Origin: a virus
Strand: one strand, 5' to 3'
DNA length: 58,991 nt
IMG/VR virus record: IMGVR_UViG_3300008263_000034
Coordinates: 1-58,991 of that record
Part shown: positions 1 to 58,991 of the stretch, piece after piece
Layout of the letters: the number at the start of each line of letters is the position of its first letter
How positions within the stretch are numbered: position 1 is the first letter of the stretch
Notes under the pieces: model-generated
What the model was told of the DNA's origin: nothing
The model's database searches: none
Seen by the model: the letters and a program-made list of their open reading frames with translations, nothing else
Translations under genes and position numbers: made by a program

Positions 1-94
1 CTAGTGCTTTGTCCTTCATACAATAAGCGATCATCAACCAGCTCATCTGCACGTCCTCCATCATTTCTTTGTATGCTGATTCAATCTTGTTCAT
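1..94 (-). CDS. N-terminal part of a small protein cut by the window edge
   Basis: Thirty-one codons from an ATG at 94 run off the left edge. The start overlaps the stop of the upstream gene in an ATGA, as at many junctions of this cluster. The reading frame resumes at the right edge of the window (58991 to 58871) if one base is added at the join. The joined product would be about 70 aa, mostly helical with no recognisable domain. Function unknown. Confidence 0.6.
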   Translation of the reverse strand, partial: MNKIESAYKEMMEDVQMSWLMIAYCMKDKAL

Positions 95-456
95 AGTTCG
101 TTCTGGTTGGTTGTCCACTTATCAATCGTTTTAAGAAATGCTTCGGCACGTTGGGCTGCGGTGGCGTAAACAGCAAACCTAGTGGGATAAATCGATTCAT
201 AGTCATCAATTCCAAGTGAATGCCTAACTATTCGTACGAGGGTTGAGCAGTATTCCTCAACTTTAGTTATATCCAACATCTTCTCCGCTTCGTGCATTGC
301 GTTGAGGTCGTTGAGGTAGTCTGCAAGCAGAGCATATTGGTTGCCGTTTACTTCATGTAGAGTTCCTATTGTCGCCGCCCAGTTTTCGCTCTCATGGCAA
401 TCTTTCCACCCACAAGCCTCTGCAATCGCTATTCTTTGCTCTTCTTTATTCATCAT
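91..456 (-). CDS. Small phage protein, DYLNDLNAMHEAE family, copy 1
   Basis: A 121-aa protein with two adjacent Met codons at the start. It carries an N-terminal EEQRIAIAEACGW segment, a central DYLNDLNAMHEAEK segment and a C-terminal ATAAQRAEAFLKTI segment. The same three blocks recur in the genes ending at 1241 and 58549, so this is one of three paralogues in the same leftward cluster. Proteins of this pattern are common in phage early regions and have no known function. It is soluble and probably helical. Its stop overlaps the next start (ATGA), which suggests translational coupling. Confidence 0.8.
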   Translation of the reverse strand: MMNKEEQRIAIAEACGWKDCHESENWAATIGTLHEVNGNQYALLADYLNDLNAMHEAEKMLDITKVEEYCSTLVRIVRHSLGIDDYESIYPTRFAVYATAAQRAEAFLKTIDKWTTNQNEL

Positions 457-464
457 TCTTTCGG

Positions 465-1064
465 TTAATCGTTTTCGTATTCCATCCCTTTGTCGATAAG
501 CTCATCTAGTGCCTCTCGTATGAGTTTGGCGGCTTTATCGTTTGCGGTTTTTGCGTGTAAAATATCCCCTACATCAAGGGCAATTTTAGTTTGAAATACT
601 AGATTTAATGCAGCGTCCAATTTGGACATCGCTCCGACTGGGTTATCAATTTCAATGCTCATTTTTTTAGTTTCGTTTTTGTTTTTAGATATAAATAAAG
701 CAGCCCATCGGCGCACCGATTTGTAAGCTGTTGATCCAAGCTCTAAATCATCACCATTTTCTGCTTTTTCTTCTATTATTTCTGAGATATATTGCAGCGC
801 CTCTTGTCTCTTATCAATCATAACAGACAAACGCATAATGTTATTGGCGTTAGTTTTAGATAAGCTTACAAGGTTAGCTTTTAGTTGTCGGTTTTCTTCT
901 TGTAATTCTTTTACATCATTCCATTTTACCCAATCTCCTTGCGAATCTGGAAATATATCACCCGAATCATATAAATCGAGCGTCCCACCAATTCGCCATT
1001 TGTATCGAGTTGGAAAACAAGACACTGTTTTTAATATCTTTTGATTTTTTGAATCTGTATTCAT
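465..1064 (-). CDS. Hypothetical protein with coiled coil
   Basis: A 199-aa protein I do not recognise. Residues 1-50 contain an aromatic RYKWRIGGTLDLYDSGD stretch that looks like a small beta domain. From about residue 50 a KELQEENRQLK heptad pattern indicates a coiled coil. An internal Met at residue 135 (MSIEIDNPVGAMSKLD) could mark a second domain or an internal start. Codon use is more AT-rich than in the virion genes. It lies in the leftward operon, 8 bases from the next gene. Confidence 0.65.
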   Translation of the reverse strand: MNTDSKNQKILKTVSCFPTRYKWRIGGTLDLYDSGDIFPDSQGDWVKWNDVKELQEENRQLKANLVSLSKTNANNIMRLSVMIDKRQEALQYISEIIEEKAENGDDLELGSTAYKSVRRWAALFISKNKNETKKMSIEIDNPVGAMSKLDAALNLVFQTKIALDVGDILHAKTANDKAAKLIREALDELIDKGMEYEND

Positions 1065-1067
1065 AAT

Positions 1068-1244
1068 TTATTCTATATTTGCTGCGATAAATGAAAATGC
1101 GGAAGAAAAAAATATAGTTAAAAACACATAAAATCCAACGTCATCTCCTCTATAATCAAAATTGTAACCACTGCACCATGCAATAAAAGCCGCAGAGCTA
1201 CAAAAAAATATAAATATTATAATTGTAAATAGTATTTTAATCAT
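1068..1244 (-). CDS. Small membrane protein (two transmembrane segments)
   Basis: A 58-aa product starting MIKILFTIII. The ATG at 1244 overlaps the upstream stop as ATGA, so I prefer it to the longer frame starting at 1310, whose extra residues are a shadow of the neighbouring gene. Residues 2-25 and about 38-56 are strongly hydrophobic and are separated by a short polar loop. No family is recognised. A small inner-membrane protein of the early region is the most that can be said. Confidence 0.6.
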   Translation of the reverse strand: MIKILFTIIIFIFFCSSAAFIAWCSGYNFDYRGDDVGFYVFLTIFFSSAFSFIAANIE

Positions 1245-1612
1245 TGTTTCCATAAATTTAAAGTTTTCAAAAACGCTTCGGCGCGTTGGGCGGCAGTGGC
1301 GGTAATGCACATATCAAAATCCATTTGAGCTTTCTTTACTCCAGCATCTCTGCAAATTGCCGCTTTGATTTGCTGAGTGTATTTTTTGGGGAACTTATCA
1401 TTTGCATAAATGACAAGGGTTTCTGCTTCGTGAATCGCGTTAAGATCTTTGAGGTAGTCGGGAATTTCCCATATAGGAGGAGTGAGTGGCGAACCATCAT
1501 ACGCTTTAGCATTGAGCATTTGAGGGTGAATACCACATAAATAATCAATCACGCCAATTTCTGTCCATCCACAAGCTTCTGCGATAGCTATTCTTTGTTC
1601 TTCTGGTTTCAT
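1241..1612 (-). CDS. Small phage protein, DYLNDLNAMHEAE family, copy 2
   Basis: A 123-aa paralogue of the genes at 91-456 and 58549-58881, with MKPEEQRIAIAEACGW, DYLKDLNAIHEAE and ATAAQRAEAFLKTL blocks. The start at 1612 is chosen over 1678 because it aligns with the paralogues and overlaps the upstream stop in an ATGA. Function unknown. Confidence 0.78.
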   Translation of the reverse strand: MKPEEQRIAIAEACGWTEIGVIDYLCGIHPQMLNAKAYDGSPLTPPIWEIPDYLKDLNAIHEAETLVIYANDKFPKKYTQQIKAAICRDAGVKKAQMDFDMCITATAAQRAEAFLKTLNLWKQ

Positions 1613-1836
1613 TTTTCGTTCGGGTTGGTTGTTTCCCAAGGCAGTAGCGTTTCGTCTGCTTCGTCTTGGCTGTCGCATGATAGGTTGCGGTATTTCTCAG
1701 CTAATCTACGGGCGGCGTTGAGTTCGCGTTCTAGTTGTCTCGCATGATCGACCATGTAAAAATACTGTGAAAGGTTTTCCCTGTCTTTTCTTAGTTCGTG
1801 AATAACATCCGTTCTCGGCGTTTCTGATTTACTCAT
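1609..1836 (-). CDS. Small TPRTD-type coiled-coil protein
   Basis: A 75-aa protein beginning MSKSETPRTDVIHEL and containing HARQLERELNAARRLAEKYR, a clear amphipathic helix. The ETPRTD start followed by a RQLEREL coiled coil is a pattern seen in many uncharacterised small phage and bacterial proteins. The next gene upstream (1829-2179) has the same opening, so the two are related. They overlap by 8 bases. Function unknown; oligomerisation through the coiled coil is inferred. Confidence 0.7.
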   Translation of the reverse strand: MSKSETPRTDVIHELRKDRENLSQYFYMVDHARQLERELNAARRLAEKYRNLSCDSQDEADETLLPWETTNPNEK

Positions 1837-2179
1837 GGTCTTTAGTGGTTAGGGATTGGAGGGCATCACGTAATGCCCATGCTTTGACGTTTGCATCACT
1901 ATGTCTAGCTGCTCCAATAGGGCGCATATCGGGAACATATGGAAGGTATTGCTTGACTGCCTCCGCCAGCCTGTCCCGCTGCTCGGTGACTCTAGTCAGT
2001 TGATCGCTTGCGTAATCGATGCCCGATCGTAATCCGTCCCGCTGCTCGGTGACGGCGGTTAGCTCGCGTTCTAAGGTTCGGCAAGCAGTGAAAGCAAGCG
2101 CAACTTCTTCGTCGTGTTCCACATTATACGAAAGCTCTTGTATTGCATCAGTCCTCGGTGTCGGTGTCGTTGTGTTCAT
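1829..2179 (-). CDS. TPRTD-type coiled-coil protein
   Basis: A 116-aa protein starting MNTTTPTPRTDAIQEL. The ATG at 2179 is preferred over that at 2230 because it follows a CCAACCAACCAACC-type G-poor leader of the kind found before other leftward genes here, and because the start then matches its paralogue downstream. The middle repeats VTEQRDGLRSG and VTEQRDRLAEA, giving a two-unit coiled coil. No enzymatic motif. Confidence 0.65.
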   Translation of the reverse strand: MNTTTPTPRTDAIQELSYNVEHDEEVALAFTACRTLERELTAVTEQRDGLRSGIDYASDQLTRVTEQRDRLAEAVKQYLPYVPDMRPIGAARHSDANVKAWALRDALQSLTTKDHE

Positions 2180-2226
2180 GGTTCTGTTGGTTGGTTGGTT
2201 GGTTGAAAAGTTGGATGGTTCATGGT

Positions 2227-2373
2227 TCAAGGTACAGGGTTCATGTGCAAGTCATAAAGTAAATTTGCAACGATAACCAATATGCCTGTAACAGGAAAGG
2301 TCAGCAAAGCAAATGCCATGATACTTAGTATTGAATCAAAAATTTTCATACTCATGGGGTCGAATAGTTTCAT
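2227..2373 (-). CDS. Small membrane protein
   Basis: A 48-aa frame starting MKLFDPMSMKIF, with a single long hydrophobic segment (about residues 15-40, IMAFALLTFPVTGILVIVA). It fills the otherwise empty gap between neighbouring leftward genes and begins just after a TTCAGG-type repeat. No family recognised. It is short and unsupported by homology I can recall, so confidence is moderate. Confidence 0.5.
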   Translation of the reverse strand: MKLFDPMSMKIFDSILSIMAFALLTFPVTGILVIVANLLYDLHMNPVP

Positions 2374-2383
2374 GGTTCAGTAT

Positions 2384-2737
2384 TTAGGGGAATTTATATA
2401 CGGCTTCAGCTTGCTTGAGTAATGACTCCGCCTCAGCGGCGACAGCCTCGACTGTCCACTGCTCGGCTGTGTCATACAGGTGGCAGGTATCAAAGCCGAT
2501 GACCCAACGGTCATTCTCCATGTTGGCGTAGGTGAGTCCGCCGTGTACGTCTATGTCAGGCAGGTCGTCGTAGTCTTTACCACACCAAGGATGGTCTGAA
2601 GGTAGAGAGACGTAGCCGTTGTAGACTCCAGTGCTCCCGACGTATGAGGCGAGGAAGCCGTCTAGTTTAGAGCCGTTGATCTTCATCAGGGATGAGGAGG
2701 TGCGGCGTAGTATAATGTATGGTGGTGCTAGTTTCAT
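2384..2737 (-). CDS. Conserved phage hypothetical (HGGLTY...GFDTCH family)
   Basis: A 117-aa protein with NGYVSLPSDHPWCGKDYDD, DVHGGLTYAN, RWVIGFDTCH and a C-terminal helix AEAESLLKQAE. The HPWCGKDYD, HGGLTY and GFDTCH order is a recurring pattern in uncharacterised phage and bacterial proteins. The conserved His, Asp and Cys residues could form a metal or active site, but no function is established. It is preceded by a G-poor leader containing tandem ACAGGGTT repeats. Confidence 0.75.
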   Translation of the reverse strand: MKLAPPYIILRRTSSSLMKINGSKLDGFLASYVGSTGVYNGYVSLPSDHPWCGKDYDDLPDIDVHGGLTYANMENDRWVIGFDTCHLYDTAEQWTVEAVAAEAESLLKQAEAVYKFP

Positions 2738-2745
2738 ATTTGTAT

Positions 2746-2958
2746 TCAGGTTACAGGGTTCAGGTTACAGGGTTCATTTGTGGTGGTTTCCCATAGCTGG
2801 TCAAGTTCCATTTCATGGGGTTGTAGATTCCACCGTGCGGCATAGAGCTTTTCATTCAGCTTGCACACGATGATGTTGTTATGGGCGGAGGCATTAGGAC
2901 TCTTGTCCAGTGCCTCACGGATATGTTGTGGGATTACTACTGAGGTGTTTGCTCTCAT
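2746..2958 (-). CDS. Hypothetical protein
   Basis: A 70-aa protein starting MRANTSVVIPQHI. The ATG at 2958 overlaps the stop of the upstream gene as ATGA, which rules against the longer frame starting at 3021. The opening resembles a beta strand followed by a helix, as in small ribbon-helix-helix or antitoxin-like proteins, but the match is too weak to name. Function unknown. Confidence 0.55.
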   Translation of the reverse strand: MRANTSVVIPQHIREALDKSPNASAHNNIIVCKLNEKLYAARWNLQPHEMELDQLWETTTNEPCNLNPVT

Positions 2959-3206
2959 GGTGTTTCTCCTTTCGTTTCCTCTTCCATTACTTGGTCGAGA
3001 TAGTAGTTGAGCACGTCCCAATTCAACCCAATGCTCGCGTCCTTTCGGTGCTCCATGCGGTGGAGAACTTCTTCCGCTTGGCTTCGGGTAATTGCTCCGT
3101 GATTATTGCTTGATCCCATCACATCGTCCACCATCCAAAGATCGTAGGCGATAATTTCGTTTGGATTGTAGTGCTCCAAGTGCTTTATCAGTTGTGCGAT
3201 TGTCAT
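2955..3206 (-). CDS. Hypothetical phage protein
   Basis: An 83-aa protein beginning MTIAQLIKHLEHYNPNEIIAYDLW. The phrase L..L..Y.P...I.Y.LW is common in small phage and plasmid proteins of unknown function. The C-terminal half is acidic and helical. It is preceded by three ATTTGTTT repeats (read on + at 3207-3236), which give an ACAAATAAACAAATAAAC leader with no Shine-Dalgarno. Confidence 0.7.
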   Translation of the reverse strand: MTIAQLIKHLEHYNPNEIIAYDLWMVDDVMGSSNNHGAITRSQAEEVLHRMEHRKDASIGLNWDVLNYYLDQVMEEETKGETP

Positions 3207-3265
3207 ATGTTTATTTGTTTATTTGTTTATTTGTTTTGTGTTGTTGTTCAATGAGAAGGTATGAA

Positions 3266-4390
3266 TTAGAACTCATTTTGGTAGGCTCCGGTGTCATCCA
3301 TGTGGGTGTGGCTACGCTCATCGGGAATCATGTAAATCCAAGCGGTGAGTGTCGATCCCTTGTCCATCTTGATGGTAAGGGCGGTGCGAACATACCAATC
3401 GGGATGTCCTTCCAGTATGTCAAGTTTACGTAGTTCCTCTGTCGTCACTCGATAGACTTCTACCTTGACATGATGCCCCTTGCCAGCACGATCAATCAGA
3501 TACGGGATACCGGATACAACCATCGGATACTTCGTGAAGGTCTCGCCTGTTCCTAAGAACTTAGCTTTGTTCATCAGTCTGTCGTGGTTGCCATGCCCAC
3601 TCTTGAGTGTGCCGTAGACAGCAACCACATGGCTGTCGCCTGTCGGTATCTCGTTGACATACTTCTCTTCCATTCCGGTGTAGTAGTCATCCCACTCCGA
3701 TTCGTAGTTATGGTATATGTCGCTTCCGTCGAACAGGTCAGCGTTGCCGTTACCCCACGGATCATTCCATGATTCAGTCAACTCGTCTACGCTTGACCAG
3801 TCGTGCTTTGTAGGAGGCGAATAGCTACGCCAAGGTGCAACAGTTGTCGGCGTTGTCTTCGGGGTGTAAGGCGAGAACCCACGCACTACCTTAGATGGTT
3901 GGGGTATTGCATTACTCTTGCTGAAGTGCACGCCCTTGTGCTCCACCCAAAGGTCGCGATTTACCATGATGGCCTGACCACTCTTGCGATTGAGTAGTGC
4001 GAAGCGACATGAGTAGGTGCGGAGGATGGAGAGGATGCGTTCCTCATCTAGTCCTGACAGGATCTTGCATAGCTCCTGAGTATCTACCGACTTGGCGGAG
4101 ACGAGGCGTTCGATCGTGCCGTTCATCATCAGCGAATAGGTTCCGTCAATGTGGAATGGATGGCACTGCTTCTTACCGATCTTGCCGCTAGTCGAGTAGC
4201 GGAAGTGGCACGTGTAGCCTCGGTCGATGTTGGTCATGATGTCCCATACCCGTTGCTCGGACATGGTGCGGACGATCTCTCCGGTGTCATGGTAGAAGAT
4301 GCCGAAGCCGTCTTGGTTCTGTTGTAAGGCGTTGTCAATGATCTCGTCAGAGACTACGCGGCATAGTGGGTTGTGTATAATTAAGCACAT
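3266..4390 (-). CDS. Class II glutamine amidotransferase fused to gamma-glutamylcyclotransferase (AIG2-like)
   Basis: A 374-aa two-domain enzyme. Residues 1-150 are an Ntn-type class II glutamine amidotransferase: Cys2 directly after Met1 is the expected nucleophile, followed by NQDGFGIFY (25-33), FRYSTSG (63-69), a conserved HPF (77-79) and MNG (89-91). Residues 255-355 are a gamma-glutamylcyclotransferase-like fold with VYGTLKSG (258-265) and LDILEGHP, where Glu327 matches the catalytic acid. A low-complexity linker joins them. The downstream gene is a glutamine-synthetase-like amidoligase. These three activities together are known from predicted peptide or amide-bond modification pathways: the amidotransferase would free ammonia, the ligase form an amide and the cyclotransferase remove gamma-glutamyl groups. 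The substrate is unknown. Confidence 0.85.
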   Translation of the reverse strand: MCLIIHNPLCRVVSDEIIDNALQQNQDGFGIFYHDTGEIVRTMSEQRVWDIMTNIDRGYTCHFRYSTSGKIGKKQCHPFHIDGTYSLMMNGTIERLVSAKSVDTQELCKILSGLDEERILSILRTYSCRFALLNRKSGQAIMVNRDLWVEHKGVHFSKSNAIPQPSKVVRGFSPYTPKTTPTTVAPWRSYSPPTKHDWSSVDELTESWNDPWGNGNADLFDGSDIYHNYESEWDDYYTGMEEKYVNEIPTGDSHVVAVYGTLKSGHGNHDRLMNKAKFLGTGETFTKYPMVVSGIPYLIDRAGKGHHVKVEVYRVTTEELRKLDILEGHPDWYVRTALTIKMDKGSTLTAWIYMIPDERSHTHMDDTGAYQNEF

Positions 4391-4423
4391 AGTATTATTT
4401 ATTTTGTATTGTTTTAGGTTAGA

Positions 4424-5707
4424 CTATCGGGTGTATTCGGTGATGTCGGGATGAACTATTCCATCCAACATCCAGATGCGGAAGTGGCGGGCTAGTCGCA
4501 ACGCCTTGGCGTAACGCTTGCGGTCGCCGTTGTATGCTTCCTTCAGTAGTATGCTGCGACTCTCGCGGACGAAGCGATTGAAAGTCCAGCACTCTTCCAT
4601 AGCACGGCAGGTGACGGCAATCAGACTAGCACGGCGGAGTAGATGCTTAGCATTGAGGACACGGCTTGGCAAGCGTAGCTCAATACCGAAAGACTTACAA
4701 CGGACAGGACTATACTTGATTCCCCTATCCTCAATCTTCTTGTCCTCACGGCAGTAGGTATTGTTGAGTCGCTTACGGAAGAGTGCATACCATAGCGGGG
4801 CATACACTCTGAAAGCGGCGAGTGTTTCGCGGGGTGTTTTTCCTTGCCAACTGATGTTGATGTGGCCACCACAAGAACTGTCGCAAGGCTCAGCAAGGAC
4901 ATCATTTGCACCACTCACGTGTCGCTTGAACATTGCCATGACGTTGGGGTCAAGCAAGTCGTAACAGTTTGTCACACCTTCGACTCCACACGAGCCGTCA
5001 CGCTCCCATCCTGCGATGAGATCATACTCCCCGATTCCTGCACCTTCAGAGCAGTAACCGAAGATGGTGTTCTTCTCAATCTCGAACCCGATGAGGAACG
5101 GGGATTGTCCACGATACTTCACCTCGTCCGGTGAGCTATGATACCCACATATAACCCCTCTGCCTATCTCTGGAGGACTGCAATGTTCGCAGTCGCCTTC
5201 GTCCTCGTGCACCCATTGGTTAACCTCATCACAGTGGTGGCATTCATCGACAGGCCAGTATTCTCCATCATCTTCACAATACACATAGTCGTCATCGCCT
5301 TCGACAAAGGTTGTGCCGTGTCCGTCTGTGCGGAGCGACTCGTCCTCGTTATGGTAGTGACCCCAGCCATGCACGTAGACGGTGTCGCAAGCGAGATGGT
5401 ATTCCTCGTCCTCGCAGTAAACACACACCGAGTCGTAGTAATATCCATCACTTGATTCTACCCAGTGGACATTGCCGTCCTCTTCTGCCATCTCCAACTG
5501 GTCGGGAGTGTAGTAATCACAAGTGTTGCGGTAGGCACTCGTTCCTACGCGAGTGCACTCTGCCCGCTCCGCTGTCGAGCCGTCCACCGTAGTGACGGGA
5601 TCAACATAGGTTAGGGTCAGGCGTGGTTGACTCGCTTCCTCAAGGATGAGGGCGAACACATTGTCATCTGTATTTGTATTTGTATTTGTATTTGTATTTG
5701 TATCCAT
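4424..5707 (-). CDS. Putative amidoligase (glutamine-synthetase fold) with N-terminal metal-binding region
   Basis: A 427-aa protein. The C-terminal half matches the phage-type amidoligase family: GFEIE (207-211), ERDGSCGVE (235-243), CGGHINIS (279-286) and SFGIELRLPSRV (339-350) are the metal/ATP-binding and substrate strands of the GS-like fold. Residues 95-176 hold paired Cys (95/98, 156/159, 173/176) with many His and Asp, probably zinc knuckles for binding a protein or nucleic-acid target. The first residues are an Asn-Thr repeat encoded by five TATTTG hexamers immediately after the start codon. The start lies 8 bases downstream of a 65-base hairpin leader. It probably joins an amine or amino acid to a carboxylate of a peptide or small molecule, working with the adjacent amidotransferase/cyclotransferase. 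The reaction is inferred from family. Confidence 0.8.
   Translation of the reverse strand: MDTNTNTNTNTNTDDNVFALILEEASQPRLTLTYVDPVTTVDGSTAERAECTRVGTSAYRNTCDYYTPDQLEMAEEDGNVHWVESSDGYYYDSVCVYCEDEEYHLACDTVYVHGWGHYHNEDESLRTDGHGTTFVEGDDDYVYCEDDGEYWPVDECHHCDEVNQWVHEDEGDCEHCSPPEIGRGVICGYHSSPDEVKYRGQSPFLIGFEIEKNTIFGYCSEGAGIGEYDLIAGWERDGSCGVEGVTNCYDLLDPNVMAMFKRHVSGANDVLAEPCDSSCGGHINISWQGKTPRETLAAFRVYAPLWYALFRKRLNNTYCREDKKIEDRGIKYSPVRCKSFGIELRLPSRVLNAKHLLRRASLIAVTCRAMEECWTFNRFVRESRSILLKEAYNGDRKRYAKALRLARHFRIWMLDGIVHPDITEYTR
5671..5703 (+). repeat. Hexanucleotide tandem repeat (TATTTG)5 at an amidoligase start
   Basis: Five perfect TATTTG units plus a partial unit code for the Asn-Thr repeat at residues 3-12 of the leftward amidoligase. 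Six-base units keep the reading frame, so slippage would change only the length of the tail. The composition resembles the A-rich leaders of nearby genes. Confidence 0.85.
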
Positions 5708-5714
5708 TTGTTTT

Positions 5715-5779
5715 AGTGCGGGTTATGAACCGCTTGCTACTCTTATTCAGCTAACCGAATAAGAGCAGACAGCGAATCA
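5715..5779 (-). promoter_or_regulatory. 65-base hairpin leader element, copy 1
   Basis: Read leftward, the element has a conserved TGATTCGCTGTCTG entry, a strong hairpin (CTCTTATTC pairing with GAATAAGAG, 5740-5765), then a second small hairpin GCGG-TTCATAAC-CCGC. It ends 8 bases before the amidoligase start. Copies at 6307-6371 and 6813-6876 are nearly identical. It could be a terminator/antiterminator-type RNA, a processing site or a translational control element. Confidence 0.75.
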
Positions 5780-5797
5780 CGATACAGGGTTCAGGGT

Positions 5798-6277
5798 TCA
5801 CTTATTCTTGATGCAGTCTTGGACTTCTGCCCATGTGAGTCCGTAGTAGAACATGGCGTCGTCGTTGTCCTCATCAATGTCATCGTATTGACTGACGAGT
5901 AAGCCTTCGACCTCTTCCCCATCTTCCCATCGGATGTCGATCTCGATGAGAGGTAACAAGGGGCGGGCATTGATCTTTGGAAACTCTGAGCTTGATCCGA
6001 GGACGAGCCAGTTGACTGCGTCCTTTATCATCTCAATACCGAGAGTGGTGCATCCTTCCCACTCCTTGCGGTAGCACTTTCCTGCTCCGAGTTCTTCCCA
6101 GTCTTCTTCGGTCAGCACGATGGGTGCTGGTGTTGGTTGTGCCAAGCGGTCAAGCCTGTTCTGGTAGTATTCTGTGAAGATGTTTGCGGTATCTTCCAGA
6201 TTGATGGTCGCCACTCCGCCATCTGGCAGGATAATGGTGACCTCGGTCGGTGTCATTTGTAATGTGAATTGAATCAT
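5798..6277 (-). CDS. Hypothetical acidic protein
   Basis: A 159-aa protein I do not recognise. It opens with beta strands (MIQFTLQMTPTEVTIILPDGG), has a middle helix and ends in an acidic stretch with DDIDEDNDDAMFYYGLTWAEVQDCI. There is no catalytic motif. It sits between leader elements 1 and 2, and its leader is A-rich with no Shine-Dalgarno (AAGAAAGAAACCAAAAAC before ATG). Its position next to the amidoligase suggests it may belong to the same expression unit. Confidence 0.7.
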   Translation of the reverse strand: MIQFTLQMTPTEVTIILPDGGVATINLEDTANIFTEYYQNRLDRLAQPTPAPIVLTEEDWEELGAGKCYRKEWEGCTTLGIEMIKDAVNWLVLGSSSEFPKINARPLLPLIEIDIRWEDGEEVEGLLVSQYDDIDEDNDDAMFYYGLTWAEVQDCIKNK

Positions 6278-6306
6278 GTTTTTGGTTTCTTTCTTATTGT
6301 TTGTTT

Positions 6307-6371
6307 AGTGCGGGTTATGAACCGCTTGCTGACCTTATTCGGTTGACCGAATAAGATCAGACAGCGAATCA
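6307..6371 (-). promoter_or_regulatory. 65-base hairpin leader element, copy 2
   Basis: Same architecture as the copy at 5715-5779. Its main hairpin (6331-6358) reads CTTATTCGGT-TG-ACCGAATAAG, and compared with the other copies its stem base has compensating-type changes (GA..TC in place of CT..AG ends). It lies directly after the stop of a tiny ORF and 29 bases before the start at 6277. Confidence 0.75.
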
Positions 6372-6428
6372 CTACTTGTCTTTGGTTGAGTTATTCCATG
6401 CCTCAATGACATAGATGATCGAGCTCAT
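6372..6428 (-). CDS. Possible 18-aa peptide
   Basis: The frame MSSIIYVIEAWNNSTKDK starts in an ATGA overlap with the preceding gene and stops exactly at the edge of leader element 2. The coupling pattern matches its neighbours, but such a short frame could arise by chance. No function can be assigned. Confidence 0.25.
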   Translation of the reverse strand: MSSIIYVIEAWNNSTKDK

Positions 6429-6571
6429 GGTTTCTCTACCTTTCTCCACATCACGATGTCCCGATACAAGACAGGCGTGGGGTTGGATAGTTTATGCAAC
6501 GCCCCTTTCGAGGCGAGGTATGCAATGGCGGCGTCAACTGATGCCGTGCTGGCGGTTGCGTCAATGTTCAT
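6425..6571 (-). CDS. Small hypothetical protein
   Basis: A 48-aa product starting MNIDATASTASVDAAIAYL. The ATG at 6571 is chosen because it overlaps the upstream stop (ATGA); the longer frame from 6691 is an artefact. An N-terminal helix is followed by a short strand and a basic end. Not recognised. Confidence 0.5.
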   Translation of the reverse strand: MNIDATASTASVDAAIAYLASKGALHKLSNPTPVLYRDIVMWRKVEKP

Positions 6572-6804
6572 GGCAGCACCTCCATGCTGGCGTTGGCGAG
6601 GGCGACCGCAACGGATACGCCGAACGTATGGCGAGGCGAGCCCACCATCACTGTATCCTTCTGCTGGTTGACAGCAATCGCTTGCCAGCAACCATTGACG
6701 AAGCCCATATCCTTAATGCCTTTCGGCTTCGCGATTGGGCGGTGTGTGGATTCCTCCATGAGCCCAAAGAATCGGGCGTGCTCTTGTGTTCTTCTTGTTT
6801 TCAT
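6568..6804 (-). CDS. Small hypothetical protein
   Basis: A 78-aa protein (MKTRRTQEHARFFGLMEE start) with a beta-rich centre (FVNGCWQAIAVNQQKDTVMVG). It begins 9 bases after leader element 3 and has an A-rich leader ATACAAATG. It overlaps the next gene by ATGA. No family recognised. Confidence 0.55.
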   Translation of the reverse strand: MKTRRTQEHARFFGLMEESTHRPIAKPKGIKDMGFVNGCWQAIAVNQQKDTVMVGSPRHTFGVSVAVALANASMEVLP

Positions 6805-6812
6805 TTGTATTG

Positions 6813-6876
6813 ATGCGGGTTATGAACCGCTTGCTACTCTTATTCGGTTAGCCGAATAAGAGCAGACAGCGAATCA
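6813..6876 (-). promoter_or_regulatory. 65-base hairpin leader element, copy 3
   Basis: The third copy begins with the TGA stop codon of the upstream 37-aa gene and ends 8 bases before the ATG at 6804. Its hairpin at 6837-6862 is perfect: 11 base pairs, CTCTTATTCGG with CCGAATAAGAG, around a GTTA-type loop. The GCGG-TTCATAAC-CCGC minihairpin is conserved. Confidence 0.75.
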
Positions 6877-6987
6877 TCTTGTGAGGTTGTGCAGCAGCAC
6901 AACAAAGAGGACTGCTAACAACCCGAAGAGGGCGGATAGGATGATGCCTAACCAAACGGGCGGTTCAGGTGGTAATGGAATGTTCAT
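6874..6987 (-). CDS. Small single-span membrane protein
   Basis: A 37-aa protein starting MNIPLPPEPPVWLGIILS, with one hydrophobic helix (about residues 11-32) and a short basic tail. The ATG at 6987 is preferred to the one at 7089, which would add residues translated from a CCTGTATCC-type repeat. It could be a small holin-like or membrane-anchored peptide, but it lies far from the lysis cassette. Function unknown. Confidence 0.5.
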   Translation of the reverse strand: MNIPLPPEPPVWLGIILSALFGLLAVLFVVLLHNLTR

Positions 6988-7045
6988 GATGTTTGTATGG
7001 TGATTCCTGTATCCTGTAAGGGTTGGACTTACAGGATACAGGATT

Positions 7046-7067
7046 CTTATTCGGTTGACGGAATAAG
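7046..7067. repeat. TTATTCGG palindrome, solo copy
   Basis: CTTATTCGG and its complement CGGAATAAG (one mismatch) flank a short loop. This is the same core as the hairpins of the three leader elements but without their flanks, and it is embedded in ACAGGATACAGG-type repeats. Another solo copy lies at 7488-7509. Confidence 0.7.
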
Positions 7068-7075
7068 GATACAGG

Positions 7076-7444
7076 TTACAGGGCGGCAAGCATCTTCATG
7101 AAGCGTTTGCGTTCCTTGAGCGACATTGCTTTGACGACAGCGATTCCCGCTTCCGCTGTGCCTTTGGCAGGCTTAGTTGACTTGCGTCCACCACCTGTTG
7201 CTCTAGCACGGAAGCCAGCATCAACGCAAACTTCCATTGCCCAACGGCGATCGTATTTGTTCTTCACCGCAAACTCCACAAAGCCTTTGCGGAAGGCGAG
7301 GGGGTTGCTCTTATCTGTCTTCTCCCACAATGCGAGAAGAGCATCCATCAGTGTAACCTCCGCCTTATGCACCGCTTTCATCAGCGGGAGAAGAGAAGAG
7401 AAGTTGATGGATACGTTTTGTTTCTTATTCGTTTTGGTTTTCAT
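7076..7444 (-). CDS. Hypothetical basic protein
   Basis: A 122-aa protein with a Lys-rich start (MKTKTNKKQNVSINF), a helical middle (FRKGFVEFAVKNKYDRRWAMEVCVDAGF) and a basic Gly-Lys-rich linker before a last helix. The composition suggests nucleic-acid binding, but no motif is diagnostic. It is the first gene of the leftward cluster next to the control region, which is the usual place for an early gene. Confidence 0.65.
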   Translation of the reverse strand: MKTKTNKKQNVSINFSSLLPLMKAVHKAEVTLMDALLALWEKTDKSNPLAFRKGFVEFAVKNKYDRRWAMEVCVDAGFRARATGGGRKSTKPAKGTAEAGIAVVKAMSLKERKRFMKMLAAL

Positions 7445-7695
7445 ATTCTGTTTTTACTTTCTGTTTTTGTTTTAAGAAGGGGAGGCTCTTATTCGGTTGA
7501 CTGAATAAGAAGGATACCATCCCCTTACATAAGTATGGGAATAGACCCCTACAACATAGACCTACCTGCATCCTGTATCCTGTAGCCTACACACATACAA
7601 TATACAGGTTTCAGGATACAGGCTACGGGTGGGGTGTGCGTTTTTTGTGCGGCACGGGTACCGATAGGTACACCCTTGAGAAAAAATAATTTTAC
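7445..7695. promoter_or_regulatory. Gene-free control region between divergent gene clusters
   Basis: About 250 bases without a credible ORF separate leftward and rightward genes. They contain a TTATTCGG palindrome (7488-7509) and several CCTGTATCCTGTA / TACAGG motifs between about 7566 and 7627. A GTACCGATAGGTAC-like inverted repeat lies near 7659-7673. The region ends at a TTGACA (7696-7701). Promoters for both directions probably lie here, but no convincing -10/-35 pair can be picked by eye. Confidence 0.5.
7488..7509. repeat. TTATTCGG palindrome, solo copy
   Basis: CTTATTCGGT-TGA-CTGAATAAG is a 9-base-pair arm with one mismatch. It lies about 45 bases upstream of the leftward gene starting at 7444 and shares the core of the leader-element hairpins. 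Confidence 0.65.
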
Positions 7696-7731
7696 TTGAC
7701 AATGTAGGTAGTCAGCAGCACATTTTTGAAC

Positions 7732-7965
7732 ATGAGCGACAAGGAATCATACTACGCGAGGTTTGCGGATGAGCGGAAAGCATATCAAAAGGCATACTAT
7801 GAGAAAAACAAAGAGGCCATTAAACGTAAAAAGGAACTTGACGCGACCCTGAAACCAGAAAAAGCAAGGAAAATGCAGGCATATCAGCATAATTACTACT
7901 TGACAAATCGTCAGAAGCTACTGGAACGCAAGAGGTTACGCTACTCAGAAGGAAAAAGTGCGTGA
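7732..7965 (+). CDS. Small homing-endonuclease-like basic helical protein
   Basis: A 77-aa, very basic protein with repeated helical units of the type YQKAYYEKNKEAIKRKK and YQHNYYLTNRQKLLERKR. Such YY.KNKE.I..K repeats are typical of the DNA-binding segments of HNH-type homing proteins and related small phage ORFs. No nuclease motif remains, so it is either a free-standing DNA-binding unit or a remnant. The ATG at 7732 is used; a TTG two codons earlier is also open. A TTGACA lies 36 bases upstream. It is followed by a structured RNA region. Confidence 0.6.
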   Translation: MSDKESYYARFADERKAYQKAYYEKNKEAIKRKKELDATLKPEKARKMQAYQHNYYLTNRQKLLERKRLRYSEGKSA

Positions 7966-8023
7966 CAGGCTACCTGAAACCGCAAAATGGTGCAGGATTT
8001 AAGGTAAAATTGCTTCATATGGC

Positions 8024-8193
8024 GTGGCGACAGAGAAACAAACGCAAGGATGGCGTAATCGGGAATGAATACCGACTAGGGTAACGCCCTCGGACAGTAC
8101 CGAGGAGATGTGGGTTCAAATCCCACTCCTTGCAATCTTGAAGTCGCAAGTTGCGACCTCTGTGGCACGGATGGGACACACGGTCGTCGCCAC
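8024..8193 (+). ncRNA. Putative structured RNA enclosing a tRNA-like domain
   Basis: GTGGCGAC (8024-8031) is exactly complementary to GTCGCCAC (8186-8193). An alternative pairing joins GGCGACAGAG (8026-8035) to CTCTGTGGC (8159-8167) with one mismatch. Inside lie a tRNA-like domain (8044-8134) and a GTCGCA/TGCGAC hairpin (8143-8157). The two outer pairings share bases, so they could be alternative states. No RNA family is recognised. Confidence 0.4.
8044..8134 (+). ncRNA. tRNA-like structure (perfect acceptor and T arm, abnormal anticodon region)
   Basis: GCAAGGA at 8044-8050 pairs perfectly with TCCTTGC at 8127-8133 and is followed by A. The T arm GTGGG-TTCAAAT-CCCAC (8110-8126) is perfect and has the TTCAAAT loop. 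The 91-base length and a CTCGG-ACAGTA-CCGAG hairpin suggest a class II (long variable arm) tRNA. However, the D stem is poor and no clean 5-bp/7-base anticodon arm exists: the best candidate gives AAC with one stem mismatch and competes with the variable hairpin. It may be a degenerate tRNA, a tRNA mimic or a divergent functional tRNA. No CCA is encoded. Confidence 0.5.
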
Positions 8194-8286
8194 TAAAATG
8201 TAAGTCAGAAATAATTTGAGGGTGTTTTTGGGTATAAAATTAACATTATTGATCTGGCTATAAGCTCAAAGAGTTTTATCAGACCC

Positions 8287-8395
8287 TATAATTCAATAAA
8301 TTCAGTAATTCAATGGGTATATGAATTATTGAGATAATATGAATTACTAAAGAGAGAAAAGTTTATATAGTATGATATGCAATAATTCAATAGTG
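8287..8395. repeat. AT-rich repeat with TAATTCA/TGAATTA units, copy 1
   Basis: About 85-110 bases of AT-rich DNA with at least five TAATTCA or inverted TGAATTA units. About 85 bases recur with high similarity at 37219-37304, including an almost identical 30-base core from 8320. Both copies precede rightward virion gene blocks and stand out from the balanced composition around them. Candidate roles are replication origin iterons or a late-gene control site. Confidence 0.75.
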
Positions 8396-8442
8396 TTAAT
8401 TTTTAGGAAATTATTTGACGAAGTTGGACGGAGGTGATATTG

Positions 8443-9054
8443 ATGTCGCCGATGACCGACAACCGAGAGATGCCGCCGAACGCCGACACCGCGAAACCGC
8501 TGCGACGTGGCGATGTGCGCGAGGATGGTTTTGTGTTCGTCCGCTACCACCCGAACTATAAAAACGGCGAGTATTGGATTTCGCCTAACCGCTACGCCCA
8601 AGCCAAACCTGTATCCTCTACGCGGAACCGGAACAGGAATCAGGATACAAAAGCCATGAGCTTGACACACCTACCTCACTTCCGGATACGGACATACAAA
8701 CCGAGGCACAATTCACGGAAACGAAAATTAACTCAGAAAGAATTTGACAACCTTCCATTCGGACCCAACACTACACCTGCTATGACCACTATCGAAAATA
8801 CGACTACTATCGAAAACATGACCATCCTGCCCAACTACTCGAAGTATGGCATCACGCCTGACGGATTCGTCTACCGCGTGCTTCCTGCTAGCAGAGGCCG
8901 CACCGCCGGACAGCGCCACCGTGTGACACCTGTCATCCATCCGAGGGGGCATCAGTGGTGCGTGCAGATCACCAACGACGAAGGTGTTCGTAAGCGGGTG
9001 CCGATTAGTAAACTGATGCAAGAGGTGTATGGTAACTCTGAAACAATTTCTTGA
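8443..9054 (+). CDS. Homing-endonuclease-like DNA-binding protein (NUMOD-type, no clear HNH)
   Basis: A 203-aa protein. Near the N terminus LRRGDVREDGFVFVRYHPNYK is an element often attached to HNH homing-type proteins. Residues about 125-195 (YSKYGITPDGFVYRVL...WCVQITNDEGVRKRVPISKLM) resemble the NUMOD4-like N-terminal domain of phage HNH endonucleases. No HNH catalytic core follows, so it is truncated or has only a regulatory or DNA-binding role. The ATG at 8443 is chosen because a strong Shine-Dalgarno, GGAGGTGAT, lies 8 bases upstream, which is rare in this genome. Residues 50-70 are encoded by an inserted-looking CCTGTATCC...GGATACA inverted repeat. Confidence 0.6.
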   Translation: MSPMTDNREMPPNADTAKPLRRGDVREDGFVFVRYHPNYKNGEYWISPNRYAQAKPVSSTRNRNRNQDTKAMSLTHLPHFRIRTYKPRHNSRKRKLTQKEFDNLPFGPNTTPAMTTIENTTTIENMTILPNYSKYGITPDGFVYRVLPASRGRTAGQRHRVTPVIHPRGHQWCVQITNDEGVRKRVPISKLMQEVYGNSETIS

Positions 9055-9086
9055 CTTGACGAATAAGCCCTTTACGATAACCACCT

Positions 9087-11333
9087 GTGACGCAAAATCC
9101 ACCCACGATTCCCTCCGGCCTGAACGAGTTCGATTTACTCAATCTCGATCCTCAGACCCTTGCTCCGCCAGAATCTCGCCTCCGTGACGTTAATGCGGCA
9201 CGATCAATTTATGACACTCTGCGTAAGGCTGACGAGAAATCGGCGAGCAACCGAGCACGCTTGGACGCAATGTTCGACGGAGCGTCTCCATACGATCAGA
9301 AGGTTTTGTTCTCCACCGGACAAGGCAACCGCACCAACTTGAACTTCGGTGAGGCGCAACGACTGCTTGACGTTTCGATGTCCGCCTACGTTGACCTCTA
9401 CACTAGCTTGCAGAAGCTCGTGCGCGTATCCGTTACCGTAGGTGAGCCTGCGGAACGACAAGACGCGGAGGACATCATTGCCGAAGAGTTGACAGAGATG
9501 ATGCGGGAGTGGCCCGAGTTTCATTCCAACTACCTGCGCCTCTGCACCGAGTTCACGAAGCACGGCGTTGGCGTATCCTACTTTGAAGACCCGCACAACT
9601 GGAAGTTTCGGGTCTGTGGTTTTGGGGACTTTCTTATTCCTCGTCAGACTCCGGCATCCGAAGAGTCTATCGAAGTAGGTTGTGCTCGCCGCCAATATCT
9701 TTTACACGAGCTCTACGGCTTCATCAAAAACGAAGAAGCCGCCGCGAAGATCGGCTGGGACGTCGATGAAGTGAAGCGCGTAATCTCGAAGAACGCACGC
9801 ACTAGCGGTCGCAACGGTAGCAACACCTACGCTGACTGGGAAGTTACCCAGCGCGAGATGAAGAACAACGACCTCTATACCGGTCTTGAGAACACCACCG
9901 TGTCTGTTGTGCACATGTGGGTTCGTGAGTTTGACGGCAGCGTATCGTTGCTGATGTTCGCTGAGGAATCGCCGAAAGAGTTTCTGTTCCGTAAGAACTC
10001 GATGTTCAAGAAACCTGAACATGCCTACGTGATGTTCGCTTACGGTGTTGGAACCAACGGCACCTACCACTCGGTACGCGGACTCGGCAACAGAATATTC
10101 AACCACATCCAGACAAGCAACCGCATCCGCTGTCAGATGATTGACTCCGCGATGATGGGCGGTGCAGTGATGATCCAACCAGAGACGCAACGTGCACTCG
10201 AAGACCTGTCGTTTACGATGTATGGTCCCTACTCAATCCTGTCGCCCAACGTCAAGATCATTGAGAAAGCCGCACCGAATCTAACCAACACGATGCAGCC
10301 AGCTCTCACTGACTTGCAGAATCAGTTGGCTATGAACGTTGACCTTGTTTCGACATACGGCAATCAAAGTAGCCCCTATCGTAACAATCTACAAACCGAA
10401 CACGACCTTGCTGTATCGAGCCGTCTTACTGGTTCGACCATTAACCTTTTCTATTCGAGCTGGTCACGCTTACTCCGCGAAATCGTTCGCCGTGCTACTA
10501 CCAATTCTAAACGGGACGAATACGTTACGTCATTCTACAAACGTTGTGCTGAGCGTGGCGTTGATGCCAAAGTCATTGCTTCAATCAATCATGAGAAGAC
10601 TGTCGCTGTCCGTGCAATCGGTGCTGGCTCTGCCGCTAACCGCTTACTCGCACTCCGTGAGCTCAACAGCATTGCTGGTAGCTACGATGAAGTAGGCCGT
10701 CGCAACCTAATCCGCGATATTACTTCGGAGCGAGTAGGTCGTGATCTAGTAGATCGCTACGCGCCAGCAAATCCAGAACCGCGTATGACTGTTGATGCGA
10801 AGATCGCTCTGTTAGAGAATCAGGCTATGCAGTCTGGTCTACCTGTTGCCGTCCTTGACAGCGAGCTACACGGCATGCACCTACGCATGCACGCCCCGCT
10901 CTTGCAACAGTTGGTCAGCGGCATCCAAACTGGTGAAATTGATCCAGTGCAGGCTCTGCCTATGGTGCAGACGATCTATCAACATTGCGCCGAACACACT
11001 AACTACCTTGCTGCCGACCCGTCCGCTAAAGCGGAGGTAGCGCAGATGAAACAGCTGCTACAGGTCGGCGAAGAAATCATCACCAACTTTACCCGTAAGA
11101 TTCAGGCTGACCAACGCAAAGCGATGGAAGCTGGTCAAGTAGAAGGACAAGAAGGCCAACAAGCAGGTCCAACACCTACCGAACTGAAGATGCAGGAACA
11201 TCAAATGAAGATGCAGATCGCACAGCAGAAGGCGCAGATCGAAATGCAGATCAAGCAAGCCAAAGCCGATCAAGACCTTGCGCTGAAAGATGCCGAACGC
11301 GCATTGAAACTTTCTGGTAACACAGCTCAATAA
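9087..11333 (+). CDS. Portal protein
   Basis: A 748-aa protein, the right size for a podovirus-type portal. It lies immediately upstream of scaffold and capsid genes, as expected for the dodecameric head-tail connector and packaging channel. The N-terminal third contains helices and a beta wing. The middle holds a GLGNRIFNHIQTSNRIRCQMIDSA helix typical of portal stems, followed by a TGSTINLFYSSW segment. The last 90 residues are a Gln/Lys-rich coiled coil (EHQMKMQIAQQKAQIEMQIK), common at portal C termini. The start codon is GTG, with no Shine-Dalgarno. A TTGACG lies 31 bases upstream. Confidence 0.85.
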   Translation: MTQNPPTIPSGLNEFDLLNLDPQTLAPPESRLRDVNAARSIYDTLRKADEKSASNRARLDAMFDGASPYDQKVLFSTGQGNRTNLNFGEAQRLLDVSMSAYVDLYTSLQKLVRVSVTVGEPAERQDAEDIIAEELTEMMREWPEFHSNYLRLCTEFTKHGVGVSYFEDPHNWKFRVCGFGDFLIPRQTPASEESIEVGCARRQYLLHELYGFIKNEEAAAKIGWDVDEVKRVISKNARTSGRNGSNTYADWEVTQREMKNNDLYTGLENTTVSVVHMWVREFDGSVSLLMFAEESPKEFLFRKNSMFKKPEHAYVMFAYGVGTNGTYHSVRGLGNRIFNHIQTSNRIRCQMIDSAMMGGAVMIQPETQRALEDLSFTMYGPYSILSPNVKIIEKAAPNLTNTMQPALTDLQNQLAMNVDLVSTYGNQSSPYRNNLQTEHDLAVSSRLTGSTINLFYSSWSRLLREIVRRATTNSKRDEYVTSFYKRCAERGVDAKVIASINHEKTVAVRAIGAGSAANRLLALRELNSIAGSYDEVGRRNLIRDITSERVGRDLVDRYAPANPEPRMTVDAKIALLENQAMQSGLPVAVLDSELHGMHLRMHAPLLQQLVSGIQTGEIDPVQALPMVQTIYQHCAEHTNYLAADPSAKAEVAQMKQLLQVGEEIITNFTRKIQADQRKAMEAGQVEGQEGQQAGPTPTELKMQEHQMKMQIAQQKAQIEMQIKQAKADQDLALKDAERALKLSGNTAQ

Positions 11334-11372
11334 ATAATTTGACAAATCACGAAGACCGTGGTTTTCTTCCGC

Positions 11373-11663
11373 ATGCTTTCATCCAAACCGATTATTCCAC
11401 AAACTATCGAACGATGGTTTAGTGAGCCGACTCAAGCATCCATACTACGGGAACTCCTAGAGAATCCCTTCTTTGAAGCAGCGGTAGCGACTCTATTATC
11501 CGCTGCACGGCCTACATTCTTGGCACTTACCGATACAGAACGTAACGCCCAGCGACAAGCATGGTTGGCCGGATATCACGACTTCGCAAACGATCTCCTG
11601 AAGTTGACTAAGGCCCCACTAACTAAGGGCAAGAATCTTGAAGAATGGAGTCACTACGATTAA
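11373..11663 (+). CDS. Small head-region protein
   Basis: A 96-aa protein (MLSSKPIIPQTIERWF) between portal and scaffold. The frame also opens at a GTG at 11358. It is helical, with a AWLAGYHDFANDLLKLTK C-terminal segment. Small genes at this place in podovirus maps often code for head or packaging accessory proteins, but nothing here is specific. A TTGACAAAT lies about 30 bases upstream. Confidence 0.6.
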   Translation: MLSSKPIIPQTIERWFSEPTQASILRELLENPFFEAAVATLLSAARPTFLALTDTERNAQRQAWLAGYHDFANDLLKLTKAPLTKGKNLEEWSHYD

Positions 11664-11666
11664 CAT

Positions 11667-12788
11667 ATGAGCACACCAGCACCAGAAACCGCAGTTGCGG
11701 AAACCAGTCCAGCCCCAGATAATGGCGGCTTCGTCGAGTCCCTTGATTCGTTTTTCGCGTCAATGGATAACCCAGTAGAACCCACACCGCAGCCTGCACA
11801 GGCATCGGTAGAGGATTCACCCCAAGAGCCGACGTCCGCGTCCTCCGAGTCTGACCCTCTCTCTGATCTTGACTCCATCGAGGAGCCCAAGAACTGGACA
11901 CCAGAAGCTGCCAGACGTTTCAAGGAACTGAAGTCCGAGTTGAAAACCTACCGCAGTCGTGCGGAAGAACTGGAACAGACCGTTTCCCAAAAGGAGCACC
12001 GTTTGCAGGAACTTCAAGCCCTCGCCAACAATCCTGAGTATCAGCAGTTGCAGGAACGCATAGCTGATTACGAGAGCCAGATGCTTGTGAACAAGCTGGA
12101 GGACAGTCACGCTTACAAAACCCTCGTTGAGCAACCACTTTTAAATCTTGTGGAGGAGGCTGATAGCATCTCACAGAAGTATTCGTTGAACTCCGACGCG
12201 TTGATTGACGCCATCTCCGAGTCTGATGAAGCCGCACAAGAAGAGCTGCTAACCGAACTGCTTGCTAATGTCAGCGATCGTGACAAGTTCCGAGTCTACA
12301 AAATCATCGAAGAAGTCCATCCTCTTCTCGCGCAGCGTGACGTTCTCCGACAGAACGCTCAAGCAGCCCTGCGTGAAGCTGAGGAGCTCGACAACCAACG
12401 TCAGCAACAAAACCTTACCTATCGCGTACAACAGCGTCAGGAGGCGGCTAGTGTGGTTGCTGATAAGCTAAAGAGTAAACTTACCTTTCTCTCCAACGTA
12501 GACGGCGTGGATATGTCCGCTATTGCGAGAGAGGCAGCGGAACTCGAACCCTCTACCCTCGACCCTGTAACCGGAACATATCAAGCTATGGCTGCAAAGC
12601 TACTGCCGAAGATGGCTGTTCAATACATGAGTTTACAGAAAGAGATTGATACGCTGACTGAACGGCTTGCTGAATATGACCGCGCTGCCCCAAAAGCAGG
12701 AGGCGGTTCCCTCAATACTTCAGGCACGCCAACAACGGCTGACGGCAAGTCCTTCCTTGATGCGGTCACTGCTGCATTTGGCAGGTAA
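11667..12788 (+). CDS. Scaffold protein
   Basis: A 373-aa acidic protein that would guide capsid assembly and be lost before packaging. The first 80 residues are Pro/Ser/Asp/Glu-rich and disordered. Residues 80-170 form a long coiled coil (RRFKELKSELKTYRSRAEELE) and a second one covers about 215-260. The C terminus is short and helical (FLDAVTAAFGR), a usual scaffold-capsid contact. The call rests on this composition and on its place between portal and capsid genes. Confidence 0.85.
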   Translation: MSTPAPETAVAETSPAPDNGGFVESLDSFFASMDNPVEPTPQPAQASVEDSPQEPTSASSESDPLSDLDSIEEPKNWTPEAARRFKELKSELKTYRSRAEELEQTVSQKEHRLQELQALANNPEYQQLQERIADYESQMLVNKLEDSHAYKTLVEQPLLNLVEEADSISQKYSLNSDALIDAISESDEAAQEELLTELLANVSDRDKFRVYKIIEEVHPLLAQRDVLRQNAQAALREAEELDNQRQQQNLTYRVQQRQEAASVVADKLKSKLTFLSNVDGVDMSAIAREAAELEPSTLDPVTGTYQAMAAKLLPKMAVQYMSLQKEIDTLTERLAEYDRAAPKAGGGSLNTSGTPTTADGKSFLDAVTAAFGR

Positions 12789-12799
12789 TTAAAAATTAC

Positions 12800-13034
12800 A
12801 GCTTCGTGCAAATTTGTATTGACGACTAATGCAAATTGTACGAAGCTCTCCGCATCCCAAAAAGTTGCGACATCGAAGGTCCGCTCCGTACCAGCCAAAA
12901 GCAAACACGGTTCTAGTAGGTGAGACGGCTCGAAAGGTAACTCGAAGCTAAGGCCCATGCGCCCGTCGTTCGCTTCAACGACAACTGTGTATTCTTTTTT
13001 TTAACAACTTTTTAACTTCTAACTACCTACTACT
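12800..13034 (+). promoter_or_regulatory. Structured 5' leader of the capsid gene
   Basis: A non-coding stretch of about 240 bases is unusual in this packed gene block. It starts with a long hairpin (12800-12816 with 12832-12847, AGCTTCGTGCAAATTTG against CAAATTGTACGAAGCT). It ends with a GTCGTT-CGCTTC-AACGAC hairpin (12965-12982), a run of eight T and then the capsid ATG. In between, AGACGG...CCCGTC and CTCG...CTCG segments suggest more folding. It probably sets the high expression of the capsid mRNA through a promoter, stability or an attenuator. No known RNA family is recognised. Confidence 0.5.
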
Positions 13035-14333
13035 ATGGCTGTAAATGCTGGACAAACCTTCTCGAATCCTACCGATTCGAACACCGCAATCGACACGATC
13101 CTCACTCAAGAGGCTAATCGTATCGGTCAGGACATTCATCGTCGCACGCTTCACGTGTCGCCTTGGATGGACCTCATCAAACAAACTTCCTTTCCTGACG
13201 GAATGGGGTATACCCTCGGAACTCTGATCTACGATCGTGCCCTCCCGACCACCACCGCTAACGGTTCGACTCTCGGCAATAGCTGGATCGACGTCGGCGG
13301 GTCTGAGGCCGCATCACTTGCAACCGCAAGCACGCTCGATCAGATTCTTATCGGCGCTAAAGACACCAACATCGGTGCCGGTAGCAACAATGCAAACGGC
13401 AAATCGTTCATCTCGTTCGGTCGCCAGCTCAAACAGTACTCGCTGAAGCGTGCCACCGTTGAGTCGCCTAAGATCAACGTCGAAGACCTTCGCTTCGCTG
13501 CTTACCGCACCGAGCAACTTCGCGCTGTCATGGACGCTCTCACCGATGCTACCCGCTACTCGTGGGAAGAGCGTTATCGTGACGAGTATGACCGTATCTG
13601 CGGTAACTACGTTATCTGCGAAGCTAGCGGAACGACCATCGTTTCGACTGGCAAAGAAGGCAACCAATCCGCTGACATCGACTTCGGTGCTGCGGCTGCT
13701 ACCCCTTCCGCCAACGTCTCGAACAAGATCCTCGACTCGATCTACTTCCGCTTGGTACGTGCCGGAGCTGGTACGAACGCCTACGGTCGTGAGAACGCTC
13801 GTCCGGTCTTCGCACTCGTTTGCTCGTCCGAAGCGTCCTACGCACTTCAAACCGAAGCTGGTTTCCGCGACGACGTTCGCTACAACAACGCTAAGGTTTC
13901 CGAACTCATCGCGCCGCTCGGTGTTGAGAAGTCCTTCCGTGGTTTCTACCACTTGATCGACGACCTCGCCCCTCGCTTCACCGATGACGGAGATGGTAAC
14001 CTCACCCGCGTTCAGCCGTATTCCGCATCCAGCGGTATCATCACCCCGAACGCGTCCTACGAAACCGCTCCGATCGAGGCTGCTTACATCCTTCACCAAG
14101 ACGTGATGGAGTCGCAGATCCCTGAGCCAATCTCTGGCGCGAGCGGTCTTACCTTCGATCCCGTTAACTATCGTGGTAAGTTCAACTGGAAGAACATTCC
14201 TTCCGTTGACCTCAACCCTGATGGCACTATCGGTTTCTTCCGTGGTGTTCTCGCTAGTGCAACGAAGCCCATCAAAACCGAGTTTGGTTTTGTGGTTCTC
14301 TTCCAACGCACCAGCACCACCCCTGCTGCCTAA
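13035..14333 (+). CDS. Major capsid protein
   Basis: A 432-aa protein following the scaffold gene. It has the features of HK97-fold capsids of podovirus type: an N-terminal arm (about 1-100), an E-loop-like region rich in Gly/Ser/Asn (about 105-130, IGAGSNNANGKSF), a long spine helix (VEDLRFAAYRTEQLRAVMDALTDATRY, about 150-176) and a beta-rich end. The codons are strongly biased towards C- and G-ending forms, as expected for the most abundant phage protein. Antisense frames of up to 330 aa result from this bias and are not genes. A terminator-like hairpin follows. Confidence 0.9.
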   Translation: MAVNAGQTFSNPTDSNTAIDTILTQEANRIGQDIHRRTLHVSPWMDLIKQTSFPDGMGYTLGTLIYDRALPTTTANGSTLGNSWIDVGGSEAASLATASTLDQILIGAKDTNIGAGSNNANGKSFISFGRQLKQYSLKRATVESPKINVEDLRFAAYRTEQLRAVMDALTDATRYSWEERYRDEYDRICGNYVICEASGTTIVSTGKEGNQSADIDFGAAAATPSANVSNKILDSIYFRLVRAGAGTNAYGRENARPVFALVCSSEASYALQTEAGFRDDVRYNNAKVSELIAPLGVEKSFRGFYHLIDDLAPRFTDDGDGNLTRVQPYSASSGIITPNASYETAPIEAAYILHQDVMESQIPEPISGASGLTFDPVNYRGKFNWKNIPSVDLNPDGTIGFFRGVLASATKPIKTEFGFVVLFQRTSTTPAA

Positions 14334-14340
14334 ACTAACC

Positions 14341-14375
14341 TGCTAAGGGGTTCCTATAACGGGAGCCCCTTAGCA
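14341..14375 (+). terminator. Strong hairpin after the capsid gene
   Basis: TGCTAAGGGG and CCCCTTAGCA close a stem of about 14 base pairs with a TATAAC loop. It is followed by a pyrimidine-rich but not pure T stretch. It may be a partial terminator or an mRNA-stabilising hairpin protecting the capsid transcript. Confidence 0.65.
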
Positions 14376-14390
14376 CTTCCCTTTAATACT

Positions 14391-14810
14391 ATGCCTACTC
14401 TTGACGATCTCCCAACTCTTGCTAACGCTACACCTACTGGTGATGACTTGATCCCACTCTACGATCTTACGGCCGACGGCTCGTCAAAGGTTCGTAAGGT
14501 TTCGCTGAACCAGATCAATGGTCTTAGTTCATCTGATGTTGCTACCTCTGTTGCTGGAACGATCACAGTGTCCTCACGGCTCACTTTGATTACTTCCGGT
14601 ACCACCAGCACCGTTAACCTCCCGCTCCCTTCGGGCGCACTTCGTGATATCATTATCATGAACGGTGGTTCCGGTTCGGCTACCGCTACATCTGCTACAG
14701 CTAATATCAAAACATCTGCTGCGACGACCGCTGCGACTACTGCGGCGATCTTGACCGCAACTACCGCTCGTCTCTTGAGCGATGGTACGTTCTGGTACCG
14801 CACCCACTAA
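14391..14810 (+). CDS. Probable virion decoration or fibre-like protein
   Basis: A 139-aa protein rich in Thr, Ala and Ser. The N terminus TLDDLPTLANATPTGDDLIPLYDLTADGSSKVRKVSL resembles the attachment segment found at the start of many phage tail-fibre and decoration proteins. The rest is a beta-rich low-complexity TATSATANIKTSAATTAATT stretch ending in SDGTFWYRTH, a common fibre-end motif. The gene lies directly after the capsid gene between two hairpins, so a capsid decoration role is plausible. Confidence 0.55.
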   Translation: MPTLDDLPTLANATPTGDDLIPLYDLTADGSSKVRKVSLNQINGLSSSDVATSVAGTITVSSRLTLITSGTTSTVNLPLPSGALRDIIIMNGGSGSATATSATANIKTSAATTAATTAAILTATTARLLSDGTFWYRTH

Positions 14811-14819
14811 ACCCAACCT

Positions 14820-14850
14820 GCACCCTGTAGCCTAAAAAACTATAGGGTGC
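14820..14850 (+). terminator. Hairpin between virion genes
   Basis: GCACCCTGTAG pairs with CTATAGGGTGC (one G-T type mismatch) around a CCTAAAAAA loop and is followed by a pyrimidine-rich run. The left arm contains the CCTGTAGCC variant of the dispersed repeat. It is a likely terminator or processing hairpin. Confidence 0.5.
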
Positions 14851-14889
14851 TACCCTTTCCTTTAGATATAGTAATTCGAAAACAACGCT

Positions 14890-15141
14890 ATGCCCGCATA
14901 CATCCCAATCCCCAAAGGTCTTCAGGTTCCTGACCAACCTGAGTTTGAAATGCCTGTAACCTTCGAGGTTCGAGACAATATGCTCTACGCCCTTACCGTT
15001 GGCGGCATGCCCATCCCTGAAGAAGGCGAAGAGCCCGAAGAGGAAATGGAGATGGAGATGGAACAAGAAGGCGGTGAAAATACAGACATGGATTTTATGT
15101 CCGCTGTCGAATCGGCTATGAAGAAACCTCAACCTAAATAA
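14890..15141 (+). CDS. Small acidic virion-region protein, paralogue A
   Basis: An 83-aa protein with MPAYIPIPKGLQVP at the start, an EEGEEPEEEMEMEMEQE acidic run and a FMSAVESAMKKPQPK end. The gene at 16059 has the same plan (MKSMIPIPTGLSLP, acidic run, FLVAIERAMKAP), so the two are paralogues flanking the lysis cassette. The conserved IPIP.GL strand and C-terminal helix point to a protein-protein contact. Function unknown. Confidence 0.6.
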   Translation: MPAYIPIPKGLQVPDQPEFEMPVTFEVRDNMLYALTVGGMPIPEEGEEPEEEMEMEMEQEGGENTDMDFMSAVESAMKKPQPK

Positions 15142-15145
15142 CACT

Positions 15146-15298
15146 ATGAAAACTACCCTACTCGGTGTCCTGACTATTGTCGCCACCCTCGCTAACGTCG
15201 GTATGCAAATCCTTCAAGGACAGTCTCCAGACCTAATGGCTGCATTTGCGGCAGTAACGGCTGGTGTTGGCCTCATCAAAGCTCACGACAGCAAATAA
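15146..15298 (+). CDS. Small membrane protein, candidate holin
   Basis: A 50-aa protein (MKTTLLGVLTIVATLANVG) with two hydrophobic stretches (about 3-20 and 28-43), a short loop between them and a charged HDSK end. It lies two genes upstream of the amidase, the usual place for a holin. Its stop overlaps the next start (TAATG). The holin role is inferred from size, topology and position. Confidence 0.6.
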   Translation: MKTTLLGVLTIVATLANVGMQILQGQSPDLMAAFAAVTAGVGLIKAHDSK

Positions 15299-15468
15299 TG
15301 AACATATTCGGTAGGCTACTGGACAGCCCTATGTGCTCAATCGCTCCGTGGCTTGGTGTCATCACCAGTCTACAGGAGCAAATTGAGTATAGCATTAGGG
15401 TTAGTTCCATCACTGTCGGACTAATTATTGGTCTTACCCACCTCTGGCGATTACTTTATAAAGAGTAG
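15298..15468 (+). CDS. Small membrane protein, possible second lysis protein
   Basis: A 56-aa protein coupled by TAATG overlap to the preceding holin candidate. It has one clear hydrophobic helix (about residues 33-48, SSITVGLIIGLTHLW) ending in LLYKE, plus a weaker one near residues 14-25. It lies just upstream of the amidase. It could be an antiholin or spanin-like partner, but there is no lipobox. Confidence 0.5.
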   Translation: MNIFGRLLDSPMCSIAPWLGVITSLQEQIEYSIRVSSITVGLIIGLTHLWRLLYKE

Positions 15469-15507
15469 GTCAACTACAGCTTGACCTACAGCACGTAACC
15501 TAAACAT

Positions 15508-16062
15508 ATGAGTGTCATCGGAATCTGTATCGGTCATAGCAGAAGCGGCGATAAGGGCGCTGTTAACACAGACGGTGTCAGCGAACACACTTTTAACCGT
15601 GAGGTTGGTTACCTTACCGCCGAGCTCTTGAGAGAGAAAGGGCACACAGTACACGTTATCGACGAGTATGACGGCAGCTCCTACTCCGGTGCTGTCCATT
15701 GGGTGTCCGACCACTTGACAAAACTTGGCGCTACCGTAGCCGTGGAGTTACATTTCAACTCTGCTGGTCCGCATGCGGAAGGTCACGAGTGGATACATTG
15801 GCATCGAAGTGATAAGGGGCAGATGCTGGCGAGTTGCTTTAATCAGATATTTAAAGAGGCCTTTCCTGAAGCTAAAATACGCGGCATAAAGCCCGCTTAC
15901 AAGAACGATCGCGGCAGTTTGTTTCTCCGTGTCACACGCTGTCCGGCTATAATCCTCGAACCCTTCTTTGGTTCTAGCGAAAAAGAGACTAAGCTATATA
16001 CTCAAAACAAACCCGCCCTCGCGTCAGCTTACGCTAGGGCCTTAACTAATTACTTGACATGA
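15508..16062 (+). CDS. N-acetylmuramoyl-L-alanine amidase (Amidase_3), endolysin
   Basis: A 184-aa single-domain enzyme that cuts the bond between MurNAc and L-Ala in peptidoglycan at the end of infection. The zinc ligands of the Amidase_3 family are visible: His10 in CIGHS, Glu32 in FNREVGYL and His82 in VELHFN. The catalytic Glu151 lies in ILEPFFGS. There is no signal peptide and no wall-binding domain, so it needs a holin, for which the two small membrane proteins upstream are candidates. The stop overlaps the next gene (ATGA). Confidence 0.92.
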   Translation: MSVIGICIGHSRSGDKGAVNTDGVSEHTFNREVGYLTAELLREKGHTVHVIDEYDGSSYSGAVHWVSDHLTKLGATVAVELHFNSAGPHAEGHEWIHWHRSDKGQMLASCFNQIFKEAFPEAKIRGIKPAYKNDRGSLFLRVTRCPAIILEPFFGSSEKETKLYTQNKPALASAYARALTNYLT

Positions 16063-16337
16063 AATCAATGATACCTATACCAACTGGACTTTCACTACCG
16101 AGCGACGCCGAAACTAAACCCTTTAACCTTACCGGACTTTTTATCCAGCACGGTGATAAACTCATGGCATTGGAGCTAGGTAACAAGACCATATCCTACG
16201 AGGGCGGAGAAGAAAAAGAGGAAGAAGAGGATGATGACTACGACGAAAAACCCTGTGGTTGCCCGAAACGAGACGGTGGCGGTGGCGGCTTCCTTGTCGC
16301 TATTGAGAGGGCTATGAAAGCCCCAAAACGTAGTTGA
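16059..16337 (+). CDS. Small acidic virion-region protein, paralogue B
   Basis: A 92-aa paralogue of the 14890 gene. It shares the IPIP.GL opening, a ISYEGGEEKEEEEDDD acidic run and a FLVAIERAMKAPKRS end. It additionally has a CGCPKRDGGGGG turn that could bind metal. It overlaps the amidase stop. Function unknown. Confidence 0.6.
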   Translation: MKSMIPIPTGLSLPSDAETKPFNLTGLFIQHGDKLMALELGNKTISYEGGEEKEEEEDDDYDEKPCGCPKRDGGGGGFLVAIERAMKAPKRS

Positions 16338-16368
16338 CCCTGAGCCATTAACCATGTAACCTGCGCAC

Positions 16369-16647
16369 ATGAAAAACGATACCGACAAACAATCCTTCGG
16401 CGAAGCTGGAGCCCAATTAGTAGCAGCCAATACCGCGATTCCCGCTGGTCAATATTGCGCCCTCGGCTTTATAGGAGGCGGCGGAGCTATTACTACGTCT
16501 TTCTCTTCAATCGAAGCGCCACTACTCAGCGGAACCCAGACAAGCATCACCTTCCCTGACGGCTACACGTTATACACTCCCCTTGTTATTGAAAGCGGTT
16601 CCTCAGCCCGTATCGCCTGCCCAATCATTCTCTACAAAGCAATCTAA
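16369..16647 (+). CDS. Small hypothetical virion protein
   Basis: A 92-aa beta-rich, Gly/Ala/Ser-rich protein (AIPAGQYCALGFIGGGGAI, PDGYTLYTPLVIESGSSARIACPIILYKAI). It is neutral with no membrane helix. The composition and C-terminal strands resemble short tail-tip or decoration proteins. Not recognised. Confidence 0.55.
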   Translation: MKNDTDKQSFGEAGAQLVAANTAIPAGQYCALGFIGGGGAITTSFSSIEAPLLSGTQTSITFPDGYTLYTPLVIESGSSARIACPIILYKAI

Positions 16648-16790
16648 TGCGTTTAGGTTTAGGAAATATGCTCAGTAAAGTAGGTGCTCTGCTTCCTGCT
16701 GGAGTTTCGGGTTTATTCACCTACTTTCAACCTGATGGTGTAAGTGCTTATAAACGCCCAGACGGAACCTCAATCTACAAACGACCATAA
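16647..16790 (+). CDS. Small hypothetical protein
   Basis: A 47-aa frame starting in a TAATG overlap with the preceding stop (MRLGLGNMLSKVGALLPAG). A weak amphipathic helix leads to a repeated YKRPDGTSIYKRP end. Near-contiguous coupling with both neighbours supports it. No function known. Confidence 0.45.
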   Translation: MRLGLGNMLSKVGALLPAGVSGLFTYFQPDGVSAYKRPDGTSIYKRP

Positions 16791-16794
16791 AATT

Positions 16795-17538
16795 ATGCCA
16801 GACTTAACATTATCAGCTAACATTGACGGATTCCTTGCGGAGACAAGTGCTTTACATATTGCCAACGGGATTGTTGATGGATCAGCAATTTCATCCGTCG
16901 ATACTAACACCAGAAATCTCGCAGATTCAGTCGGCGTTACAACTTTGGATTGGGATAATCGCATACTCAACGATGCCTCTGGGAATCCAATCGCAAAATG
17001 GGGCGAGGATAATTTTACTGGCGTTTTTGGTATTGCTTTTGCTCCAGATGGTATGGGTAATTTTTACCACTTACTTAATGCTGATGGCTTAAAGTTTTTT
17101 GGAGCTGCCCGTTATGGACAAGCAACCATTGATTACAATGGGACAACTGTTATTGATATAGTGAATAGCAACCTTATCAGTTCTGCTGGAAATATCGATT
17201 GGTATAATGGTTACCTTTACAACGGTGGTAATATTACTGTTGATTGGGTTTATGGGTCTTTAGCAGATGCTAACGGAACTACTGTAAATTGGGGAACTCA
17301 CGAACTCATGGATACTGCGGTTGTGGCGATGGATTGGTCAGGTGGATCAGCTACCTTCCCCAGAGGTGCAACATTAACGCCAACAGCAGTCGCATCGCTT
17401 GTCGGTAATGAAGGCACAATCGCCTACGTTAATGACGCTACTACACCAGTCATTGGAGTAGCAGTTACAGGTGGTGGTGCAGCAAAATGCTTGGTCTGCT
17501 ACAACGGAACTTCTTGGATCGTAACTGCTCTTCTATAA
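16795..17538 (+). CDS. Tail fibre-like protein
   Basis: A 247-aa protein starting MPDLTLSANIDGF. The ATG at 16795 is preferred to 16744, which overlaps the preceding gene. The middle has repeated DW....L.DA.G....W units (LDWDNRILNDASGNPIAKW, VDWVYGSLADANGTTVNWG), typical of trimeric beta-prism fibre shafts. The end (TIAYVNDATTPVIGVAVTGGG...VCYNGTSWIV) is a well-known C-terminal fibre motif. It is probably part of the receptor-binding or decoration apparatus. Lower GC than its neighbours suggests recent exchange. Confidence 0.7.
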   Translation: MPDLTLSANIDGFLAETSALHIANGIVDGSAISSVDTNTRNLADSVGVTTLDWDNRILNDASGNPIAKWGEDNFTGVFGIAFAPDGMGNFYHLLNADGLKFFGAARYGQATIDYNGTTVIDIVNSNLISSAGNIDWYNGYLYNGGNITVDWVYGSLADANGTTVNWGTHELMDTAVVAMDWSGGSATFPRGATLTPTAVASLVGNEGTIAYVNDATTPVIGVAVTGGGAAKCLVCYNGTSWIVTALL

Positions 17539-17559
17539 AATTCTAAACTAATTAAATAT

Positions 17560-17805
17560 ATGCTAACGGAAATTACACCCACCGAGTCAGTAATGGCTAA
17601 CCAAGTCGCACAACGTATTGTTACTGAGATCGTCAATCTTTCCAAACGGATCGTTGTCATTCGCACCGAAGGTATCCCTGCCATTGCTGCTTCCGCACGT
17701 CCAGCACGTCCTGCGATGGCTGCCATCAGTGCAGATGCAATCAATGCTGCTCTCGGCAAGGATAACTGCGATCTACTCGACTCGATCAAAGCCTCGATCT
17801 TGTAA
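17560..17805 (+). CDS. Small hypothetical virion-region protein
   Basis: An 81-aa, Ala/Ile-rich helical protein (TPTESVMANQVAQRIVTEIVNLSKRIVVIRTEG). An ARPARPAMAAI linker sits in the middle. There is no hydrophobic run long enough to span a membrane. It lies between fibre-like genes. Function unknown. Confidence 0.55.
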   Translation: MLTEITPTESVMANQVAQRIVTEIVNLSKRIVVIRTEGIPAIAASARPARPAMAAISADAINAALGKDNCDLLDSIKASIL

Positions 17806-17841
17806 AAATTATTTTCATCCTAACCGACTAAAGCTAATCTA

Positions 17842-18204
17842 ATGCTCGCTGCCAATTACGACATCACTCTTGATCGTGCAGCCGAATATACATTCGTGCT
17901 TACGGTTCGGAATCAGGCAGGAACTGCTGTGGACATCGGTAGTGCCGCGTTCTACGCTGACATTCGCGACGTAACTTCTCGTAGAAAAGCTGTGTCGTTC
18001 ACCCCGACGATCTTGGATAGCGGAGTAAATGGTCAGGTATCATTTAACCTTACGGAAGCGAATACACTAACGCTCCAACCTTTTAGCAAATACGTTTACG
18101 ACATCTTTATGCGTCGCAGCGGTGTGACGGATCGACTCATCGAAGGCTCCGTGACTGTGCGTGACAACACAACCAAGGGATCTCCCATAGAACCAACTGC
18201 CTAA
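17842..18204 (+). CDS. Baseplate/fibre-associated beta protein (BppU-like N-terminal fold)
   Basis: A 120-aa beta-sandwich-like protein (DITLDRAAEYTFVLTVRNQAGTAVDIG...FYADIRD). The order of an initial strand, V.DI..A.F.A.IR, a linker, V.F.L....T..L, and then Y.YDI.......RLIEGSV.V matches small phage proteins related to the N-terminal domain of baseplate upper proteins. The next gene codes for a long fibre, so this may be its adaptor. Confidence 0.6.
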   Translation: MLAANYDITLDRAAEYTFVLTVRNQAGTAVDIGSAAFYADIRDVTSRRKAVSFTPTILDSGVNGQVSFNLTEANTLTLQPFSKYVYDIFMRRSGVTDRLIEGSVTVRDNTTKGSPIEPTA

Positions 18205-18208
18205 AACA

Positions 18209-19756
18209 ATGCCATCAGACACATATACCTTAACCATCTCCGACTCTGGGACTAGCACGCCTTCTACGGGTTCTGTTACAAACACCTCCCTCGCAGCTAA
18301 CGCGGCAATCGCGTTTAGTAAGCTGGCAACCTTGACCAGCGGAAATGTTCTTGTAGGCAATAGCTCGAACGTCGCTACGTCAGTTGCCGTTACTGGGGAC
18401 GTCACGGTATCAAATACGGGCGTAACGACTATCGCCAACAACGCTATCACTAGCGCCAAGATCGCCAATGGTGCGGTGGGTAGTTCCCAGCTCGCCTCGG
18501 GATTAACGCTCGGCGGGACGACAAGCGGCACGTTCAGTGGTAACGTGACTGGTAACGTGACTGGTAACGTGACTGGTAACGTGACTGGTAACGTGACTGG
18601 TAATACATCGGGAAGTGCTGCCAGTTTTACTGGAGTACTCGCGGGCAACGTAACTGGCACTCAGGGAGCTACTACCATTGCGAACGACGCCGTTACGTTT
18701 GCGAAGATGCAAAACGTATCCGAATACACGGTTCTTGGGAAACCTTCCGCGGGTTCTGGTGACGTCACAGAGATCGGTTCATCTTCCTTCATGTTGCAGT
18801 CAGGAACGGGATTTCTGAGACAGGCGGACGCCTCTACTGCTAGATCGACTTTGGGTTTAGGCACTCTCGCTACCCAAAACTCCGTAACGGCCACTTCCGG
18901 AGGTACCGGACAGACGTCATACGCCGTCGGGGATATTCTGTATGCGAGCACCACTACAGCTTTGTCAAAACTTTCCAGTGGGGCGGCTAATACTGTGCTC
19001 CGTTCAAACGGAACTACTCCTTCGTATGGACAGGTTGTCCTCACGACGGATGTGTCTGGCATTCTGCCAGTAGCTAACGGTGGTACAGGAGTTACTACCG
19101 GATCTGCGTTAGCGACTTTCCTCACGACCCCGTCGAGTGCGAACCTCAAAACTGCTGTGACGGATGAGACAGGATCAGGTGCGCTTGTATTCGCTACTTC
19201 TCCGACTTTAGTCACACCTATCTTGGGCATACCTACTTCTGGCACGCTCGCAAATTGCACTGGTCTGCCTTTAACCACTGGCGTAACTGGAACTCTACCT
19301 GTAGCTAATGGCGGTACAGGAGTCACCCAATCTGCATACGGTGGGTATTATATTTCGACCTCTGCTGCAACAACAATAGTCACGGCTGGAGATTATGTAA
19401 AAGTTGCTGGAACGACAACGGCTGATACTGTATCTAACTTCACACACTCCGCTAGTAACAGATTGATATATACAGGAACTGCGACACGTAAGTTTGTGCT
19501 AACTGCCGCGCTAAGTTTTCATGGAACTAACTCGAATGATTATAAGTTTGCCTTTTACAAGAATACAACCACAATATTAGTTCCGTCAGTTATCTCAGGA
19601 ACAGGCACAGGTTCTGGTAATTTGGTTCATATATCGTGCCAATGTATTGTTGAGCTAGCTACTAATGATTTTATTGAAGTATTTGTTACGAATGTCGATG
19701 GCACGGGTAGTCCAACCATAGACTTAATGAACGTGACGGCGATACCGCTCATCTAA
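18209..19756 (+). CDS. Tail fibre with GTLPVANGGTGVT repeats and C-terminal jelly-roll-like domain
   Basis: A 515-aa fibre, probably trimeric and receptor-binding. The shaft has NAAIAFSKLATLTSGNVLVG units, a run of GNVT repeats (about 109-130) and two PVANGGTGVT motifs (about 292-301 and 367-376), very common in phage fibres. The last 135 residues (from about 381) form a beta-rich domain with FYKNTTTILVPS and QCIVELATNDFIEVFV, like a TNF/C1q-type jelly roll, and probably bind the host surface. Five 12-base tandem repeats lie inside the shaft, so shaft length can vary by slippage. Confidence 0.85.
   Translation: MPSDTYTLTISDSGTSTPSTGSVTNTSLAANAAIAFSKLATLTSGNVLVGNSSNVATSVAVTGDVTVSNTGVTTIANNAITSAKIANGAVGSSQLASGLTLGGTTSGTFSGNVTGNVTGNVTGNVTGNVTGNTSGSAASFTGVLAGNVTGTQGATTIANDAVTFAKMQNVSEYTVLGKPSAGSGDVTEIGSSSFMLQSGTGFLRQADASTARSTLGLGTLATQNSVTATSGGTGQTSYAVGDILYASTTTALSKLSSGAANTVLRSNGTTPSYGQVVLTTDVSGILPVANGGTGVTTGSALATFLTTPSSANLKTAVTDETGSGALVFATSPTLVTPILGIPTSGTLANCTGLPLTTGVTGTLPVANGGTGVTQSAYGGYYISTSAATTIVTAGDYVKVAGTTTADTVSNFTHSASNRLIYTGTATRKFVLTAALSFHGTNSNDYKFAFYKNTTTILVPSVISGTGTGSGNLVHISCQCIVELATNDFIEVFVTNVDGTGSPTIDLMNVTAIPLI
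18539..18600 (+). repeat. Five 12-base tandem repeats in the fibre gene
   Basis: GGTAACGTGACT occurs five times in perfect tandem and codes for four-residue GNVT units. Repeat units of 12 bases keep the frame, so expansion or contraction would lengthen or shorten the fibre shaft. Confidence 0.9.
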
Positions 19757-19761
19757 AAATT

Positions 19762-21681
19762 ATGCCTGTATCACAACTACCACAAGCACCATTTAGACAG
19801 GATCGGAGAGTATTCCCGACTCCTCTGATTGGTGATGTTCTATTCAGCGAAGTCCGTGACTGCAACCGCATCCTGATTCCTGAATACGGAACCTCGCACC
19901 CTGACGCAGCCAAGTGGCCGGATCACAAGCTCGTCTACGTTAAGCCAGTAGACATCGAGCGCGACGGGATCTTTGAGTTCTTCTACGCGGCAGATCGCGA
20001 GAACCAAGACCTCTACAACTTTTCTTCAGGATACAGGAACATCGTTGGGAATGTAGGTGGGCGGGAGTTTCGGGTCGTTCAACGTACGTATGTTACGTTG
20101 CGCGAACATTTCCAGCCTCTGGATATCTCGTTCGGGACGCCGATGCCTAACATACCGGAAGGTAAGTTCGACGGGGTTGAATATGTATTCTTCGACAGGC
20201 AGCAGCAAGCGATACAGGAAGAAACTCTCAATTCCCTCTACGTCGCAGAGGTCCACACCTACATCGAGACGGCTTTTCTGGAACTCAAGATCTCTTTCTC
20301 GACCACAAAAAGCGATGTAATACCAGAAAAATTTCAAGTTTTAATTCCTCAAACAACTACCGAGCAGATCGTTGAAGGCCTCGCCGAGCAGCCAGTTCTA
20401 ACCGACACACAGCTGTCTGTCAAAGAGACACAGATCAATCCAGATATCAAGGTCGTAGATATCGTATCGAGAGAAAAGCCGGAAGACGATATCTCTCTAA
20501 TCGGAAAACGTGCGTATGTAGAAGGCGGACCCCCAGCAAATGTAATTGAAACGTACTCTAAAGATGAAATTGATGTTGATACTAGCGTCTTTGTAGTTCA
20601 GTCTACCGTCACTCCATTAGGCGACGGCGGTTTTATAAAAGAGACAGTCGAGGTCGAATCGTGGCCCGTACTTACGGGTTCTGAATTCGACCCCGTGTTG
20701 AATACACAGGTGGTAAACACGCAGCAGATGGTCGAACCGCCGACAGATTTCACCGAGCCCAACACCTCGTTCAGACCGATAAATGAGGACCGAACGTTAA
20801 AGATTGTTGAGGAGGTTCCAGTAGATGCTCTTGAAGAATATCACATTTCAGTTCCAACAAGAATTGACCTACGGATGCCAGCAGTCCTTAAATCTATTAG
20901 CGTGTTGTGGATTGTTGATGAAAGCGGATCTGACGGAGAGTCAGTCGGTTCTGCAACGGAGCCTGATAAAGTGGACGAGTATTCAGCGAAAGGCTATTCA
21001 ATAACTGCCAGCGCTGGAATGGAAGGGAGAGCAGAGTACTCAGCCCAACCCACAGTGAGTATTGATACCGAGGCCGTTTTTGGGAGTGATATTTCAGCCA
21101 CAGTGCATTTTTTCTATTTAGATTCAAGGGGACTACCGGTAAGTGAAGGCTCCCTGCTATCAAGAATAAACGCTCTGACTGGAGACCAAATTAGTAGCTG
21201 GCCTCGATTCAAACCAAAGTCCCACACTATTGTTGCGAACGGTGCGACGGTAACGAGTAGTTCGACAGCGAAACTATCTTCAACGATATTAAGAACTTTC
21301 GAGGACGATGAAATCTCCTCTGAATCTTCATCCGAAGGAGGATCATTTGCGATTGACCGTTCTGTTGACGTAATCAACGTGGCTCCAACGATACATGGGA
21401 CCATTACAGTAATTAACGCCGATCAAATTACATCCATATTCACAGCATCGCAAGCTAGGGCACGACTCGAAGGCGACGCGTTTGAAGAAATCGATCCCGT
21501 CATCATAACTAAAGGCGCTTCCGCACCTGTCGGTGTGACACCACTATCTTTCCCTGCGACGAACCCCCCAGACATACCCAGATCAGGGTTCTACTTAGTG
21601 GGGTCATCTGCTGAACCATTTAAGTGGGGCTGGCTAAAATGCTCCGCGACAATTATTGACGCAAGTCAATTTGCCTCTTAA
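19762..21681 (+). CDS. Large tail/virion structural protein
   Basis: A 639-aa, beta-rich protein without a recognisable catalytic motif. The N-terminal 150 residues contain repeated aromatic strands (RDGIFEFFYAADRENQDLYNFSSGYRN, FDGVEYVFFDRQQ). The middle has ESWPVLTGSEFDPVLNTQ, a segment seen in uncharacterised phage tail proteins. The C-terminal half is Ser-rich. It lies between the fibre and two further structural genes, so it probably belongs to the short tail or its side appendages. Confidence 0.6.
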   Translation: MPVSQLPQAPFRQDRRVFPTPLIGDVLFSEVRDCNRILIPEYGTSHPDAAKWPDHKLVYVKPVDIERDGIFEFFYAADRENQDLYNFSSGYRNIVGNVGGREFRVVQRTYVTLREHFQPLDISFGTPMPNIPEGKFDGVEYVFFDRQQQAIQEETLNSLYVAEVHTYIETAFLELKISFSTTKSDVIPEKFQVLIPQTTTEQIVEGLAEQPVLTDTQLSVKETQINPDIKVVDIVSREKPEDDISLIGKRAYVEGGPPANVIETYSKDEIDVDTSVFVVQSTVTPLGDGGFIKETVEVESWPVLTGSEFDPVLNTQVVNTQQMVEPPTDFTEPNTSFRPINEDRTLKIVEEVPVDALEEYHISVPTRIDLRMPAVLKSISVLWIVDESGSDGESVGSATEPDKVDEYSAKGYSITASAGMEGRAEYSAQPTVSIDTEAVFGSDISATVHFFYLDSRGLPVSEGSLLSRINALTGDQISSWPRFKPKSHTIVANGATVTSSSTAKLSSTILRTFEDDEISSESSSEGGSFAIDRSVDVINVAPTIHGTITVINADQITSIFTASQARARLEGDAFEEIDPVIITKGASAPVGVTPLSFPATNPPDIPRSGFYLVGSSAEPFKWGWLKCSATIIDASQFAS

Positions 21682-21689
21682 TATTTACT

Positions 21690-22289
21690 ATGGCTGAAAA
21701 TGTAAACATGGATTCCTTTATACGGGATACTCTTAGCTCGTTACGAAGACCCCGAGACGTAGACTTCTACGCGGATCAGCCGTCACTTATCTCGACGTCC
21801 ACAAAGAAATTTACCACAACTAGCATTGTTGGTACACCTCTTGATGTAGGCACCCAAGGTTATGTGTTGCCTCCACCAGCACAGGAGCATCAGTGGCAAG
21901 CCACAACTGCGACAGCTACGACGTTGAACGTGATAGGTGGTGTTTTCCGTAGTCAAGGAGATTTCAATCAAACGGATGTGCTTGGTGTTGTGTTGGTAGT
22001 GGGGGCTAGTGGGTATGTAATCCTTACCGTTATTCGCGATGAAGGTTCCCGCGAAGTAGTTGGTGTGCCCGTCATCTCCTATGTTGAAGGAGACCCGCCC
22101 GCATCAGATTACTACAATCAAATTATCCCGCTTGCCAAGGTCACTTTTGAAGAGGGAGCAATAACCAATATACTTCAATTAAAATTTGAAGAGTTGCACG
22201 TATTCGAGGATCTGGCAGTGGTCAACGGGGAGTTCAGGCTTGTCGATTTGCTAATGGCTGGACGCAACATTTACGAGCTACCACCATGA
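21690..22289 (+). CDS. Probable tail protein
   Basis: A 199-aa protein. The N terminus has a helix (MDSFIRDTLSSLRRP). The rest is beta-rich, with PPPAQEHQWQATTATATTLNVIGGVFR and an AGRNIYELPP end. It overlaps the following gene by ATGA. It has no catalytic or membrane signature. The position implies a structural role. Confidence 0.55.
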   Translation: MAENVNMDSFIRDTLSSLRRPRDVDFYADQPSLISTSTKKFTTTSIVGTPLDVGTQGYVLPPPAQEHQWQATTATATTLNVIGGVFRSQGDFNQTDVLGVVLVVGASGYVILTVIRDEGSREVVGVPVISYVEGDPPASDYYNQIIPLAKVTFEEGAITNILQLKFEELHVFEDLAVVNGEFRLVDLLMAGRNIYELPP

Positions 22290-23245
22290 GTAACGGGGTT
22301 TTCACACGGATGAAGAGATTCACTTTCGTTGAGAAGACCTTGGCGGAAGTAGGCGATGGCACAGCTTATCCATTGAAGGCTACTGCGGATCAAGTTGCTG
22401 AAGTTTTTTATAGGGTTAAAGATGCTTGGTTTACTTCTGGAGAAGTTGACCTTGGAACCACAGGTAAAATTTCAGTATACGGGACACTAGCAGTTGGTGA
22501 CCCCTTTGTTTTTGGGGGCGGAGGTGACTATCGAGAAAGAGCTTATGGTGTTCAAAAAGACTTTGATTGGGCAAACGAAGATTATTATTTCCAAGATGCC
22601 TATACTTCAGGAATCCCAGACTTTGCTTACGCTTACGATATAGATACGAAGGAAAGAGCATTGTTTCAACCGGATGACGGAGATGTCAGCATTAACTATG
22701 CACAAGCTCCAACCTCTTTATTCATCCAGCCAGATGTCGAGTTTGATGCAAATGTAACTAACTATCCAGAAATTACATTTCGATGTGGATTCAGTCATCT
22801 CCATAACTGTGATTCTCTGCCGACCGCATCTTATGGTATTTACGCATATCCAGAGGGATCAAGTCCTACCGATGCGACAGAAACAAAATCATCAGTTGTT
22901 TTCTCTGGTCAAGTTGCATGGGTTGATGTTAATGGTTCTGGAAATCCTATTGACCCCCTTAACGAGCTTTATATAGGCGTTAGGTTCTCAGCATTGACTT
23001 TCTATGGATCATCCGCACCCCCGCTATGGATTGGAACAGATGACGACTATTATACAGACCCTTTGTATTGCGATTTCGTAATCGAGTTAGCCAGTTCAAC
23101 ATTGCGATGTCCGATGTATTGTGATATTATTGGGGGGTTCACTAGCTCGTCAGATTTTGTAATGACTGCCAAAGAGTGGTGGCCATACGCTAAAGACTCC
23201 CCCGCCGTCCCTGTCTGGGACACGGATACGGGGTTAAAGCTCTAG
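22286..23245 (+). CDS. Probable tail or fibre protein
   Basis: A 319-aa protein, translationally coupled to the gene before it. It is rich in Asp, Tyr and Trp, with many beta strands (YFQDAYTSGIPDFAYAYDIDTKE, PLWIGTDDDYYTDPLYCDF). Clustered DDDYY and Asp-rich turns could bind metal. Its lower GC compared with the surrounding genes suggests exchange between phages, common for host-range proteins. Exact function unknown. Confidence 0.5.
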   Translation: MSNGVFTRMKRFTFVEKTLAEVGDGTAYPLKATADQVAEVFYRVKDAWFTSGEVDLGTTGKISVYGTLAVGDPFVFGGGGDYRERAYGVQKDFDWANEDYYFQDAYTSGIPDFAYAYDIDTKERALFQPDDGDVSINYAQAPTSLFIQPDVEFDANVTNYPEITFRCGFSHLHNCDSLPTASYGIYAYPEGSSPTDATETKSSVVFSGQVAWVDVNGSGNPIDPLNELYIGVRFSALTFYGSSAPPLWIGTDDDYYTDPLYCDFVIELASSTLRCPMYCDIIGGFTSSSDFVMTAKEWWPYAKDSPAVPVWDTDTGLKL

Positions 23246-23321
23246 CCCAACCCTAAACCTTTACTCTTGACCCTTAGTTTCTTTGCATATACATTTTGAC
23301 TTGTAAAATCCTAAAGAAGTA

Positions 23322-24266
23322 ATGCCAGCCATCACCGTCAATCAGCTTGTTCCCCTGCTCGGTAGTTACATCGAGCCGAGTGGTAACTTCAAATCGAGCC
23401 TGAGTCAGGTATTGTCTCGTATTTACAATATGGGTACGTATCGTGACTTGACCATCCAGTATAGTTTACCAGTAGTTGACAACTGCATTACCCTGCCGGA
23501 CGAAGCTGACGCCGTCCTGCATACGATCGTTGATAACCAACCAGTTCCCGTTCGGTCTTTATGGCACGACTTTAAGTCCGTCGGCATGAACACTGGTACG
23601 ACTGACTTGTCGTTTGGTCTGATTGATGCGGGGTATCACCCCATCAAGCGGCTTATCGAAACTGCAACAAACACTTTACATATCGTGCCGTCTGACCACT
23701 CACCGACACGCAGCAATTTTAGTACAACCGACGGCGGATCTATCTCCATTACAGCGACTGACGGAGATAAAATCTACACGTCCACAACCGACTCTGTCTC
23801 AGACAGTGACGTCCCCCTTACGTTCTCACAGCCGATTAGTTCAGTAATAAGTATTCAGTTTGATCTTCTAGCTGACTTATACGACATTCGGATAACTGCT
23901 GCTGATGCGGATACCACCATCGCCACAGTCGGACCAAACTCTGGCGTTACTCGCTATCGAAGATTCCGCCTTAATAACGCTACTGACGGACAGACCGTCG
24001 TGCATGTTCTTTGCAAACGCGCCTTCCAACCCCTCCGCACTGACAACGACATCGTGTATGTAAGCAACGTTGGGGCTTTGAAACAGGGGTTACTAGGTCG
24101 CCTAATGGAAGACAACGCTGACATCGAGCGTGCTGAATATCACTGGAACAAGTGCATGCAACTCATGGAAGAGGAAGCTGCTTCAGCGCGTGGTGCTGCT
24201 GTTCCGAGATTGAACGTCGATCCTTACGGGACAGGCAACCTTAACCGAATCATACAACTGTACTAA
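23322..24266 (+). CDS. Possible head-tail adaptor / tail tubular protein
   Basis: A 314-aa protein. Its first half (SLSQVLSRIYNMGTYRDLTIQYSLPVVDNCITLPDEADAVLHTIVDNQPVPVRSLWHDF) has the helix-strand pattern of small podovirus tail-tube or adaptor proteins that join the portal. The end (KQGLLGRLMEDNADIERAEYHWNKCMQLMEEEA) is the helical segment typical of such proteins. The family match is from general appearance only. Its stop overlaps the next start (TAATG). Confidence 0.5.
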   Translation: MPAITVNQLVPLLGSYIEPSGNFKSSLSQVLSRIYNMGTYRDLTIQYSLPVVDNCITLPDEADAVLHTIVDNQPVPVRSLWHDFKSVGMNTGTTDLSFGLIDAGYHPIKRLIETATNTLHIVPSDHSPTRSNFSTTDGGSISITATDGDKIYTSTTDSVSDSDVPLTFSQPISSVISIQFDLLADLYDIRITAADADTTIATVGPNSGVTRYRRFRLNNATDGQTVVHVLCKRAFQPLRTDNDIVYVSNVGALKQGLLGRLMEDNADIERAEYHWNKCMQLMEEEAASARGAAVPRLNVDPYGTGNLNRIIQLY

Positions 24267-24790
24267 TGCTAGTTACTAAACCATCCGGCGAAGACCGGAA
24301 ACAGGCACGTGCCGAGGCGAAAGCAATGGGCGTGCTAAGAGGGTCTATCTCACGCGGACGCGGTAACGAGATTGGAATGATGGGTGAGATACTTACCCAC
24401 CGTGAGATCGGAGGTGCTCGTGTCGGCGACGTCAATTTTGCCTACGACATTGTCTTAGAAAACGGTATCACGGTTGATGTGAAGACCACAAAGGCGTCGA
24501 GTGTGCCAGAACCCCATTATGTCGCTCGCGTGTATGGTAGCGAGGCCAGTAAGGAAAAGCTCAGTAGCAAATGTAATGTCTACTATTTCGTTAGGTGTAA
24601 CCAGCAGATGACTCTAGCCACACTTGTGGGTTGGTTGCCAGCAGAACAGTTTATAGAGAAAGCCTTGTTCCTTCCAAAAGGGAACGTGGACCCTAACGAC
24701 GGTAAGCTGTCGTTCTCTGACGAGTTTGTCTTACCTATATCAGAGCTTAACCCGCCCTCCGTGAAGATCACAAAAGGGCGGGTCCGATAG
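24266..24790 (+). CDS. PD-(D/E)XK nuclease-like protein
   Basis: A 174-aa protein with the core of the restriction-endonuclease fold: GNEIGMMGEIL (Glu41), AYD at 59-61 and VDVKTT (Asp71 and Lys73), spaced as in phage single-domain nucleases. It could trim DNA, help packaging or degrade host DNA. It is the last gene of the rightward virion block and converges with the primase-helicase gene 6 bases away. Assignment from motifs is good; the biological role is unknown. Confidence 0.7.
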   Translation: MLVTKPSGEDRKQARAEAKAMGVLRGSISRGRGNEIGMMGEILTHREIGGARVGDVNFAYDIVLENGITVDVKTTKASSVPEPHYVARVYGSEASKEKLSSKCNVYYFVRCNQQMTLATLVGWLPAEQFIEKALFLPKGNVDPNDGKLSFSDEFVLPISELNPPSVKITKGRVR

Positions 24791-24796
24791 TCTGAT

Positions 24797-26953
24797 TTAG
24801 AAATCGCCGCCTTGGTCGATGTCGAAAGCCTCTGAGAGGTCGATCTCCCAGATCTTACCGCCACCTTGACCCTTGCTGCGAACGGGTCTAATGCCTTTGT
24901 TGTGTTGGCTAACTTCTTCGAGTACTGTCATGCCTCGACGCACGAACTCAAGGTTGCCGCTATTGCCTACGGATCTACCACCGTTACATTCGTGCAGCAC
25001 GACGGTGAACTCAGTAAGAGTGCCACGCCACTTGGTCAGGGCTACTGTTTCGCGAACCTTCTTAGCGAAGAACTCAACCATTTCAGCGATTGCTGAACGT
25101 GAACTATTATCGTAGGCCGCCGCTTCGATGAACGAGTCGATGTAGGTTTTGACACCGAAACGGCTGGAGTCTTTGACTTCGATCGGTGGTTGCCAGTCGT
25201 AGAGCCATCTAAGGAAGAACGGTAGCTCCGCGTTAATGGTGCTCTCGACAAACTCATTCGAGCCGAACTTAACCTTGTGCCCGCTATTGATTCGGAGCGC
25301 AATGATCTTGTCTCGGTTGCTACTGTCCAAAGATGGCAACGCTGCGAGTGAGTTGGCGTCGAGGTTAAGCGACATCATAACTCGACCCGACCACGGAAGT
25401 GGGATGGCGTCGGCGTACTTAGCATGATACTCCAACCTTGGGTTTGCTACACAACGTTTGGTGAGCTCAACGAATTTACGCTGGTCTGCATAGGTAGCTG
25501 CCGCCGTCTGGTCGTCCACAACCCACGCCGCCGACCCGCAGAGATCGCGGTTGAAGCTAGTCTTGCCGGACAGATAATCCGAAGCGTCACTAAACCCACC
25601 GACTGCTGTGCCTATGATCTTGTTCGTAAGTAGCGTCTTTCCGTGTCCGGCTGGCCCTAGTAAGATCATCAGTTGCCCTTGATCCAACCGATATTCCAGT
25701 ACGGCTTTATACAGGCGCTGAAACCAAGCGAGGAAGTAGGGTAGTGTCTCATGTCCCTCAGCACTCTTCGCGAAGAAGGGAGTAATGAACGCCTCAATCC
25801 ACGGCCAATTAGCTGGGTCACCATTATCAGCAAAGGGTACGGCGGTAGTGCGGCAGTTGTTCAGTATCTTCCTACCGTAATAGCCTACTACACGTTCTTT
25901 CGAGAAGACGACCGGAGCAACTTCTTCGACTCGACAATCATTGGAGATCGTGAGCACTGCCTGCTCCACTTCGGAGATGGTCTGATTCTTCTTTAGCTTA
26001 GGGCAAAAACCAGCCTTGCGTAACTCTAGCACAAGTTGCTCTTTGGGAATTATGACAGGTCCTCCGTTAAGGAGCTTATAGTATGCCTTGCCGTTGAACC
26101 AATACTGGTCGAGAAGAGTGGATAGTTTTTTCTCTTCGTGCTTCGATACAAACTGTTTACTCAATATCGAAGCCCACGATTTAAAGCCCGTACCAGCGCG
26201 GTCAGAATAGCAGATCACTCCGTCTTCCCGAACCTGACATCCGTCACGGTCGATGCCGTCGTCAATCCAGAACAATGGACCACGAGCGCCGACAACGAAA
26301 TCACCCTTCCAGCGGTTTGGAAAACGGCGAGCTACTTCGGCAGCAACCTCGTCAAGTGGGATGCTCGTATCCTCGGTGCGTATAGCAGTGTCGTTTGCTG
26401 CTTTCAGGAGTATGGTTCTGACGAAGGATATTGGTATGGGGTCACCAATCCTAGTCCAGTCCTCACCCAACTCAAAGTATTGAGACGGCTTCAGGCTGGT
26501 TTTATCAAAGCCCGCAAGCAGCATCGAAGCCTTAAGCCCGTCGGATAGGCGTTTCATGAATGACTCAGCAAGAGCGGAAGCTATAGGTAAGACACCATCA
26601 AATTCCCAGATCAGTCGAATGTAACCCGATTGAGTTCGCGTCCGCCACGTTGGCATGTGGCCGCCGTCGCATCTGATCTTGAGTATGTTGTCGATGTTCG
26701 GCCAATCAACCGGAGCGTCAAAGTCTGCTACAAAACCGTGCAGTTTGTTGATGGGGTTGTCGTCACTGATTCGTCCGTTTGGGCTGTCCCCCTCTGCCAT
26801 TGAATAGAAGCAGTGATTGGTGTTAGCGTCGGCGCACCATGCTCGGTACTCTGCTTTCGTTGAGAACGATGGCTTAGGGAACGATAGGGTTGATGGGTCT
26901 TCAACTGGAGTTATAGTGGAAGCTCGATGATTTTTAAGGTATCTGTATTTCAT
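24797..26953 (-). CDS. Primase-helicase (primase-polymerase-like N terminus, SF3-type helicase)
   Basis: A 718-aa replication protein. Residues 40-125 resemble an archaeo-eukaryotic type primase: HGFVADFDA (72-80) supplies the paired acidic residues and TRTQSGYIRLIWEFDG (105-120) fits the later strand. Residues about 385-570 are a P-loop helicase: GPAGHGKT Walker A at 433-440, a Walker-B-like WVVDDQTAA, then RVMMSLN and SSNRDKIIALRI, as in D5/phage SF3 helicases. The C terminus looks like a DNA-binding winged domain. It would prime and unwind DNA for the polymerase encoded next to it. It is the last gene of the leftward replication operon. Confidence 0.8.
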   Translation of the reverse strand: MKYRYLKNHRASTITPVEDPSTLSFPKPSFSTKAEYRAWCADANTNHCFYSMAEGDSPNGRISDDNPINKLHGFVADFDAPVDWPNIDNILKIRCDGGHMPTWRTRTQSGYIRLIWEFDGVLPIASALAESFMKRLSDGLKASMLLAGFDKTSLKPSQYFELGEDWTRIGDPIPISFVRTILLKAANDTAIRTEDTSIPLDEVAAEVARRFPNRWKGDFVVGARGPLFWIDDGIDRDGCQVREDGVICYSDRAGTGFKSWASILSKQFVSKHEEKKLSTLLDQYWFNGKAYYKLLNGGPVIIPKEQLVLELRKAGFCPKLKKNQTISEVEQAVLTISNDCRVEEVAPVVFSKERVVGYYGRKILNNCRTTAVPFADNGDPANWPWIEAFITPFFAKSAEGHETLPYFLAWFQRLYKAVLEYRLDQGQLMILLGPAGHGKTLLTNKIIGTAVGGFSDASDYLSGKTSFNRDLCGSAAWVVDDQTAAATYADQRKFVELTKRCVANPRLEYHAKYADAIPLPWSGRVMMSLNLDANSLAALPSLDSSNRDKIIALRINSGHKVKFGSNEFVESTINAELPFFLRWLYDWQPPIEVKDSSRFGVKTYIDSFIEAAAYDNSSRSAIAEMVEFFAKKVRETVALTKWRGTLTEFTVVLHECNGGRSVGNSGNLEFVRRGMTVLEEVSQHNKGIRPVRSKGQGGGKIWEIDLSEAFDIDQGGDF

Positions 26954-26965
26954 ATAGGTGTTGTA

Positions 26966-28024
26966 TTATTTGGAGTAGAGGTCGCATATGTGCCCTTCAG
27001 CGGCAACTGGAATGTCGGGAATCCATGTCGGTGGGGTGTGCATGATTTCAAGGATCTTTGCAAGAGCTTCTTCGGCTTGCGCTTCCGGAACTTCACAAAC
27101 TATTTCGTCGTGGACGTGGAGGATGACGGGAAATCCCGCCGCATCCACTCGCAGCATCATGTCTGAGAAGATGTCTCGCGCCAATCCCTGTGACATGTTT
27201 TCGGTAAGAATACCACCCCACAACTGGAAGTCGCGGAGTTGGCCGTTGCGGACGATCTTGCCGATGTAGCGGAATCGGGTCACCGAACCAGCCTCTTTCA
27301 TCCGCTTGATCTTTCCGTAGCGCAAGGCACGATTAGATGGCAGTTCCAGTTGGAATGGCTCACCGACAGCACAGGCAGTTGCCATGTTCTGGTCTAGCGA
27401 GCGCCAGAGTTTTGGCACTGTAGGCATACGCTCGCGGTATAGCTTAACTGCTTTCTCTGCTTCTTCGAGCGCCATGCCACTGAACGTAGAGAACTTGGCG
27501 GCGCCCATCCCGTACGAACAACCCAACGCGATCGATTTCACTTTGTGCCGTAGTTGCTTATCGTACTCCTTGAGCGGTCCGTTAGCCGGATCATGTAGAC
27601 CCAAGAGTACACCGAACGCATGGTAGATGTCGTCGGACTCACGGATCAGATCGAGTGCTTTACGGTCCTCGGCGAGCCAGCACAAGGTACGAACTTCAAT
27701 CTGCGACAAGTCGGCAACAATCAGCTTGTATCCGTCCTTCGGCCTAATCATGTGGCGGAAGTTAACGCCGAACATCCCCTCTCTTGGGAGGTTCTGGAGA
27801 TTGAGATTACCACCACTACCGCTGAAACGTGCCGTTGGGTTAGCACCACAGTACATTAAGCCGCCGTAGTATCTACCGTCAGGCATTGTCCCGCCATCAA
27901 ATGCCTCCAGCTTACGGAGGAAGGTATTGATGCGTCGGTAGTTTTGCACGGCACGCGCCCAAGGGCACGCGTCTTGGAATGCGGCAAACCATTTGTCTGC
28001 TTCCTCATTACCAGCGGCTGTCAA
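26966..28024 (-). pseudogene. DNA polymerase I (family A), polymerase domain, out of frame with its exonuclease part
   Basis: About 350 residues of polymerase palm and fingers. Motif A is VADLSQIEVR (Asp codon near 27712), motif B is RHKVKSIALGCSYGMG and motif C is HVHDEIV (near 27105). All catalytic acids are intact. The open frame extends to 28171, but those residues are a shadow of the exonuclease gene, and no ATG starts the polymerase part; a TTG at 28024 is the best candidate. The frame is +1 relative to the exonuclease. The thumb region usual between exonuclease and palm also seems too short. It may be a split gene, a programmed shift or an assembly deletion. Confidence 0.75.
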
Positions 28025-28586
28025 TAGGAATACCTCTCTGCCCAACCTTTCGATTGAGCTCGCTGATGTCTCGCTCCGTTTGAGGCCATCTATCAGATAG
28101 CTCCTGCCACAAGCGTAAGCAGAGCTCGGAGTCCTTAATGGCATACTCGGTAACCTCTTTCTTGAAGTCATCGGTCATCAAGTTCCACTGCTTGCCTTTC
28201 ATGTTGTCGCGGGTAGTCTTGCTGATCTCCAAACCGAATACGGCTGCTGATGCGTTCTTCAAAGACCGTGGGAGGCCGAGGAACGCTGTCATGTCAGCTG
28301 TGCAATGCCACTCAGCAGGGCTGCATGGGCTAAACCACCCGACCTCAACACCGTAAAGATACAGGCTCTCGTCGAATGAAGCGTTGTGGCTTAGCAATAC
28401 ATGACCGTTCAGCATAGACCAGTCAAACTGCCTAGGACATCCGGCGTAAACAAAACCATCATCGCCTACTACTGTTACCATGTAGGCGTCGAATTGAGGG
28501 TGTGAAAAGTAACCCCTCGGTCCCAATGTTGTGATGGAACAGTCACTGTCGTAATACGACTCAAAGTCAATAGCGTAAGTTATCAT
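28008..28586 (-). CDS. DNA polymerase I 3'-5' exonuclease domain
   Basis: A 192-aa product with the three proofreading motifs of DnaQ/Pol I exonucleases: Exo I DFE at 7-9, Exo II SHNASFDE at 66-73 and Exo III YAIKD at 148-152. After LNRKVGQRGIPID, the normal link to the polymerase thumb, it stops abruptly, while the polymerase part continues in another frame. It could act as a separate proofreading subunit or be half of a broken gene. A 14-base-pair hairpin just upstream separates it from the gene before. Confidence 0.85.
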   Translation of the reverse strand: MITYAIDFESYYDSDCSITTLGPRGYFSHPQFDAYMVTVVGDDGFVYAGCPRQFDWSMLNGHVLLSHNASFDESLYLYGVEVGWFSPCSPAEWHCTADMTAFLGLPRSLKNASAAVFGLEISKTTRDNMKGKQWNLMTDDFKKEVTEYAIKDSELCLRLWQELSDRWPQTERDISELNRKVGQRGIPIDSRW

Positions 28587-28605
28587 ATGTTATGGGCATA
28601 AAGAA

Positions 28606-28644
28606 ACCGCGCACGATACACTGGTGTAGCGTATCGTGCGCGGT
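28606..28644 (-). terminator. Perfect 14-bp hairpin upstream of the polymerase gene
   Basis: ACCGCGCACGATAC pairs perfectly with GTATCGTGCGCGGT around an 11-base loop. Read leftward it is followed by TTTCTTT, as in a rho-independent terminator. It lies between two leftward genes of the replication operon and may reduce read-through into polymerase. Confidence 0.75.
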
Positions 28645-28654
28645 AAATGTGTTA

Positions 28655-28885
28655 TTACTCTAGCTCCAGATCCAGCTCAAGCTGCTGCGGGAGGCGTCGA
28701 ATACGATCCATCTCGTTATCAAGAGCATTTGCCACCAAATTCAAAGACATCTTCTGAACCGTGAGCTCAGTGATCTGATCGTTGAGTTTGGTGATGTTAT
28801 CGTCGATTTCGGTAACTACGCTGCGGATGGAGTCGAGCTCGCGCTTTAGGAGTACAAGCGGGTTATCAATTATAGCTGTGCTCAT
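28655..28885 (-). CDS. Small coiled-coil protein
   Basis: A 76-aa acidic protein that is almost one continuous coiled coil (LLKRELDSIRSVVTEIDDN, KLNDQITELTVQKMSLNLV). It starts in an ATGA overlap with the upstream gene. It may be an oligomerising partner of the adjacent recombination proteins. Function unknown. Confidence 0.6.
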   Translation of the reverse strand: MSTAIIDNPLVLLKRELDSIRSVVTEIDDNITKLNDQITELTVQKMSLNLVANALDNEMDRIRRLPQQLELDLELE

Positions 28886-29508
28886 TGGTCGCCCCCTTTT
28901 GTAAGGCGTGCGGCAAACTCAGCTACCTCAGTTGATACGCTATCTTTAGTAGCAGCCAGCGTTGGCACGTACCAGCTGTACTTCCCTTTGGACATCAGTT
29001 CAGTTCCGAAGTTCCAAAATCTGGAAGACACCGGAACATCAGGGTTGAACGTCGAGAAGGTAAACAGACGCTTGTATGTCATGCGGTAGGCATCCTTCTG
29101 AACGGTGATACGACCAATTTGATAATTGTTATCGCCGATTGGGTAAGGGAACATTGCGTCATCATCGCCGACTTGAGGAATAAGTAGGATGATTTCAGCA
29201 AACTCCGTTATGTCGTAGCTGCTTTCTACGGCGAGGCTTTTTGCGTCGGCTTCGTTAGACACGATCTTCGGCATGTAGTCCTCACCAAAAGGAACGTCTT
29301 CTTTCCACCGCTTGATTGCACCGATCACAACGACCGGAGTTTTTTGTTCGGCTTCGAGGAGGACGGAGTCCTTGTCAATCACAACCGAACCGATAGGTCC
29401 TTCGATTTCCGACATCTTTTGGATGACGTTAAGGCGAGGGATGTCGATGTCTTGCGCTGCAAAGGCAAGTCCGGTTGCTGTGTTTGTGCTTAGTGCTTCT
29501 GTGCTCAT
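28882..29508 (-). CDS. Probable ssDNA-associated or recombination accessory protein
   Basis: A 208-aa protein starting MSTEALSTNTATG. The ATG at 29508 avoids the overlap with the exonuclease gene created by the longer frame from 29667. It carries DIDIPRLNVIQKMSEIEGPIGS and KTPVVVIGAIKRWKEDVPFGEDYMPKI, found in uncharacterised phage proteins next to RecB-like exonucleases. Aromatic and basic strands could bind ssDNA, but no OB-fold signature is certain. The gene neighbourhood (exonuclease, SF2 helicase, polymerase) supports a recombination or replication role. Confidence 0.5.
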   Translation of the reverse strand: MSTEALSTNTATGLAFAAQDIDIPRLNVIQKMSEIEGPIGSVVIDKDSVLLEAEQKTPVVVIGAIKRWKEDVPFGEDYMPKIVSNEADAKSLAVESSYDITEFAEIILLIPQVGDDDAMFPYPIGDNNYQIGRITVQKDAYRMTYKRLFTFSTFNPDVPVSSRFWNFGTELMSKGKYSWYVPTLAATKDSVSTEVAEFAARLTKGGDQ

Positions 29509-29581
29509 ATTACTGTTTTCTGTTTCTGATTGGTTGTTGCGTTCGCTTACTAAAGGGGACATCCATAACTCCCTTTTCTCC

Positions 29582-30721
29582 TCATCGTGAGGAAAGTGTG
29601 TATCGTGTTGGTCCGACCTCGACGATGCCGAGATCAATAGCTTCGGTTTCGAAGCTGTCAACAACAAAAGATTTTTTTCCTCTAGGTGTTTTTTCGTGGA
29701 GGGCTTTTGAGAGCTGACCCATTGTCAGGTCAGCAGCCTCGATAACCTCATCGAGACCCAAGCCGTGCTTAACAGCGAGTTGGGCGAGGTAGTTTTTCTC
29801 GATCGTCTTCTTGAGAGAGCCCATTGACCGTAGCTTATGGTTCTCAAATTCATGTCCGGCTAACGCCAAGCCAGTAGTCTTGTGCTTAATGGACTGCGCC
29901 CAATTCTCGACGATCTTAGCCACAACGAACAGCCGCTCAAGAACCTCTGGGTCCTCTACATCAGACGGCCTAATGGGGCCTGTAGGTAAGAGTTCAGGAC
30001 TAACCCTCGTTGCGATCTCTACGCAGACTGCGCCTAACGCGGGGCAGCTTTCTTCGTATCGGCAGAAACGACAGTTTACCGAGGGGGTGACGTCGTCAAT
30101 TTCAATCGAGCCCGTCTCCCACTTGGGTCGTGTGATCTCTGCTTTCCTAATTATCTCAGAAATTTGGTTACGTAAGTCGCCCATTTGTTCGCGCTTAAAT
30201 AACCCGCAAAGGACACCGCCATTGAGTGGCACGATGAAGGCAAACTTAATCGTGTGTATGTGGGGGAACATCTGCAATACTGCCAACGCATATGCCTTAG
30301 ATTGCCAGTTCTTCTCAGGCTCGTCGATCTTGCTGATGCCTGTCTTGTAGTCGATCATTACGGCATCTCCTTCTGCGGTATGTACCAGCAGGTCGCATGT
30401 GCCAAAGGTCGGCGTGGCCGCATCGAGTTCAAGGTGCAGCCGAATTTCTCGTTCAATAATCTTAGGGGTGTCACCAAAGACACCGTTGAGTATTTCTTCC
30501 TCGTCCGCAAGGATGGCCTCATAGAGTTTGACTTCTTCCTCGTCGTGCAGAGCGGACGGGTCACGAACCTCCAGAGCTTCGTGGATGCGCGTTCCTTTTT
30601 CGGCTGCGCCTGACGTTCCCTCCTTGCCGTGGTATCCGGCACAGGTGGCGACATACTTGAGGGATGATGGTCCGAACTCAGCATGAGCGCGTTCGGAATG
30701 GTTTATGGTTTCTTGATTCAT
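29582..30721 (-). CDS. RecB/Cas4-like PD-(D/E)XK exonuclease with Cys cluster (DUF2800-like)
   Basis: A 379-aa nuclease. The RecB-type core is clear: GTRIHE (43-48), Asp110 in GTCDLLV, DYKTG (124-128) and the QSKAYA motif (140-145). Cys217, Cys220 and Cys226 with Cys27 at the N terminus match the four-Cys iron-sulphur pattern of Cas4/AddB-type nucleases. Phage proteins of this kind act as 5'-3' exonucleases in recombination and in degrading host DNA. The start overlaps the helicase stop by ATGA. Confidence 0.82.
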   Translation of the reverse strand: MNQETINHSERAHAEFGPSSLKYVATCAGYHGKEGTSGAAEKGTRIHEALEVRDPSALHDEEEVKLYEAILADEEEILNGVFGDTPKIIEREIRLHLELDAATPTFGTCDLLVHTAEGDAVMIDYKTGISKIDEPEKNWQSKAYALAVLQMFPHIHTIKFAFIVPLNGGVLCGLFKREQMGDLRNQISEIIRKAEITRPKWETGSIEIDDVTPSVNCRFCRYEESCPALGAVCVEIATRVSPELLPTGPIRPSDVEDPEVLERLFVVAKIVENWAQSIKHKTTGLALAGHEFENHKLRSMGSLKKTIEKNYLAQLAVKHGLGLDEVIEAADLTMGQLSKALHEKTPRGKKSFVVDSFETEAIDLGIVEVGPTRYTLSSR

Positions 30722-32016
30722 AATTCTTGTTTCGTGTGAAGTGTTTCCATAGCTTTACGCTTCGCCTCAAGTGCTGTCAATACTTTTTCTTCAATAGTTT
30801 TTGATGCGATCAGAACCCTTTGAATAGAAGGGCTTTTTGAGTTTGCTCGGTGGATGCGTCCGAGTGTTTGGATATATTCTTTCACGTTAAACGTAGGGGA
30901 GATTAGGCTCATGCGCGGGTGCCCGCCGTGTTCATCGTGGAGGGATACGCCAACCCCACCAGCGGCAATGTTGCATAGGATCACGCGTGTTTGGTTGGTT
31001 TGGAACCGTTGCACGTTATCTTCGCGAACCATAGCCGACTGACCTCCGACCACGCACGACGCATCAGGGAATGCTGCGGCTAGTGCTTTGACCGTATCTA
31101 CGAAGTTGACGAACACGGCCACGCTGTAACCTTCTTCGTTTGCGTCTTCGATCATGCTGATGATGTCGGGCACTTTTGCTGCTTCCGCAAGTTGGCGAGC
31201 GCGGAGAATCTCGACAAGGATATGGGGGCTCGCGCCACCGTCCTCCACGAACCGCTCTACGATCTCAGGTGTGACGCCGTGTTGCTTGTAAAATTTAGCG
31301 ATGTCGCTCAGACCAGAAAACGCAAGTGGCTCCGTAATAACATGATTATCTGTGAATGCGGACGGCAGATCAGATGGCGCGAGCTTAACACATTTCACGC
31401 CGTAGAGTTCTTTATTGAGTTCAGCCAGCTTTGCAAGTGGACCAGCTATCCAGTTCTTCCAGTGGTCTTGCTTACAACCGTATTGCATCATCCACGAGAA
31501 CCAACTCTTTAGTTTGCCAACAGGTTTGTTGAGTGAGTGTGCATCTAAAACAAAACCGATTGCACGCATCTCCGTCGGATCTTGGCACGCGGTAGCTGAC
31601 AGCAGTAGGTTGTACAGACCCGCTTGCTTGGCTGCGATCAGCATCTGGGCGTTCTGGCTGAAAGGTGATTTGCACTTGTGGCACTCGTCCCAAATTAACA
31701 AGGTCTCTTGGGGTAGCTGCCAACGGAAAAGTTTCTTACCTACTTTGGCTAAAAACGAATTACCTCTTTTGAGTTTCTCGTAGTTGGTTACAAAGATTGG
31801 TGTGATGCCCACCTCTTTAAGCTCGCGTTCCCATGACGGGATAACGATCTTCGGACACACGACGGCAACTGGAATGCCTAACTCTAACGCAACTCTGGAT
31901 GCGATAACTGTCTTGCCGACTCCCGTATGAGAGCCGTCAAGCGCGCCTCTATGCAGCTTGAGCGCAGCAATAAGGAAGTCAACGGATTCCCGTTGCTTGT
32001 CAAATAATGTTTTCAT
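30718..32016 (-). CDS. SF2 helicase (SNF2/DEAD-like)
   Basis: A 432-aa helicase: motif I GSHTGVGKT (28-36), motif II DECH (110-113), motif III SAT (140-142), and a second RecA domain with VAVFVNF, AAGGVGVSL and motif VI QTLGRIHRA. The signature is of SNF2-like phage helicases that remodel or unwind DNA at forks or recombination intermediates. It is coupled on both sides by 4-base overlaps, to the RNA ligase and to the exonuclease. Confidence 0.88.
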   Translation of the reverse strand: MKTLFDKQRESVDFLIAALKLHRGALDGSHTGVGKTVIASRVALELGIPVAVVCPKIVIPSWERELKEVGITPIFVTNYEKLKRGNSFLAKVGKKLFRWQLPQETLLIWDECHKCKSPFSQNAQMLIAAKQAGLYNLLLSATACQDPTEMRAIGFVLDAHSLNKPVGKLKSWFSWMMQYGCKQDHWKNWIAGPLAKLAELNKELYGVKCVKLAPSDLPSAFTDNHVITEPLAFSGLSDIAKFYKQHGVTPEIVERFVEDGGASPHILVEILRARQLAEAAKVPDIISMIEDANEEGYSVAVFVNFVDTVKALAAAFPDASCVVGGQSAMVREDNVQRFQTNQTRVILCNIAAGGVGVSLHDEHGGHPRMSLISPTFNVKEYIQTLGRIHRANSKSPSIQRVLIASKTIEEKVLTALEAKRKAMETLHTKQEL

Positions 32017-32687
32017 TGCTTGCCTTTCGGTTGCTCGTCGTTATCAATGGTCTTCTTAAAGCCCACATTACCCGCAACATGATACACGACTACCCCTTCA
32101 GGGTTCATGTAGTTTGGGGCGGCTACACTTCCGTATCGTTTCAAATCACGAAGAGCCGCATCGACAACGGGGATGTCGTCGTAGGTATCATCAAAGAGGC
32201 ACCGATCAAGGATTGGCACCACCTTGCAGCAAGCTGGGGCATTCTCGGTGAACTTGGGTTCCGCTTTCGGGTTTTGGTTCTCAATGACGTAGGTGGGTTT
32301 ATCGGGTTTATCGTGTTCCACCCATCGTAAAGCGTTGAAGAGCGAGAAGAAACGCTCACCATTCTTAAAGCCGTATCCTCGTTGGATGCCAGAACCCCAC
32401 CACTCGCCAAAGTGATGACCCGCTCCTAATTTGACAAGCTCATCGGAATTGGCTCTAACCCATGCAGCGAATCCGAAGTTGTCGTCATCAGGCGTGATCC
32501 AGCGAGTTCTCGACCCAGCGTAGATGAGGAAATCAGCAGTGATGGCGGTGACTTTGGAAATGTCGCTACCGATAACTGGCTTGGGTTCGATGTAAACGCT
32601 TGCGTTGGTGCCATCAATTTTTTCTGTGATGAGGCACTCGCGTGAGAGGCGTGCCATCTTCGGGAATGGTTTGAATTCTGGTGTCAT
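32013..32687 (-). CDS. RNA ligase (nucleotidyltransferase superfamily)
   Basis: A 224-aa compact ligase. Motif I is EKIDGTN with Lys23 as the AMP-accepting lysine, motif IIIa/III is GEWWG (94-98), motif IV is EGVVVYH (197-203) and motif V is KKTIDND (211-217). It lacks an OB domain, like small Rnl2-related phage ligases that repair tRNA cleaved by host defence nucleases. No polynucleotide kinase is present in the window, so end-healing, if needed, must come from elsewhere. The stop overlaps the helicase start. Confidence 0.82.
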   Translation of the reverse strand: MTPEFKPFPKMARLSRECLITEKIDGTNASVYIEPKPVIGSDISKVTAITADFLIYAGSRTRWITPDDDNFGFAAWVRANSDELVKLGAGHHFGEWWGSGIQRGYGFKNGERFFSLFNALRWVEHDKPDKPTYVIENQNPKAEPKFTENAPACCKVVPILDRCLFDDTYDDIPVVDAALRDLKRYGSVAAPNYMNPEGVVVYHVAGNVGFKKTIDNDEQPKGKQ

Positions 32688-32720
32688 TTGTTTAGGTAGT
32701 GTGTGCGTGTTTTCATATTG

Positions 32721-33131
32721 TTAGAGGTGGCAGTCTTCGCAAGCCCAGCCCATGTTCCATGTGTAGATGAGCCTACGACCACACAAACATTCCATCTTAT
32801 CTTCTGGTGGGCGACCTGTTTCCACACCAAATTCTTCGGCTATAAATTCCGATCCGCAATGCGGGTTCTCAGGCTTCTTATATCGGTCATCCTGTAACGT
32901 GTTGCAGTGCTGGGCATCCAGTAGAATGTTGCAGCTACAGGCTATATGAGCTATGTGCGAGATACCGGATTCAGGATCTAGATCTTCACCGTCACGCCAC
33001 GCGTTGAGGTGTCGCATGATGGCTGCTACATATGTAGTCCATGCGGTCTGCTCCATAGCAAACGGTGGGATCAATGCTAGTGGTGTCTTCGTAGCGCCTA
33101 TTGCTCCTTTTGGATCATTCGGTGTGTTCAT
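32721..33131 (-). CDS. dATP/dGTP diphosphohydrolase-like protein with C-terminal zinc ribbon
   Basis: A 136-aa protein. Residues 8-78 match the phage dATP/dGTP diphosphohydrolase N-terminal family: GATKTPLALIPPFAMEQTAW then RHLNAWRDGEDLDPESG and SHIAHIACSCNILLDA. The family is all-alpha and thought to act on purine dNTPs, balancing the pool or favouring modified bases. The short length lacks part of the central region. The last 35 residues have CLCGRRL and CEDC pairs, a zinc ribbon. No modified-base synthesis genes are seen nearby. Confidence 0.75.
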   Translation of the reverse strand: MNTPNDPKGAIGATKTPLALIPPFAMEQTAWTTYVAAIMRHLNAWRDGEDLDPESGISHIAHIACSCNILLDAQHCNTLQDDRYKKPENPHCGSEFIAEEFGVETGRPPEDKMECLCGRRLIYTWNMGWACEDCHL

Positions 33132-33167
33132 AACTATTGTTTTTATTTTTATGGATAGTGCTAGATA

Positions 33168-33494
33168 TTAACTGCGGTGTTTGTAATGCTGTGACCACGG
33201 TCGAAGGAAGGTCGGCATAGGTATCCAACCCCTATCACGCCTAGTTACTCCGAACCTTAATCGGAATCCAAACCAGTTGATAGCCAATCCACCGTAACAT
33301 TGACGGTCAATACTCGGTAAGATACCACCTCTCAGGTGTGGGTAACTGCGACCTTTGGCAACATCCACATCTACGGTTTTATAGTAATTCTGAAAGCTCA
33401 TCCAGTTGCAATCAATATACCACCACGGATAGTGTGAATTTCCGTTTCGATCCAACGGAATCTTGATCGCGACCTTCGGTTTTAGTTTACTCAT
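33168..33494 (-). CDS. Hypothetical protein
   Basis: A 108-aa, aromatic and basic protein (PWWYIDCNWMSFQNYYKTV, CYGGLAINWFGFRLRFGV). The many Trp and Tyr residues with Arg-rich beta strands may indicate nucleic-acid contact, but no family is recognised. The upstream region (33500-33585) contains a TTGTCA-type motif and an ACTTATCGAGTCGG palindrome. Confidence 0.55.
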   Translation of the reverse strand: MSKLKPKVAIKIPLDRNGNSHYPWWYIDCNWMSFQNYYKTVDVDVAKGRSYPHLRGGILPSIDRQCYGGLAINWFGFRLRFGVTRRDRGWIPMPTFLRPWSQHYKHRS

Positions 33495-33585
33495 AGTTTT
33501 TCAGGTGTGCGTTGGAGTGCATACGACTTATCGAGTCGGTTGTCAAATATTTTTGTCACAAATCAGCTGGCTAACTTGTGACAGA

Positions 33586-33864
33586 TCACAGTCTCCACGT
33601 GGTTGTAGTTACACTGTCACCGCAGGTCTCACACGAACCGTCTTCGGTTTCGTAATTATCCGAATCGAAGCAATCAATCAAGTCATCGACACGGACGTTG
33701 TTCCGCTTCAGTTCGTGCTTGAACCGTTCACATAGGTGGTCAACCAGTTCCATGATCTCTATGGGAGTCATCGGGTTGTATTCGCCGTAAAGATCCTTCC
33801 CGTTGGCGGTTGTGCCGAAGGAGAGGCATCCTTCTGATCTGATGATTTCGTATTTTTTTCGCAT
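33586..33864 (-). CDS. Hypothetical protein with Cys pair
   Basis: A 92-aa protein: an N-terminal beta hairpin (KYEIIRSEGCLSFGT), a helix (TPIEIMELVDHLCERFKHEL) and a CETCGD pair near the C terminus. It has no match I can name. The preceding 22 bases are A/T-rich with no Shine-Dalgarno. Confidence 0.6.
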   Translation of the reverse strand: MRKKYEIIRSEGCLSFGTTANGKDLYGEYNPMTPIEIMELVDHLCERFKHELKRNNVRVDDLIDCFDSDNYETEDGSCETCGDSVTTTTWRL

Positions 33865-33932
33865 AGTTATTTCGGTTACTTAGTAAGTTCATCCTGATTT
33901 ACTTTAAACACACCGACATATCAATTATTTTT

Positions 33933-34163
33933 TTAGAAAAGTTCGTCTTCCAAAAGAACGATCAGCTCTCGAAATGTTTCGGCAGTGTCGATGATAGAGT
34001 AGTCTGGCAAGTCAAACTCTTCAGCTACCATGTCTCTAAAAGCGACAAACTCTTCAGGCTCAAAGAACGCTTCAAGCTCACTGCTAAAAGGGAGCTTTAT
34101 CGCAGAGCCTGTGGTGTCTTCAACGATCGCCTCAAGAGCGTTTATGATGTAGCTTCGATTCAT
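33933..34163 (-). CDS. Small acidic protein (possibly acyl-carrier-like fold)
   Basis: A 76-aa acidic helical protein (SYIINALEAIVEDT, EFVAFRDMVAEEFDL, DTAETFRELIVLLEDEL). The helix spacing and the T-x-x-x-L end recall acyl carrier proteins, but the DSL phosphopantetheine site is missing, so carrier activity is not supported. Its start overlaps the stop of the RuvC-like gene (ATGA), which makes it part of that unit. Confidence 0.55.
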   Translation of the reverse strand: MNRSYIINALEAIVEDTTGSAIKLPFSSELEAFFEPEEFVAFRDMVAEEFDLPDYSIIDTAETFRELIVLLEDELF

Positions 34164-34663
34164 AGTAGTTGGTGGTCTCGATTGTAGTAAGCAATTAGGG
34201 CTGCGTCAATAATTCCATCGTGGGGTGTTTTGCTTCTGCTGGTAGCCAGCCACTGCTCTGTAGGCCACAACTTGTTGGCAGCAGCTAGGGCGGCGACCTT
34301 GGTCATCCCCTTCGCAAGTCTCTTGCCGAGCACCGCGTCTTGCCACTCCTTGACCTGAACCCTTCTTACTTCAAATCGTTTAGCCTCACACGCCCCTAGA
34401 ATAAGACCAAATGAAATACTCATGGATCGCATCGCTTGTGAAGATTTGGCGTGTTTGAGTGGTTCTTCAACACAAACGATCATGTTGTTGCGATAAGGTT
34501 CCAGCCATTCAAGTAGTGCAGGAATATCCACTTCGGATGTTTTTGTAGTCTTTTTAATTGGCATCGCTCTATATGCAAGCACAGCGCCATCAAATGCCGC
34601 CACAGCGCAGAGACCACCACTGATCCCGTTGTCAATGCCTACGATAACAGTGTCATCATTCAT
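34160..34663 (-). CDS. RuvC-like Holliday junction resolvase
   Basis: A 167-aa RNase H-fold endonuclease: GIDNGISGG with Asp11, VEEP with Glu65/Glu66 and PHDGIIDAALIA with Asp148 and Asp152, the four-acid active site of RuvC-type resolvases. Phage enzymes of this type cut branched DNA before packaging or degrade recombination intermediates. It overlaps the presumed small terminase gene by 8 bases, so its product may act together with packaging. Confidence 0.82.
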   Translation of the reverse strand: MNDDTVIVGIDNGISGGLCAVAAFDGAVLAYRAMPIKKTTKTSEVDIPALLEWLEPYRNNMIVCVEEPLKHAKSSQAMRSMSISFGLILGACEAKRFEVRRVQVKEWQDAVLGKRLAKGMTKVAALAAANKLWPTEQWLATSRSKTPHDGIIDAALIAYYNRDHQLL

Positions 34664-35261
34664 CCGACTCGTCGGGTTCTTCTGCGTCTATAACTACGGA
34701 AGCACTACCTCCGTTGGTTGCCCTGCTGTTATTGAGTATTGAGACGTCGATGGTGAGCGATCCTGACCCACCGCTTCCGCCTTTGGGGTTGAGGCCGAGG
34801 TTGCGGCGAATCAACTGGTCGAGCTCTGATAACTCACGGACGGTTCTCGGACCGCGTACATTTATTAAATTGTCGCGCAGCATTTTAATTGCACTCGCTG
34901 CGACGTAGGCTTGATACTTGTCTGCCGGACTGGATTGATTCTCGGCTACTTCCAATAAGGCTTGCTGTTCCGTATCTCGCGCTGCCAGTTTGGCGTCGGC
35001 AACTATGGCAGTGGTGGAGTCTTCAAGGTTTTTGGCGAATGGTTCGGCTTCGCTGTCTGGTTTGTCTACGATTACGTTTTTAAGCCACCGACAAACTGTG
35101 TCAGTGCTGACGCCAAGTTGCTCGGCAATACGAATCTTCATCACGCCTTGCTGATACAGCTCGATGGCGCGTTGGGTTCTCGCCGCTTTAGCTTGCCGAC
35201 GTTCAGCTTGTCCTTTGCGTAGCTCTGCCGTTGGCGTTAACTTTTTTTTTCTTACGGGCAT
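34656..35261 (-). CDS. Presumed small terminase / HTH DNA-binding protein
   Basis: A 201-aa protein from MPVRKKKLTPTAELRK. An N-terminal basic helix is followed by a helix-turn-helix (RAIELYQQGVMKIRIAEQLGVSTDTVCRWLK, about 31-62), then a central helical oligomerisation region and a Gly/Ser-rich C-terminal tail. This is the layout of small terminase subunits, which bind the packaging site. It is divergent from the large terminase gene across a short 80-base promoter region, an unusual arrangement. It could also be a separate regulator. Confidence 0.65.
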   Translation of the reverse strand: MPVRKKKLTPTAELRKGQAERRQAKAARTQRAIELYQQGVMKIRIAEQLGVSTDTVCRWLKNVIVDKPDSEAEPFAKNLEDSTTAIVADAKLAARDTEQQALLEVAENQSSPADKYQAYVAASAIKMLRDNLINVRGPRTVRELSELDQLIRRNLGLNPKGGSGGSGSLTIDVSILNNSRATNGGSASVVIDAEEPDESDE

Positions 35262-35348
35262 GTGCAAGTCAGAGAAGAGTATAAACTATTACTTGTCAAA
35301 CTTTTTTAATGTCGTAGCCTCCACTTCACTTTACTTATCACTTTACTT

Positions 35349-37154
35349 ATGGGCCGACCAAGAAAATACGACCCCGACAAGGTCTCAACCTCCGTGCTGG
35401 AGCCGCGCATAGATCCCGCTACAAACAAAATGGATGTTGGGGGTTTCTTAATCCCTGTAACCAATACCCTTACCGCTCTGTTGTGGGGTTTTGCTAACCA
35501 TCCGTCCAACAAGGCGAAGGAGTTCTATTTCTGGCGCGTAGCGGATTTGCTATGGAACAGGGACGATCTGCCTGAACACATGTTCCTCAAGCATCCGTGG
35601 GCGGAGCAGATTATCCGTGAGTGTATAGATAACAAGTATCTTGCTGTCGGCGGTGCAGCATCGAGTGGTAAGAGCCACACCCTAGCTGGCTACGGTATTG
35701 TCACATGGCTGGCGAGACCGCGTGATACCCTTGTCCTAATGACATCGACCACATTGCGTGAGGCTCGTAAGCGGATCTGGGGTTCGGTAATCTCTCTACT
35801 GTCTGTCATTGACGGTGCCCCGATCAACATTCGGGATTCGATTGGCAGTGCTAACTACATCGACGAGAACGGACAGACCTTCGATAGAGCGGGTCTTTCG
35901 CTTATCGCTGCGGAGAAAAGCCGCACACGTGAGGCTATCGGTAAATTCATTGGTCTCAAACAAAAACACGTTCTCCTAATCGGTGACGAATTAGGAGAAC
36001 TCAGTGAGGCTATCCAACAAGCCGCACTTGCCAACTTAAGTAAGAACCCTCGTTTCGAGTTCAAAGGTCTGTCCAACCCTGCAAGTCGCTTCGATTCGTT
36101 CGGTATCTGGTCTACACCAAAAGAAGGATGGGAGTCCATTACGCCAGACGTAGACGACGAATGGGTTACGAAGTGGGGCGGCAAGTACATTCGACTGGAC
36201 GGTGAACGCAGCCCCAACGTGGCGGCTGGCTACACGGTATACCCGTTCTTGCCTACCATCGAGAAGATCGCAGAAGATAAGGCGCTGTTAGGTGAGACTA
36301 GCCGTGCATACATGCGAATGGTTCGTGCTGTGTTCTTTGATAGCGATGAGGCGGAAGGTATCTACGGTGAGTCCGAGATACTCAAGGCGAACGGTATGAA
36401 GAGATCTGAGTTTATCGGACCTACTACGCTAATTGCAGGAGTCGATCCAGCGTTCACCAACGGCGGAGACAGGACGGTCATGTACACCGCTAAGGTCGGT
36501 CAGTTCGCGGACGGACAATATGGTATGCAGTTCGAGGAATACATAAGCCTAAACGATGATGCGACTAACAAAGCAGTGCCGAGGACGTATCAGATCGTTC
36601 ACCAAATTCGAGACACCTGTATACGATTAGGGATCAAACCAGAGAACGTTGCCATCGACTCAACTGGAGCGGGCTCGCCGTTCTGTGACGTTCTAGCAGG
36701 TGAGTGGTCAGACCAATTCCTGCGCGTGCAGTTCGGAGGAAAGGCTTCAGACAGGCGGGTTAGTATGAACAGCAAGCTAACTGGAGAAGAACTCTACACC
36801 AACCGTGTGTCAGAGCTGTGGTTTGTGGGCAAAGAGTTCCTACGCACTAAACAGATAATGGGGATCAGTGACGTACTGGCAAAGGAGATGTGCATCAGGC
36901 GATACGAGATGGTCAAATCCGGTAACCTGCGCGTCAAAGTCGAAACCAAAGCCGAACTCAAGCAGCGTATGGGGCAGTCGCCAGACATCGCCGACGCTGC
37001 ATTTATCGCGCTGGATCTGGCAAGACAGCGTCACGGACTTGTCGCAGTGGACGCCCCGAGCAAAACGGAGATGGGTGTGTTTGGTCGGTCGGCACCGAGA
37101 ACGATGAGAGATCTCGACGTGGTTAGCAGGTCGAGACACGCGTATCTGGACTGA
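35349..37154 (+). CDS. terL: Large terminase subunit
   Basis: A 601-aa DNA packaging motor. ATPase: Walker A GGAASSGKS at 101-109 and Walker B VLLIGDE at 208-214. Nuclease: GVDPAFT at 364-370, AIDSTGAG at 435-442 and a C-terminal PDIADAAFIAL that supplies the last acidic residue. The portal gene lies 26 kb away, but both belong to the rightward virion program. It starts 80 bases from the divergent small terminase gene. An 11-base perfect inverted repeat lies in the Walker B codons. Confidence 0.93.
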   Translation: MGRPRKYDPDKVSTSVLEPRIDPATNKMDVGGFLIPVTNTLTALLWGFANHPSNKAKEFYFWRVADLLWNRDDLPEHMFLKHPWAEQIIRECIDNKYLAVGGAASSGKSHTLAGYGIVTWLARPRDTLVLMTSTTLREARKRIWGSVISLLSVIDGAPINIRDSIGSANYIDENGQTFDRAGLSLIAAEKSRTREAIGKFIGLKQKHVLLIGDELGELSEAIQQAALANLSKNPRFEFKGLSNPASRFDSFGIWSTPKEGWESITPDVDDEWVTKWGGKYIRLDGERSPNVAAGYTVYPFLPTIEKIAEDKALLGETSRAYMRMVRAVFFDSDEAEGIYGESEILKANGMKRSEFIGPTTLIAGVDPAFTNGGDRTVMYTAKVGQFADGQYGMQFEEYISLNDDATNKAVPRTYQIVHQIRDTCIRLGIKPENVAIDSTGAGSPFCDVLAGEWSDQFLRVQFGGKASDRRVSMNSKLTGEELYTNRVSELWFVGKEFLRTKQIMGISDVLAKEMCIRRYEMVKSGNLRVKVETKAELKQRMGQSPDIADAAFIALDLARQRHGLVAVDAPSKTEMGVFGRSAPRTMRDLDVVSRSRHAYLD

Positions 37155-37218
37155 TGTTAATGCAAGTGTATTGCAAGAACTACACGTCAGAAAAGTCCAA
37201 AGAGTTTCTGGGATGTGG

Positions 37219-37304
37219 GTAATTCATAATAATTCAGTAAATAAGAGAATATGAATTACTGAGATAATATGAATTACTAAAGGAGAGAAAGATTATATAT
37301 AGTC
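37219..37304. repeat. AT-rich repeat with TAATTCA/TGAATTA units, copy 2
   Basis: Second copy of the element at 8287-8395, with almost the same TGAATTACTGAGATAATATG core and a GGAGAGAAAG end. It separates the terminase gene from a converging gene and lies upstream of the internal virion protein block. Confidence 0.75.
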
Positions 37305-37587
37305 AAACTTTTCCGCTCACCTTCTCCCATGCTGGCCAGAACAGTTCGTCGAGTGCCCGCACGATCGGTTCCTGTGAGTAGGTATCGCTGTAAGCAACGC
37401 CTGAAAGAAACAGCGCCGCTTCGACCATCTCGTGCCTCAGTGTTTCGCGAAAGAGTTTCGCGTCTTTGGTTGTCTTCCTGTCTATTTCAATGACCTTCGC
37501 ATCAGGTAGATACTGCCCGTAGCATTCATCGAGGTCTTTCACCCGTATCGGTATCCTGTATCCGGCAATAGAAACACTTTTAAGCAT
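37303..37587 (-). CDS. Small metallopeptidase-like protein (HExxE, SprT/IrrE-like)
   Basis: A 94-aa protein starting MLKSVSIAGYRIPIRV. The ATG at 37587 is preferred because residues before it in the longer frame derive from an intergenic repeat. The helix RETLRHEMVEA has His52-Glu53 and Glu56, close to the HExxH of SprT or ImmA-type peptidases but with the second His replaced. A small zinc protein of phage origin, possibly inactive or with an alternative ligand. It is isolated between rightward genes, in the opposite direction. Confidence 0.6.
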   Translation of the reverse strand: MLKSVSIAGYRIPIRVKDLDECYGQYLPDAKVIEIDRKTTKDAKLFRETLRHEMVEAALFLSGVAYSDTYSQEPIVRALDELFWPAWEKVSGKV

Positions 37588-37702
37588 CGGGTTTATTCTA
37601 CGGGTTAGTTGAGTAGGAGTCCAGTTAAATGACACAGGATACAGGTCACATGACCTAAAAAAATGTCTTGATTTTCTGACAGAAGATTGCAATATCTGCG
37701 GT

Positions 37703-37993
37703 GTGCCCGCCCAATTTAAAAGAACATCCAGCGGTAAGATCCAATACCGTGGCGAGTTGTTTTCTGGTTTCAACAAACCTAAGAAGGCTCCTGCCGGAGA
37801 CCCTAAGAAGTATGTCGTGCTTGCAAAAAGCGGTAGTGATGTGCGTAAATTAAAGTTTGGTCAACGTGGGTATAAAGATTTCCTGCAACACAAGAACGAA
37901 AAACGTCGTTCTAATTTCAAGTCTCGGATGAACTGTTCGTCCGAAAAAAATAAACTAACGCCCAAATGGTGGGCGTGTAACTATAACTGGTAA
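37703..37993 (+). CDS. Small basic hypothetical phage protein (DUF5754-like)
   Basis: A 96-aa protein with KKYVVLAKSGSDVRKLKFGQRGYKDF, HKNEKRRSNFKSRMNC and TPKWWACNYNW, the recurring pattern of the DUF5754-type small phage and viral proteins. The start is uncertain: GTG at 37703 is used, but the frame is open upstream through CNICG, which would add two Cys and a possible zinc knuckle. It lies immediately upstream of the internal virion genes. Function unknown. Confidence 0.65.
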   Translation: MPAQFKRTSSGKIQYRGELFSGFNKPKKAPAGDPKKYVVLAKSGSDVRKLKFGQRGYKDFLQHKNEKRRSNFKSRMNCSSEKNKLTPKWWACNYNW

Positions 37994-38000
37994 GATCAAT

Positions 38001-39818
38001 ATGGGCACTAAGTACGACAAAAAGAAACAAATGGGTGAAGCCAAGAAGGCTGCTTTTAAAGCGGAGGAACTAGAGAGGGCTGGGGGTATCCCGATGACTG
38101 GATTGAATCCGCTCGGTATGCCTGAGTCCACTATTGGTATGTCTAAGAGTGAAAAGTTTTTTTCGGAAGGCAGAGCACTCGATAAAGTGCAACGGGAAGG
38201 CTACAAGACTTTCGGCGACAAGGCCACAGGTGAGCAGGAAAATAAACTGAGAGCGCTGCAAGGTCTCCCAGCGATATCGCACACACCTAAAGAGTTTACT
38301 GAGAACATCAACAAGTCCGTAGGTTTTGGTGGTAAGAGCGCACTGCTCGACCAAGAAGGTCGCGATAGAGCACTGAAGGGGGGCATCGGTGCTGGCCTAA
38401 GCTACGAGGAGGCTGATGCCGAAGTGACGAAAGCATATGATTTCCTGAAGAAAAAGTACGGTGGTAAGGATACACCAACTACACCAACCCCAACGCCTAC
38501 AACAACCCCAACACCTACACCAACCCCAACACCGTCGCCGTCGGCACCTTCCTCGCCTACACTACCTCCTGAAGTGCCAGTAGAAAAAAACCCTATCGTG
38601 CAGTTTTTTGATGATGCTATGACGAGTGGTACCCCCGAGCGAGCCCTAATAAAAGGCGGATCTCTGATCCTTAAAGGAACGGCGGAAGCCCGAGCCGCCA
38701 GAGCCGCTGCTGAAGCTGCTGCTGAAGCTGCCGCTAAAACCGCTGGCGCAGCAGGTGATGCTGCTAAACCATTTAACATGGTAGATGACGCAGCCAAAAC
38801 CGCAGATGAGGCACTCAAACAGAAATACAATTTTAGACCCGCTAGTGCTGTTGACGACGCCGCTAAAGCCGCCGCTAAAGTTGCTGGCGCAGTAGGTGAT
38901 GCTGCTAAACCATTTAACATGGTAGATGATGCAGCCAAAGCCGCCGCCAAATACGCAGAAACTTCAAAGGCCGTGAATGCAACCCTTGACGCTGCTTCTG
39001 CGGCTGCTCAGAAAACTGGGATGCGTGTCTATAACGCTGCCCTACGGGCAGGACAATCTAAAGAAGCAGCGCTTGCCGCAGCTAATGCCGCTGAGAACGC
39101 TGCAATCCAAAGCGCATACAAAGACGTAATGGACAATTACGGTAAATCTTTCGACGCGGTAGATGAAGCCGCAGGTGCTACTGACGAAGCCGCAGGTGCT
39201 GCTGACGAAGCCGCTAGTGTTGCTGACGAAGCCGCTAGTGCTACTGACGAAGCCGCTGGCGCTGCTGATGAAGCAGCCGCAGCCGCTGGAAAAGGAAAGG
39301 GCGCTATCGCTCGACTTGTCAACAAAGCCGCTAAATCAAGATTAGGGAGAATTGCACTTAAAGGTCTTAACGTTGGAGGTAAGGGGTTTAGGGTTTTTGG
39401 TAGAGCTGCTGGTCCGGTGCTAGAGATCTATGATGCGGCCAGATATTTTACGGGCGACCAAGAAGTGAAAGACCAGTATGCGAAGGACGTCGCGACCCTA
39501 GGACAACGAGTGTTCCAGCCCAAGTCCTTTGGCGAGTTCGCAGGAGGAGTCGGTGATGTATTAAGCCCGACTAAGAACGTACTCGGTACCGCTGAAGCAG
39601 TTAGACAGTTATTAAAAGCTCAGGAGGGCGCAAGAACCGCCGACGCTTCTCTTAAGTATGCGCAAAGTGTCATCAAGGCACAAAATGACAGACGGAAAGA
39701 GCTGTACCCTGACGAAGTTTTTGATAAACTACCGAAAGCACAACAAGTAAAAATCAAGCAAGCAATTAGGCAAGAGTTTAGCGACGCAGGTGTAAAGACA
39801 TTCGGGCGATATCAATAA
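38001..39818 (+). CDS. Ala-rich internal virion protein
   Basis: A 605-aa protein of low complexity: a Thr-Pro repeat (about 158-185), two copies of a GDAAKPFNMVDDAAK segment, a long Ala/Asp/Glu coiled region with five 7-residue EAAGATD repeats, and a compact C-terminal domain (GFRVFGRAAGPVLEIYDAARYFTGDQ). The start codon is 7 bases from the preceding stop. Size, order and composition match internal core or ejection proteins of podoviruses. It has no catalytic motif. Confidence 0.6.
   Translation: MGTKYDKKKQMGEAKKAAFKAEELERAGGIPMTGLNPLGMPESTIGMSKSEKFFSEGRALDKVQREGYKTFGDKATGEQENKLRALQGLPAISHTPKEFTENINKSVGFGGKSALLDQEGRDRALKGGIGAGLSYEEADAEVTKAYDFLKKKYGGKDTPTTPTPTPTTTPTPTPTPTPSPSAPSSPTLPPEVPVEKNPIVQFFDDAMTSGTPERALIKGGSLILKGTAEARAARAAAEAAAEAAAKTAGAAGDAAKPFNMVDDAAKTADEALKQKYNFRPASAVDDAAKAAAKVAGAVGDAAKPFNMVDDAAKAAAKYAETSKAVNATLDAASAAAQKTGMRVYNAALRAGQSKEAALAAANAAENAAIQSAYKDVMDNYGKSFDAVDEAAGATDEAAGAADEAASVADEAASATDEAAGAADEAAAAAGKGKGAIARLVNKAAKSRLGRIALKGLNVGGKGFRVFGRAAGPVLEIYDAARYFTGDQEVKDQYAKDVATLGQRVFQPKSFGEFAGGVGDVLSPTKNVLGTAEAVRQLLKAQEGARTADASLKYAQSVIKAQNDRRKELYPDEVFDKLPKAQQVKIKQAIRQEFSDAGVKTFGRYQ
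39165..39269 (+). repeat. Five 21-base tandem repeats in the Ala-rich virion gene
   Basis: Units of GAAGCCGCAGGTGCTACTGA type, with small differences, code for EAAGATD-type heptads. The unit length keeps the frame, so the coiled region can grow or shrink. Confidence 0.75.
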
Positions 39819-39824
39819 GATCCT

Positions 39825-40583
39825 ATGGCTGATAACGAAAAAACCGAAGAGAAAAACTTCTCCTATGAGGGTGACATTCAACCTCTGATGAATAAGTATT
39901 TCAGTGTGGCTGCTAATAGTGGCTTGAGTGGTGACGATCAAATATCGTTCCTGCAAAAACAGCGTCGAAGACTTGAAGGACAATCTGAAAGGGCTATGGA
40001 CCTTAAACTAAAAGAACTCGCTTTCGAGGACGCTAAGCTGAGGTTGGAGGAAAATAGGAGGAAGTCCATTAGCTCACGCGAGAACATGACGGCACTCGCC
40101 GCACTACAACAGACGTTAGATTACGGTCTGACGGAGGTACCAGAACCCCAACGACCTAACTATTTCGCTAGAGTCGGGGTTGCCAACGGTGCACTTATTG
40201 GTTCGGATGAAACTGCTAAGGCCATGTGGAGCAGTGTGACCAAAGACCAATCTTCCAGTAGGAGCGATCCTAGTGTGGATTACCGGAACAACATCCTTAA
40301 GGGGCTCGACAGCGTTAAATTCGGGGAGGATTATGCGGGTAAACCGACTAATAGTTTCGCTGACGTTGGAGAAAAAGCCAAAGTGGAGCGTGTTGTTACA
40401 CTCGGTACGCCGGAAGAACAACTACAGGCAGCTGAAATGAGCGCCGATGAACTTTATGGTCTTGCTAAAAACATCAGAACACGATATGACGCAAGCGCAT
40501 TAGGCGTAGGGAAAACAGCTACATCCAATACCAGATCTCTATTCTCAAGTAAAAAGGCTCCACCGCTGGTGACGCCACCTTAG
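39825..40583 (+). CDS. Internal virion protein (helical)
   Basis: A 252-aa helical protein. Residues 45-90 form a charged coiled coil (QKQRRRLEGQSERAMDLKLKELAFEDAKLRLEENRRK). The C-terminal part is variable and Ser/Lys-rich. It begins 6 bases after the preceding stop and 30 bases before the giant gene. A small internal core protein, as in the T7 gp14/gp15 arrangement, is likely by position only. Confidence 0.55.
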   Translation: MADNEKTEEKNFSYEGDIQPLMNKYFSVAANSGLSGDDQISFLQKQRRRLEGQSERAMDLKLKELAFEDAKLRLEENRRKSISSRENMTALAALQQTLDYGLTEVPEPQRPNYFARVGVANGALIGSDETAKAMWSSVTKDQSSSRSDPSVDYRNNILKGLDSVKFGEDYAGKPTNSFADVGEKAKVERVVTLGTPEEQLQAAEMSADELYGLAKNIRTRYDASALGVGKTATSNTRSLFSSKKAPPLVTPP

Positions 40584-40612
40584 ACAACATAATACCAAAC
40601 CAAATTACCACC

Positions 40613-43600
40613 ATGCTGGAAATTAAACAATTCGACGACTGGCTCGCAAACCAAGAAGAGGCTGCCGAACCAACAACAAACCTTAAGAACTACACGGATT
40701 ATGTTAGGTCTAGCTACTACAGCGCAGGACAACTAAACCAAGAGACTGAACAGGAGATCGCCGCCGGAGTTGCTGACCGTCTTAATAGTGATGGCTTGTT
40801 TACCGACGACATGTCCGAAGAGGACAAAAATAATTTATACTCTAGTGTTATTGGCGCGACGCGTAATGCAGACACCGACGCTCGCTTTGTGTTGGACTAC
40901 CTCCGCACGAATAGTGAAGGGCCAGCAAATGTCTTAGCAAACGAAGCTAAAGTCAGCAATCTTGCGAACTACCTTACCCTACAAGAGAAATCCCCATCTG
41001 AAGCGGAGGGCTTTAAGCCATATGTCGATGAGATCCTTGCCGACAAGTCACTGATAAAACGTGCGCGTATGTCCGCTGTCGATCGCGGGGAATATAGCAT
41101 CGCAGCACTCGACGAGGAAGACGGCACGCGCACCCTCTACGCTGGCCCAAATGCACGTCCTGAATCTATTGCGGGTGAGGTCAAGTCACTTATTGCGACT
41201 GGTGCTCTGTCGTCCGCCGACCTATATCGGGTCAACGATTTCGTCAAACCATTAAACGGTGGTCTGACCAATGGTGCTGAAGACTCCCGATATGAGACGT
41301 TCGCACGTACGATTAGTGATCTCGCAAAAAAAGATAAGGACTTAAATCAGTTAATCGAAAAAAATGCTTCCGATAAAATAGAGCAGAAGACAGCTGAACT
41401 CCGCACCACCGGAGAGAGTATATGGGGGGGAGTGAAGACGGTCATCAGTTACCCCTTTATCAAGGGAGGTGATCTTCTTCTTGACCTGTTTGACGGCGAA
41501 CAGAAACAGCCGAAGTATGCGCCCGACACAAAGCTGTCTGACGCGGTCGCTGGTAATAGCGCGATCAACCAACGCTTTAGCGCCGCTGAAATTGAAAAGT
41601 TCAGTGAGGCGCTTACGGACAGAGTTGCTGGAGCTCCTTATAGAGCCGACCGTCCTGAGACCGGAATCACTACCGACTCGATGGGTAATGTTATTCTCGC
41701 CCCAAGCCTTTTAGCTAATGTAGAGCAGTTTAATCAAGCTGTCAGTAGCTCTTCGCTAAATAAAGACCAGCAGAAACAAGCCTCTGTCCAACGTAAATTG
41801 TTATTGGAATCCGCTGCTCCTGACCTTATTCGGATGATCCTTGAAGAAGAACCTGAAGCGGTTAGCAGCTACGCAAAAGCAAAAGCCGATGGGCTCTCCC
41901 CTTCCGAGTTTGTCGAACAATATGTAGGTAATAATAAAAATTATGATGCGTTTGGTACTCGCTTAGAACAGTTTGGAAAAAGCGCATGGAAAACTTTGGC
42001 TGAGATCCCTTTAGGTATTGCCGCCCTTGCTGGTAATGAGTGGGCTGCTACGACGATGGGCGACATGATTAAAGACCAGACCAGACGTCAAGAGTTCTCC
42101 CGTCTCTACGGAGACGAGTATGGTTTGGGTTTCCAGATACTGAACACACTCCCACAGGTAGCTGCCGACATCGGCCTAACTATTGGAACAGCTGGCGCGT
42201 TTGCTGGAGCCAAAGCACTTGCGAAAACAGGCGCGGCGTCGGCGCGTGCTATGATCCGGAATGGTGCCAAGATGGCACTCTCTGAGATTGATGATGCGGC
42301 AGCGGCTTCGTTCCGTAAAGCGGCGTCCGCTGAGGGCTCACAGTTTCTCGGTAAGGCTATCACAGATGTTGGTAGGAGTTTTGGTAGCAAGTTCGGAGAG
42401 CTGGCTCCACTTGCCGCTGTCACGTTCACCCGATCAGCTGGCTCCTCATTCGGTTCCCTCTACAATCAGCTGCCGGACGACATGAGTCACGAGGAAAAAT
42501 ATAAGACCGCTCTTCCCGCTGCCCTTGCAATGGGCATCTCCACGTCTGTCATCACAGTGGGTCTGTCGGGATTGGGACTCGGTGCTGTTGAAGATATCGG
42601 CACAAACGTGGTTCGTAATAAAATTCTCGGTGGTGACACACTAACAACACGTGCTGCCCTTGAGGCTGCTGAGCGTGCTGTTCCAGTCAGTAAGATGAAT
42701 TACCGACAAGCCAAACAGGCATACCAGAACGCAGCTAACGAAGGCCGCATCCTTAGCGACAAGGCGTTTAACGCCGCTGCCCGCGCAGCCGTCACCAGCA
42801 CTTACAAAAACTGGTTGAAAACCACAATAAAGGGTGGACTTAGTGAGTCGTTTGAAGAGGCGCTAGACCAAGGCGTCGGCATGGCTATTGAGAACGCTGC
42901 TCTCGATCGGGATGCTTCGCTTGCTGAGAAGGTTGCACAAGTGTTCGATGCAGGACTTATTGGTGGTGCTTTGGGTGCAGGTATTGCTGGTAGCACCCAG
43001 TTCGGCAGAGTTCGTAAATCAGAACAGAGTCTGGTGTTTGAGGGCAGAGCATCCGCATTTGAGGATATCGCAAAGCGGCTCCGTAGTAACAATAGCAATT
43101 CTACCGCCGATGTATTGCAACGCCGTATCGACGAGGCGCGAGAGCAAGCACGACTCTCTGTCGAAAGAGATATCGCCGCGCAGAAAACTCAAGAGGAGGT
43201 CAAAGAACGCACTGTCGTTGCTGACCCCAACGAAAGACCCCTTAAAGGTAGACCTGTCTTTAACGAAGAGACAGGTCAGTGGGCACCCGCAGACGAGCCG
43301 TTCGACCCTCTGCTCGATGACATCCTAGGAGAGGAGATCGAATATAGTGGCTTTGAAGGCGTTCTGGAGCTAGACGCAGACGGCAGCTCTGTCGTCCTCC
43401 GACTCAATAAACCGTATACCACAGAGGGAGGCGGGTCAGTTGAGTTCATTAACTTGGGACCACGCTTCCAGAAAGCCTCAAAATTTACCGCCCCTCTCCT
43501 TACCATTGGGCAGGAGACTTTCGGCGTGCCCGCTGGCACCCCATACATATCAATGGGTGGTAAGAAGAAAACCAAATTTGCTTTTCCAGCAAAAGAGAAA

Positions 43601-46600
43601 GTGACCCCAGAGTCATTTGAAGTCTTTCGTGATGATGAAGGGAACGTGCGTAGCCTTATCGTTAAGGGTGGTCTCTCCCTTAAGGACGGGTCTACGACCA
43701 TGAATATCCCCCTTACTAACTCTTTACAGATTAAAGCTATAGCAGAGTGGTACGGTATTGACATTACGCCTAAACTGCCAGTGTCAGAAACCGCAGACGG
43801 TCAATTCGAGTTTGGGTTTGCTAACCGCAAGGATCTCGTCAAGTCGAAAGAAGAGTTCGGGTTCGTCGCCCCAGATGAACCAGAGATGACCGACGAAGAG
43901 CTAAAGGCAGAGACAGAGGACATCCTCGGTCGGTCATTCGCTCCTGTAATGGAGGGAGAGATGGAGCTCGTTACTGATAAACAGAACAGGACTAGAAGAA
44001 TACTTGAGGGGTTCGACACTCAGATCTCCAGTAAGCAGAAGAACCTCAAGAAGGTTACCGATACCCTCGCGCCACTCAAAGATCTTAGTGACAAGCAGTT
44101 GACCGGAGACCAGAAGCTCATCAAACAACAGAGCATTGATCTTGAGAAAAAAATCAAAAAAGAAATTACCGCACTTAGAAAAGCCAAGAAAGAGTTTAGT
44201 GAGGACGCGATCGAGCTCGGATCTTCGGCAACACAAGAACCACTAACTGCTACACCACAAGGCCCACGCGTGTATCGGAGTTGGGATGAGTCACAGAAAC
44301 AACTAGACCGCGATTTCGCTGAGTCCATCAATGGAATCAGGCAGAGTTATGTGGATACGGACGTGCCCGTTGATGTGGATCGTATTGAGAACATTATACG
44401 TATAGTACCACTCCGCAACAAGCTCGGCACATCTATTGCTCTCTCCGACGTCTCGATTGAAGAACTGGACGCCGTCGAATCAATGGCGGAGGACATTATT
44501 AGTTTTGCAGAGGACACCAATAATAAGGCTACGCCGAAGCAACGTCAACTAATCATTGATGACTACAGGGCTTTGGTTGCTCGGGTAAATATCATACAGC
44601 AGTACGCCGTTGAGCGTGAGTATGAAGAGGTTTTCGGTCTGGCGGTGTCGGAACTGAAAGCGTTACAGACGGAACCGGAACCCGAAGAAGAGGTCGAAAC
44701 AAAAGCAAGCGACAATGACACGCTACACTACCTACTCTCCAATACACCTGAAGCGTTTACCACGATTGATGTAAAACCATTTGCTGACAAAAAGGTTTTA
44801 GGTACCCTGAAAAAAATGGGTGTTGAGATCGGCAAGCAACGCCAAGACAGTGTAGAAACGGTAACGGTTACAGGTTACGATCAAGAGACCAGAGAAATAC
44901 TATACGAGAAGAGTGGCGTCACAGTGCGTGCTCCACTATCTACCGTCAACTTCGAGTCCCCTACTCTACGCACCGCCATTGACGCCGCGAGCACAGAAGT
45001 TTTTGATATTACGCAACAAGCCAAAAAAGAAATGGCAGCGATTAAACGTAGAACGGCACGGCCAGTACAAGACCGTGCGCGTGACTTCCTTATTAAGGTT
45101 AATGACTACGTCACTAAGAGCAAAGCATTAGACGAACGCCTTAAGGAAGTGGACAGAATGCCCGCAGCAAAGAGGTCCGCCGTCAAGCAACGCATCGAAG
45201 GGCAGCTGAAGGAGCTGAGAAAAAGTGCTACCAAATACGTCAACAGCGTTGGCTCTGTCCTACAGTCTGACTTTGATTTCTATAAAGACCTAGAGGAAGA
45301 ACAAAAACAGGAAATAGCTGCCCAGATCCGCCGCTCGCTTTACGGTGTTGGGGGATTTAAACAAGAAGTGGCGCCTAGAGCTAGAGTCAAAGCCTTTAAT
45401 CCAACGCCCGACATAAAAGTCACTAGGGTAGTATACGCCAAAGAGCAGTTCCGAAACGGCACGCAAGAGGAAGACATGCTTAATGAGCTAGTCGAAGGTG
45501 GTCACATCGTTAACCTGCCGGACACCGGAAAGGCCTTAGCCCAAGCTGGTCTTTTTATTACTGAGTCCGGTGTGAGTAAATTCCCAGCGTTCTCGCAATC
45601 TCAAGTTGAGTTAGTCGAGCAGGAAGGCCAAGAGGTAGCTGACACTAACGCTTACATCAAGGACAAGCACGAACTCCTTAGCGAAAAAGTCCTGTCTAAA
45701 TACCCACAACTCGGCGAGCTGGTTACCATTACAGGTAGATCCAGAACCAAAGGAACCATTGGTGATGATACCGCTATGCTCGACTCTATTGAGGTAGAGA
45801 TCAATCGAATGAATAGCGCTATTGAGAAAGATGCGCTACTCGGCAGAAAAGTACCTTCCGAGTTCATCAAGAAACGCGACGGGTTGGTGCAGCAATTAAA
45901 AGAAGCTAAGGTCAGAATAAAGGACGAAAGATATTACGAAATTGACGGAAAGAAATACGAAGTCGTTAATAGTAAAACGGACAGGAGTATTTACTTTCCG
46001 GTGGATAAAGACGGCCTGTTTGGTGTGTTCACAAACAACCCTAAGATCACAAGAGCGCAGATTGCGGCGGGTTATCGTGTGGTCATACCTGATAAGTTCG
46101 ATAGAGATCTGTTTAACCCATCGCAGTATACACGGGACGGGCGTATTATCGAAGGATACTATATGCCCCGCAATCCAGAACCATCTACCGTAGGTAGTTT
46201 CGGTCGCGTATCGAACCCGAGGATTGATGAGAACGGCGAGCAGATACTCGACGAGAGATCGAACTTTGATAGCACACGCATTGAGTTGTTTGTGAATAAC
46301 ATGGTGAGTACGTCTGAGATTCAAGGGAATATGGGGGCTTACTTCGCCACCTCATTAAGAGAACTCAATAAAATTACCCGCAACCTCCTCGCGTCGAAAA
46401 GAAATAGTGATTCAAGATTCCCTTGGTCAGAGACTTACATCGACAACACGGTATCAGACCTTACCCGAGGGTTTGCTGCCGAGTTAAATGAATACCGCTT
46501 GGCTCAAAACGTAGTACGGAGAGCCTTTCAGTCTTTGGAATTTCAAGATACGATTAAGATCGGGAAAGAGTTAGTAACTAGATATATTGACGAAGAGGGC

Positions 46601-49600
46601 AACACGATAGAGTTTTCTGATCTCCCACAGGAAATCAGAGATGAAAGTATTGTGGATAAACTCAAGAAAACGGATCTTGTTAAGTTCGTAACTGAGATGA
46701 TCCCAGATCGTGATGTTAATTCGATAGCTGCCGACATCAAAAAGATATACAAGAACATCAAGGGCGAAGATTCTAATTCGGTTATTATCCAATACGCCAA
46801 ATTGCTTTATGCTAACGCCACTGTTGCAGGTGGTAGGTTCTACTCACTACCAGATCCGAATACGTATTTAAATCGTCCAGCTAATCTGACAGTTGTGGGG
46901 ACCTCGGTCTTTAACACAGTAGCAAATAGGAATGCAAAAGCTGAACGAGCTAACCCCAACACCGAATATGTACCCTTAGATTACGTTACGCGAGATGGAG
47001 ATGGGTTCTTCTTAGAGGAGATAATCGGAGCAGCGGGCGCGGACACAATCCAAGCGCTGCAAGATGAGATGGATCGGCGGAGACAGGAGAGCGGAGCAGA
47101 TGCGGGAGTATATGATATGCTACTCACGGGTGAGTCGTATGCCAGCGCACTGGAATCGTCTGACCTTGTCTTTATGAACCGTTCAGCTTTGTTGGCGAGC
47201 GAACTATACCGCACTATCGCAGAGGACAAGACTGGCAAACTAGCCCAAGTCTTCAGGGATCTCGCGGTGCAGACCGGAGTAATCCCACAATATCAGGCAG
47301 ACAACTTGTCTGATGCTGTGCTCGTCCAATCACTATCCGGCAGACTTAACACTGATTACGTCCTCCACGCCAATAAAGGGTACGCTCGCACTGTGCTATC
47401 CACATTGTCCGGAACGGATTTAGGTAAGCAGGCCGCTGGTATTCTAATCGCCCTTAGATGGCTACCACCTACAATGTCGCTTCCGTTGCGAGCACCAGCT
47501 GAACGGAAATCTGCAACACCTGCGGCGACAGCAACCACGCCACCGGATGAAGCCATCGCGGCAGGTAAAGCCTTACGCCAAGCAGAAGCAACAGATAGTG
47601 ACACGATTGATTATGCCAGAAATTACCTAGAGGCATCTCAGGCAGCACTACCGTATCTGTTAAAGCTCGGCAGTGAGCGAAGGATAGCCCTCAACACAAT
47701 CGAAGAAGCTCGCGCAGACATTTACGATTCGTTCCGTTTGCTGCGGACGCTTATTGGTCAGACAGACCCCGAAGACATAGGACCTGTCCAGACGAAAACC
47801 AAAAGGCAGATCGCCGAAGGTATTGAGATCGGTCGCGTCGGAGTTACAACCGAAAGCGTTGCTGCGTTCCAAGACAAAAATGTTAGTGGTATCGAAGCAG
47901 AAATCCAGAAACTACAGGATACACGCAAGAGAACTGAAGATCTTATAAATGGAATAGGCTCTGTTCGGGCGAGGATTCTGGAGATCACTGATGGTCTCGT
48001 TTTACGAGACGAGGCGAGCAAAGCCATTGAGGTGATACCAGCTCTACTAAAACAGGCAAAGTCTAATAAGGAAAGGACCGCGCTTAAAGCAGAACTGGCG
48101 GAGCTACAAAAGACTTACGAAGATATCTTCTATAGAGGCGACGAGACTCTCGCTGACTTGGATGCTTCGATAGTCACTAAACAAAAACAACTTGAAAAGG
48201 CTAAGGCTGTAAGAGAACTAAGTGGACCTACTCTAGTCAACAACCTAATTGAGAACATCGAAGCGGCCTACGCCCAAATAAATAACAATCGCGAGTTCTT
48301 GTCTGAGCTCTCTGAATCCGCTAGAGCTCGTATCCAAAGCGAAAGCCAACGGATTGAGCGCCTCCGTAAACTACCAGAGTGGCAACAATACGTTGAGATC
48401 ATTGCTGGTTCGCCTACTATTTTACGCGGTAGAAAAGACATAGATGAGAAAGTGAGGCGTAAGATTGATGAGATTGAGAGTGACGCGACAAAACGTAAGA
48501 CATTTGACGATGCCGTAAAGGCACGGGCAAAAGCACTCGATCAAGCGCTGATTAAAAACGGCTTCAACCTACCGAAGGCTGGTCTCATTACCCCATACGT
48601 TGATCCGATGGACTTCGTCGTTAGCAAGCCCCGATTCGAACCTTCTGAAGGTCAGACTACAGACCCGAATGTTCGTGGAGTTGGTCGCCCAAGTGGCAAA
48701 GTAGTCGCAACATTTAGCGAGCAGAATCTCTCAGCCGCTGAGCGCCAGCAGTCCACAGCGAAATCATTCTCCGAAGTAGTTGCACCGATAGTACGCTCAG
48801 GTGAACGCTTTAGACCCGCTCTACCACCCCTCCCAACCAAAGAGGTCGGCGGCAGAATCAAAGTACTCAGCAAGCCGAAAGAATACGATCCGAACGACAA
48901 GTTCTTCTCGCTGTCTCAGATCGACCCATCCCTCCGCGACGAAGCAAGGGTAGAGAACCTGCGCGTAGCTGGACAACTCGGTCTCGTATCCGGTGACCCG
49001 AACTCTGTTCTCGGAGCCCTCCGTAGAATCACGCAGACTGGCACACCGAGGCAACAACTGATTGCCGAACTGCTGCTGACTGCGCCGGACTTCATTAGGG
49101 ACATCAACTTCGTTATGGTCGAAGTAGACTTGGGCTTTGCTGGTCTTTATGACAAGACGAGCAACTCAGTCTTAGTTAACCTAAACGAACACAACGGTCG
49201 TGGTTTAGTGGACGTGCTCCTGCACGAATACCTCCACGCACCGACAGCTAAGGTTCTACTTAACCCTAAGACTGAGTCCCAACGGAAGGCAGTGGCACGT
49301 ATCGAAGCGATTCGTAACTTCGCCATCGCTAATGCGGCTAAACTCGGACTGGACACAGATCCAGTTGTAAGGCTCGGCTTGTCCAACAACGCTGAGTTCT
49401 TGACCTACGCCCTTACTGCACCGGAATTCCAGAACATCCTTGCTGGTCTTGCACCGCTTGACCAACGCTCGATCCTGCGCCGTCTCGTTGACGCTATCCT
49501 TAACGTCTTTGGTCTTGATCCTAAGAAGCACGAGGTTGCCGCTGATGCGATCCAAGAACTACTCGACTTCACCAAGATGTCCCTCGCCCATGCAGGTACG

Positions 49601-49750
49601 TTCAGCGTCGATAACAAATGGAGAGCGTTGGTTGGAACTGCTCGCAGCAAGAACGAACGCGCACAGGCTTACTCCAACCTTACCGCTGCTAATTTAATCA
49701 ACGATGTGATTAGCCGCTACAACGAAGACGGTCCGACGCATCGCACCTGA
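40613..49750 (+). CDS. Giant internal virion / ejection protein with metallopeptidase domain
   Basis: A 3045-aa protein, by far the largest in the genome. Residues about 455-690 contain several Ala/Gly-rich amphipathic or membrane-active helices (IGLTIGTAGAFAGAKALA, ALAMGISTSVITVGLSGLGLG) that could insert into the cell envelope during DNA ejection. Long coiled coils lie near 1120-1200 and 2400-2600. Near residue 2871 VDVLLHEYLHAPT gives a gluzincin-like HExxH. This part could cut the wall or process the phage polyprotein. No RNA polymerase motifs were seen. The frame ends in NEDGPTHRT while the sequence seems to go on in another frame. Confidence 0.75.
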   Translation: MLEIKQFDDWLANQEEAAEPTTNLKNYTDYVRSSYYSAGQLNQETEQEIAAGVADRLNSDGLFTDDMSEEDKNNLYSSVIGATRNADTDARFVLDYLRTNSEGPANVLANEAKVSNLANYLTLQEKSPSEAEGFKPYVDEILADKSLIKRARMSAVDRGEYSIAALDEEDGTRTLYAGPNARPESIAGEVKSLIATGALSSADLYRVNDFVKPLNGGLTNGAEDSRYETFARTISDLAKKDKDLNQLIEKNASDKIEQKTAELRTTGESIWGGVKTVISYPFIKGGDLLLDLFDGEQKQPKYAPDTKLSDAVAGNSAINQRFSAAEIEKFSEALTDRVAGAPYRADRPETGITTDSMGNVILAPSLLANVEQFNQAVSSSSLNKDQQKQASVQRKLLLESAAPDLIRMILEEEPEAVSSYAKAKADGLSPSEFVEQYVGNNKNYDAFGTRLEQFGKSAWKTLAEIPLGIAALAGNEWAATTMGDMIKDQTRRQEFSRLYGDEYGLGFQILNTLPQVAADIGLTIGTAGAFAGAKALAKTGAASARAMIRNGAKMALSEIDDAAAASFRKAASAEGSQFLGKAITDVGRSFGSKFGELAPLAAVTFTRSAGSSFGSLYNQLPDDMSHEEKYKTALPAALAMGISTSVITVGLSGLGLGAVEDIGTNVVRNKILGGDTLTTRAALEAAERAVPVSKMNYRQAKQAYQNAANEGRILSDKAFNAAARAAVTSTYKNWLKTTIKGGLSESFEEALDQGVGMAIENAALDRDASLAEKVAQVFDAGLIGGALGAGIAGSTQFGRVRKSEQSLVFEGRASAFEDIAKRLRSNNSNSTADVLQRRIDEAREQARLSVERDIAAQKTQEEVKERTVVADPNERPLKGRPVFNEETGQWAPADEPFDPLLDDILGEEIEYSGFEGVLELDADGSSVVLRLNKPYTTEGGGSVEFINLGPRFQKASKFTAPLLTIGQETFGVPAGTPYISMGGKKKTKFAFPAKEKVTPESFEVFRDDEGNVRSLIVKGGLSLKDGSTTMNIPLTNSLQIKAIAEWYGIDITPKLPVSETADGQFEFGFANRKDLVKSKEEFGFVAPDEPEMTDEELKAETEDILGRSFAPVMEGEMELVTDKQNRTRRILEGFDTQISSKQKNLKKVTDTLAPLKDLSDKQLTGDQKLIKQQSIDLEKKIKKEITALRKAKKEFSEDAIELGSSATQEPLTATPQGPRVYRSWDESQKQLDRDFAESINGIRQSYVDTDVPVDVDRIENIIRIVPLRNKLGTSIALSDVSIEELDAVESMAEDIISFAEDTNNKATPKQRQLIIDDYRALVARVNIIQQYAVEREYEEVFGLAVSELKALQTEPEPEEEVETKASDNDTLHYLLSNTPEAFTTIDVKPFADKKVLGTLKKMGVEIGKQRQDSVETVTVTGYDQETREILYEKSGVTVRAPLSTVNFESPTLRTAIDAASTEVFDITQQAKKEMAAIKRRTARPVQDRARDFLIKVNDYVTKSKALDERLKEVDRMPAAKRSAVKQRIEGQLKELRKSATKYVNSVGSVLQSDFDFYKDLEEEQKQEIAAQIRRSLYGVGGFKQEVAPRARVKAFNPTPDIKVTRVVYAKEQFRNGTQEEDMLNELVEGGHIVNLPDTGKALAQAGLFITESGVSKFPAFSQSQVELVEQEGQEVADTNAYIKDKHELLSEKVLSKYPQLGELVTITGRSRTKGTIGDDTAMLDSIEVEINRMNSAIEKDALLGRKVPSEFIKKRDGLVQQLKEAKVRIKDERYYEIDGKKYEVVNSKTDRSIYFPVDKDGLFGVFTNNPKITRAQIAAGYRVVIPDKFDRDLFNPSQYTRDGRIIEGYYMPRNPEPSTVGSFGRVSNPRIDENGEQILDERSNFDSTRIELFVNNMVSTSEIQGNMGAYFATSLRELNKITRNLLASKRNSDSRFPWSETYIDNTVSDLTRGFAAELNEYRLAQNVVRRAFQSLEFQDTIKIGKELVTRYIDEEGNTIEFSDLPQEIRDESIVDKLKKTDLVKFVTEMIPDRDVNSIAADIKKIYKNIKGEDSNSVIIQYAKLLYANATVAGGRFYSLPDPNTYLNRPANLTVVGTSVFNTVANRNAKAERANPNTEYVPLDYVTRDGDGFFLEEIIGAAGADTIQALQDEMDRRRQESGADAGVYDMLLTGESYASALESSDLVFMNRSALLASELYRTIAEDKTGKLAQVFRDLAVQTGVIPQYQADNLSDAVLVQSLSGRLNTDYVLHANKGYARTVLSTLSGTDLGKQAAGILIALRWLPPTMSLPLRAPAERKSATPAATATTPPDEAIAAGKALRQAEATDSDTIDYARNYLEASQAALPYLLKLGSERRIALNTIEEARADIYDSFRLLRTLIGQTDPEDIGPVQTKTKRQIAEGIEIGRVGVTTESVAAFQDKNVSGIEAEIQKLQDTRKRTEDLINGIGSVRARILEITDGLVLRDEASKAIEVIPALLKQAKSNKERTALKAELAELQKTYEDIFYRGDETLADLDASIVTKQKQLEKAKAVRELSGPTLVNNLIENIEAAYAQINNNREFLSELSESARARIQSESQRIERLRKLPEWQQYVEIIAGSPTILRGRKDIDEKVRRKIDEIESDATKRKTFDDAVKARAKALDQALIKNGFNLPKAGLITPYVDPMDFVVSKPRFEPSEGQTTDPNVRGVGRPSGKVVATFSEQNLSAAERQQSTAKSFSEVVAPIVRSGERFRPALPPLPTKEVGGRIKVLSKPKEYDPNDKFFSLSQIDPSLRDEARVENLRVAGQLGLVSGDPNSVLGALRRITQTGTPRQQLIAELLLTAPDFIRDINFVMVEVDLGFAGLYDKTSNSVLVNLNEHNGRGLVDVLLHEYLHAPTAKVLLNPKTESQRKAVARIEAIRNFAIANAAKLGLDTDPVVRLGLSNNAEFLTYALTAPEFQNILAGLAPLDQRSILRRLVDAILNVFGLDPKKHEVAADAIQELLDFTKMSLAHAGTFSVDNKWRALVGTARSKNERAQAYSNLTAANLINDVISRYNEDGPTHRT

Positions 49751-49778
49751 AGGTATCAACATCGAGATCAACAACACT

Positions 49779-52700
49779 ATGGTTGGTGCGATGGGCGCTA
49801 ACCCAACCAAGCCTAACACAATACTCGTCAACGAGAATTTGGTAGCGACAATGGCAGCTGGTCTGTCGGCAGCTAATGCTAGGGCGGTAGTGCGCACGGC
49901 AGTGGACGAAGAGCTCGCCCACCTTGCATCATTCGCCGTATTCAAAACCGAAGACTTCGCCGCTATCGCAGCGGAGATCGGTCCTGATAGAGTGAACGAG
50001 ATCCTCGACATGATCTACTCTAGCGCAGTTCCTGACGCCACTGAACGTGCGGCTCGCATTGCTGCTGATCGTGAGGCAGGCGTGACAGGAGACGTTGACG
50101 CTGCTGCTGAGTGGGTGCGTATGGAGATCACTCGTTTGGCTACTGGCCGCACGAGGGAAGCTGACATCGCGTTCTTCTACACGAACCCGTCACTGCTTGA
50201 GCGATTCCTCGAAGGACTCAGAGCGTTTATCAACAAACTCAAACAACAATTTAAGTCTGAGCCTACTGCTGGTACTGCCGCTCGCATCTCGCAAGCATCC
50301 CGTTCGTTCCGTAAACTACGTAACGGCGGCGCACTACCTACGCCGGAGCCGTCCGCAGCTAATGAGTACGGCGACTCCACCGCCTTCATCAACGCCATCA
50401 ACGGCGACATCGCTGAAGGACAGGAAGACCGCACATACTTCATGCTCCCTGTATCCGGTACCGGTAACAGTAAGGCTGCCGTAAGCGGATTCTGGAAGAC
50501 GGTACAGGATAAGATGTACAACCTGCCAATGGAGCTCCGGAAGTATTTGAGTCTGAGAGATGGCACTATCTCACAAGTTGAGTATACGATTCAGGACTTC
50601 GACCGCCGCTTTCCGAAGATGCGTGACGAGGCTCTTGCTAGGGGCGCGAGCATCGAGGACATCGGCATGATCCTCGGAACTACTGCTCCGGTTGTACAAG
50701 GTGAAGCACGCAAAGAAATCCAAAGGAAGGTTCGCGAGTTCAAGACGAATAACGCAACTGATCCAGATCTTGAGCGTAAGGCCGACGACTACGAGGCTAA
50801 GTTGACACAGCCAGAAGCTGACAAGTTCTTTGCGGCGTTCCGTAAACAACAGAAGGCAATGGAGGATAAACTCAAGAGCGCTGGCTTTGGAGACCTCGTT
50901 GACTACCTCGTTGAGTTCAGGGGCGAGATCAATAAATACAAGGCGGTCATCAACTTCGACGAGTCCAACGACGTATACCTCACTAGAACATTCAGGTTCT
51001 TCGGATCGGAAGGTTGGGCCAGCTTCGCTAAGACGGGCGGTGTTGCAATGCTCGACGGCAAAGAGGTAGACTTCAACAAGCTCCGTGCCGCTGCCGCTAA
51101 ACACTTTGAGTGGGAGGTAAACAACGAGGCGAAGCAGACTGGTCAAACCTTTACTGCGGAACAACACGATAAGAAACTGGTTGAGTATCTCGATAAGTAT
51201 CTTGAGAACCTCGAACTCCAAGCCGCCGACGCCAAAGAGTTAGGTGCAATGAACACTATCCGCAAGGATGTGAACCGCCTACTAAACAAGAAGGACTTCG
51301 ACGAACCTTTGCGTATGTTGTTGGGCGAAGTCACTGACCCGTTTGAGAACGCAGTCCGCACCGTGTATAACGTCGGCAGGTTCGCAGCCAACGAGAGATT
51401 CCTACGCGACTTCGCAAGTCAGGCAATCGCAATCGGAGTAGCCAGCCGGACACGCAAGCCGGACATGGAGCTCCTCTTCCCACCGACTCAATCGGCACAG
51501 CTCGGAGACCTTGCTGGCTTGTATGTGAGGAATGACATTGCCGCTACCATCCGCGAGGAGTTAGGCATGAACGGAATGAAGCAACAGTCCAAGGCGATGG
51601 AGCAAATCAATATGTTCGGTCGCTTCATAGCTAAGTTCTCCGGTCTTTCGATCACCGCAAAGACATTGGGCTCCGTTGGTTTCTATCCTCGTAACGTATT
51701 GGGCGGCATTGCCCTGACTACATCACAAGGCATCGTTAATCCGGTCTACCTGAAGGAGGCGTTTCGCCTGTCGATCATCGCTAACATGTCCCTCAACGGT
51801 AGGATTAAGGCGGAGTCGGAGGAGTCCCGTAATCTGATGCGTAGACTTGTTGAATTGCAGGTGCTGAAGGATGATACTCAGGGTCGTATCGCAATGGACA
51901 TGCTTAACGGCTTTGTCAACTCTACGGATCAGCAACTCGAAGAGCTGCTTAACGATATCGTCGAGGCACAAGGCAGTGGCAACATCGAGAAGATCATCAA
52001 GAAGTTCAAACTCAAAGGGACATGGGAAGCCACGAAACAAGCTGGCGGTTCTACTGTTGAGTTCCTTGCATCACTCAACAACGTAATCGACAGCGCGTTT
52101 AAACTTAACGCCTACTTCCACGAGTTGAGTGTGCTGAAGGAAGCCTACGGTGACACGGAATCCGAAGCCAAACTAGAAGTGGACGCCGCACGCAAAGTTA
52201 AGCTGACGTTCCCAACGCACTCGGATCAACTCAGTCTTGCGAAGGCGTTTAACAAATCGCCGTTCTCGATGGTCGCCCTTCCGTTCGTCCGGTGGAAGAC
52301 CGAGGTGTTCCGCACGATGTTCAACACCGTCCCGCTTGCTGTTGAAGAAATCAAATCAGGCAACCCGACCATGCGTAGTCGCGGCATCAAACGCCTGATT
52401 GGTTTCGTCACCACTATGACAGGCGGCGGTGCTGCCTACGGTGCAATATTCGCCACACTGTTTAGTCTCCTGACTGATGACGAAGAAGACGAGCGCGATG
52501 GCGTGCGTAAGCTCACCGACGAAGAGCTCGACGCGCTTCGTCAAGGTCTACCGAAATGGCAGCGCAACCACGGTATCTTCGCACAGATGCTGCAAGACGG
52601 TAGCGTACAGGTCATCGACATGTCCAACATCCTACCACATAGCCAGCTTACTGACTTAGTTGGTCTGGCCTCTCGTGGTAACCTCAAGGGTATGGCCGAC

Positions 52701-53399
52701 TACATCACCTCCGAGATGATTGGAACTCAGATCGCTGCCAGCACTGTGTTCGAACTCGCACAGAACCGCGATGACTTTGACCAACCTATCTGGTTGGACA
52801 CTGACGGCGCGGTCGGTGCCTTCGGTAAGTCTCTAGTGCATTTGGCTAAGGGTACGGTAGTGCCGTCCGCAGTTGACAAAGTGATGAAGATTGGTAGATA
52901 CGGCGAGCAAAACGCCAAGGAGATGATCGTCGGTGAGCTCACAGGTGTGAGACCGATAATCCACAAGGTAACCGATATCGAGTACCGTGGCATGCGGAAC
53001 TTGAAAGAGTCGGCTGATGCCGTGGTGTCACTCCTCTATCCGTTGTCTTCTGGCAAAGCTCTCGATCCGAGTAAGGTCGAGGGGGTTATGGAAGAACACC
53101 AATCGGCGTCCAACAAGAACCAACAGAAGCTGCACGACTTCCTCATGGGCATGCAGTCCATTGGTTCTACGGAGGCGTCGCTCGCGGCTACTGCACAACA
53201 GATGAAGTTCAGTAAGCAACGCTTCGGTGCTGCCCTTGCAGGAGAGAACATCCCTTGGGGGCCGAACGAACAGTGGTTCCGTAAGATGTATGATAACAAG
53301 GTACGGGTCGGTGAACAGAACCCTGATGAGATCGCCAGCGAAATCAACAGGGTCATGTCTAAGAAAGCCGATGGCTACAACACTAATTTCCTTGAGTAA
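49779..53399 (+). CDS. Second giant virion protein, or C-terminal continuation of the first
   Basis: A 1206-aa protein starting MVGAMGANPTKPNT. The same frame is open 45 codons and more upstream of this ATG and reads naturally (RRIAPEGINIEINNTMVG). It includes a second metallopeptidase-like segment (PNTILVNENLVAT...AVDEELAHLAS) in which EExxH replaces HExxH. The middle is helical. The C-terminal half has hydrophobic segments (FVTTMTGGGAAYGAIFATLFSLL) and KWQRNHGIFAQML...QVIDMSNILPHSQL, a recurring block in large podovirus ejection proteins. If one base were removed near 49730, the two would form one protein of about 4260 aa. Confidence 0.75.
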   Translation: MVGAMGANPTKPNTILVNENLVATMAAGLSAANARAVVRTAVDEELAHLASFAVFKTEDFAAIAAEIGPDRVNEILDMIYSSAVPDATERAARIAADREAGVTGDVDAAAEWVRMEITRLATGRTREADIAFFYTNPSLLERFLEGLRAFINKLKQQFKSEPTAGTAARISQASRSFRKLRNGGALPTPEPSAANEYGDSTAFINAINGDIAEGQEDRTYFMLPVSGTGNSKAAVSGFWKTVQDKMYNLPMELRKYLSLRDGTISQVEYTIQDFDRRFPKMRDEALARGASIEDIGMILGTTAPVVQGEARKEIQRKVREFKTNNATDPDLERKADDYEAKLTQPEADKFFAAFRKQQKAMEDKLKSAGFGDLVDYLVEFRGEINKYKAVINFDESNDVYLTRTFRFFGSEGWASFAKTGGVAMLDGKEVDFNKLRAAAAKHFEWEVNNEAKQTGQTFTAEQHDKKLVEYLDKYLENLELQAADAKELGAMNTIRKDVNRLLNKKDFDEPLRMLLGEVTDPFENAVRTVYNVGRFAANERFLRDFASQAIAIGVASRTRKPDMELLFPPTQSAQLGDLAGLYVRNDIAATIREELGMNGMKQQSKAMEQINMFGRFIAKFSGLSITAKTLGSVGFYPRNVLGGIALTTSQGIVNPVYLKEAFRLSIIANMSLNGRIKAESEESRNLMRRLVELQVLKDDTQGRIAMDMLNGFVNSTDQQLEELLNDIVEAQGSGNIEKIIKKFKLKGTWEATKQAGGSTVEFLASLNNVIDSAFKLNAYFHELSVLKEAYGDTESEAKLEVDAARKVKLTFPTHSDQLSLAKAFNKSPFSMVALPFVRWKTEVFRTMFNTVPLAVEEIKSGNPTMRSRGIKRLIGFVTTMTGGGAAYGAIFATLFSLLTDDEEDERDGVRKLTDEELDALRQGLPKWQRNHGIFAQMLQDGSVQVIDMSNILPHSQLTDLVGLASRGNLKGMADYITSEMIGTQIAASTVFELAQNRDDFDQPIWLDTDGAVGAFGKSLVHLAKGTVVPSAVDKVMKIGRYGEQNAKEMIVGELTGVRPIIHKVTDIEYRGMRNLKESADAVVSLLYPLSSGKALDPSKVEGVMEEHQSASNKNQQKLHDFLMGMQSIGSTEASLAATAQQMKFSKQRFGAALAGENIPWGPNEQWFRKMYDNKVRVGEQNPDEIASEINRVMSKKADGYNTNFLE

Positions 53400-53481
53400 G
53401 CACTACGTACAACTGCCAGAAGAAGCACACTACAGCCCATAGGAACCATCCACCTAAGAAGAGGAAGCAGATTACTTGCAT
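53383..53481 (-). CDS. Very small membrane protein overlapping the giant gene end
   Basis: A 32-aa frame (MQVICFLFLGGWFLWAVVCFFW...) that is nearly one hydrophobic helix. A Shine-Dalgarno-like GGGAGG lies 7 bases upstream of the ATG. It overlaps the 3' end of the rightward 1206-aa gene by 17 bases and the upstream gene by 10. It could be a small holin-like or signal peptide, but evidence is only hydrophobicity and the ribosome site. Confidence 0.4.
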   Translation of the reverse strand: MQVICFLFLGGWFLWAVVCFFWQLYVVLTQGN

Positions 53482-53639
53482 ACTTGCCTCCCTTCCTTAG
53501 CGGCTTGGGTTGCGAGCAACCCTTTCTTCATGGCTTTCAGTTCTTTGGTAGTGCGTTCATGGAACCAACGCAGTAGCTGGCTCTTCTCTGCGAACTCAAG
53601 GTGTGAGGACGTCTCTCTTTTTTTGTCTATTACTTTCAT
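53472..53639 (-). CDS. Small basic protein
   Basis: A 55-aa helical, basic product (MKVIDKKRETSSHLEFAEK...ERTTKELKAMKKGL). It fits in the leftward cluster just before the tiny membrane gene. Not recognised. The frame is short, so confidence is moderate. Confidence 0.5.
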   Translation of the reverse strand: MKVIDKKRETSSHLEFAEKSQLLRWFHERTTKELKAMKKGLLATQAAKEGRQVCK

Positions 53640-53643
53640 ACGA

Positions 53644-53859
53644 TTACAGTTTGAGTTTGGTTCCGAAGTTAGCTAACCGGACACGCCATAGCTTGTCGCC
53701 CCTGCCGACCTGCTTGTGCTCGACTATCAGGTGACCGTTGTCGATACTGATCTCAGGCTGGCACACGCAGCTGAGGGAGACAACGTGCTCGTGTCCTGTA
53801 TCCTTATTCGGTATGCTGTGTATCTGACTATTCTTGTGGTGTTTGTTTGTTATCTTCAT
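53644..53859 (-). CDS. Small hypothetical protein
   Basis: A 71-aa protein with a beta-rich core (VVSLSCVCQPEISIDNGHLIVEHKQV, LWRVRLANFG). An A/T-rich leader (CAATAAAAACATATG) precedes the start. The sequence near 53797 includes a CCTGTATCC repeat and half of the TTATTCGG palindrome. No family recognised. Confidence 0.55.
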   Translation of the reverse strand: MKITNKHHKNSQIHSIPNKDTGHEHVVSLSCVCQPEISIDNGHLIVEHKQVGRGDKLWRVRLANFGTKLKL

Positions 53860-53865
53860 ATGTTT

Positions 53866-54126
53866 TTATTGTAGAGCTGAGTCGATGAACGCTTCGATTT
53901 CATCTTCGATGAAGCCGACCGTAACGTGCGGTTCGTCATTACTGACTTGACACGCGCTTATGACGGAAGCCACGAATGCTGTGGCGATCCTAGCCAGATG
54001 TAGCGTGCTACACCGAAGGGAGATGCCGTTGATGTATGCTGTTACGATAACTGTATCGCGCACAACAGAGGATTCGATCGTGAGAATCCCACTACCGACG
54101 TCGATTTGTAATTTACTATCTTTCAT
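53866..54126 (-). CDS. Small hypothetical protein
   Basis: An 86-aa acidic protein: a beta hairpin (LQIDVGSGILTIESSVVRDTVIVTAYI) followed by two helices, the last EDEIEAFIDSAL. Its leader is AACCAAACAAACAAACTAAAT with no Shine-Dalgarno. Not recognised. Confidence 0.6.
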   Translation of the reverse strand: MKDSKLQIDVGSGILTIESSVVRDTVIVTAYINGISLRCSTLHLARIATAFVASVISACQVSNDEPHVTVGFIEDEIEAFIDSALQ

Positions 54127-54152
54127 ATTTAGTTTGTTTGTTTGGTTGGTGT

Positions 54153-54767
54153 TTAGATTGAACGGAACTTGTCGATGTGCATTAGTGCCTCACCGAGCAG
54201 TCCCTTCGGTGCCCCGTATGTATCGAACAGACACATCAGTCTGTCACGCTTTTCTTTTTCCTGTCGCCGGATACAGGATACAAGGTTGAGTAGCATGTCG
54301 TCGCCTACCGCAGCGCTGCCGAACTGCCACTTGTATAGTGGGGAGTCGTTAGCGAGGGTCGCACATAGTGACGGTATGCAGTCAGCCATCAGTATTAACT
54401 TACTTGTCTCGTCGTCCAGTGGCTCCGGCGTAAGTGGCGCACCGAACATCGCACTCGTATGGTAGAGCCCTTCCGTTACATCATAGTAACTTAATTCCGT
54501 ATGACCTATGAACCCGCCAACTAGCGGCGAGTATGCGGCGATAACATATGGGTCTCCTACCCTACACACTACCTTCACCTTATATCCTGTGGCAACATAC
54601 GCATAGGATTGAGTGTCATACTCTACGCACCTGAATGGTATCTCTGACAGCATGATCTCCGTATGGTTGCGGCGTAGGATGTTGTGATACCACTCGTACA
54701 TTTTACCTTCGACCTGCTTCTCCGGCCTCTGGTATTTCTTTCTGAACTCTACTTTAGTCATTCTCAT
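54153..54767 (-). CDS. Hypothetical protein
   Basis: A 204-aa mixed alpha/beta protein of unknown function (MRMTKVEFRKKYQRPEKQVEG start). A central region has YAYVATGYKVKVVCRVGDPYVIAAYSPLVGG strands. Residues around VSCIRRQEK are coded by a CCTGTATCCTG repeat element that seems to have entered the gene in frame. It is part of the MoxR-VWA leftward operon by position. Confidence 0.6.
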   Translation of the reverse strand: MRMTKVEFRKKYQRPEKQVEGKMYEWYHNILRRNHTEIMLSEIPFRCVEYDTQSYAYVATGYKVKVVCRVGDPYVIAAYSPLVGGFIGHTELSYYDVTEGLYHTSAMFGAPLTPEPLDDETSKLILMADCIPSLCATLANDSPLYKWQFGSAAVGDDMLLNLVSCIRRQEKEKRDRLMCLFDTYGAPKGLLGEALMHIDKFRSI

Positions 54768-54799
54768 ATTTCTTATTTAGTTTTGTTTGTTTTATTTTG

Positions 54800-56212
54800 T
54801 TATACATCAGTGATCTCGATAACCTCTCCTGCTTTAAATGCGTTGGTAGCAGCGCCAGTTGACAGCCAGAGCAAAGGAAAGTCCACGTAGGTGATCTCGC
54901 TGAGGTCACTGGAGTAGCCGTCAGTCAGGTAGACCATGACATCCACATCCTGTACGTGCTCCGCTACCCAGTCGAAGGCTGGCTTGAACTTCGTACCGCC
55001 GCCGCCCTTCAGCGAGGCTGGCACGGTGTCGCCTGCTTCAAGAGACACGGCATCGGCAACCACATGGGAGACGGATAGTAGGTGAACCCTCTCCGGCTTG
55101 AGGTCGTCGAGTACCGATTGCGCTTCACTGAGGAAGCGGTCATAGGTGCGCTGTCCGATCGAACCAGAGGTGTCGAGCACGAGCACGATCTCTCCGGCAT
55201 TGCGGGTGCGACGTCCAGCTGCAACGAGTCCAGTCGTCTGGAAGATCGCGTTGTTGAACGGCGAGTCCCATCCATTGCGTGATCTCTTAGACAACCATTC
55301 GCGTAGTAGATCAGGCCAGCTCAACGAGGAGCTGGTGCGCTGTCCTTGTAGGCGGCTGGCAGTTGTGCCGCTGTCGCTCTGCTGACGTCGATCTATTTCA
55401 TCGGCGATGAAGATCGAGTCGTTCGCTTCTTCGAGTCGGTCGATGGTTTGCTGTTGCGACTCTCCGTCTTCTGGTTCCGGCTCGAACGTATCCGGTGCGC
55501 CAGTGCCGACAAAGTCTGAGAGATCATCTCCGCTATCGCTGACATCAGAATCGGTATCACTACCACCACTACCAGAAGCATCGTCACCATCATCGTCTTG
55601 GCTGCTGTCTTGATCGTCGCTCTCCCCCTCTTGAGGAGTCTCGCCGTCGTCCGACGTATCATCATCGGCATCATCACCATCATCGGCATCATCGTTAGTA
55701 TCATTGTCTTGTTGTGGTTTGGGGGTGGTCTGGTCTTGTTGTATTGGTTTACTAAGTATTCTGTATAGCTGCTCGGCTGAGTTGTTACCGGACAGCTCCT
55801 CGTCAAGCAGCACGCCACCAATGAAGGGGAATACCTCCTTGCCTATCTCACGATTGCGGTTGGCGATCATCGCGTTGATGACGTAGTCCGCTGCGATGTT
55901 TGCAGTTGTGTGGTTGCCTAACTTGGCGAGCCGCCAGCCGTGACCGAGCAGGGCATGCAACGCCTCATGCACTAGCAGGAATGCGATGAGTCCTGCCCCG
56001 TTGGGTTGGCGGGATAGCTTGTCGATGCCGTTGCGATTGAGGAGTAGCGTCGAGCCGTCCGTTGCACCGTAAGGCACAGCGTCCGACCACTGCCACTTCA
56101 TGGACATCAGCTTGCTGTGGGTGAGGAACCAATACCTACTCGTTGTCCGCATGGCTACGGACAGAGGGTGGTTGGTGTCGAACTGTGTGGGGTCTATTGT
56201 ATTTGTTGTCAT
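54800..56212 (-). CDS. Metallopeptidase-like / VWA domain protein (MoxR partner)
   Basis: A 470-aa protein. Residues 1-130 contain HEALHALLGH (82-91), the HExxHxxxxH-like zinc site of the DUF2201-type putative metallopeptidase domain. Residues 161-262 are a very acidic Asp/Ser/Glu linker. The C-terminal part is a VWA-like domain with MIDAS DTSGSIG (347-353), GGGGTKF and LTDGYSS. Such proteins pair with MoxR-type AAA+ ATPases, whose gene lies two positions upstream. The pair acts as a metal-dependent chaperone or remodelling system in bacteria and in several phages, where the target is unknown. Confidence 0.85.
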   Translation of the reverse strand: MTTNTIDPTQFDTNHPLSVAMRTTSRYWFLTHSKLMSMKWQWSDAVPYGATDGSTLLLNRNGIDKLSRQPNGAGLIAFLLVHEALHALLGHGWRLAKLGNHTTANIAADYVINAMIANRNREIGKEVFPFIGGVLLDEELSGNNSAEQLYRILSKPIQQDQTTPKPQQDNDTNDDADDGDDADDDTSDDGETPQEGESDDQDSSQDDDGDDASGSGGSDTDSDVSDSGDDLSDFVGTGAPDTFEPEPEDGESQQQTIDRLEEANDSIFIADEIDRRQQSDSGTTASRLQGQRTSSSLSWPDLLREWLSKRSRNGWDSPFNNAIFQTTGLVAAGRRTRNAGEIVLVLDTSGSIGQRTYDRFLSEAQSVLDDLKPERVHLLSVSHVVADAVSLEAGDTVPASLKGGGGTKFKPAFDWVAEHVQDVDVMVYLTDGYSSDLSEITYVDFPLLWLSTGAATNAFKAGEVIEITDV

Positions 56213-56235
56213 TGTATTTTTATTTGTGTTGTAGG

Positions 56236-56959
56236 TTAGAGTCCCAATGCGGCGAGCGTCTCGTCAGCCTTGACCGATGCAGCCTCCGCTTTCTTGGCGA
56301 TGCGGACACGCTCGTCTTGCGTCAGACTCCCATCAGGTATGCGGGCGGCATCTGCTACGGCAAGCACTACCTCTTCAATCTCTGGCAGCTCTAGGAAGTT
56401 CAGCTTCTGCACACGCCGTGCTTCGTCGCGCAGCTTGTCGAACTGCGAGAGGTGTAAGCGATCGGCGTTGCGTAAGCGGTTGGAGAACTCTGCGATGACT
56501 GCCTTGAGGTCGTTGATCGGACCAGCACCTGCTCGCTACTTCTGTGGCAGTAGGGATCTGCACCTCGGTGGCGAACGAACCGAGTCGCGTGTTCAATGCA
56601 GCGAGTAGGTCAGGGTATGTTGCGAGGATGTCCTCACGGATTGTATCGAGCTCAGCTTGTGCATCGTCAAAGATGTTCTGAACTTCAGTCACATCCTTGA
56701 TACGTAGGTAGATACCTCCGGTCGGACAGAGCGAACCGCAACGGCGTATGGTTACGCCTGTCTGTTGTTGTAGGCTAATGGCACGACCGACTGCTGTGCC
56801 TCGTGCCGTGAGGATCGTGTTGTATACACGAGCCGCATTGCGGTCAGCTCCGGCGGCGGACACCGCCCTTGCTGATGCGCTACGGTTGAGCGCGTTGGTT
56901 GCTGGTGCTGTTGTGCTGAAGTGGCACAGCACGATGGATTGGAACGTCTTGAGTTGCAT
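56236..56959 (-). pseudogene. DUF3150-like protein gene with an apparent 1-base insertion
   Basis: The first part (from MQLKTFQSIV at 56959) reads to TATEVA near 56540 and then turns into Arg/Ser-rich nonsense. One frame over, the reading AGAGPINDLKAVIAEFSNR...EIEEVVLAVADAAR...ETLAALGL continues to a stop at 56236. Removing one base near 56531-56538 gives one protein of about 240 aa. Its size, helical composition and place between a MoxR ATPase and a VWA protein fit the DUF3150 family. It may be a sequencing or assembly error or a real frameshift. The longer Met at 56983 is less likely. Confidence 0.65.
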
Positions 56960-57013
56960 TGTGTTATTGTTTTGTGGTATCATCTTATTTTATTTCTATT
57001 GTTTGTTGTTTGT

Positions 57014-58105
57014 TTACGCGAGAATGAGGTCACGGCTTTTCGGATGCTCGTCGAGCGGGATGCCACGACGGGTGGCGGAGCGGGCACCGAACTCACGGAT
57101 GTCGCCACGGCAACGCAGCAGGAGGGACACGAGCCAGTCGAACCCGCCACTGTGCACGGCGATGGCGATGTCCTTAACCCCACGGGTAGCGGTGGCAAGG
57201 CAAGCTGAGACAAGGGCGAACTGCACCGCAGGATCTTCCGGCACGACGAAGTTATCAGGATCAGCCTTGAGGGTGGCGATGTCCGGTAGCTTGTCCACAT
57301 GCTGGAGGAAGGCGAAGTAGGTGCTGGCTGCACGATCCCCGACACTACCGCGAACGAACTTGCGGAACGCTTCTGGCTTGGTATCACGGAACGGATGTGC
57401 CAACGCCACTGCTTCCCATGTGCGGGGGCACGGATGGGGCACGCCGTCATAGGGCATGGTAACCGGAGGGTTGAAGTGATCGAGCCCGTCACCGCTTGTT
57501 GTGCCGAAGCGCAGGAACGCTGGCACATGAGACCCGCTCGACGCTAGTCTCGGCTGGCTGTCAAACCAGTCAAGCCAGTCAGCAACGTTAGGCTCAAGTG
57601 TTACCTTGACGCAACGCTCGGTGAACGGGGCGTCTTCTACAGCGGAGCGCGTGCCGTCCTGTCTGCGGTTAGAAGCACAGACCACGAAGACATTCGAGCC
57701 TAGCTTATGCGGGCCAACCTTCCGGTCACCGGATGCAGGGTACAGGGAACGGAGGAGGGCACGGACAGCAGGATCGTAGTCGTTGCACTCGTCGAGGAAG
57801 AGGAGTGTTGGCTCGTCGCCGACTCGTGCTTGAGTTGGCCAGATGTCAGGAGCATAGAACGACATGTCGTCGCCGTTGGGTTTGCCGTAGCCAATCACCT
57901 CTTGAGGGCCTTGCCCGTTGAGGTTGACCTCCCACACCTTGCGACCCATCTGCGGGGCGAGGACTTTGGTGACGATGCTGGTCTTGCCAGCGCCACCACT
58001 ACCTACGATGAAGAGGAAGCGGTCGGTCGTGACCACCATCTCCGCGAGGTCGAGGAGTTCGGAAGGCTTGACAGGGTTGATGGAGTTACTTGTGTTGGTT
58101 GTCAT
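57014..58105 (-). CDS. MoxR-type AAA+ ATPase
   Basis: A 363-aa ATPase: Walker A GSGGAGKTS at 35-43, Walker B LLFLDECND at 101-109, sensor 1 VVCASNR at 141-147 and an arginine-finger-like region (FTERCVKVTL). It has the form of MoxR/CobS-like ATPases that act with a VWA partner, encoded two genes downstream. The ATG at 58105 is preferred to 58150 because the extra residues derive from a poly-A leader. Start sequence MTTNT is shared with the VWA gene, and both leaders are rich in AAATA. Confidence 0.85.
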   Translation of the reverse strand: MTTNTSNSINPVKPSELLDLAEMVVTTDRFLFIVGSGGAGKTSIVTKVLAPQMGRKVWEVNLNGQGPQEVIGYGKPNGDDMSFYAPDIWPTQARVGDEPTLLFLDECNDYDPAVRALLRSLYPASGDRKVGPHKLGSNVFVVCASNRRQDGTRSAVEDAPFTERCVKVTLEPNVADWLDWFDSQPRLASSGSHVPAFLRFGTTSGDGLDHFNPPVTMPYDGVPHPCPRTWEAVALAHPFRDTKPEAFRKFVRGSVGDRAASTYFAFLQHVDKLPDIATLKADPDNFVVPEDPAVQFALVSACLATATRGVKDIAIAVHSGGFDWLVSLLLRCRGDIREFGARSATRRGIPLDEHPKSRDLILA

Positions 58106-58218
58106 ACTATTTATTTGTTTTCTTTTTTTTTTTATTATGTTGCCGACCATTTATGCTGTCGCAGTCGGCGTTGCGATCGTGTTGTAATTCAGTTTCCTGA
58201 AAGGGTCAATAAGGAATC

Positions 58219-58506
58219 TCAATTATTTTCCTCAGTATACAGTTTGGTTAACCGGATTGCGGAGGCTATCAAGAAGTCGTCTTCTGGATGAGGTAGTTCG
58301 GGTAGCGTCATGCCGTCGGGGGAGATCGGGTGGACGCGAACCGTATCGACATCCATTGAGTAGGTGTCACCTGATTCGGTGATCTCTCCTTGGATTAGAA
58401 ACGGCATTCCGTTTGGCATGATTTCTCTTACAATATTTATAGTGGTGTTGGTTGGTATGTCGCAACAGCACGAATCCCATCCACATTTTTTACATTGCCC
58501 ACTCAT
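58219..58506 (-). CDS. Small protein with N-terminal Cys cluster
   Basis: A 95-aa protein beginning MSGQCKKCGWDSCCCDIP, with five Cys in the first 15 residues (a probable zinc or iron-sulphur knuckle). A beta-rich middle and an acidic helical end follow. Function unknown. It lies at the start of the MoxR operon. Confidence 0.6.
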   Translation of the reverse strand: MSGQCKKCGWDSCCCDIPTNTTINIVREIMPNGMPFLIQGEITESGDTYSMDVDTVRVHPISPDGMTLPELPHPEDDFLIASAIRLTKLYTEENN

Positions 58507-58548
58507 AATGTCTTATAGGTTAGTCGTTTAGTTTGGTTAGTGTGTAGG

Positions 58549-58881
58549 TTATCGGTCATCGCTCCCTCCTTCCCACTTACCGATGGTGCGGAGATATGCT
58601 TCGGAGCGTTGGGCTGCGGTAGCGTGCCAATCGCCACAAATAAATCTCTCGTTTTTAGCAGAGCCTTCCGAATTGACTAGGTAACGCAGTTCCCTTGCGT
58701 AGTTTAGAAGTGTGAGGGTGTCATTGAGCATGGTCTTCTCCACTTCGTGCATTGCGTTCAAGTCATTTAGATAATCTGGCAAATCGGTGACAAACGTGTA
58801 ATTAGATGGAGCATGGTCGCCATCATGTAGATGGATGCCAACACTCTCTGCAATCGCGATTCGTTGTGCTTCAGGACTCAT
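58549..58881 (-). CDS. Small phage protein, DYLNDLNAMHEAE family, copy 3
   Basis: A 110-aa paralogue of the genes at 91-456 and 1241-1612, with EAQRIAIAESVG, DYLNDLNAMHEVEK and ATAAQRSEAYLRTIGKW. It has a strong Shine-Dalgarno (GGAGGG, 4 bases from ATG), unlike most leftward genes. Its start lies inside the end of the edge-spanning gene. Function unknown. Confidence 0.75.
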   Translation of the reverse strand: MSPEAQRIAIAESVGIHLHDGDHAPSNYTFVTDLPDYLNDLNAMHEVEKTMLNDTLTLLNYARELRYLVNSEGSAKNERFICGDWHATAAQRSEAYLRTIGKWEGGSDDR

Positions 58882-58991
58882 CGCTCCCTCCTTTCGGTCT
58901 TTGGCTTATCCATAGGTCAGCAAATTGCCAAGCAGCTGCAATCTCATCATTTGCTACTTTTCGCTTTCCTTCTAGAAATGCCATTGCGTTT
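58871..58991 (-). CDS. C-terminal part of the small protein cut by the window edge
   Basis: An open frame entering from the right edge reads NAMAFLEGKRKVANDEIAAA...QFADLWISQRPKGGSDES and stops at 58871, overlapping the next start. Joined to the 31 codons at 94-1 with one added base it gives a continuous protein. This supports circularity of the genome. Confidence 0.6.
   Translation of the reverse strand, partial: NAMAFLEGKRKVANDEIAAAWQFADLWISQRPKGGSDES

Follow-up and report, generated by a model that had tools for sequence, protein, structure and literature searches.

Two adjacent genes of an uncultured phage probably form a module that makes and edits amide bonds; that probability applies to what the enzymes do and to the link between the genes, and does not extend to the target. 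They lie in the window, by which we mean the whole IMG/VR virus record IMGVR_UViG_3300008263_000034, of 58,991 bases, in which no exact end repeats were found. One gene encodes a GS-fold amidoligase, and the other a class II glutamine amidotransferase (GATase) domain fused to a GGACT-like cyclotransferase domain (Table 1). The active sites of all three domains are intact, and near-invariant across about 75 non-redundant relatives (76-77 sequences).

The ORF positions given in the first-pass annotation of this DNA were correct. Both genes are on the same strand with a spacer of 33 nt, and the amidoligase is transcribed first. No Shine-Dalgarno (SD)-like site is present ahead of the fusion gene, the second in transcription. 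This is no evidence against the gene, because just 2 of the 37 major window genes have such a site; upstream regions are A-rich.

Table 1. Features of the amidoligase and fusion genes in the window (positions in the 58,991-base record).
Feature	Positions	Strand	Basis
GATase-GGACT fusion protein, 374 aa	3266..4390	-	ORF list, PF06094, motifs, AlphaFold model
Class II glutamine amidotransferase (Ntn) domain, about residues 1-160	3911..4390	-	Invariant motifs; GlmS fold match
Predicted disordered linker, residues 168-251	3638..3889	-	pLDDT about 34; missing from most relatives
GGACT-like cyclotransferase domain, residues 253-371	3278..3634	-	PF06094; 1vkb/3jub by sequence and fold
GS-fold amidoligase, 427 aa	4424..5707	-	Motifs, profile-profile comparison, AlphaFold model
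Cys/His-rich beta-hairpin/zinc-ribbon-like N-terminal module, residues 95-184	5156..5425	-	Sequence and model strands
Amidoligase catalytic domain, residues 203-427	4427..5101	-	Conserved E209, E211, D237, E243, H282, E343, R345

In Pfam and NCBIfam scans, the N-terminal half of the fusion gave only sub-threshold matches to GATase_6 (Pfam, 17.1 bits versus a cut-off of 27), PurF and GlmS, the purF and glmS models of NCBIfam scoring far under their cut-offs. The class II motif set is complete, with Cys2, R64 (HFRYSTSG), N90-G91 (MNGT) and D103 (VDTQE); GlmS has HTRWATHG, HNG and D123 at the corresponding places. In an alignment of 77 fused proteins, C2 is conserved in all 75 that reach this position, and R64, N90, G91 and D103 in 76 of 76. 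The AlphaFold model of the domain resembles the glutaminase domain of GlmS in a fold search (3ooj, 5.2e-6; 1xff, 9.2e-6), which bears out the earlier description of an intact class II amidotransferase with Cys2. In GlmS, the Arg and Asp equivalent to Arg64 and Asp103 bind the free alpha-carboxylate and the alpha-amino group of glutamine. As both residues are invariant here, the domain should take free glutamine, and not be a general thiol peptidase.

The C-terminal domain was recognised directly, residues 256-363 matching GGACT PF06094 with an E-value of 7.4e-26 (91.5 bits versus a cut-off of 22.8). The cyclotransferase motifs are YGTL at 259-262 and Glu327 in LEGHPDWY. Y259 and G260 are conserved in 77 of 77 fused proteins, E327 in all 76 that reach the position. 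The best fold match of the domain model is the mouse/human gamma-glutamylamine cyclotransferase (1vkb, 6.7e-10, TM 0.72 by target), and 5-oxoproline-bound 3juc (2.0e-9) comes ahead of the glutathione-type enzymes; 1vkb and 3jub are also matched by sequence. PF06094, YGTL, the catalytic Glu and the best fold match are thus shared with GGACT/A2LD1 (1vkb, 3jub), from which the window domain differs in being fused behind a GATase domain. The first-pass annotation had called a gamma-glutamylcyclotransferase with Glu327. This residue was rightly placed, but the closest type is GGACT, so that the expected substrate is a gamma-glutamyl-amine and not glutathione.

In the AlphaFold model of the fusion, both domains are mostly above pLDDT 90, and residues 167-251 are below 50. 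The gap between the domains, measured by HMM edges, is 2-3 residues in most relatives, and a long linker is found in a minority that includes the window. Channelling of ammonia or gamma-glutamyl groups inside the fusion, as proposed earlier, is doubtful in the window, because some 85 residues predicted to be disordered part the two domains.

The 427-residue protein is, judged from its sequence and its model, a divergent relative of Amidoligase_2. Scans against Pfam, PHROGs and NCBIfam gave no usable match, and the PF12224 cut-off was reached neither by the window amidoligase nor by 24 relatives searched whole; the A3 profile, searched by sequence against the chains of the PDB, found no match either. 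Of the HMM searches proposed on first pass, the one for the cyclotransferase succeeded (with PF06094), GATase_6 stayed sub-threshold and the amidoligase was missed by the family models. The Amidoligase_2 motifs are present in order: GxExE at 207-211, DxS at 237-239, E243, CGGH at 279-282, R313 followed by YC at 318-319, and ExR at 343-345. G207, E209, E211, E243, E343 and R345 are invariant among the amidoligase relatives, D237 and H282 are kept in 75 of 76, and eight known Amidoligase_2 proteins of phages have the invariant residues in the same order. Compared with these eight by hhalign, a profile of 61 relatives gave a probability of 95.8 (E 6.6e-9).

For structure prediction, alignments were built from IMG/VR loci alone, the GenBank phage rows being left out. 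The amidoligase model has a mean pLDDT of 84.5, its catalytic part being mostly above 90. With foldseek it matched glutamine synthetase (5dm3, 7.3e-6), gamma-glutamylmethylamide synthetase (9qur, 3.4e-4) and YbdK (5.8e-4) in the PDB, and viral proteins named amidoligase with values of up to 1.5e-12. Global TM to the PDB entries is low (0.2-0.3, the foldseek alignment to GS being poor globally), and the fold is therefore assigned from three things jointly: the local match, the motifs and the profile. The window protein shares with Amidoligase_2 (PF12224) the GxExE, DxS, E, GxH, R..YC, ExR order and the GS fold. Unlike that family, it has conserved Cys240 and Cys279, and the second His of HxH is replaced, by Asn in the window and by Thr in 56 of 76 relatives. 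With this His lost, substrate or metal use may differ. Loss of the metal and ATP residues, which the first-pass annotation had held would speak against its proposal, was not seen; the residues are kept. These proteins constitute a phage amidoligase branch, with about 75 non-redundant uncultured relatives, that goes unrecognised by the standard models of Pfam, PHROGs and NCBIfam.

The GS-fold amidoligase had been described as carrying a Cys/His-rich N terminus. Motifs, profile and fold match agree with the first part, and the N terminus is real as well: residues 95-184 contain most of the Cys and His that precede the catalytic domain. The model shows short paired strands at 109-166, forming a row of beta-hairpins, and a CxxC-x13-CxxC stands at residues 156-176. 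A hairpin motif, C-E-D-x-x-[DE]-Y-x-x-x-[DE]-[DE], recurs in the amidoligases of the window and several relatives; a similar regular expression was found 12 times in long amidoligase N termini, versus a mean of 3.2 and a maximum of 8 after shuffling. On the fusion side, a C-terminal CxxC...CxxC ribbon is present in 63 of 83 systems, and the window clade is without it. We infer that module and ribbon bind zinc. Partners or substrate are probably held by the Cys/His module, which sits on the amidoligase in the window clade and takes the form of a zinc ribbon at the C-terminal end of the fusion in most relatives.

In a tree of the joined domains, module and ribbon labels cluster strongly, with a few changes; where exactly the window belongs is unsure, given the length of its branch. 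Mutual exclusion of the N-terminal module and the ribbon was considered and rejected. The pattern is one of clades, and two systems (L005 and L135) have both a long amidoligase N terminus and a ribbon.

Viral contigs were searched with the amidoligase profile and with the fusion profile as seeds, which gave 147 loci with both genes (some sharing contigs), or about 112 distinct systems. The amidoligase was upstream of the GATase and on the same strand in all 147, with a gap of -106 to 3,886 nt; among ORFs of at least 80 aa, relatives had no constant third gene in between. A GATase was found in 71 of the 79 amidoligase-seeded loci, the remaining 8 stopping less than 2 kb past the match; an amidoligase was found in 69 of the 79 fusion-seeded loci, and most of the remainder end early upstream. 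L118, where 3.65 kb of upstream sequence is present, and L163, with a weak GATase and no cyclotransferase, may be real exceptions. At the window locus, dN/dS versus the nearest relative is about 0.18-0.19, indicating purifying selection. Together with the same gene order in every two-gene locus, this argues that the pair is not a chance association. The functional linkage proposed on first pass is thus supported, and the unlinking in related phages that would have told against it was not seen. The amidoligases of other phages, which are accompanied by a GATase alone (Arthrobacter), a cyclotransferase alone (Bacillus, Geobacillus) or both (UFV-P2, CW02), speak for coupling too.

Conservation of the pair extends beyond that of the virion genes. 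A window protein of 748 aa (9087-11333) is portal-like by position, not by family. In BLAST searches, relatives of it and of the terminase were found in just 4 of 21 other records tested (G001, G012, G013 and G014), and the amidoligase branch in 20 of these 21. Being present where the portal-like protein and the terminase are unmatched, the pair is kept across phages with no relationship between their structural genes at BLAST sensitivity. Among 50,697 annotated phage records, GATase-cyclotransferase fusions were found in two (MW202828.1 and OQ984151.1); three bacterial assemblies also have one.

The two genes might instead be ordinary neighbours with separate roles, such as salvage of gamma-glutamyl peptides for one and an unrelated ligation for the other. 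Gaps of 1-4 kb part them in many relatives. In a Campylobacteraceae MAG contig (L170, 10001-10822), a GATase-GGCT fusion has a uracil-DNA glycosylase gene and a ribosomal protein L20-like gene as neighbours, a location that looks chromosomal, and a model search of the flanks examined found no amidoligase. Order and strand are nevertheless fixed in all two-gene loci, including those of phages with unrelated portal and terminase, and we regard separate roles as improbable.

Amidoligase, class II GATase and cyclotransferase also occur together, near replication genes, in the cassette of the phiEco32/LUZ24/RIO-1/CW02 type, whose gene list is given in PMC3890496 and which appears also in PMC10580990. 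For this larger set, as found in UFV-P2 and CW02, a published account proposes peptidoglycan as the target and describes a peptidoglycan modification cassette that acts against superinfection (PMC5498523); as relayed there, the proposal rests partly on Iyer 2009. In UFV-P2 and CW02, the COOH.NH2 ligase, amidoligase, GATase, RimK-like ATP-grasp and cyclotransferase are separate genes. In the window, by contrast, GATase and cyclotransferase are a single polypeptide, and the amidoligase, with its Cys/His-rich N terminus, comes from a distinct and divergent branch. Neither the ATP-grasp (RimK) nor the COOH.NH2 ligase family was found in the window, in 23 IMG/VR relatives or in MW202828.1, the positive controls UFV-P2 and CW02 being detected. 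Phage C75C1 (OQ984151.1) and MW202828.1 likewise have a fusion with an amidoligase gene nearby; unlike the window, C75C1 has an amidoligase of the ordinary PF12224 type, and in MW202828.1 the fusion ends in a zinc-ribbon tail that is absent from the window fusion. The window pair is read as a reduced, partly fused variant of the phiEco32/LUZ24/RIO-1 cassette, and not as a new pathway. With a five-enzyme phage cassette cut to two genes, the chemistry becomes testable with two plasmids.

From residues and folds, the following order of reactions can be proposed. Cys2 of the Ntn domain would hydrolyse L-glutamine and free ammonia. The GS-fold amidoligase would activate a carboxylate with ATP and couple it either to this ammonia or to some other amine, amidation of a carboxylate being the most likely use of the GATase-derived ammonia. 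Glu327 of the GGACT-like domain would then split gamma-glutamyl-amine bonds to give 5-oxoproline and the free amine, and so edit, recycle or reverse gamma-glutamyl products. Tagging or untagging of a substrate by amide bonds, as put forward on first pass, is possible.

By analogy with the larger cassette, the likeliest target would be a carboxylate in a host cell-envelope peptide (peptidoglycan or a precursor), an assignment that we make tentatively. AsnB/LtsA amidates peptidoglycan by transferring glutamine-derived ammonia to a carboxylate, with a synthetase fold different from that of the amidoligase. MurT-GatD (PMC3267633), in which glutamine ammonia also amidates a carboxylate, is comparable in the way it works; it too has a different synthetase fold, and GatD is a class I amidotransferase. 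Neither is homologous as a system to the window pair. An objection concerns the cyclotransferase. GGACT requires its L-gamma-glutamyl substrate to have the alpha-amino group free; the D-Glu in intact peptidoglycan has no such free group, and this speaks against direct action of the domain on peptidoglycan. The window also encodes an N-acetylmuramoyl-L-alanine amidase (15508-16062), in keeping with chemistry at the cell wall, although lysis genes of this sort are ordinary.

Alternatively, the amidoligase might add a gamma-glutamyl or other aminoacyl group to an amine on a phage or host molecule and the GGACT-like domain remove it, the GATase-like domain being a second gamma-glutamyl hydrolase and not an ammonia source. 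BtrJ and BtrG of butirosin synthesis are a precedent for such attachment and removal. Two of the domains are of types that act on L-gamma-glutamyl amides whose alpha ends are free, GGACT is the nearest cyclotransferase, and Bacillus and Geobacillus phages have an amidoligase and a cyclotransferase with no annotated GATase nearby. The glutamine-binding residue set is fully kept, however, and Arthrobacter phages (with a GATase) and Acinetobacter phages (with a GATase-like protein) pair it with an amidoligase without an adjacent cyclotransferase. We hold this cycle to be clearly less probable than the order of reactions proposed above. Rather unlikely, in our view, is a stand-alone two-protein machine, aimed by the zinc-ribbon/hairpin module and passed as a unit between unrelated phage backbones, that would both write and erase a small mark, amide or gamma-glutamyl, on one particular protein of the host or on a peptide of its envelope.

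In many relatives the pair is located upstream of replication and recombination genes, as might be expected if the amidoligase decorated a modified base in the phage DNA with an amine or amino acid. No base-hypermodification gene was found among the window ORFs scanned (a subset), and this role seems very improbable. In the window itself, matches to DNA polymerase, exonuclease and helicase each fall on a short ORF of their own, and an RNA ligase comes next (26966-32687, minus strand).

The scarcity of SD-like sites and the A-rich upstream regions, together with relatives found in Cytophagales and Flavobacteriales MAG contigs, would fit a host that initiates without SD sites, Bacteroidota for instance; a motif search found no enrichment of the Bacteroidota promoter motif and gives this host no support. 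Near the end of the window, on the minus strand, a DUF2201 metallopeptidase-VWA protein (54800-56212; PF09967, 1.5e-18) and an AAA ATPase (57014-58150; phrog_1297) make up a MoxR-VWA-like pair, and in one locus (L002) similar genes come after the amidoligase module. On the plus strand, an ORF of 3,045 aa (40613-49750), with no PHROGs match and a sub-threshold Pfam match only, adjoins a virion structural protein of 1,206 aa (49779-53399).

Follow-up and report, generated by a model that had tools for sequence, protein, structure and literature searches.

The DNA analysed here, hereafter the window, is a 58,991-base virus record (genome label W in the comparisons with G002 and G006-G008). It contains two AT-rich elements, V (8262-8390, plus strand) and T (37190-37302, plus strand), which correspond to the first and second copies of the original prediction. 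V matches T and the equivalent place in relatives, and T starts 36 bp past the stop codon of the large terminase gene (35349-37154, plus strand), the anchor of that locus. Each element consists of an extended, imperfect palindrome between conserved boxes, a feature that goes beyond the original prediction, and the layout is alike in both: a left box, an inverted TAATTCA/TGAATTA array and a right box (CTAAAG...GAGAAA...TATATAG). In V, the left box AAGCTCAAAGAGTTTTATCAGA (8262-8283, plus strand) is a diverged form of GAAAAGTTTGAAAAGTTTCT, and its position left of the palindrome is conserved in relatives. The palindrome itself (8288-8347) holds TAATTCA at 8289 and 8306, AAATTCA at 8298 and the inverted TGAATTA at 8322 and 8340. 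It is followed by the right box CTAAAGAGAGAAAAGTTTATATAG (8347-8370, plus strand), containing a AGAAAAGTTT(TA)TA box that is conserved across lineages to the right of the palindrome. A lone extra TAATTCA unit lies outside the V palindrome (8383-8389, plus strand); it is present in W, G002 and G006-G008 and absent from the G003 group. T consists of the left box GAAAAGTCCAAAGAGTTTCTGGGA (37190-37213, plus strand), conserved in many relatives as GAGAAAAGTTTGAAAAGTTTCTGGAAA, a palindrome (37219-37277) with TAATTCA at 37220 and 37230 and TGAATTA at 37252 and 37270, and the right box TAAAGGAGAGAAAGATTATATATAG (37278-37302, plus strand).

That two AT-rich copies with TAATTCA iterons exist, as originally predicted, was confirmed. 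The longest block common to both spans 51 bp at 86% identity (8319-8369 and 37249-37299), and the local alignment of T with V reaches a score of 98; aligned with 40 random windows of the same genome, T scores no more than 26. The count of TAATTCA over the whole window is only mildly above chance (12 observed, 6.9 expected), because 6 of 100 shuffles reach at least 12; nine of the 12 fall in the elements, five in 8289-8389 and four in 37220-37276. Among the 80-bp segments of the genome, T is the least stable and V ranks third. The two elements are 28.9 kb apart, 0.49 of the contig. The contig has no end repeat, and its circularity is deduced from the 32-127-bp end repeats carried by relatives. 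The earlier remark that the spacing is close to half the circle holds for the window; exact half spacing is not a rule of the family, since the smaller arc between T and V ranges from 0.28 to 0.49 of the genome across relatives.

V is flanked by the gene of a small basic protein with two long helices (7726-7965, plus strand), found just upstream of V in most lineages, and by a portal-like operon. The small protein, here called YY, has two YYxxNRxxRLxYQ helices predicted to form a helical hairpin (pLDDT 90), and it is a candidate DNA-binding protein. The 748-aa protein that anchors locus V (9087-11333, plus strand) is conserved and syntenic in relatives; it found no family match in profile searches, and we take it to be the portal from its position and length. 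A sigma70-like promoter for this operon, TTGACG-17 bp-TATTGA, can be read from the sequence at 8415-8443 (plus strand), with equivalent TTGACG boxes in relatives. It is separate from V, about 45-70 bp further right. At the other locus, the first gene past T is convergent (37303-37776, minus strand), and rightward genes come only after it. The expectation that each copy sits upstream of a rightward virion block is thus borne out for V and not for T, where the convergent gene intervenes.

Several other features were observed in the window. Immediately left of V lies a tRNA-like gene (8044-8134; Rfam tRNA, 41.9 bits) with a long variable arm and without a standard anticodon, which was not seen at the equivalent place in L004 and L005. 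Units of 82 nt are repeated between small genes at 5698-7510 with the hairpin CTTATTCGGTTRRCCGAATAAG, giving five hairpins in 1.8 kb, and CAGGATACAGGATTC-like repeats occur at 2221, 2754, 5778 and 7605; the latter are intergenic and scattered through many relatives. A GGACT (gamma-glutamyl cyclotransferase-like) domain is encoded at 3266-4390 behind a possible glutamine amidotransferase segment. In a leftward block at 54800-58150, a MoxR-type ATPase is paired with a VWA/DUF2201 protein.

Between V and T runs a leftward replication block encoding a PrimPol-helicase, a PolA-family polymerase, a RecB-like nuclease, a helicase and a RuvC-like resolvase. The RecB-like exonuclease (DUF2800 / PD-(D/E)XK) lies at 29582-30721 (minus strand) and the RuvC-like Holliday junction resolvase, an enzyme of recombination-dependent replication, at 34160-34663 (minus strand; phrog_1770, E 5e-17); a small terminase with a helix-turn-helix (HTH) is encoded at 34656-35267. 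In the window, an internal deletion that also changes the frame (IDSRW, then two stops) separates the exonuclease part of the PolA-family gene (26966-28586) from its polymerase part; the two form a single continuous frame in the relatives examined. A programmed frameshift between the two parts was rejected, as the break is private to the window; it is either a private break or an assembly error.

The protein of the block that we consider as candidate initiator has 718 aa (24797-26953, minus strand) and combines a PrimPol (AEP) domain, a DUF5906/SF3-type helicase and a C-terminal winged helix. DUF5906 was matched in a profile search, and the P4-family primase C-terminal model matches the proteins of 3 of 11 relatives. 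In the AlphaFold model, which is poor as a whole (mean pLDDT 59), the N-terminal 190 residues, mostly at 60-90, match the PrimPol of cyanophage S-2L (Foldseek E 3e-5, Z 8.0) and also RSF1010 RepB' (Z 6.9). Residues 283-704 match the C-terminal region of NrS-1 polymerase (6k9c) at Z 7.1, below 8, with a large rmsd and with the helicase segment modelled at low confidence, and residues 612-718 match winged-helix proteins in structure comparison. The modelled architecture, PrimPol-SF3 helicase-winged helix, is that of pRN1 ORF904; the VIA-align structure comparison listed no ORF904 chain, which was not counted against relatedness. Between the convergent ends of the initiator gene and its neighbour there is a G+C-rich hairpin (24735-24795, CCCGCCC...GGGCGGG), at the position occupied by the stem-loop in pRN1 and BIP-1. 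It may serve as a terminator, which it resembles more, or as a third candidate origin.

Searches of phage records by DNA and by protein gave no match, and neither did tblastn of the terminase and the primase-helicase against 50,697 phage records, so that no cultured member of the family came to light. IMG/VR, in turn, holds a large family of relatives, from which 33 near-complete or long contigs were taken for comparison. Terminase matches in MAGs labelled Opitutae, Blastopirellula and Altibacter are on small, viral-looking contigs and do not identify the host. The large terminase of G040 (locus L295, 35669-38494) has an in-frame insert of about 440 residues in an open frame of 1063 aa, probably an intein. 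Portal and terminase genes are rightward in all 33 contigs, and the primase-helicase is leftward in the 32 where it was found.

A matching pair of elements is present in 26 of the 33 relatives, with T just past the large terminase and V just upstream of the portal operon. Scored between the region reaching 420 bp past the terminase and that reaching 1600 bp before the portal, 25 genomes give T-V scores of 40-335, where per-genome null maxima are about 25-33; the null maximum of 132 in G024 is due to a further copy of the element elsewhere in that genome. G011 also carries the pair, with T 2.2 kb further right, and brings the count to 26. For the seven genomes without a T-V match a displaced partner was sought, and it was found only in G027, as two copies near V. 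Because these genomes share ancestry, they do not provide independent counts.

Elements from different lineages cannot be aligned, each lineage having a shared sequence of its own: arms of TAATTCA close to the window, GTAATGTAAGTAATG in G011, TTAGTACCTTATAA in G013, TGGTTACCCTGTTTAT in L189, ATTTCCAGTTGTTTCT in L201 and many more. T and V of one genome score far higher with each other than do T and V taken from different genomes, for which the median is about 20, and the pair therefore shows concerted evolution. The original prediction had named non-conservation of the repeated units as evidence against it. The unit sequence is indeed not conserved across the family; what is conserved is the palindrome, together with the flanking boxes and the presence of the element at two paired loci. 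Low duplex stability is likewise usual, T and V both ranking 1-3 among the least stable 80-bp segments in about half of 25 genomes, and it holds even in G017, a genome of 60% G+C.

The palindromes were evaluated by folding and by compensatory change. As single-stranded DNA the elements of the window fold better than shuffled sequences (T, z = -5.2/-5.7; V, z = -2.9/-2.2), and the T palindrome ranks second in the genome. Of the 26 genomes, about half have both T and V within their top four palindromes. In nine gap-free V elements of a marine clade, 10 of 21 pairs changed on both sides; double-change cells numbered 26, against 9.1 +/- 2.0 after shuffling (reached in 0 of 500 shuffles) and at most 7 with the pairing slid. 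Structure is thus conserved where sequence is not, more weakly in V of the window. Palindromes are weak despite a shared pair in G017, G031, G036, G042 and in T of G005, with no clean palindrome in G017, G031 and G036. The computation shows that the element is kept mostly palindromic, AT-rich and alike within a genome while its sequence is replaced between lineages.

T and V have opposite orientations in eight genomes (G013, G015, G016, G025, G028, G030, G031 and G036) and the same orientation in the remaining ones, including the window and some close relatives, G014 for example. Inversion of this kind would be tolerated by a symmetric origin or hairpin, and is not expected of a directional promoter. 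This bears on one of the three functions originally proposed, sites for a late-gene activator, by which a dimeric phage activator bound to the palindrome would bring polymerase to the right-edge TTATATAG box and so drive two virion promoters. In the TAATTCA clade the right-arm GAATTA stands 17-18 bp from the TATATA box, like a -35/-10 pair, rightward virion genes lie downstream of both loci, and the additional half-sites beyond the palindrome hint at a protein that binds a specific sequence. However, an activator site should keep a fixed orientation to the operon it controls, and in the eight inverted genomes the box faces the terminase gene, which argues against a directional late promoter. 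Moreover, the marine clade has a T-tract in place of the -10-like box, the portal operon has its own sigma70-like promoter, and in the window a convergent gene follows T. The proposal is weakened by these observations, and we regard it as improbable, at about one chance in seven; it keeps that weight because of the promoter spacing in the window's clade and the extra half-sites near V.

Hairpins acting at the RNA level, as bidirectional terminators or as RNA processing or antitermination sites, are a less probable explanation still. The RNA of the element regions does fold stably, and in G013-G016 the hairpin comes directly after stop codons and ends in a T run. In the window, by contrast with the G+C-rich stem and T run of an intrinsic terminator, the stems are A+T-rich and imperfect, with no T-tract on the 3' side, where AAAGGAGAG and AAAGAGAGA follow; T runs are seen only in the marine clade. 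Nor would terminators need identity between two loci, half-sites outside the palindrome or a conserved upstream box.

Strand asymmetry was analysed as cumulative GC skew, one of the checks suggested with the prediction, after removal of gene strand and codon position effects and averaging over 32 genomes. The mean residual climbs from T to V, with its peak at V and its minimum just before T. The extremes of the window's own curve are about 100-200 bp away from V and, for T, 1.7 kb to its left. Third codon positions give a contrast of the same sign in 30 of 32 genomes for plus-strand genes and in 27 of 32 for minus-strand genes. The signal looked strong with all sites included; at four-fold degenerate sites the contrast is positive in 23 of 32 (mean z 0.85; window z 0.8), and this weakness implies that part of the signal is driven by amino-acid composition. 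The contrast has the opposite sign in G042, G031 and G036. The skew evidence is consequently supporting, not decisive. Leading strands usually carry an excess of G, which would put T on the origin side and V on the terminus side.

Of the three functions first considered, a pair of replication origins is thus the best supported, by the conserved pair, its instability, the compensatory hairpin, the PrimPol-SF3-type initiator and the skew turns. We propose, with a probability of roughly 0.6, that V and T are two copies of a hairpin-type replication initiation site in an uncultivated family of tailed phages, with a mode of action like that of the pRN1 stem-loop and an arrangement like that of oriL and oriR of SPP1. 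In pRN1 the origin is a stem-loop of 100 bp whose structure is conserved and whose sequence varies; it is necessary and sufficient in cis (PMC4234260). Mutation of its stem is tolerated only with symmetry restored, compensatory stem changes restore replication, and the same type of stem-loop origin was proposed for phage BIP-1 (PMC4234260). As in pRN1, we find a structure-conserved stem-loop with conserved flanks in a replicon that encodes a PrimPol-SF3-winged helix protein. Unlike pRN1, there are two distant copies here, neither directly 3' of the replication gene, the genome is that of a larger tailed phage with its own PolA-family polymerase, and the function of the element is putative.

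SPP1 provides the parallel for the arrangement. It has two AT-rich origins, oriL and oriR, recognised by one binding protein, and oriR has been proposed as a fork block thought to start concatemer synthesis (PMC6316719, PMC3485210). Both phages have two distant, similarly organised AT-rich repeat regions with an AT-rich unwinding region, a Holliday junction resolvase and an exonuclease, and one site that is intergenic within late genes. SPP1 differs in using G38P, a DnaB-type helicase and direct repeats rather than a palindrome, and in a spacing of 12-13 kb out of 44 kb. Its oriL lies inside gene 38, whereas V and T are both intergenic and neither adjoins the initiator gene. Two further systems share single features. 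In RSF1010 the AEP primase RepB' uses two hairpin sites, ssiA and ssiB (PMC4434180), so that both the presence of two putative hairpin initiation sites and the likeness of the PrimPol domain to RepB' are in common. These are, however, 40-nt single-strand sites, one per strand, while the elements here are about 100 bp long, far apart, and direct in the window and inverted in eight relatives. NrS-1 carries two copies of an 8-nt recognition sequence, one per strand (PMC7102993), at the genome centre and without paired hairpins; its PrimPol-helicase resembles ours in C-terminal architecture by fold (6k9c).

Under the dual-origin reading, the initiator would assemble at the hairpin and the flanking boxes, melt the AT-rich flank and prime synthesis. 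One copy would fire as main origin, and by the usual G excess of leading strands this would be T. The other copy could be a second or strand-specific start. Alternatively, initiator bound there may stall the fork and trigger the switch to recombination-dependent concatemer synthesis, for which the RuvC-like resolvase and the RecB-like nuclease would be available. Identity between the copies may be kept by a shared binding protein, by gene conversion or by both.

Proteins were scanned for co-variation with the palindrome, and no clear co-varying protein emerged. The PrimPol-helicase is unsupported as a sequence-specific partner that tracks the palindrome: it is nearly identical among L080, L081 and L085, yet the palindrome of L080 differs. 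The YY protein is a conserved neighbour without clean co-variation (L171 against L166; partial r 0.14). The highest partial correlations (0.42-0.49) belong to the proteins at 54800, 56375 and 57014, that is, the VWA/MoxR-type pair and a neighbour; only part of the family has them, and the correlation was consequently judged an artefact of presence and the candidates rejected. The small-terminase HTH was rejected as well, since near-identical HTHs accompany different palindromes in the marine clade, and different HTHs accompany the same TAATTCA palindrome near the window (partial correlation 0.04).

The small-terminase result also bears on the idea that the elements are pac-like recognition sites for packaging by terminase. 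T adjoins the large terminase gene and the small terminase has a helix-turn-helix; nevertheless, this HTH does not track the palindrome, and two far-apart sites of variable orientation would be odd for pac, so we give this explanation very little credence. Partition sites, also among the original options, or dimer-resolution, recombination or telomere-resolution sites are the least probable of all. An arbitrary-sequence palindrome alike at two loci and flipping between close relatives would suit them, but the proteins scanned included none recognisable as a Par protein, a site-specific recombinase or a protelomerase, and the gene order between the loci is conserved in relatives, with no inversion of the arc seen.

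Returning to the dual hairpin origin, it is tempting to speculate that its sequence is essentially free. In this stronger form, which we hold only tentatively and think rather less likely than not to be right, just the palindrome, low stability, the flanking boxes and identity of the copies would matter, and gene conversion together with template switching at the hairpin would maintain them. If true, lineages could replace or flip the whole element, and one copy would be the origin and the other a second-strand start or a fork trap.

In summary, T and V stand at fixed landmarks in most related contigs, which makes them loci where read depth in metagenomes could test origin function directly. 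Should the hairpin reading prove right, it would extend the disputed stem-loop origin of pRN1 to a large phage family, supply a natural series of compensatory variants for testing recognition of structure versus sequence, and provide, with SPP1, another example of a phage with two similar origins far apart.
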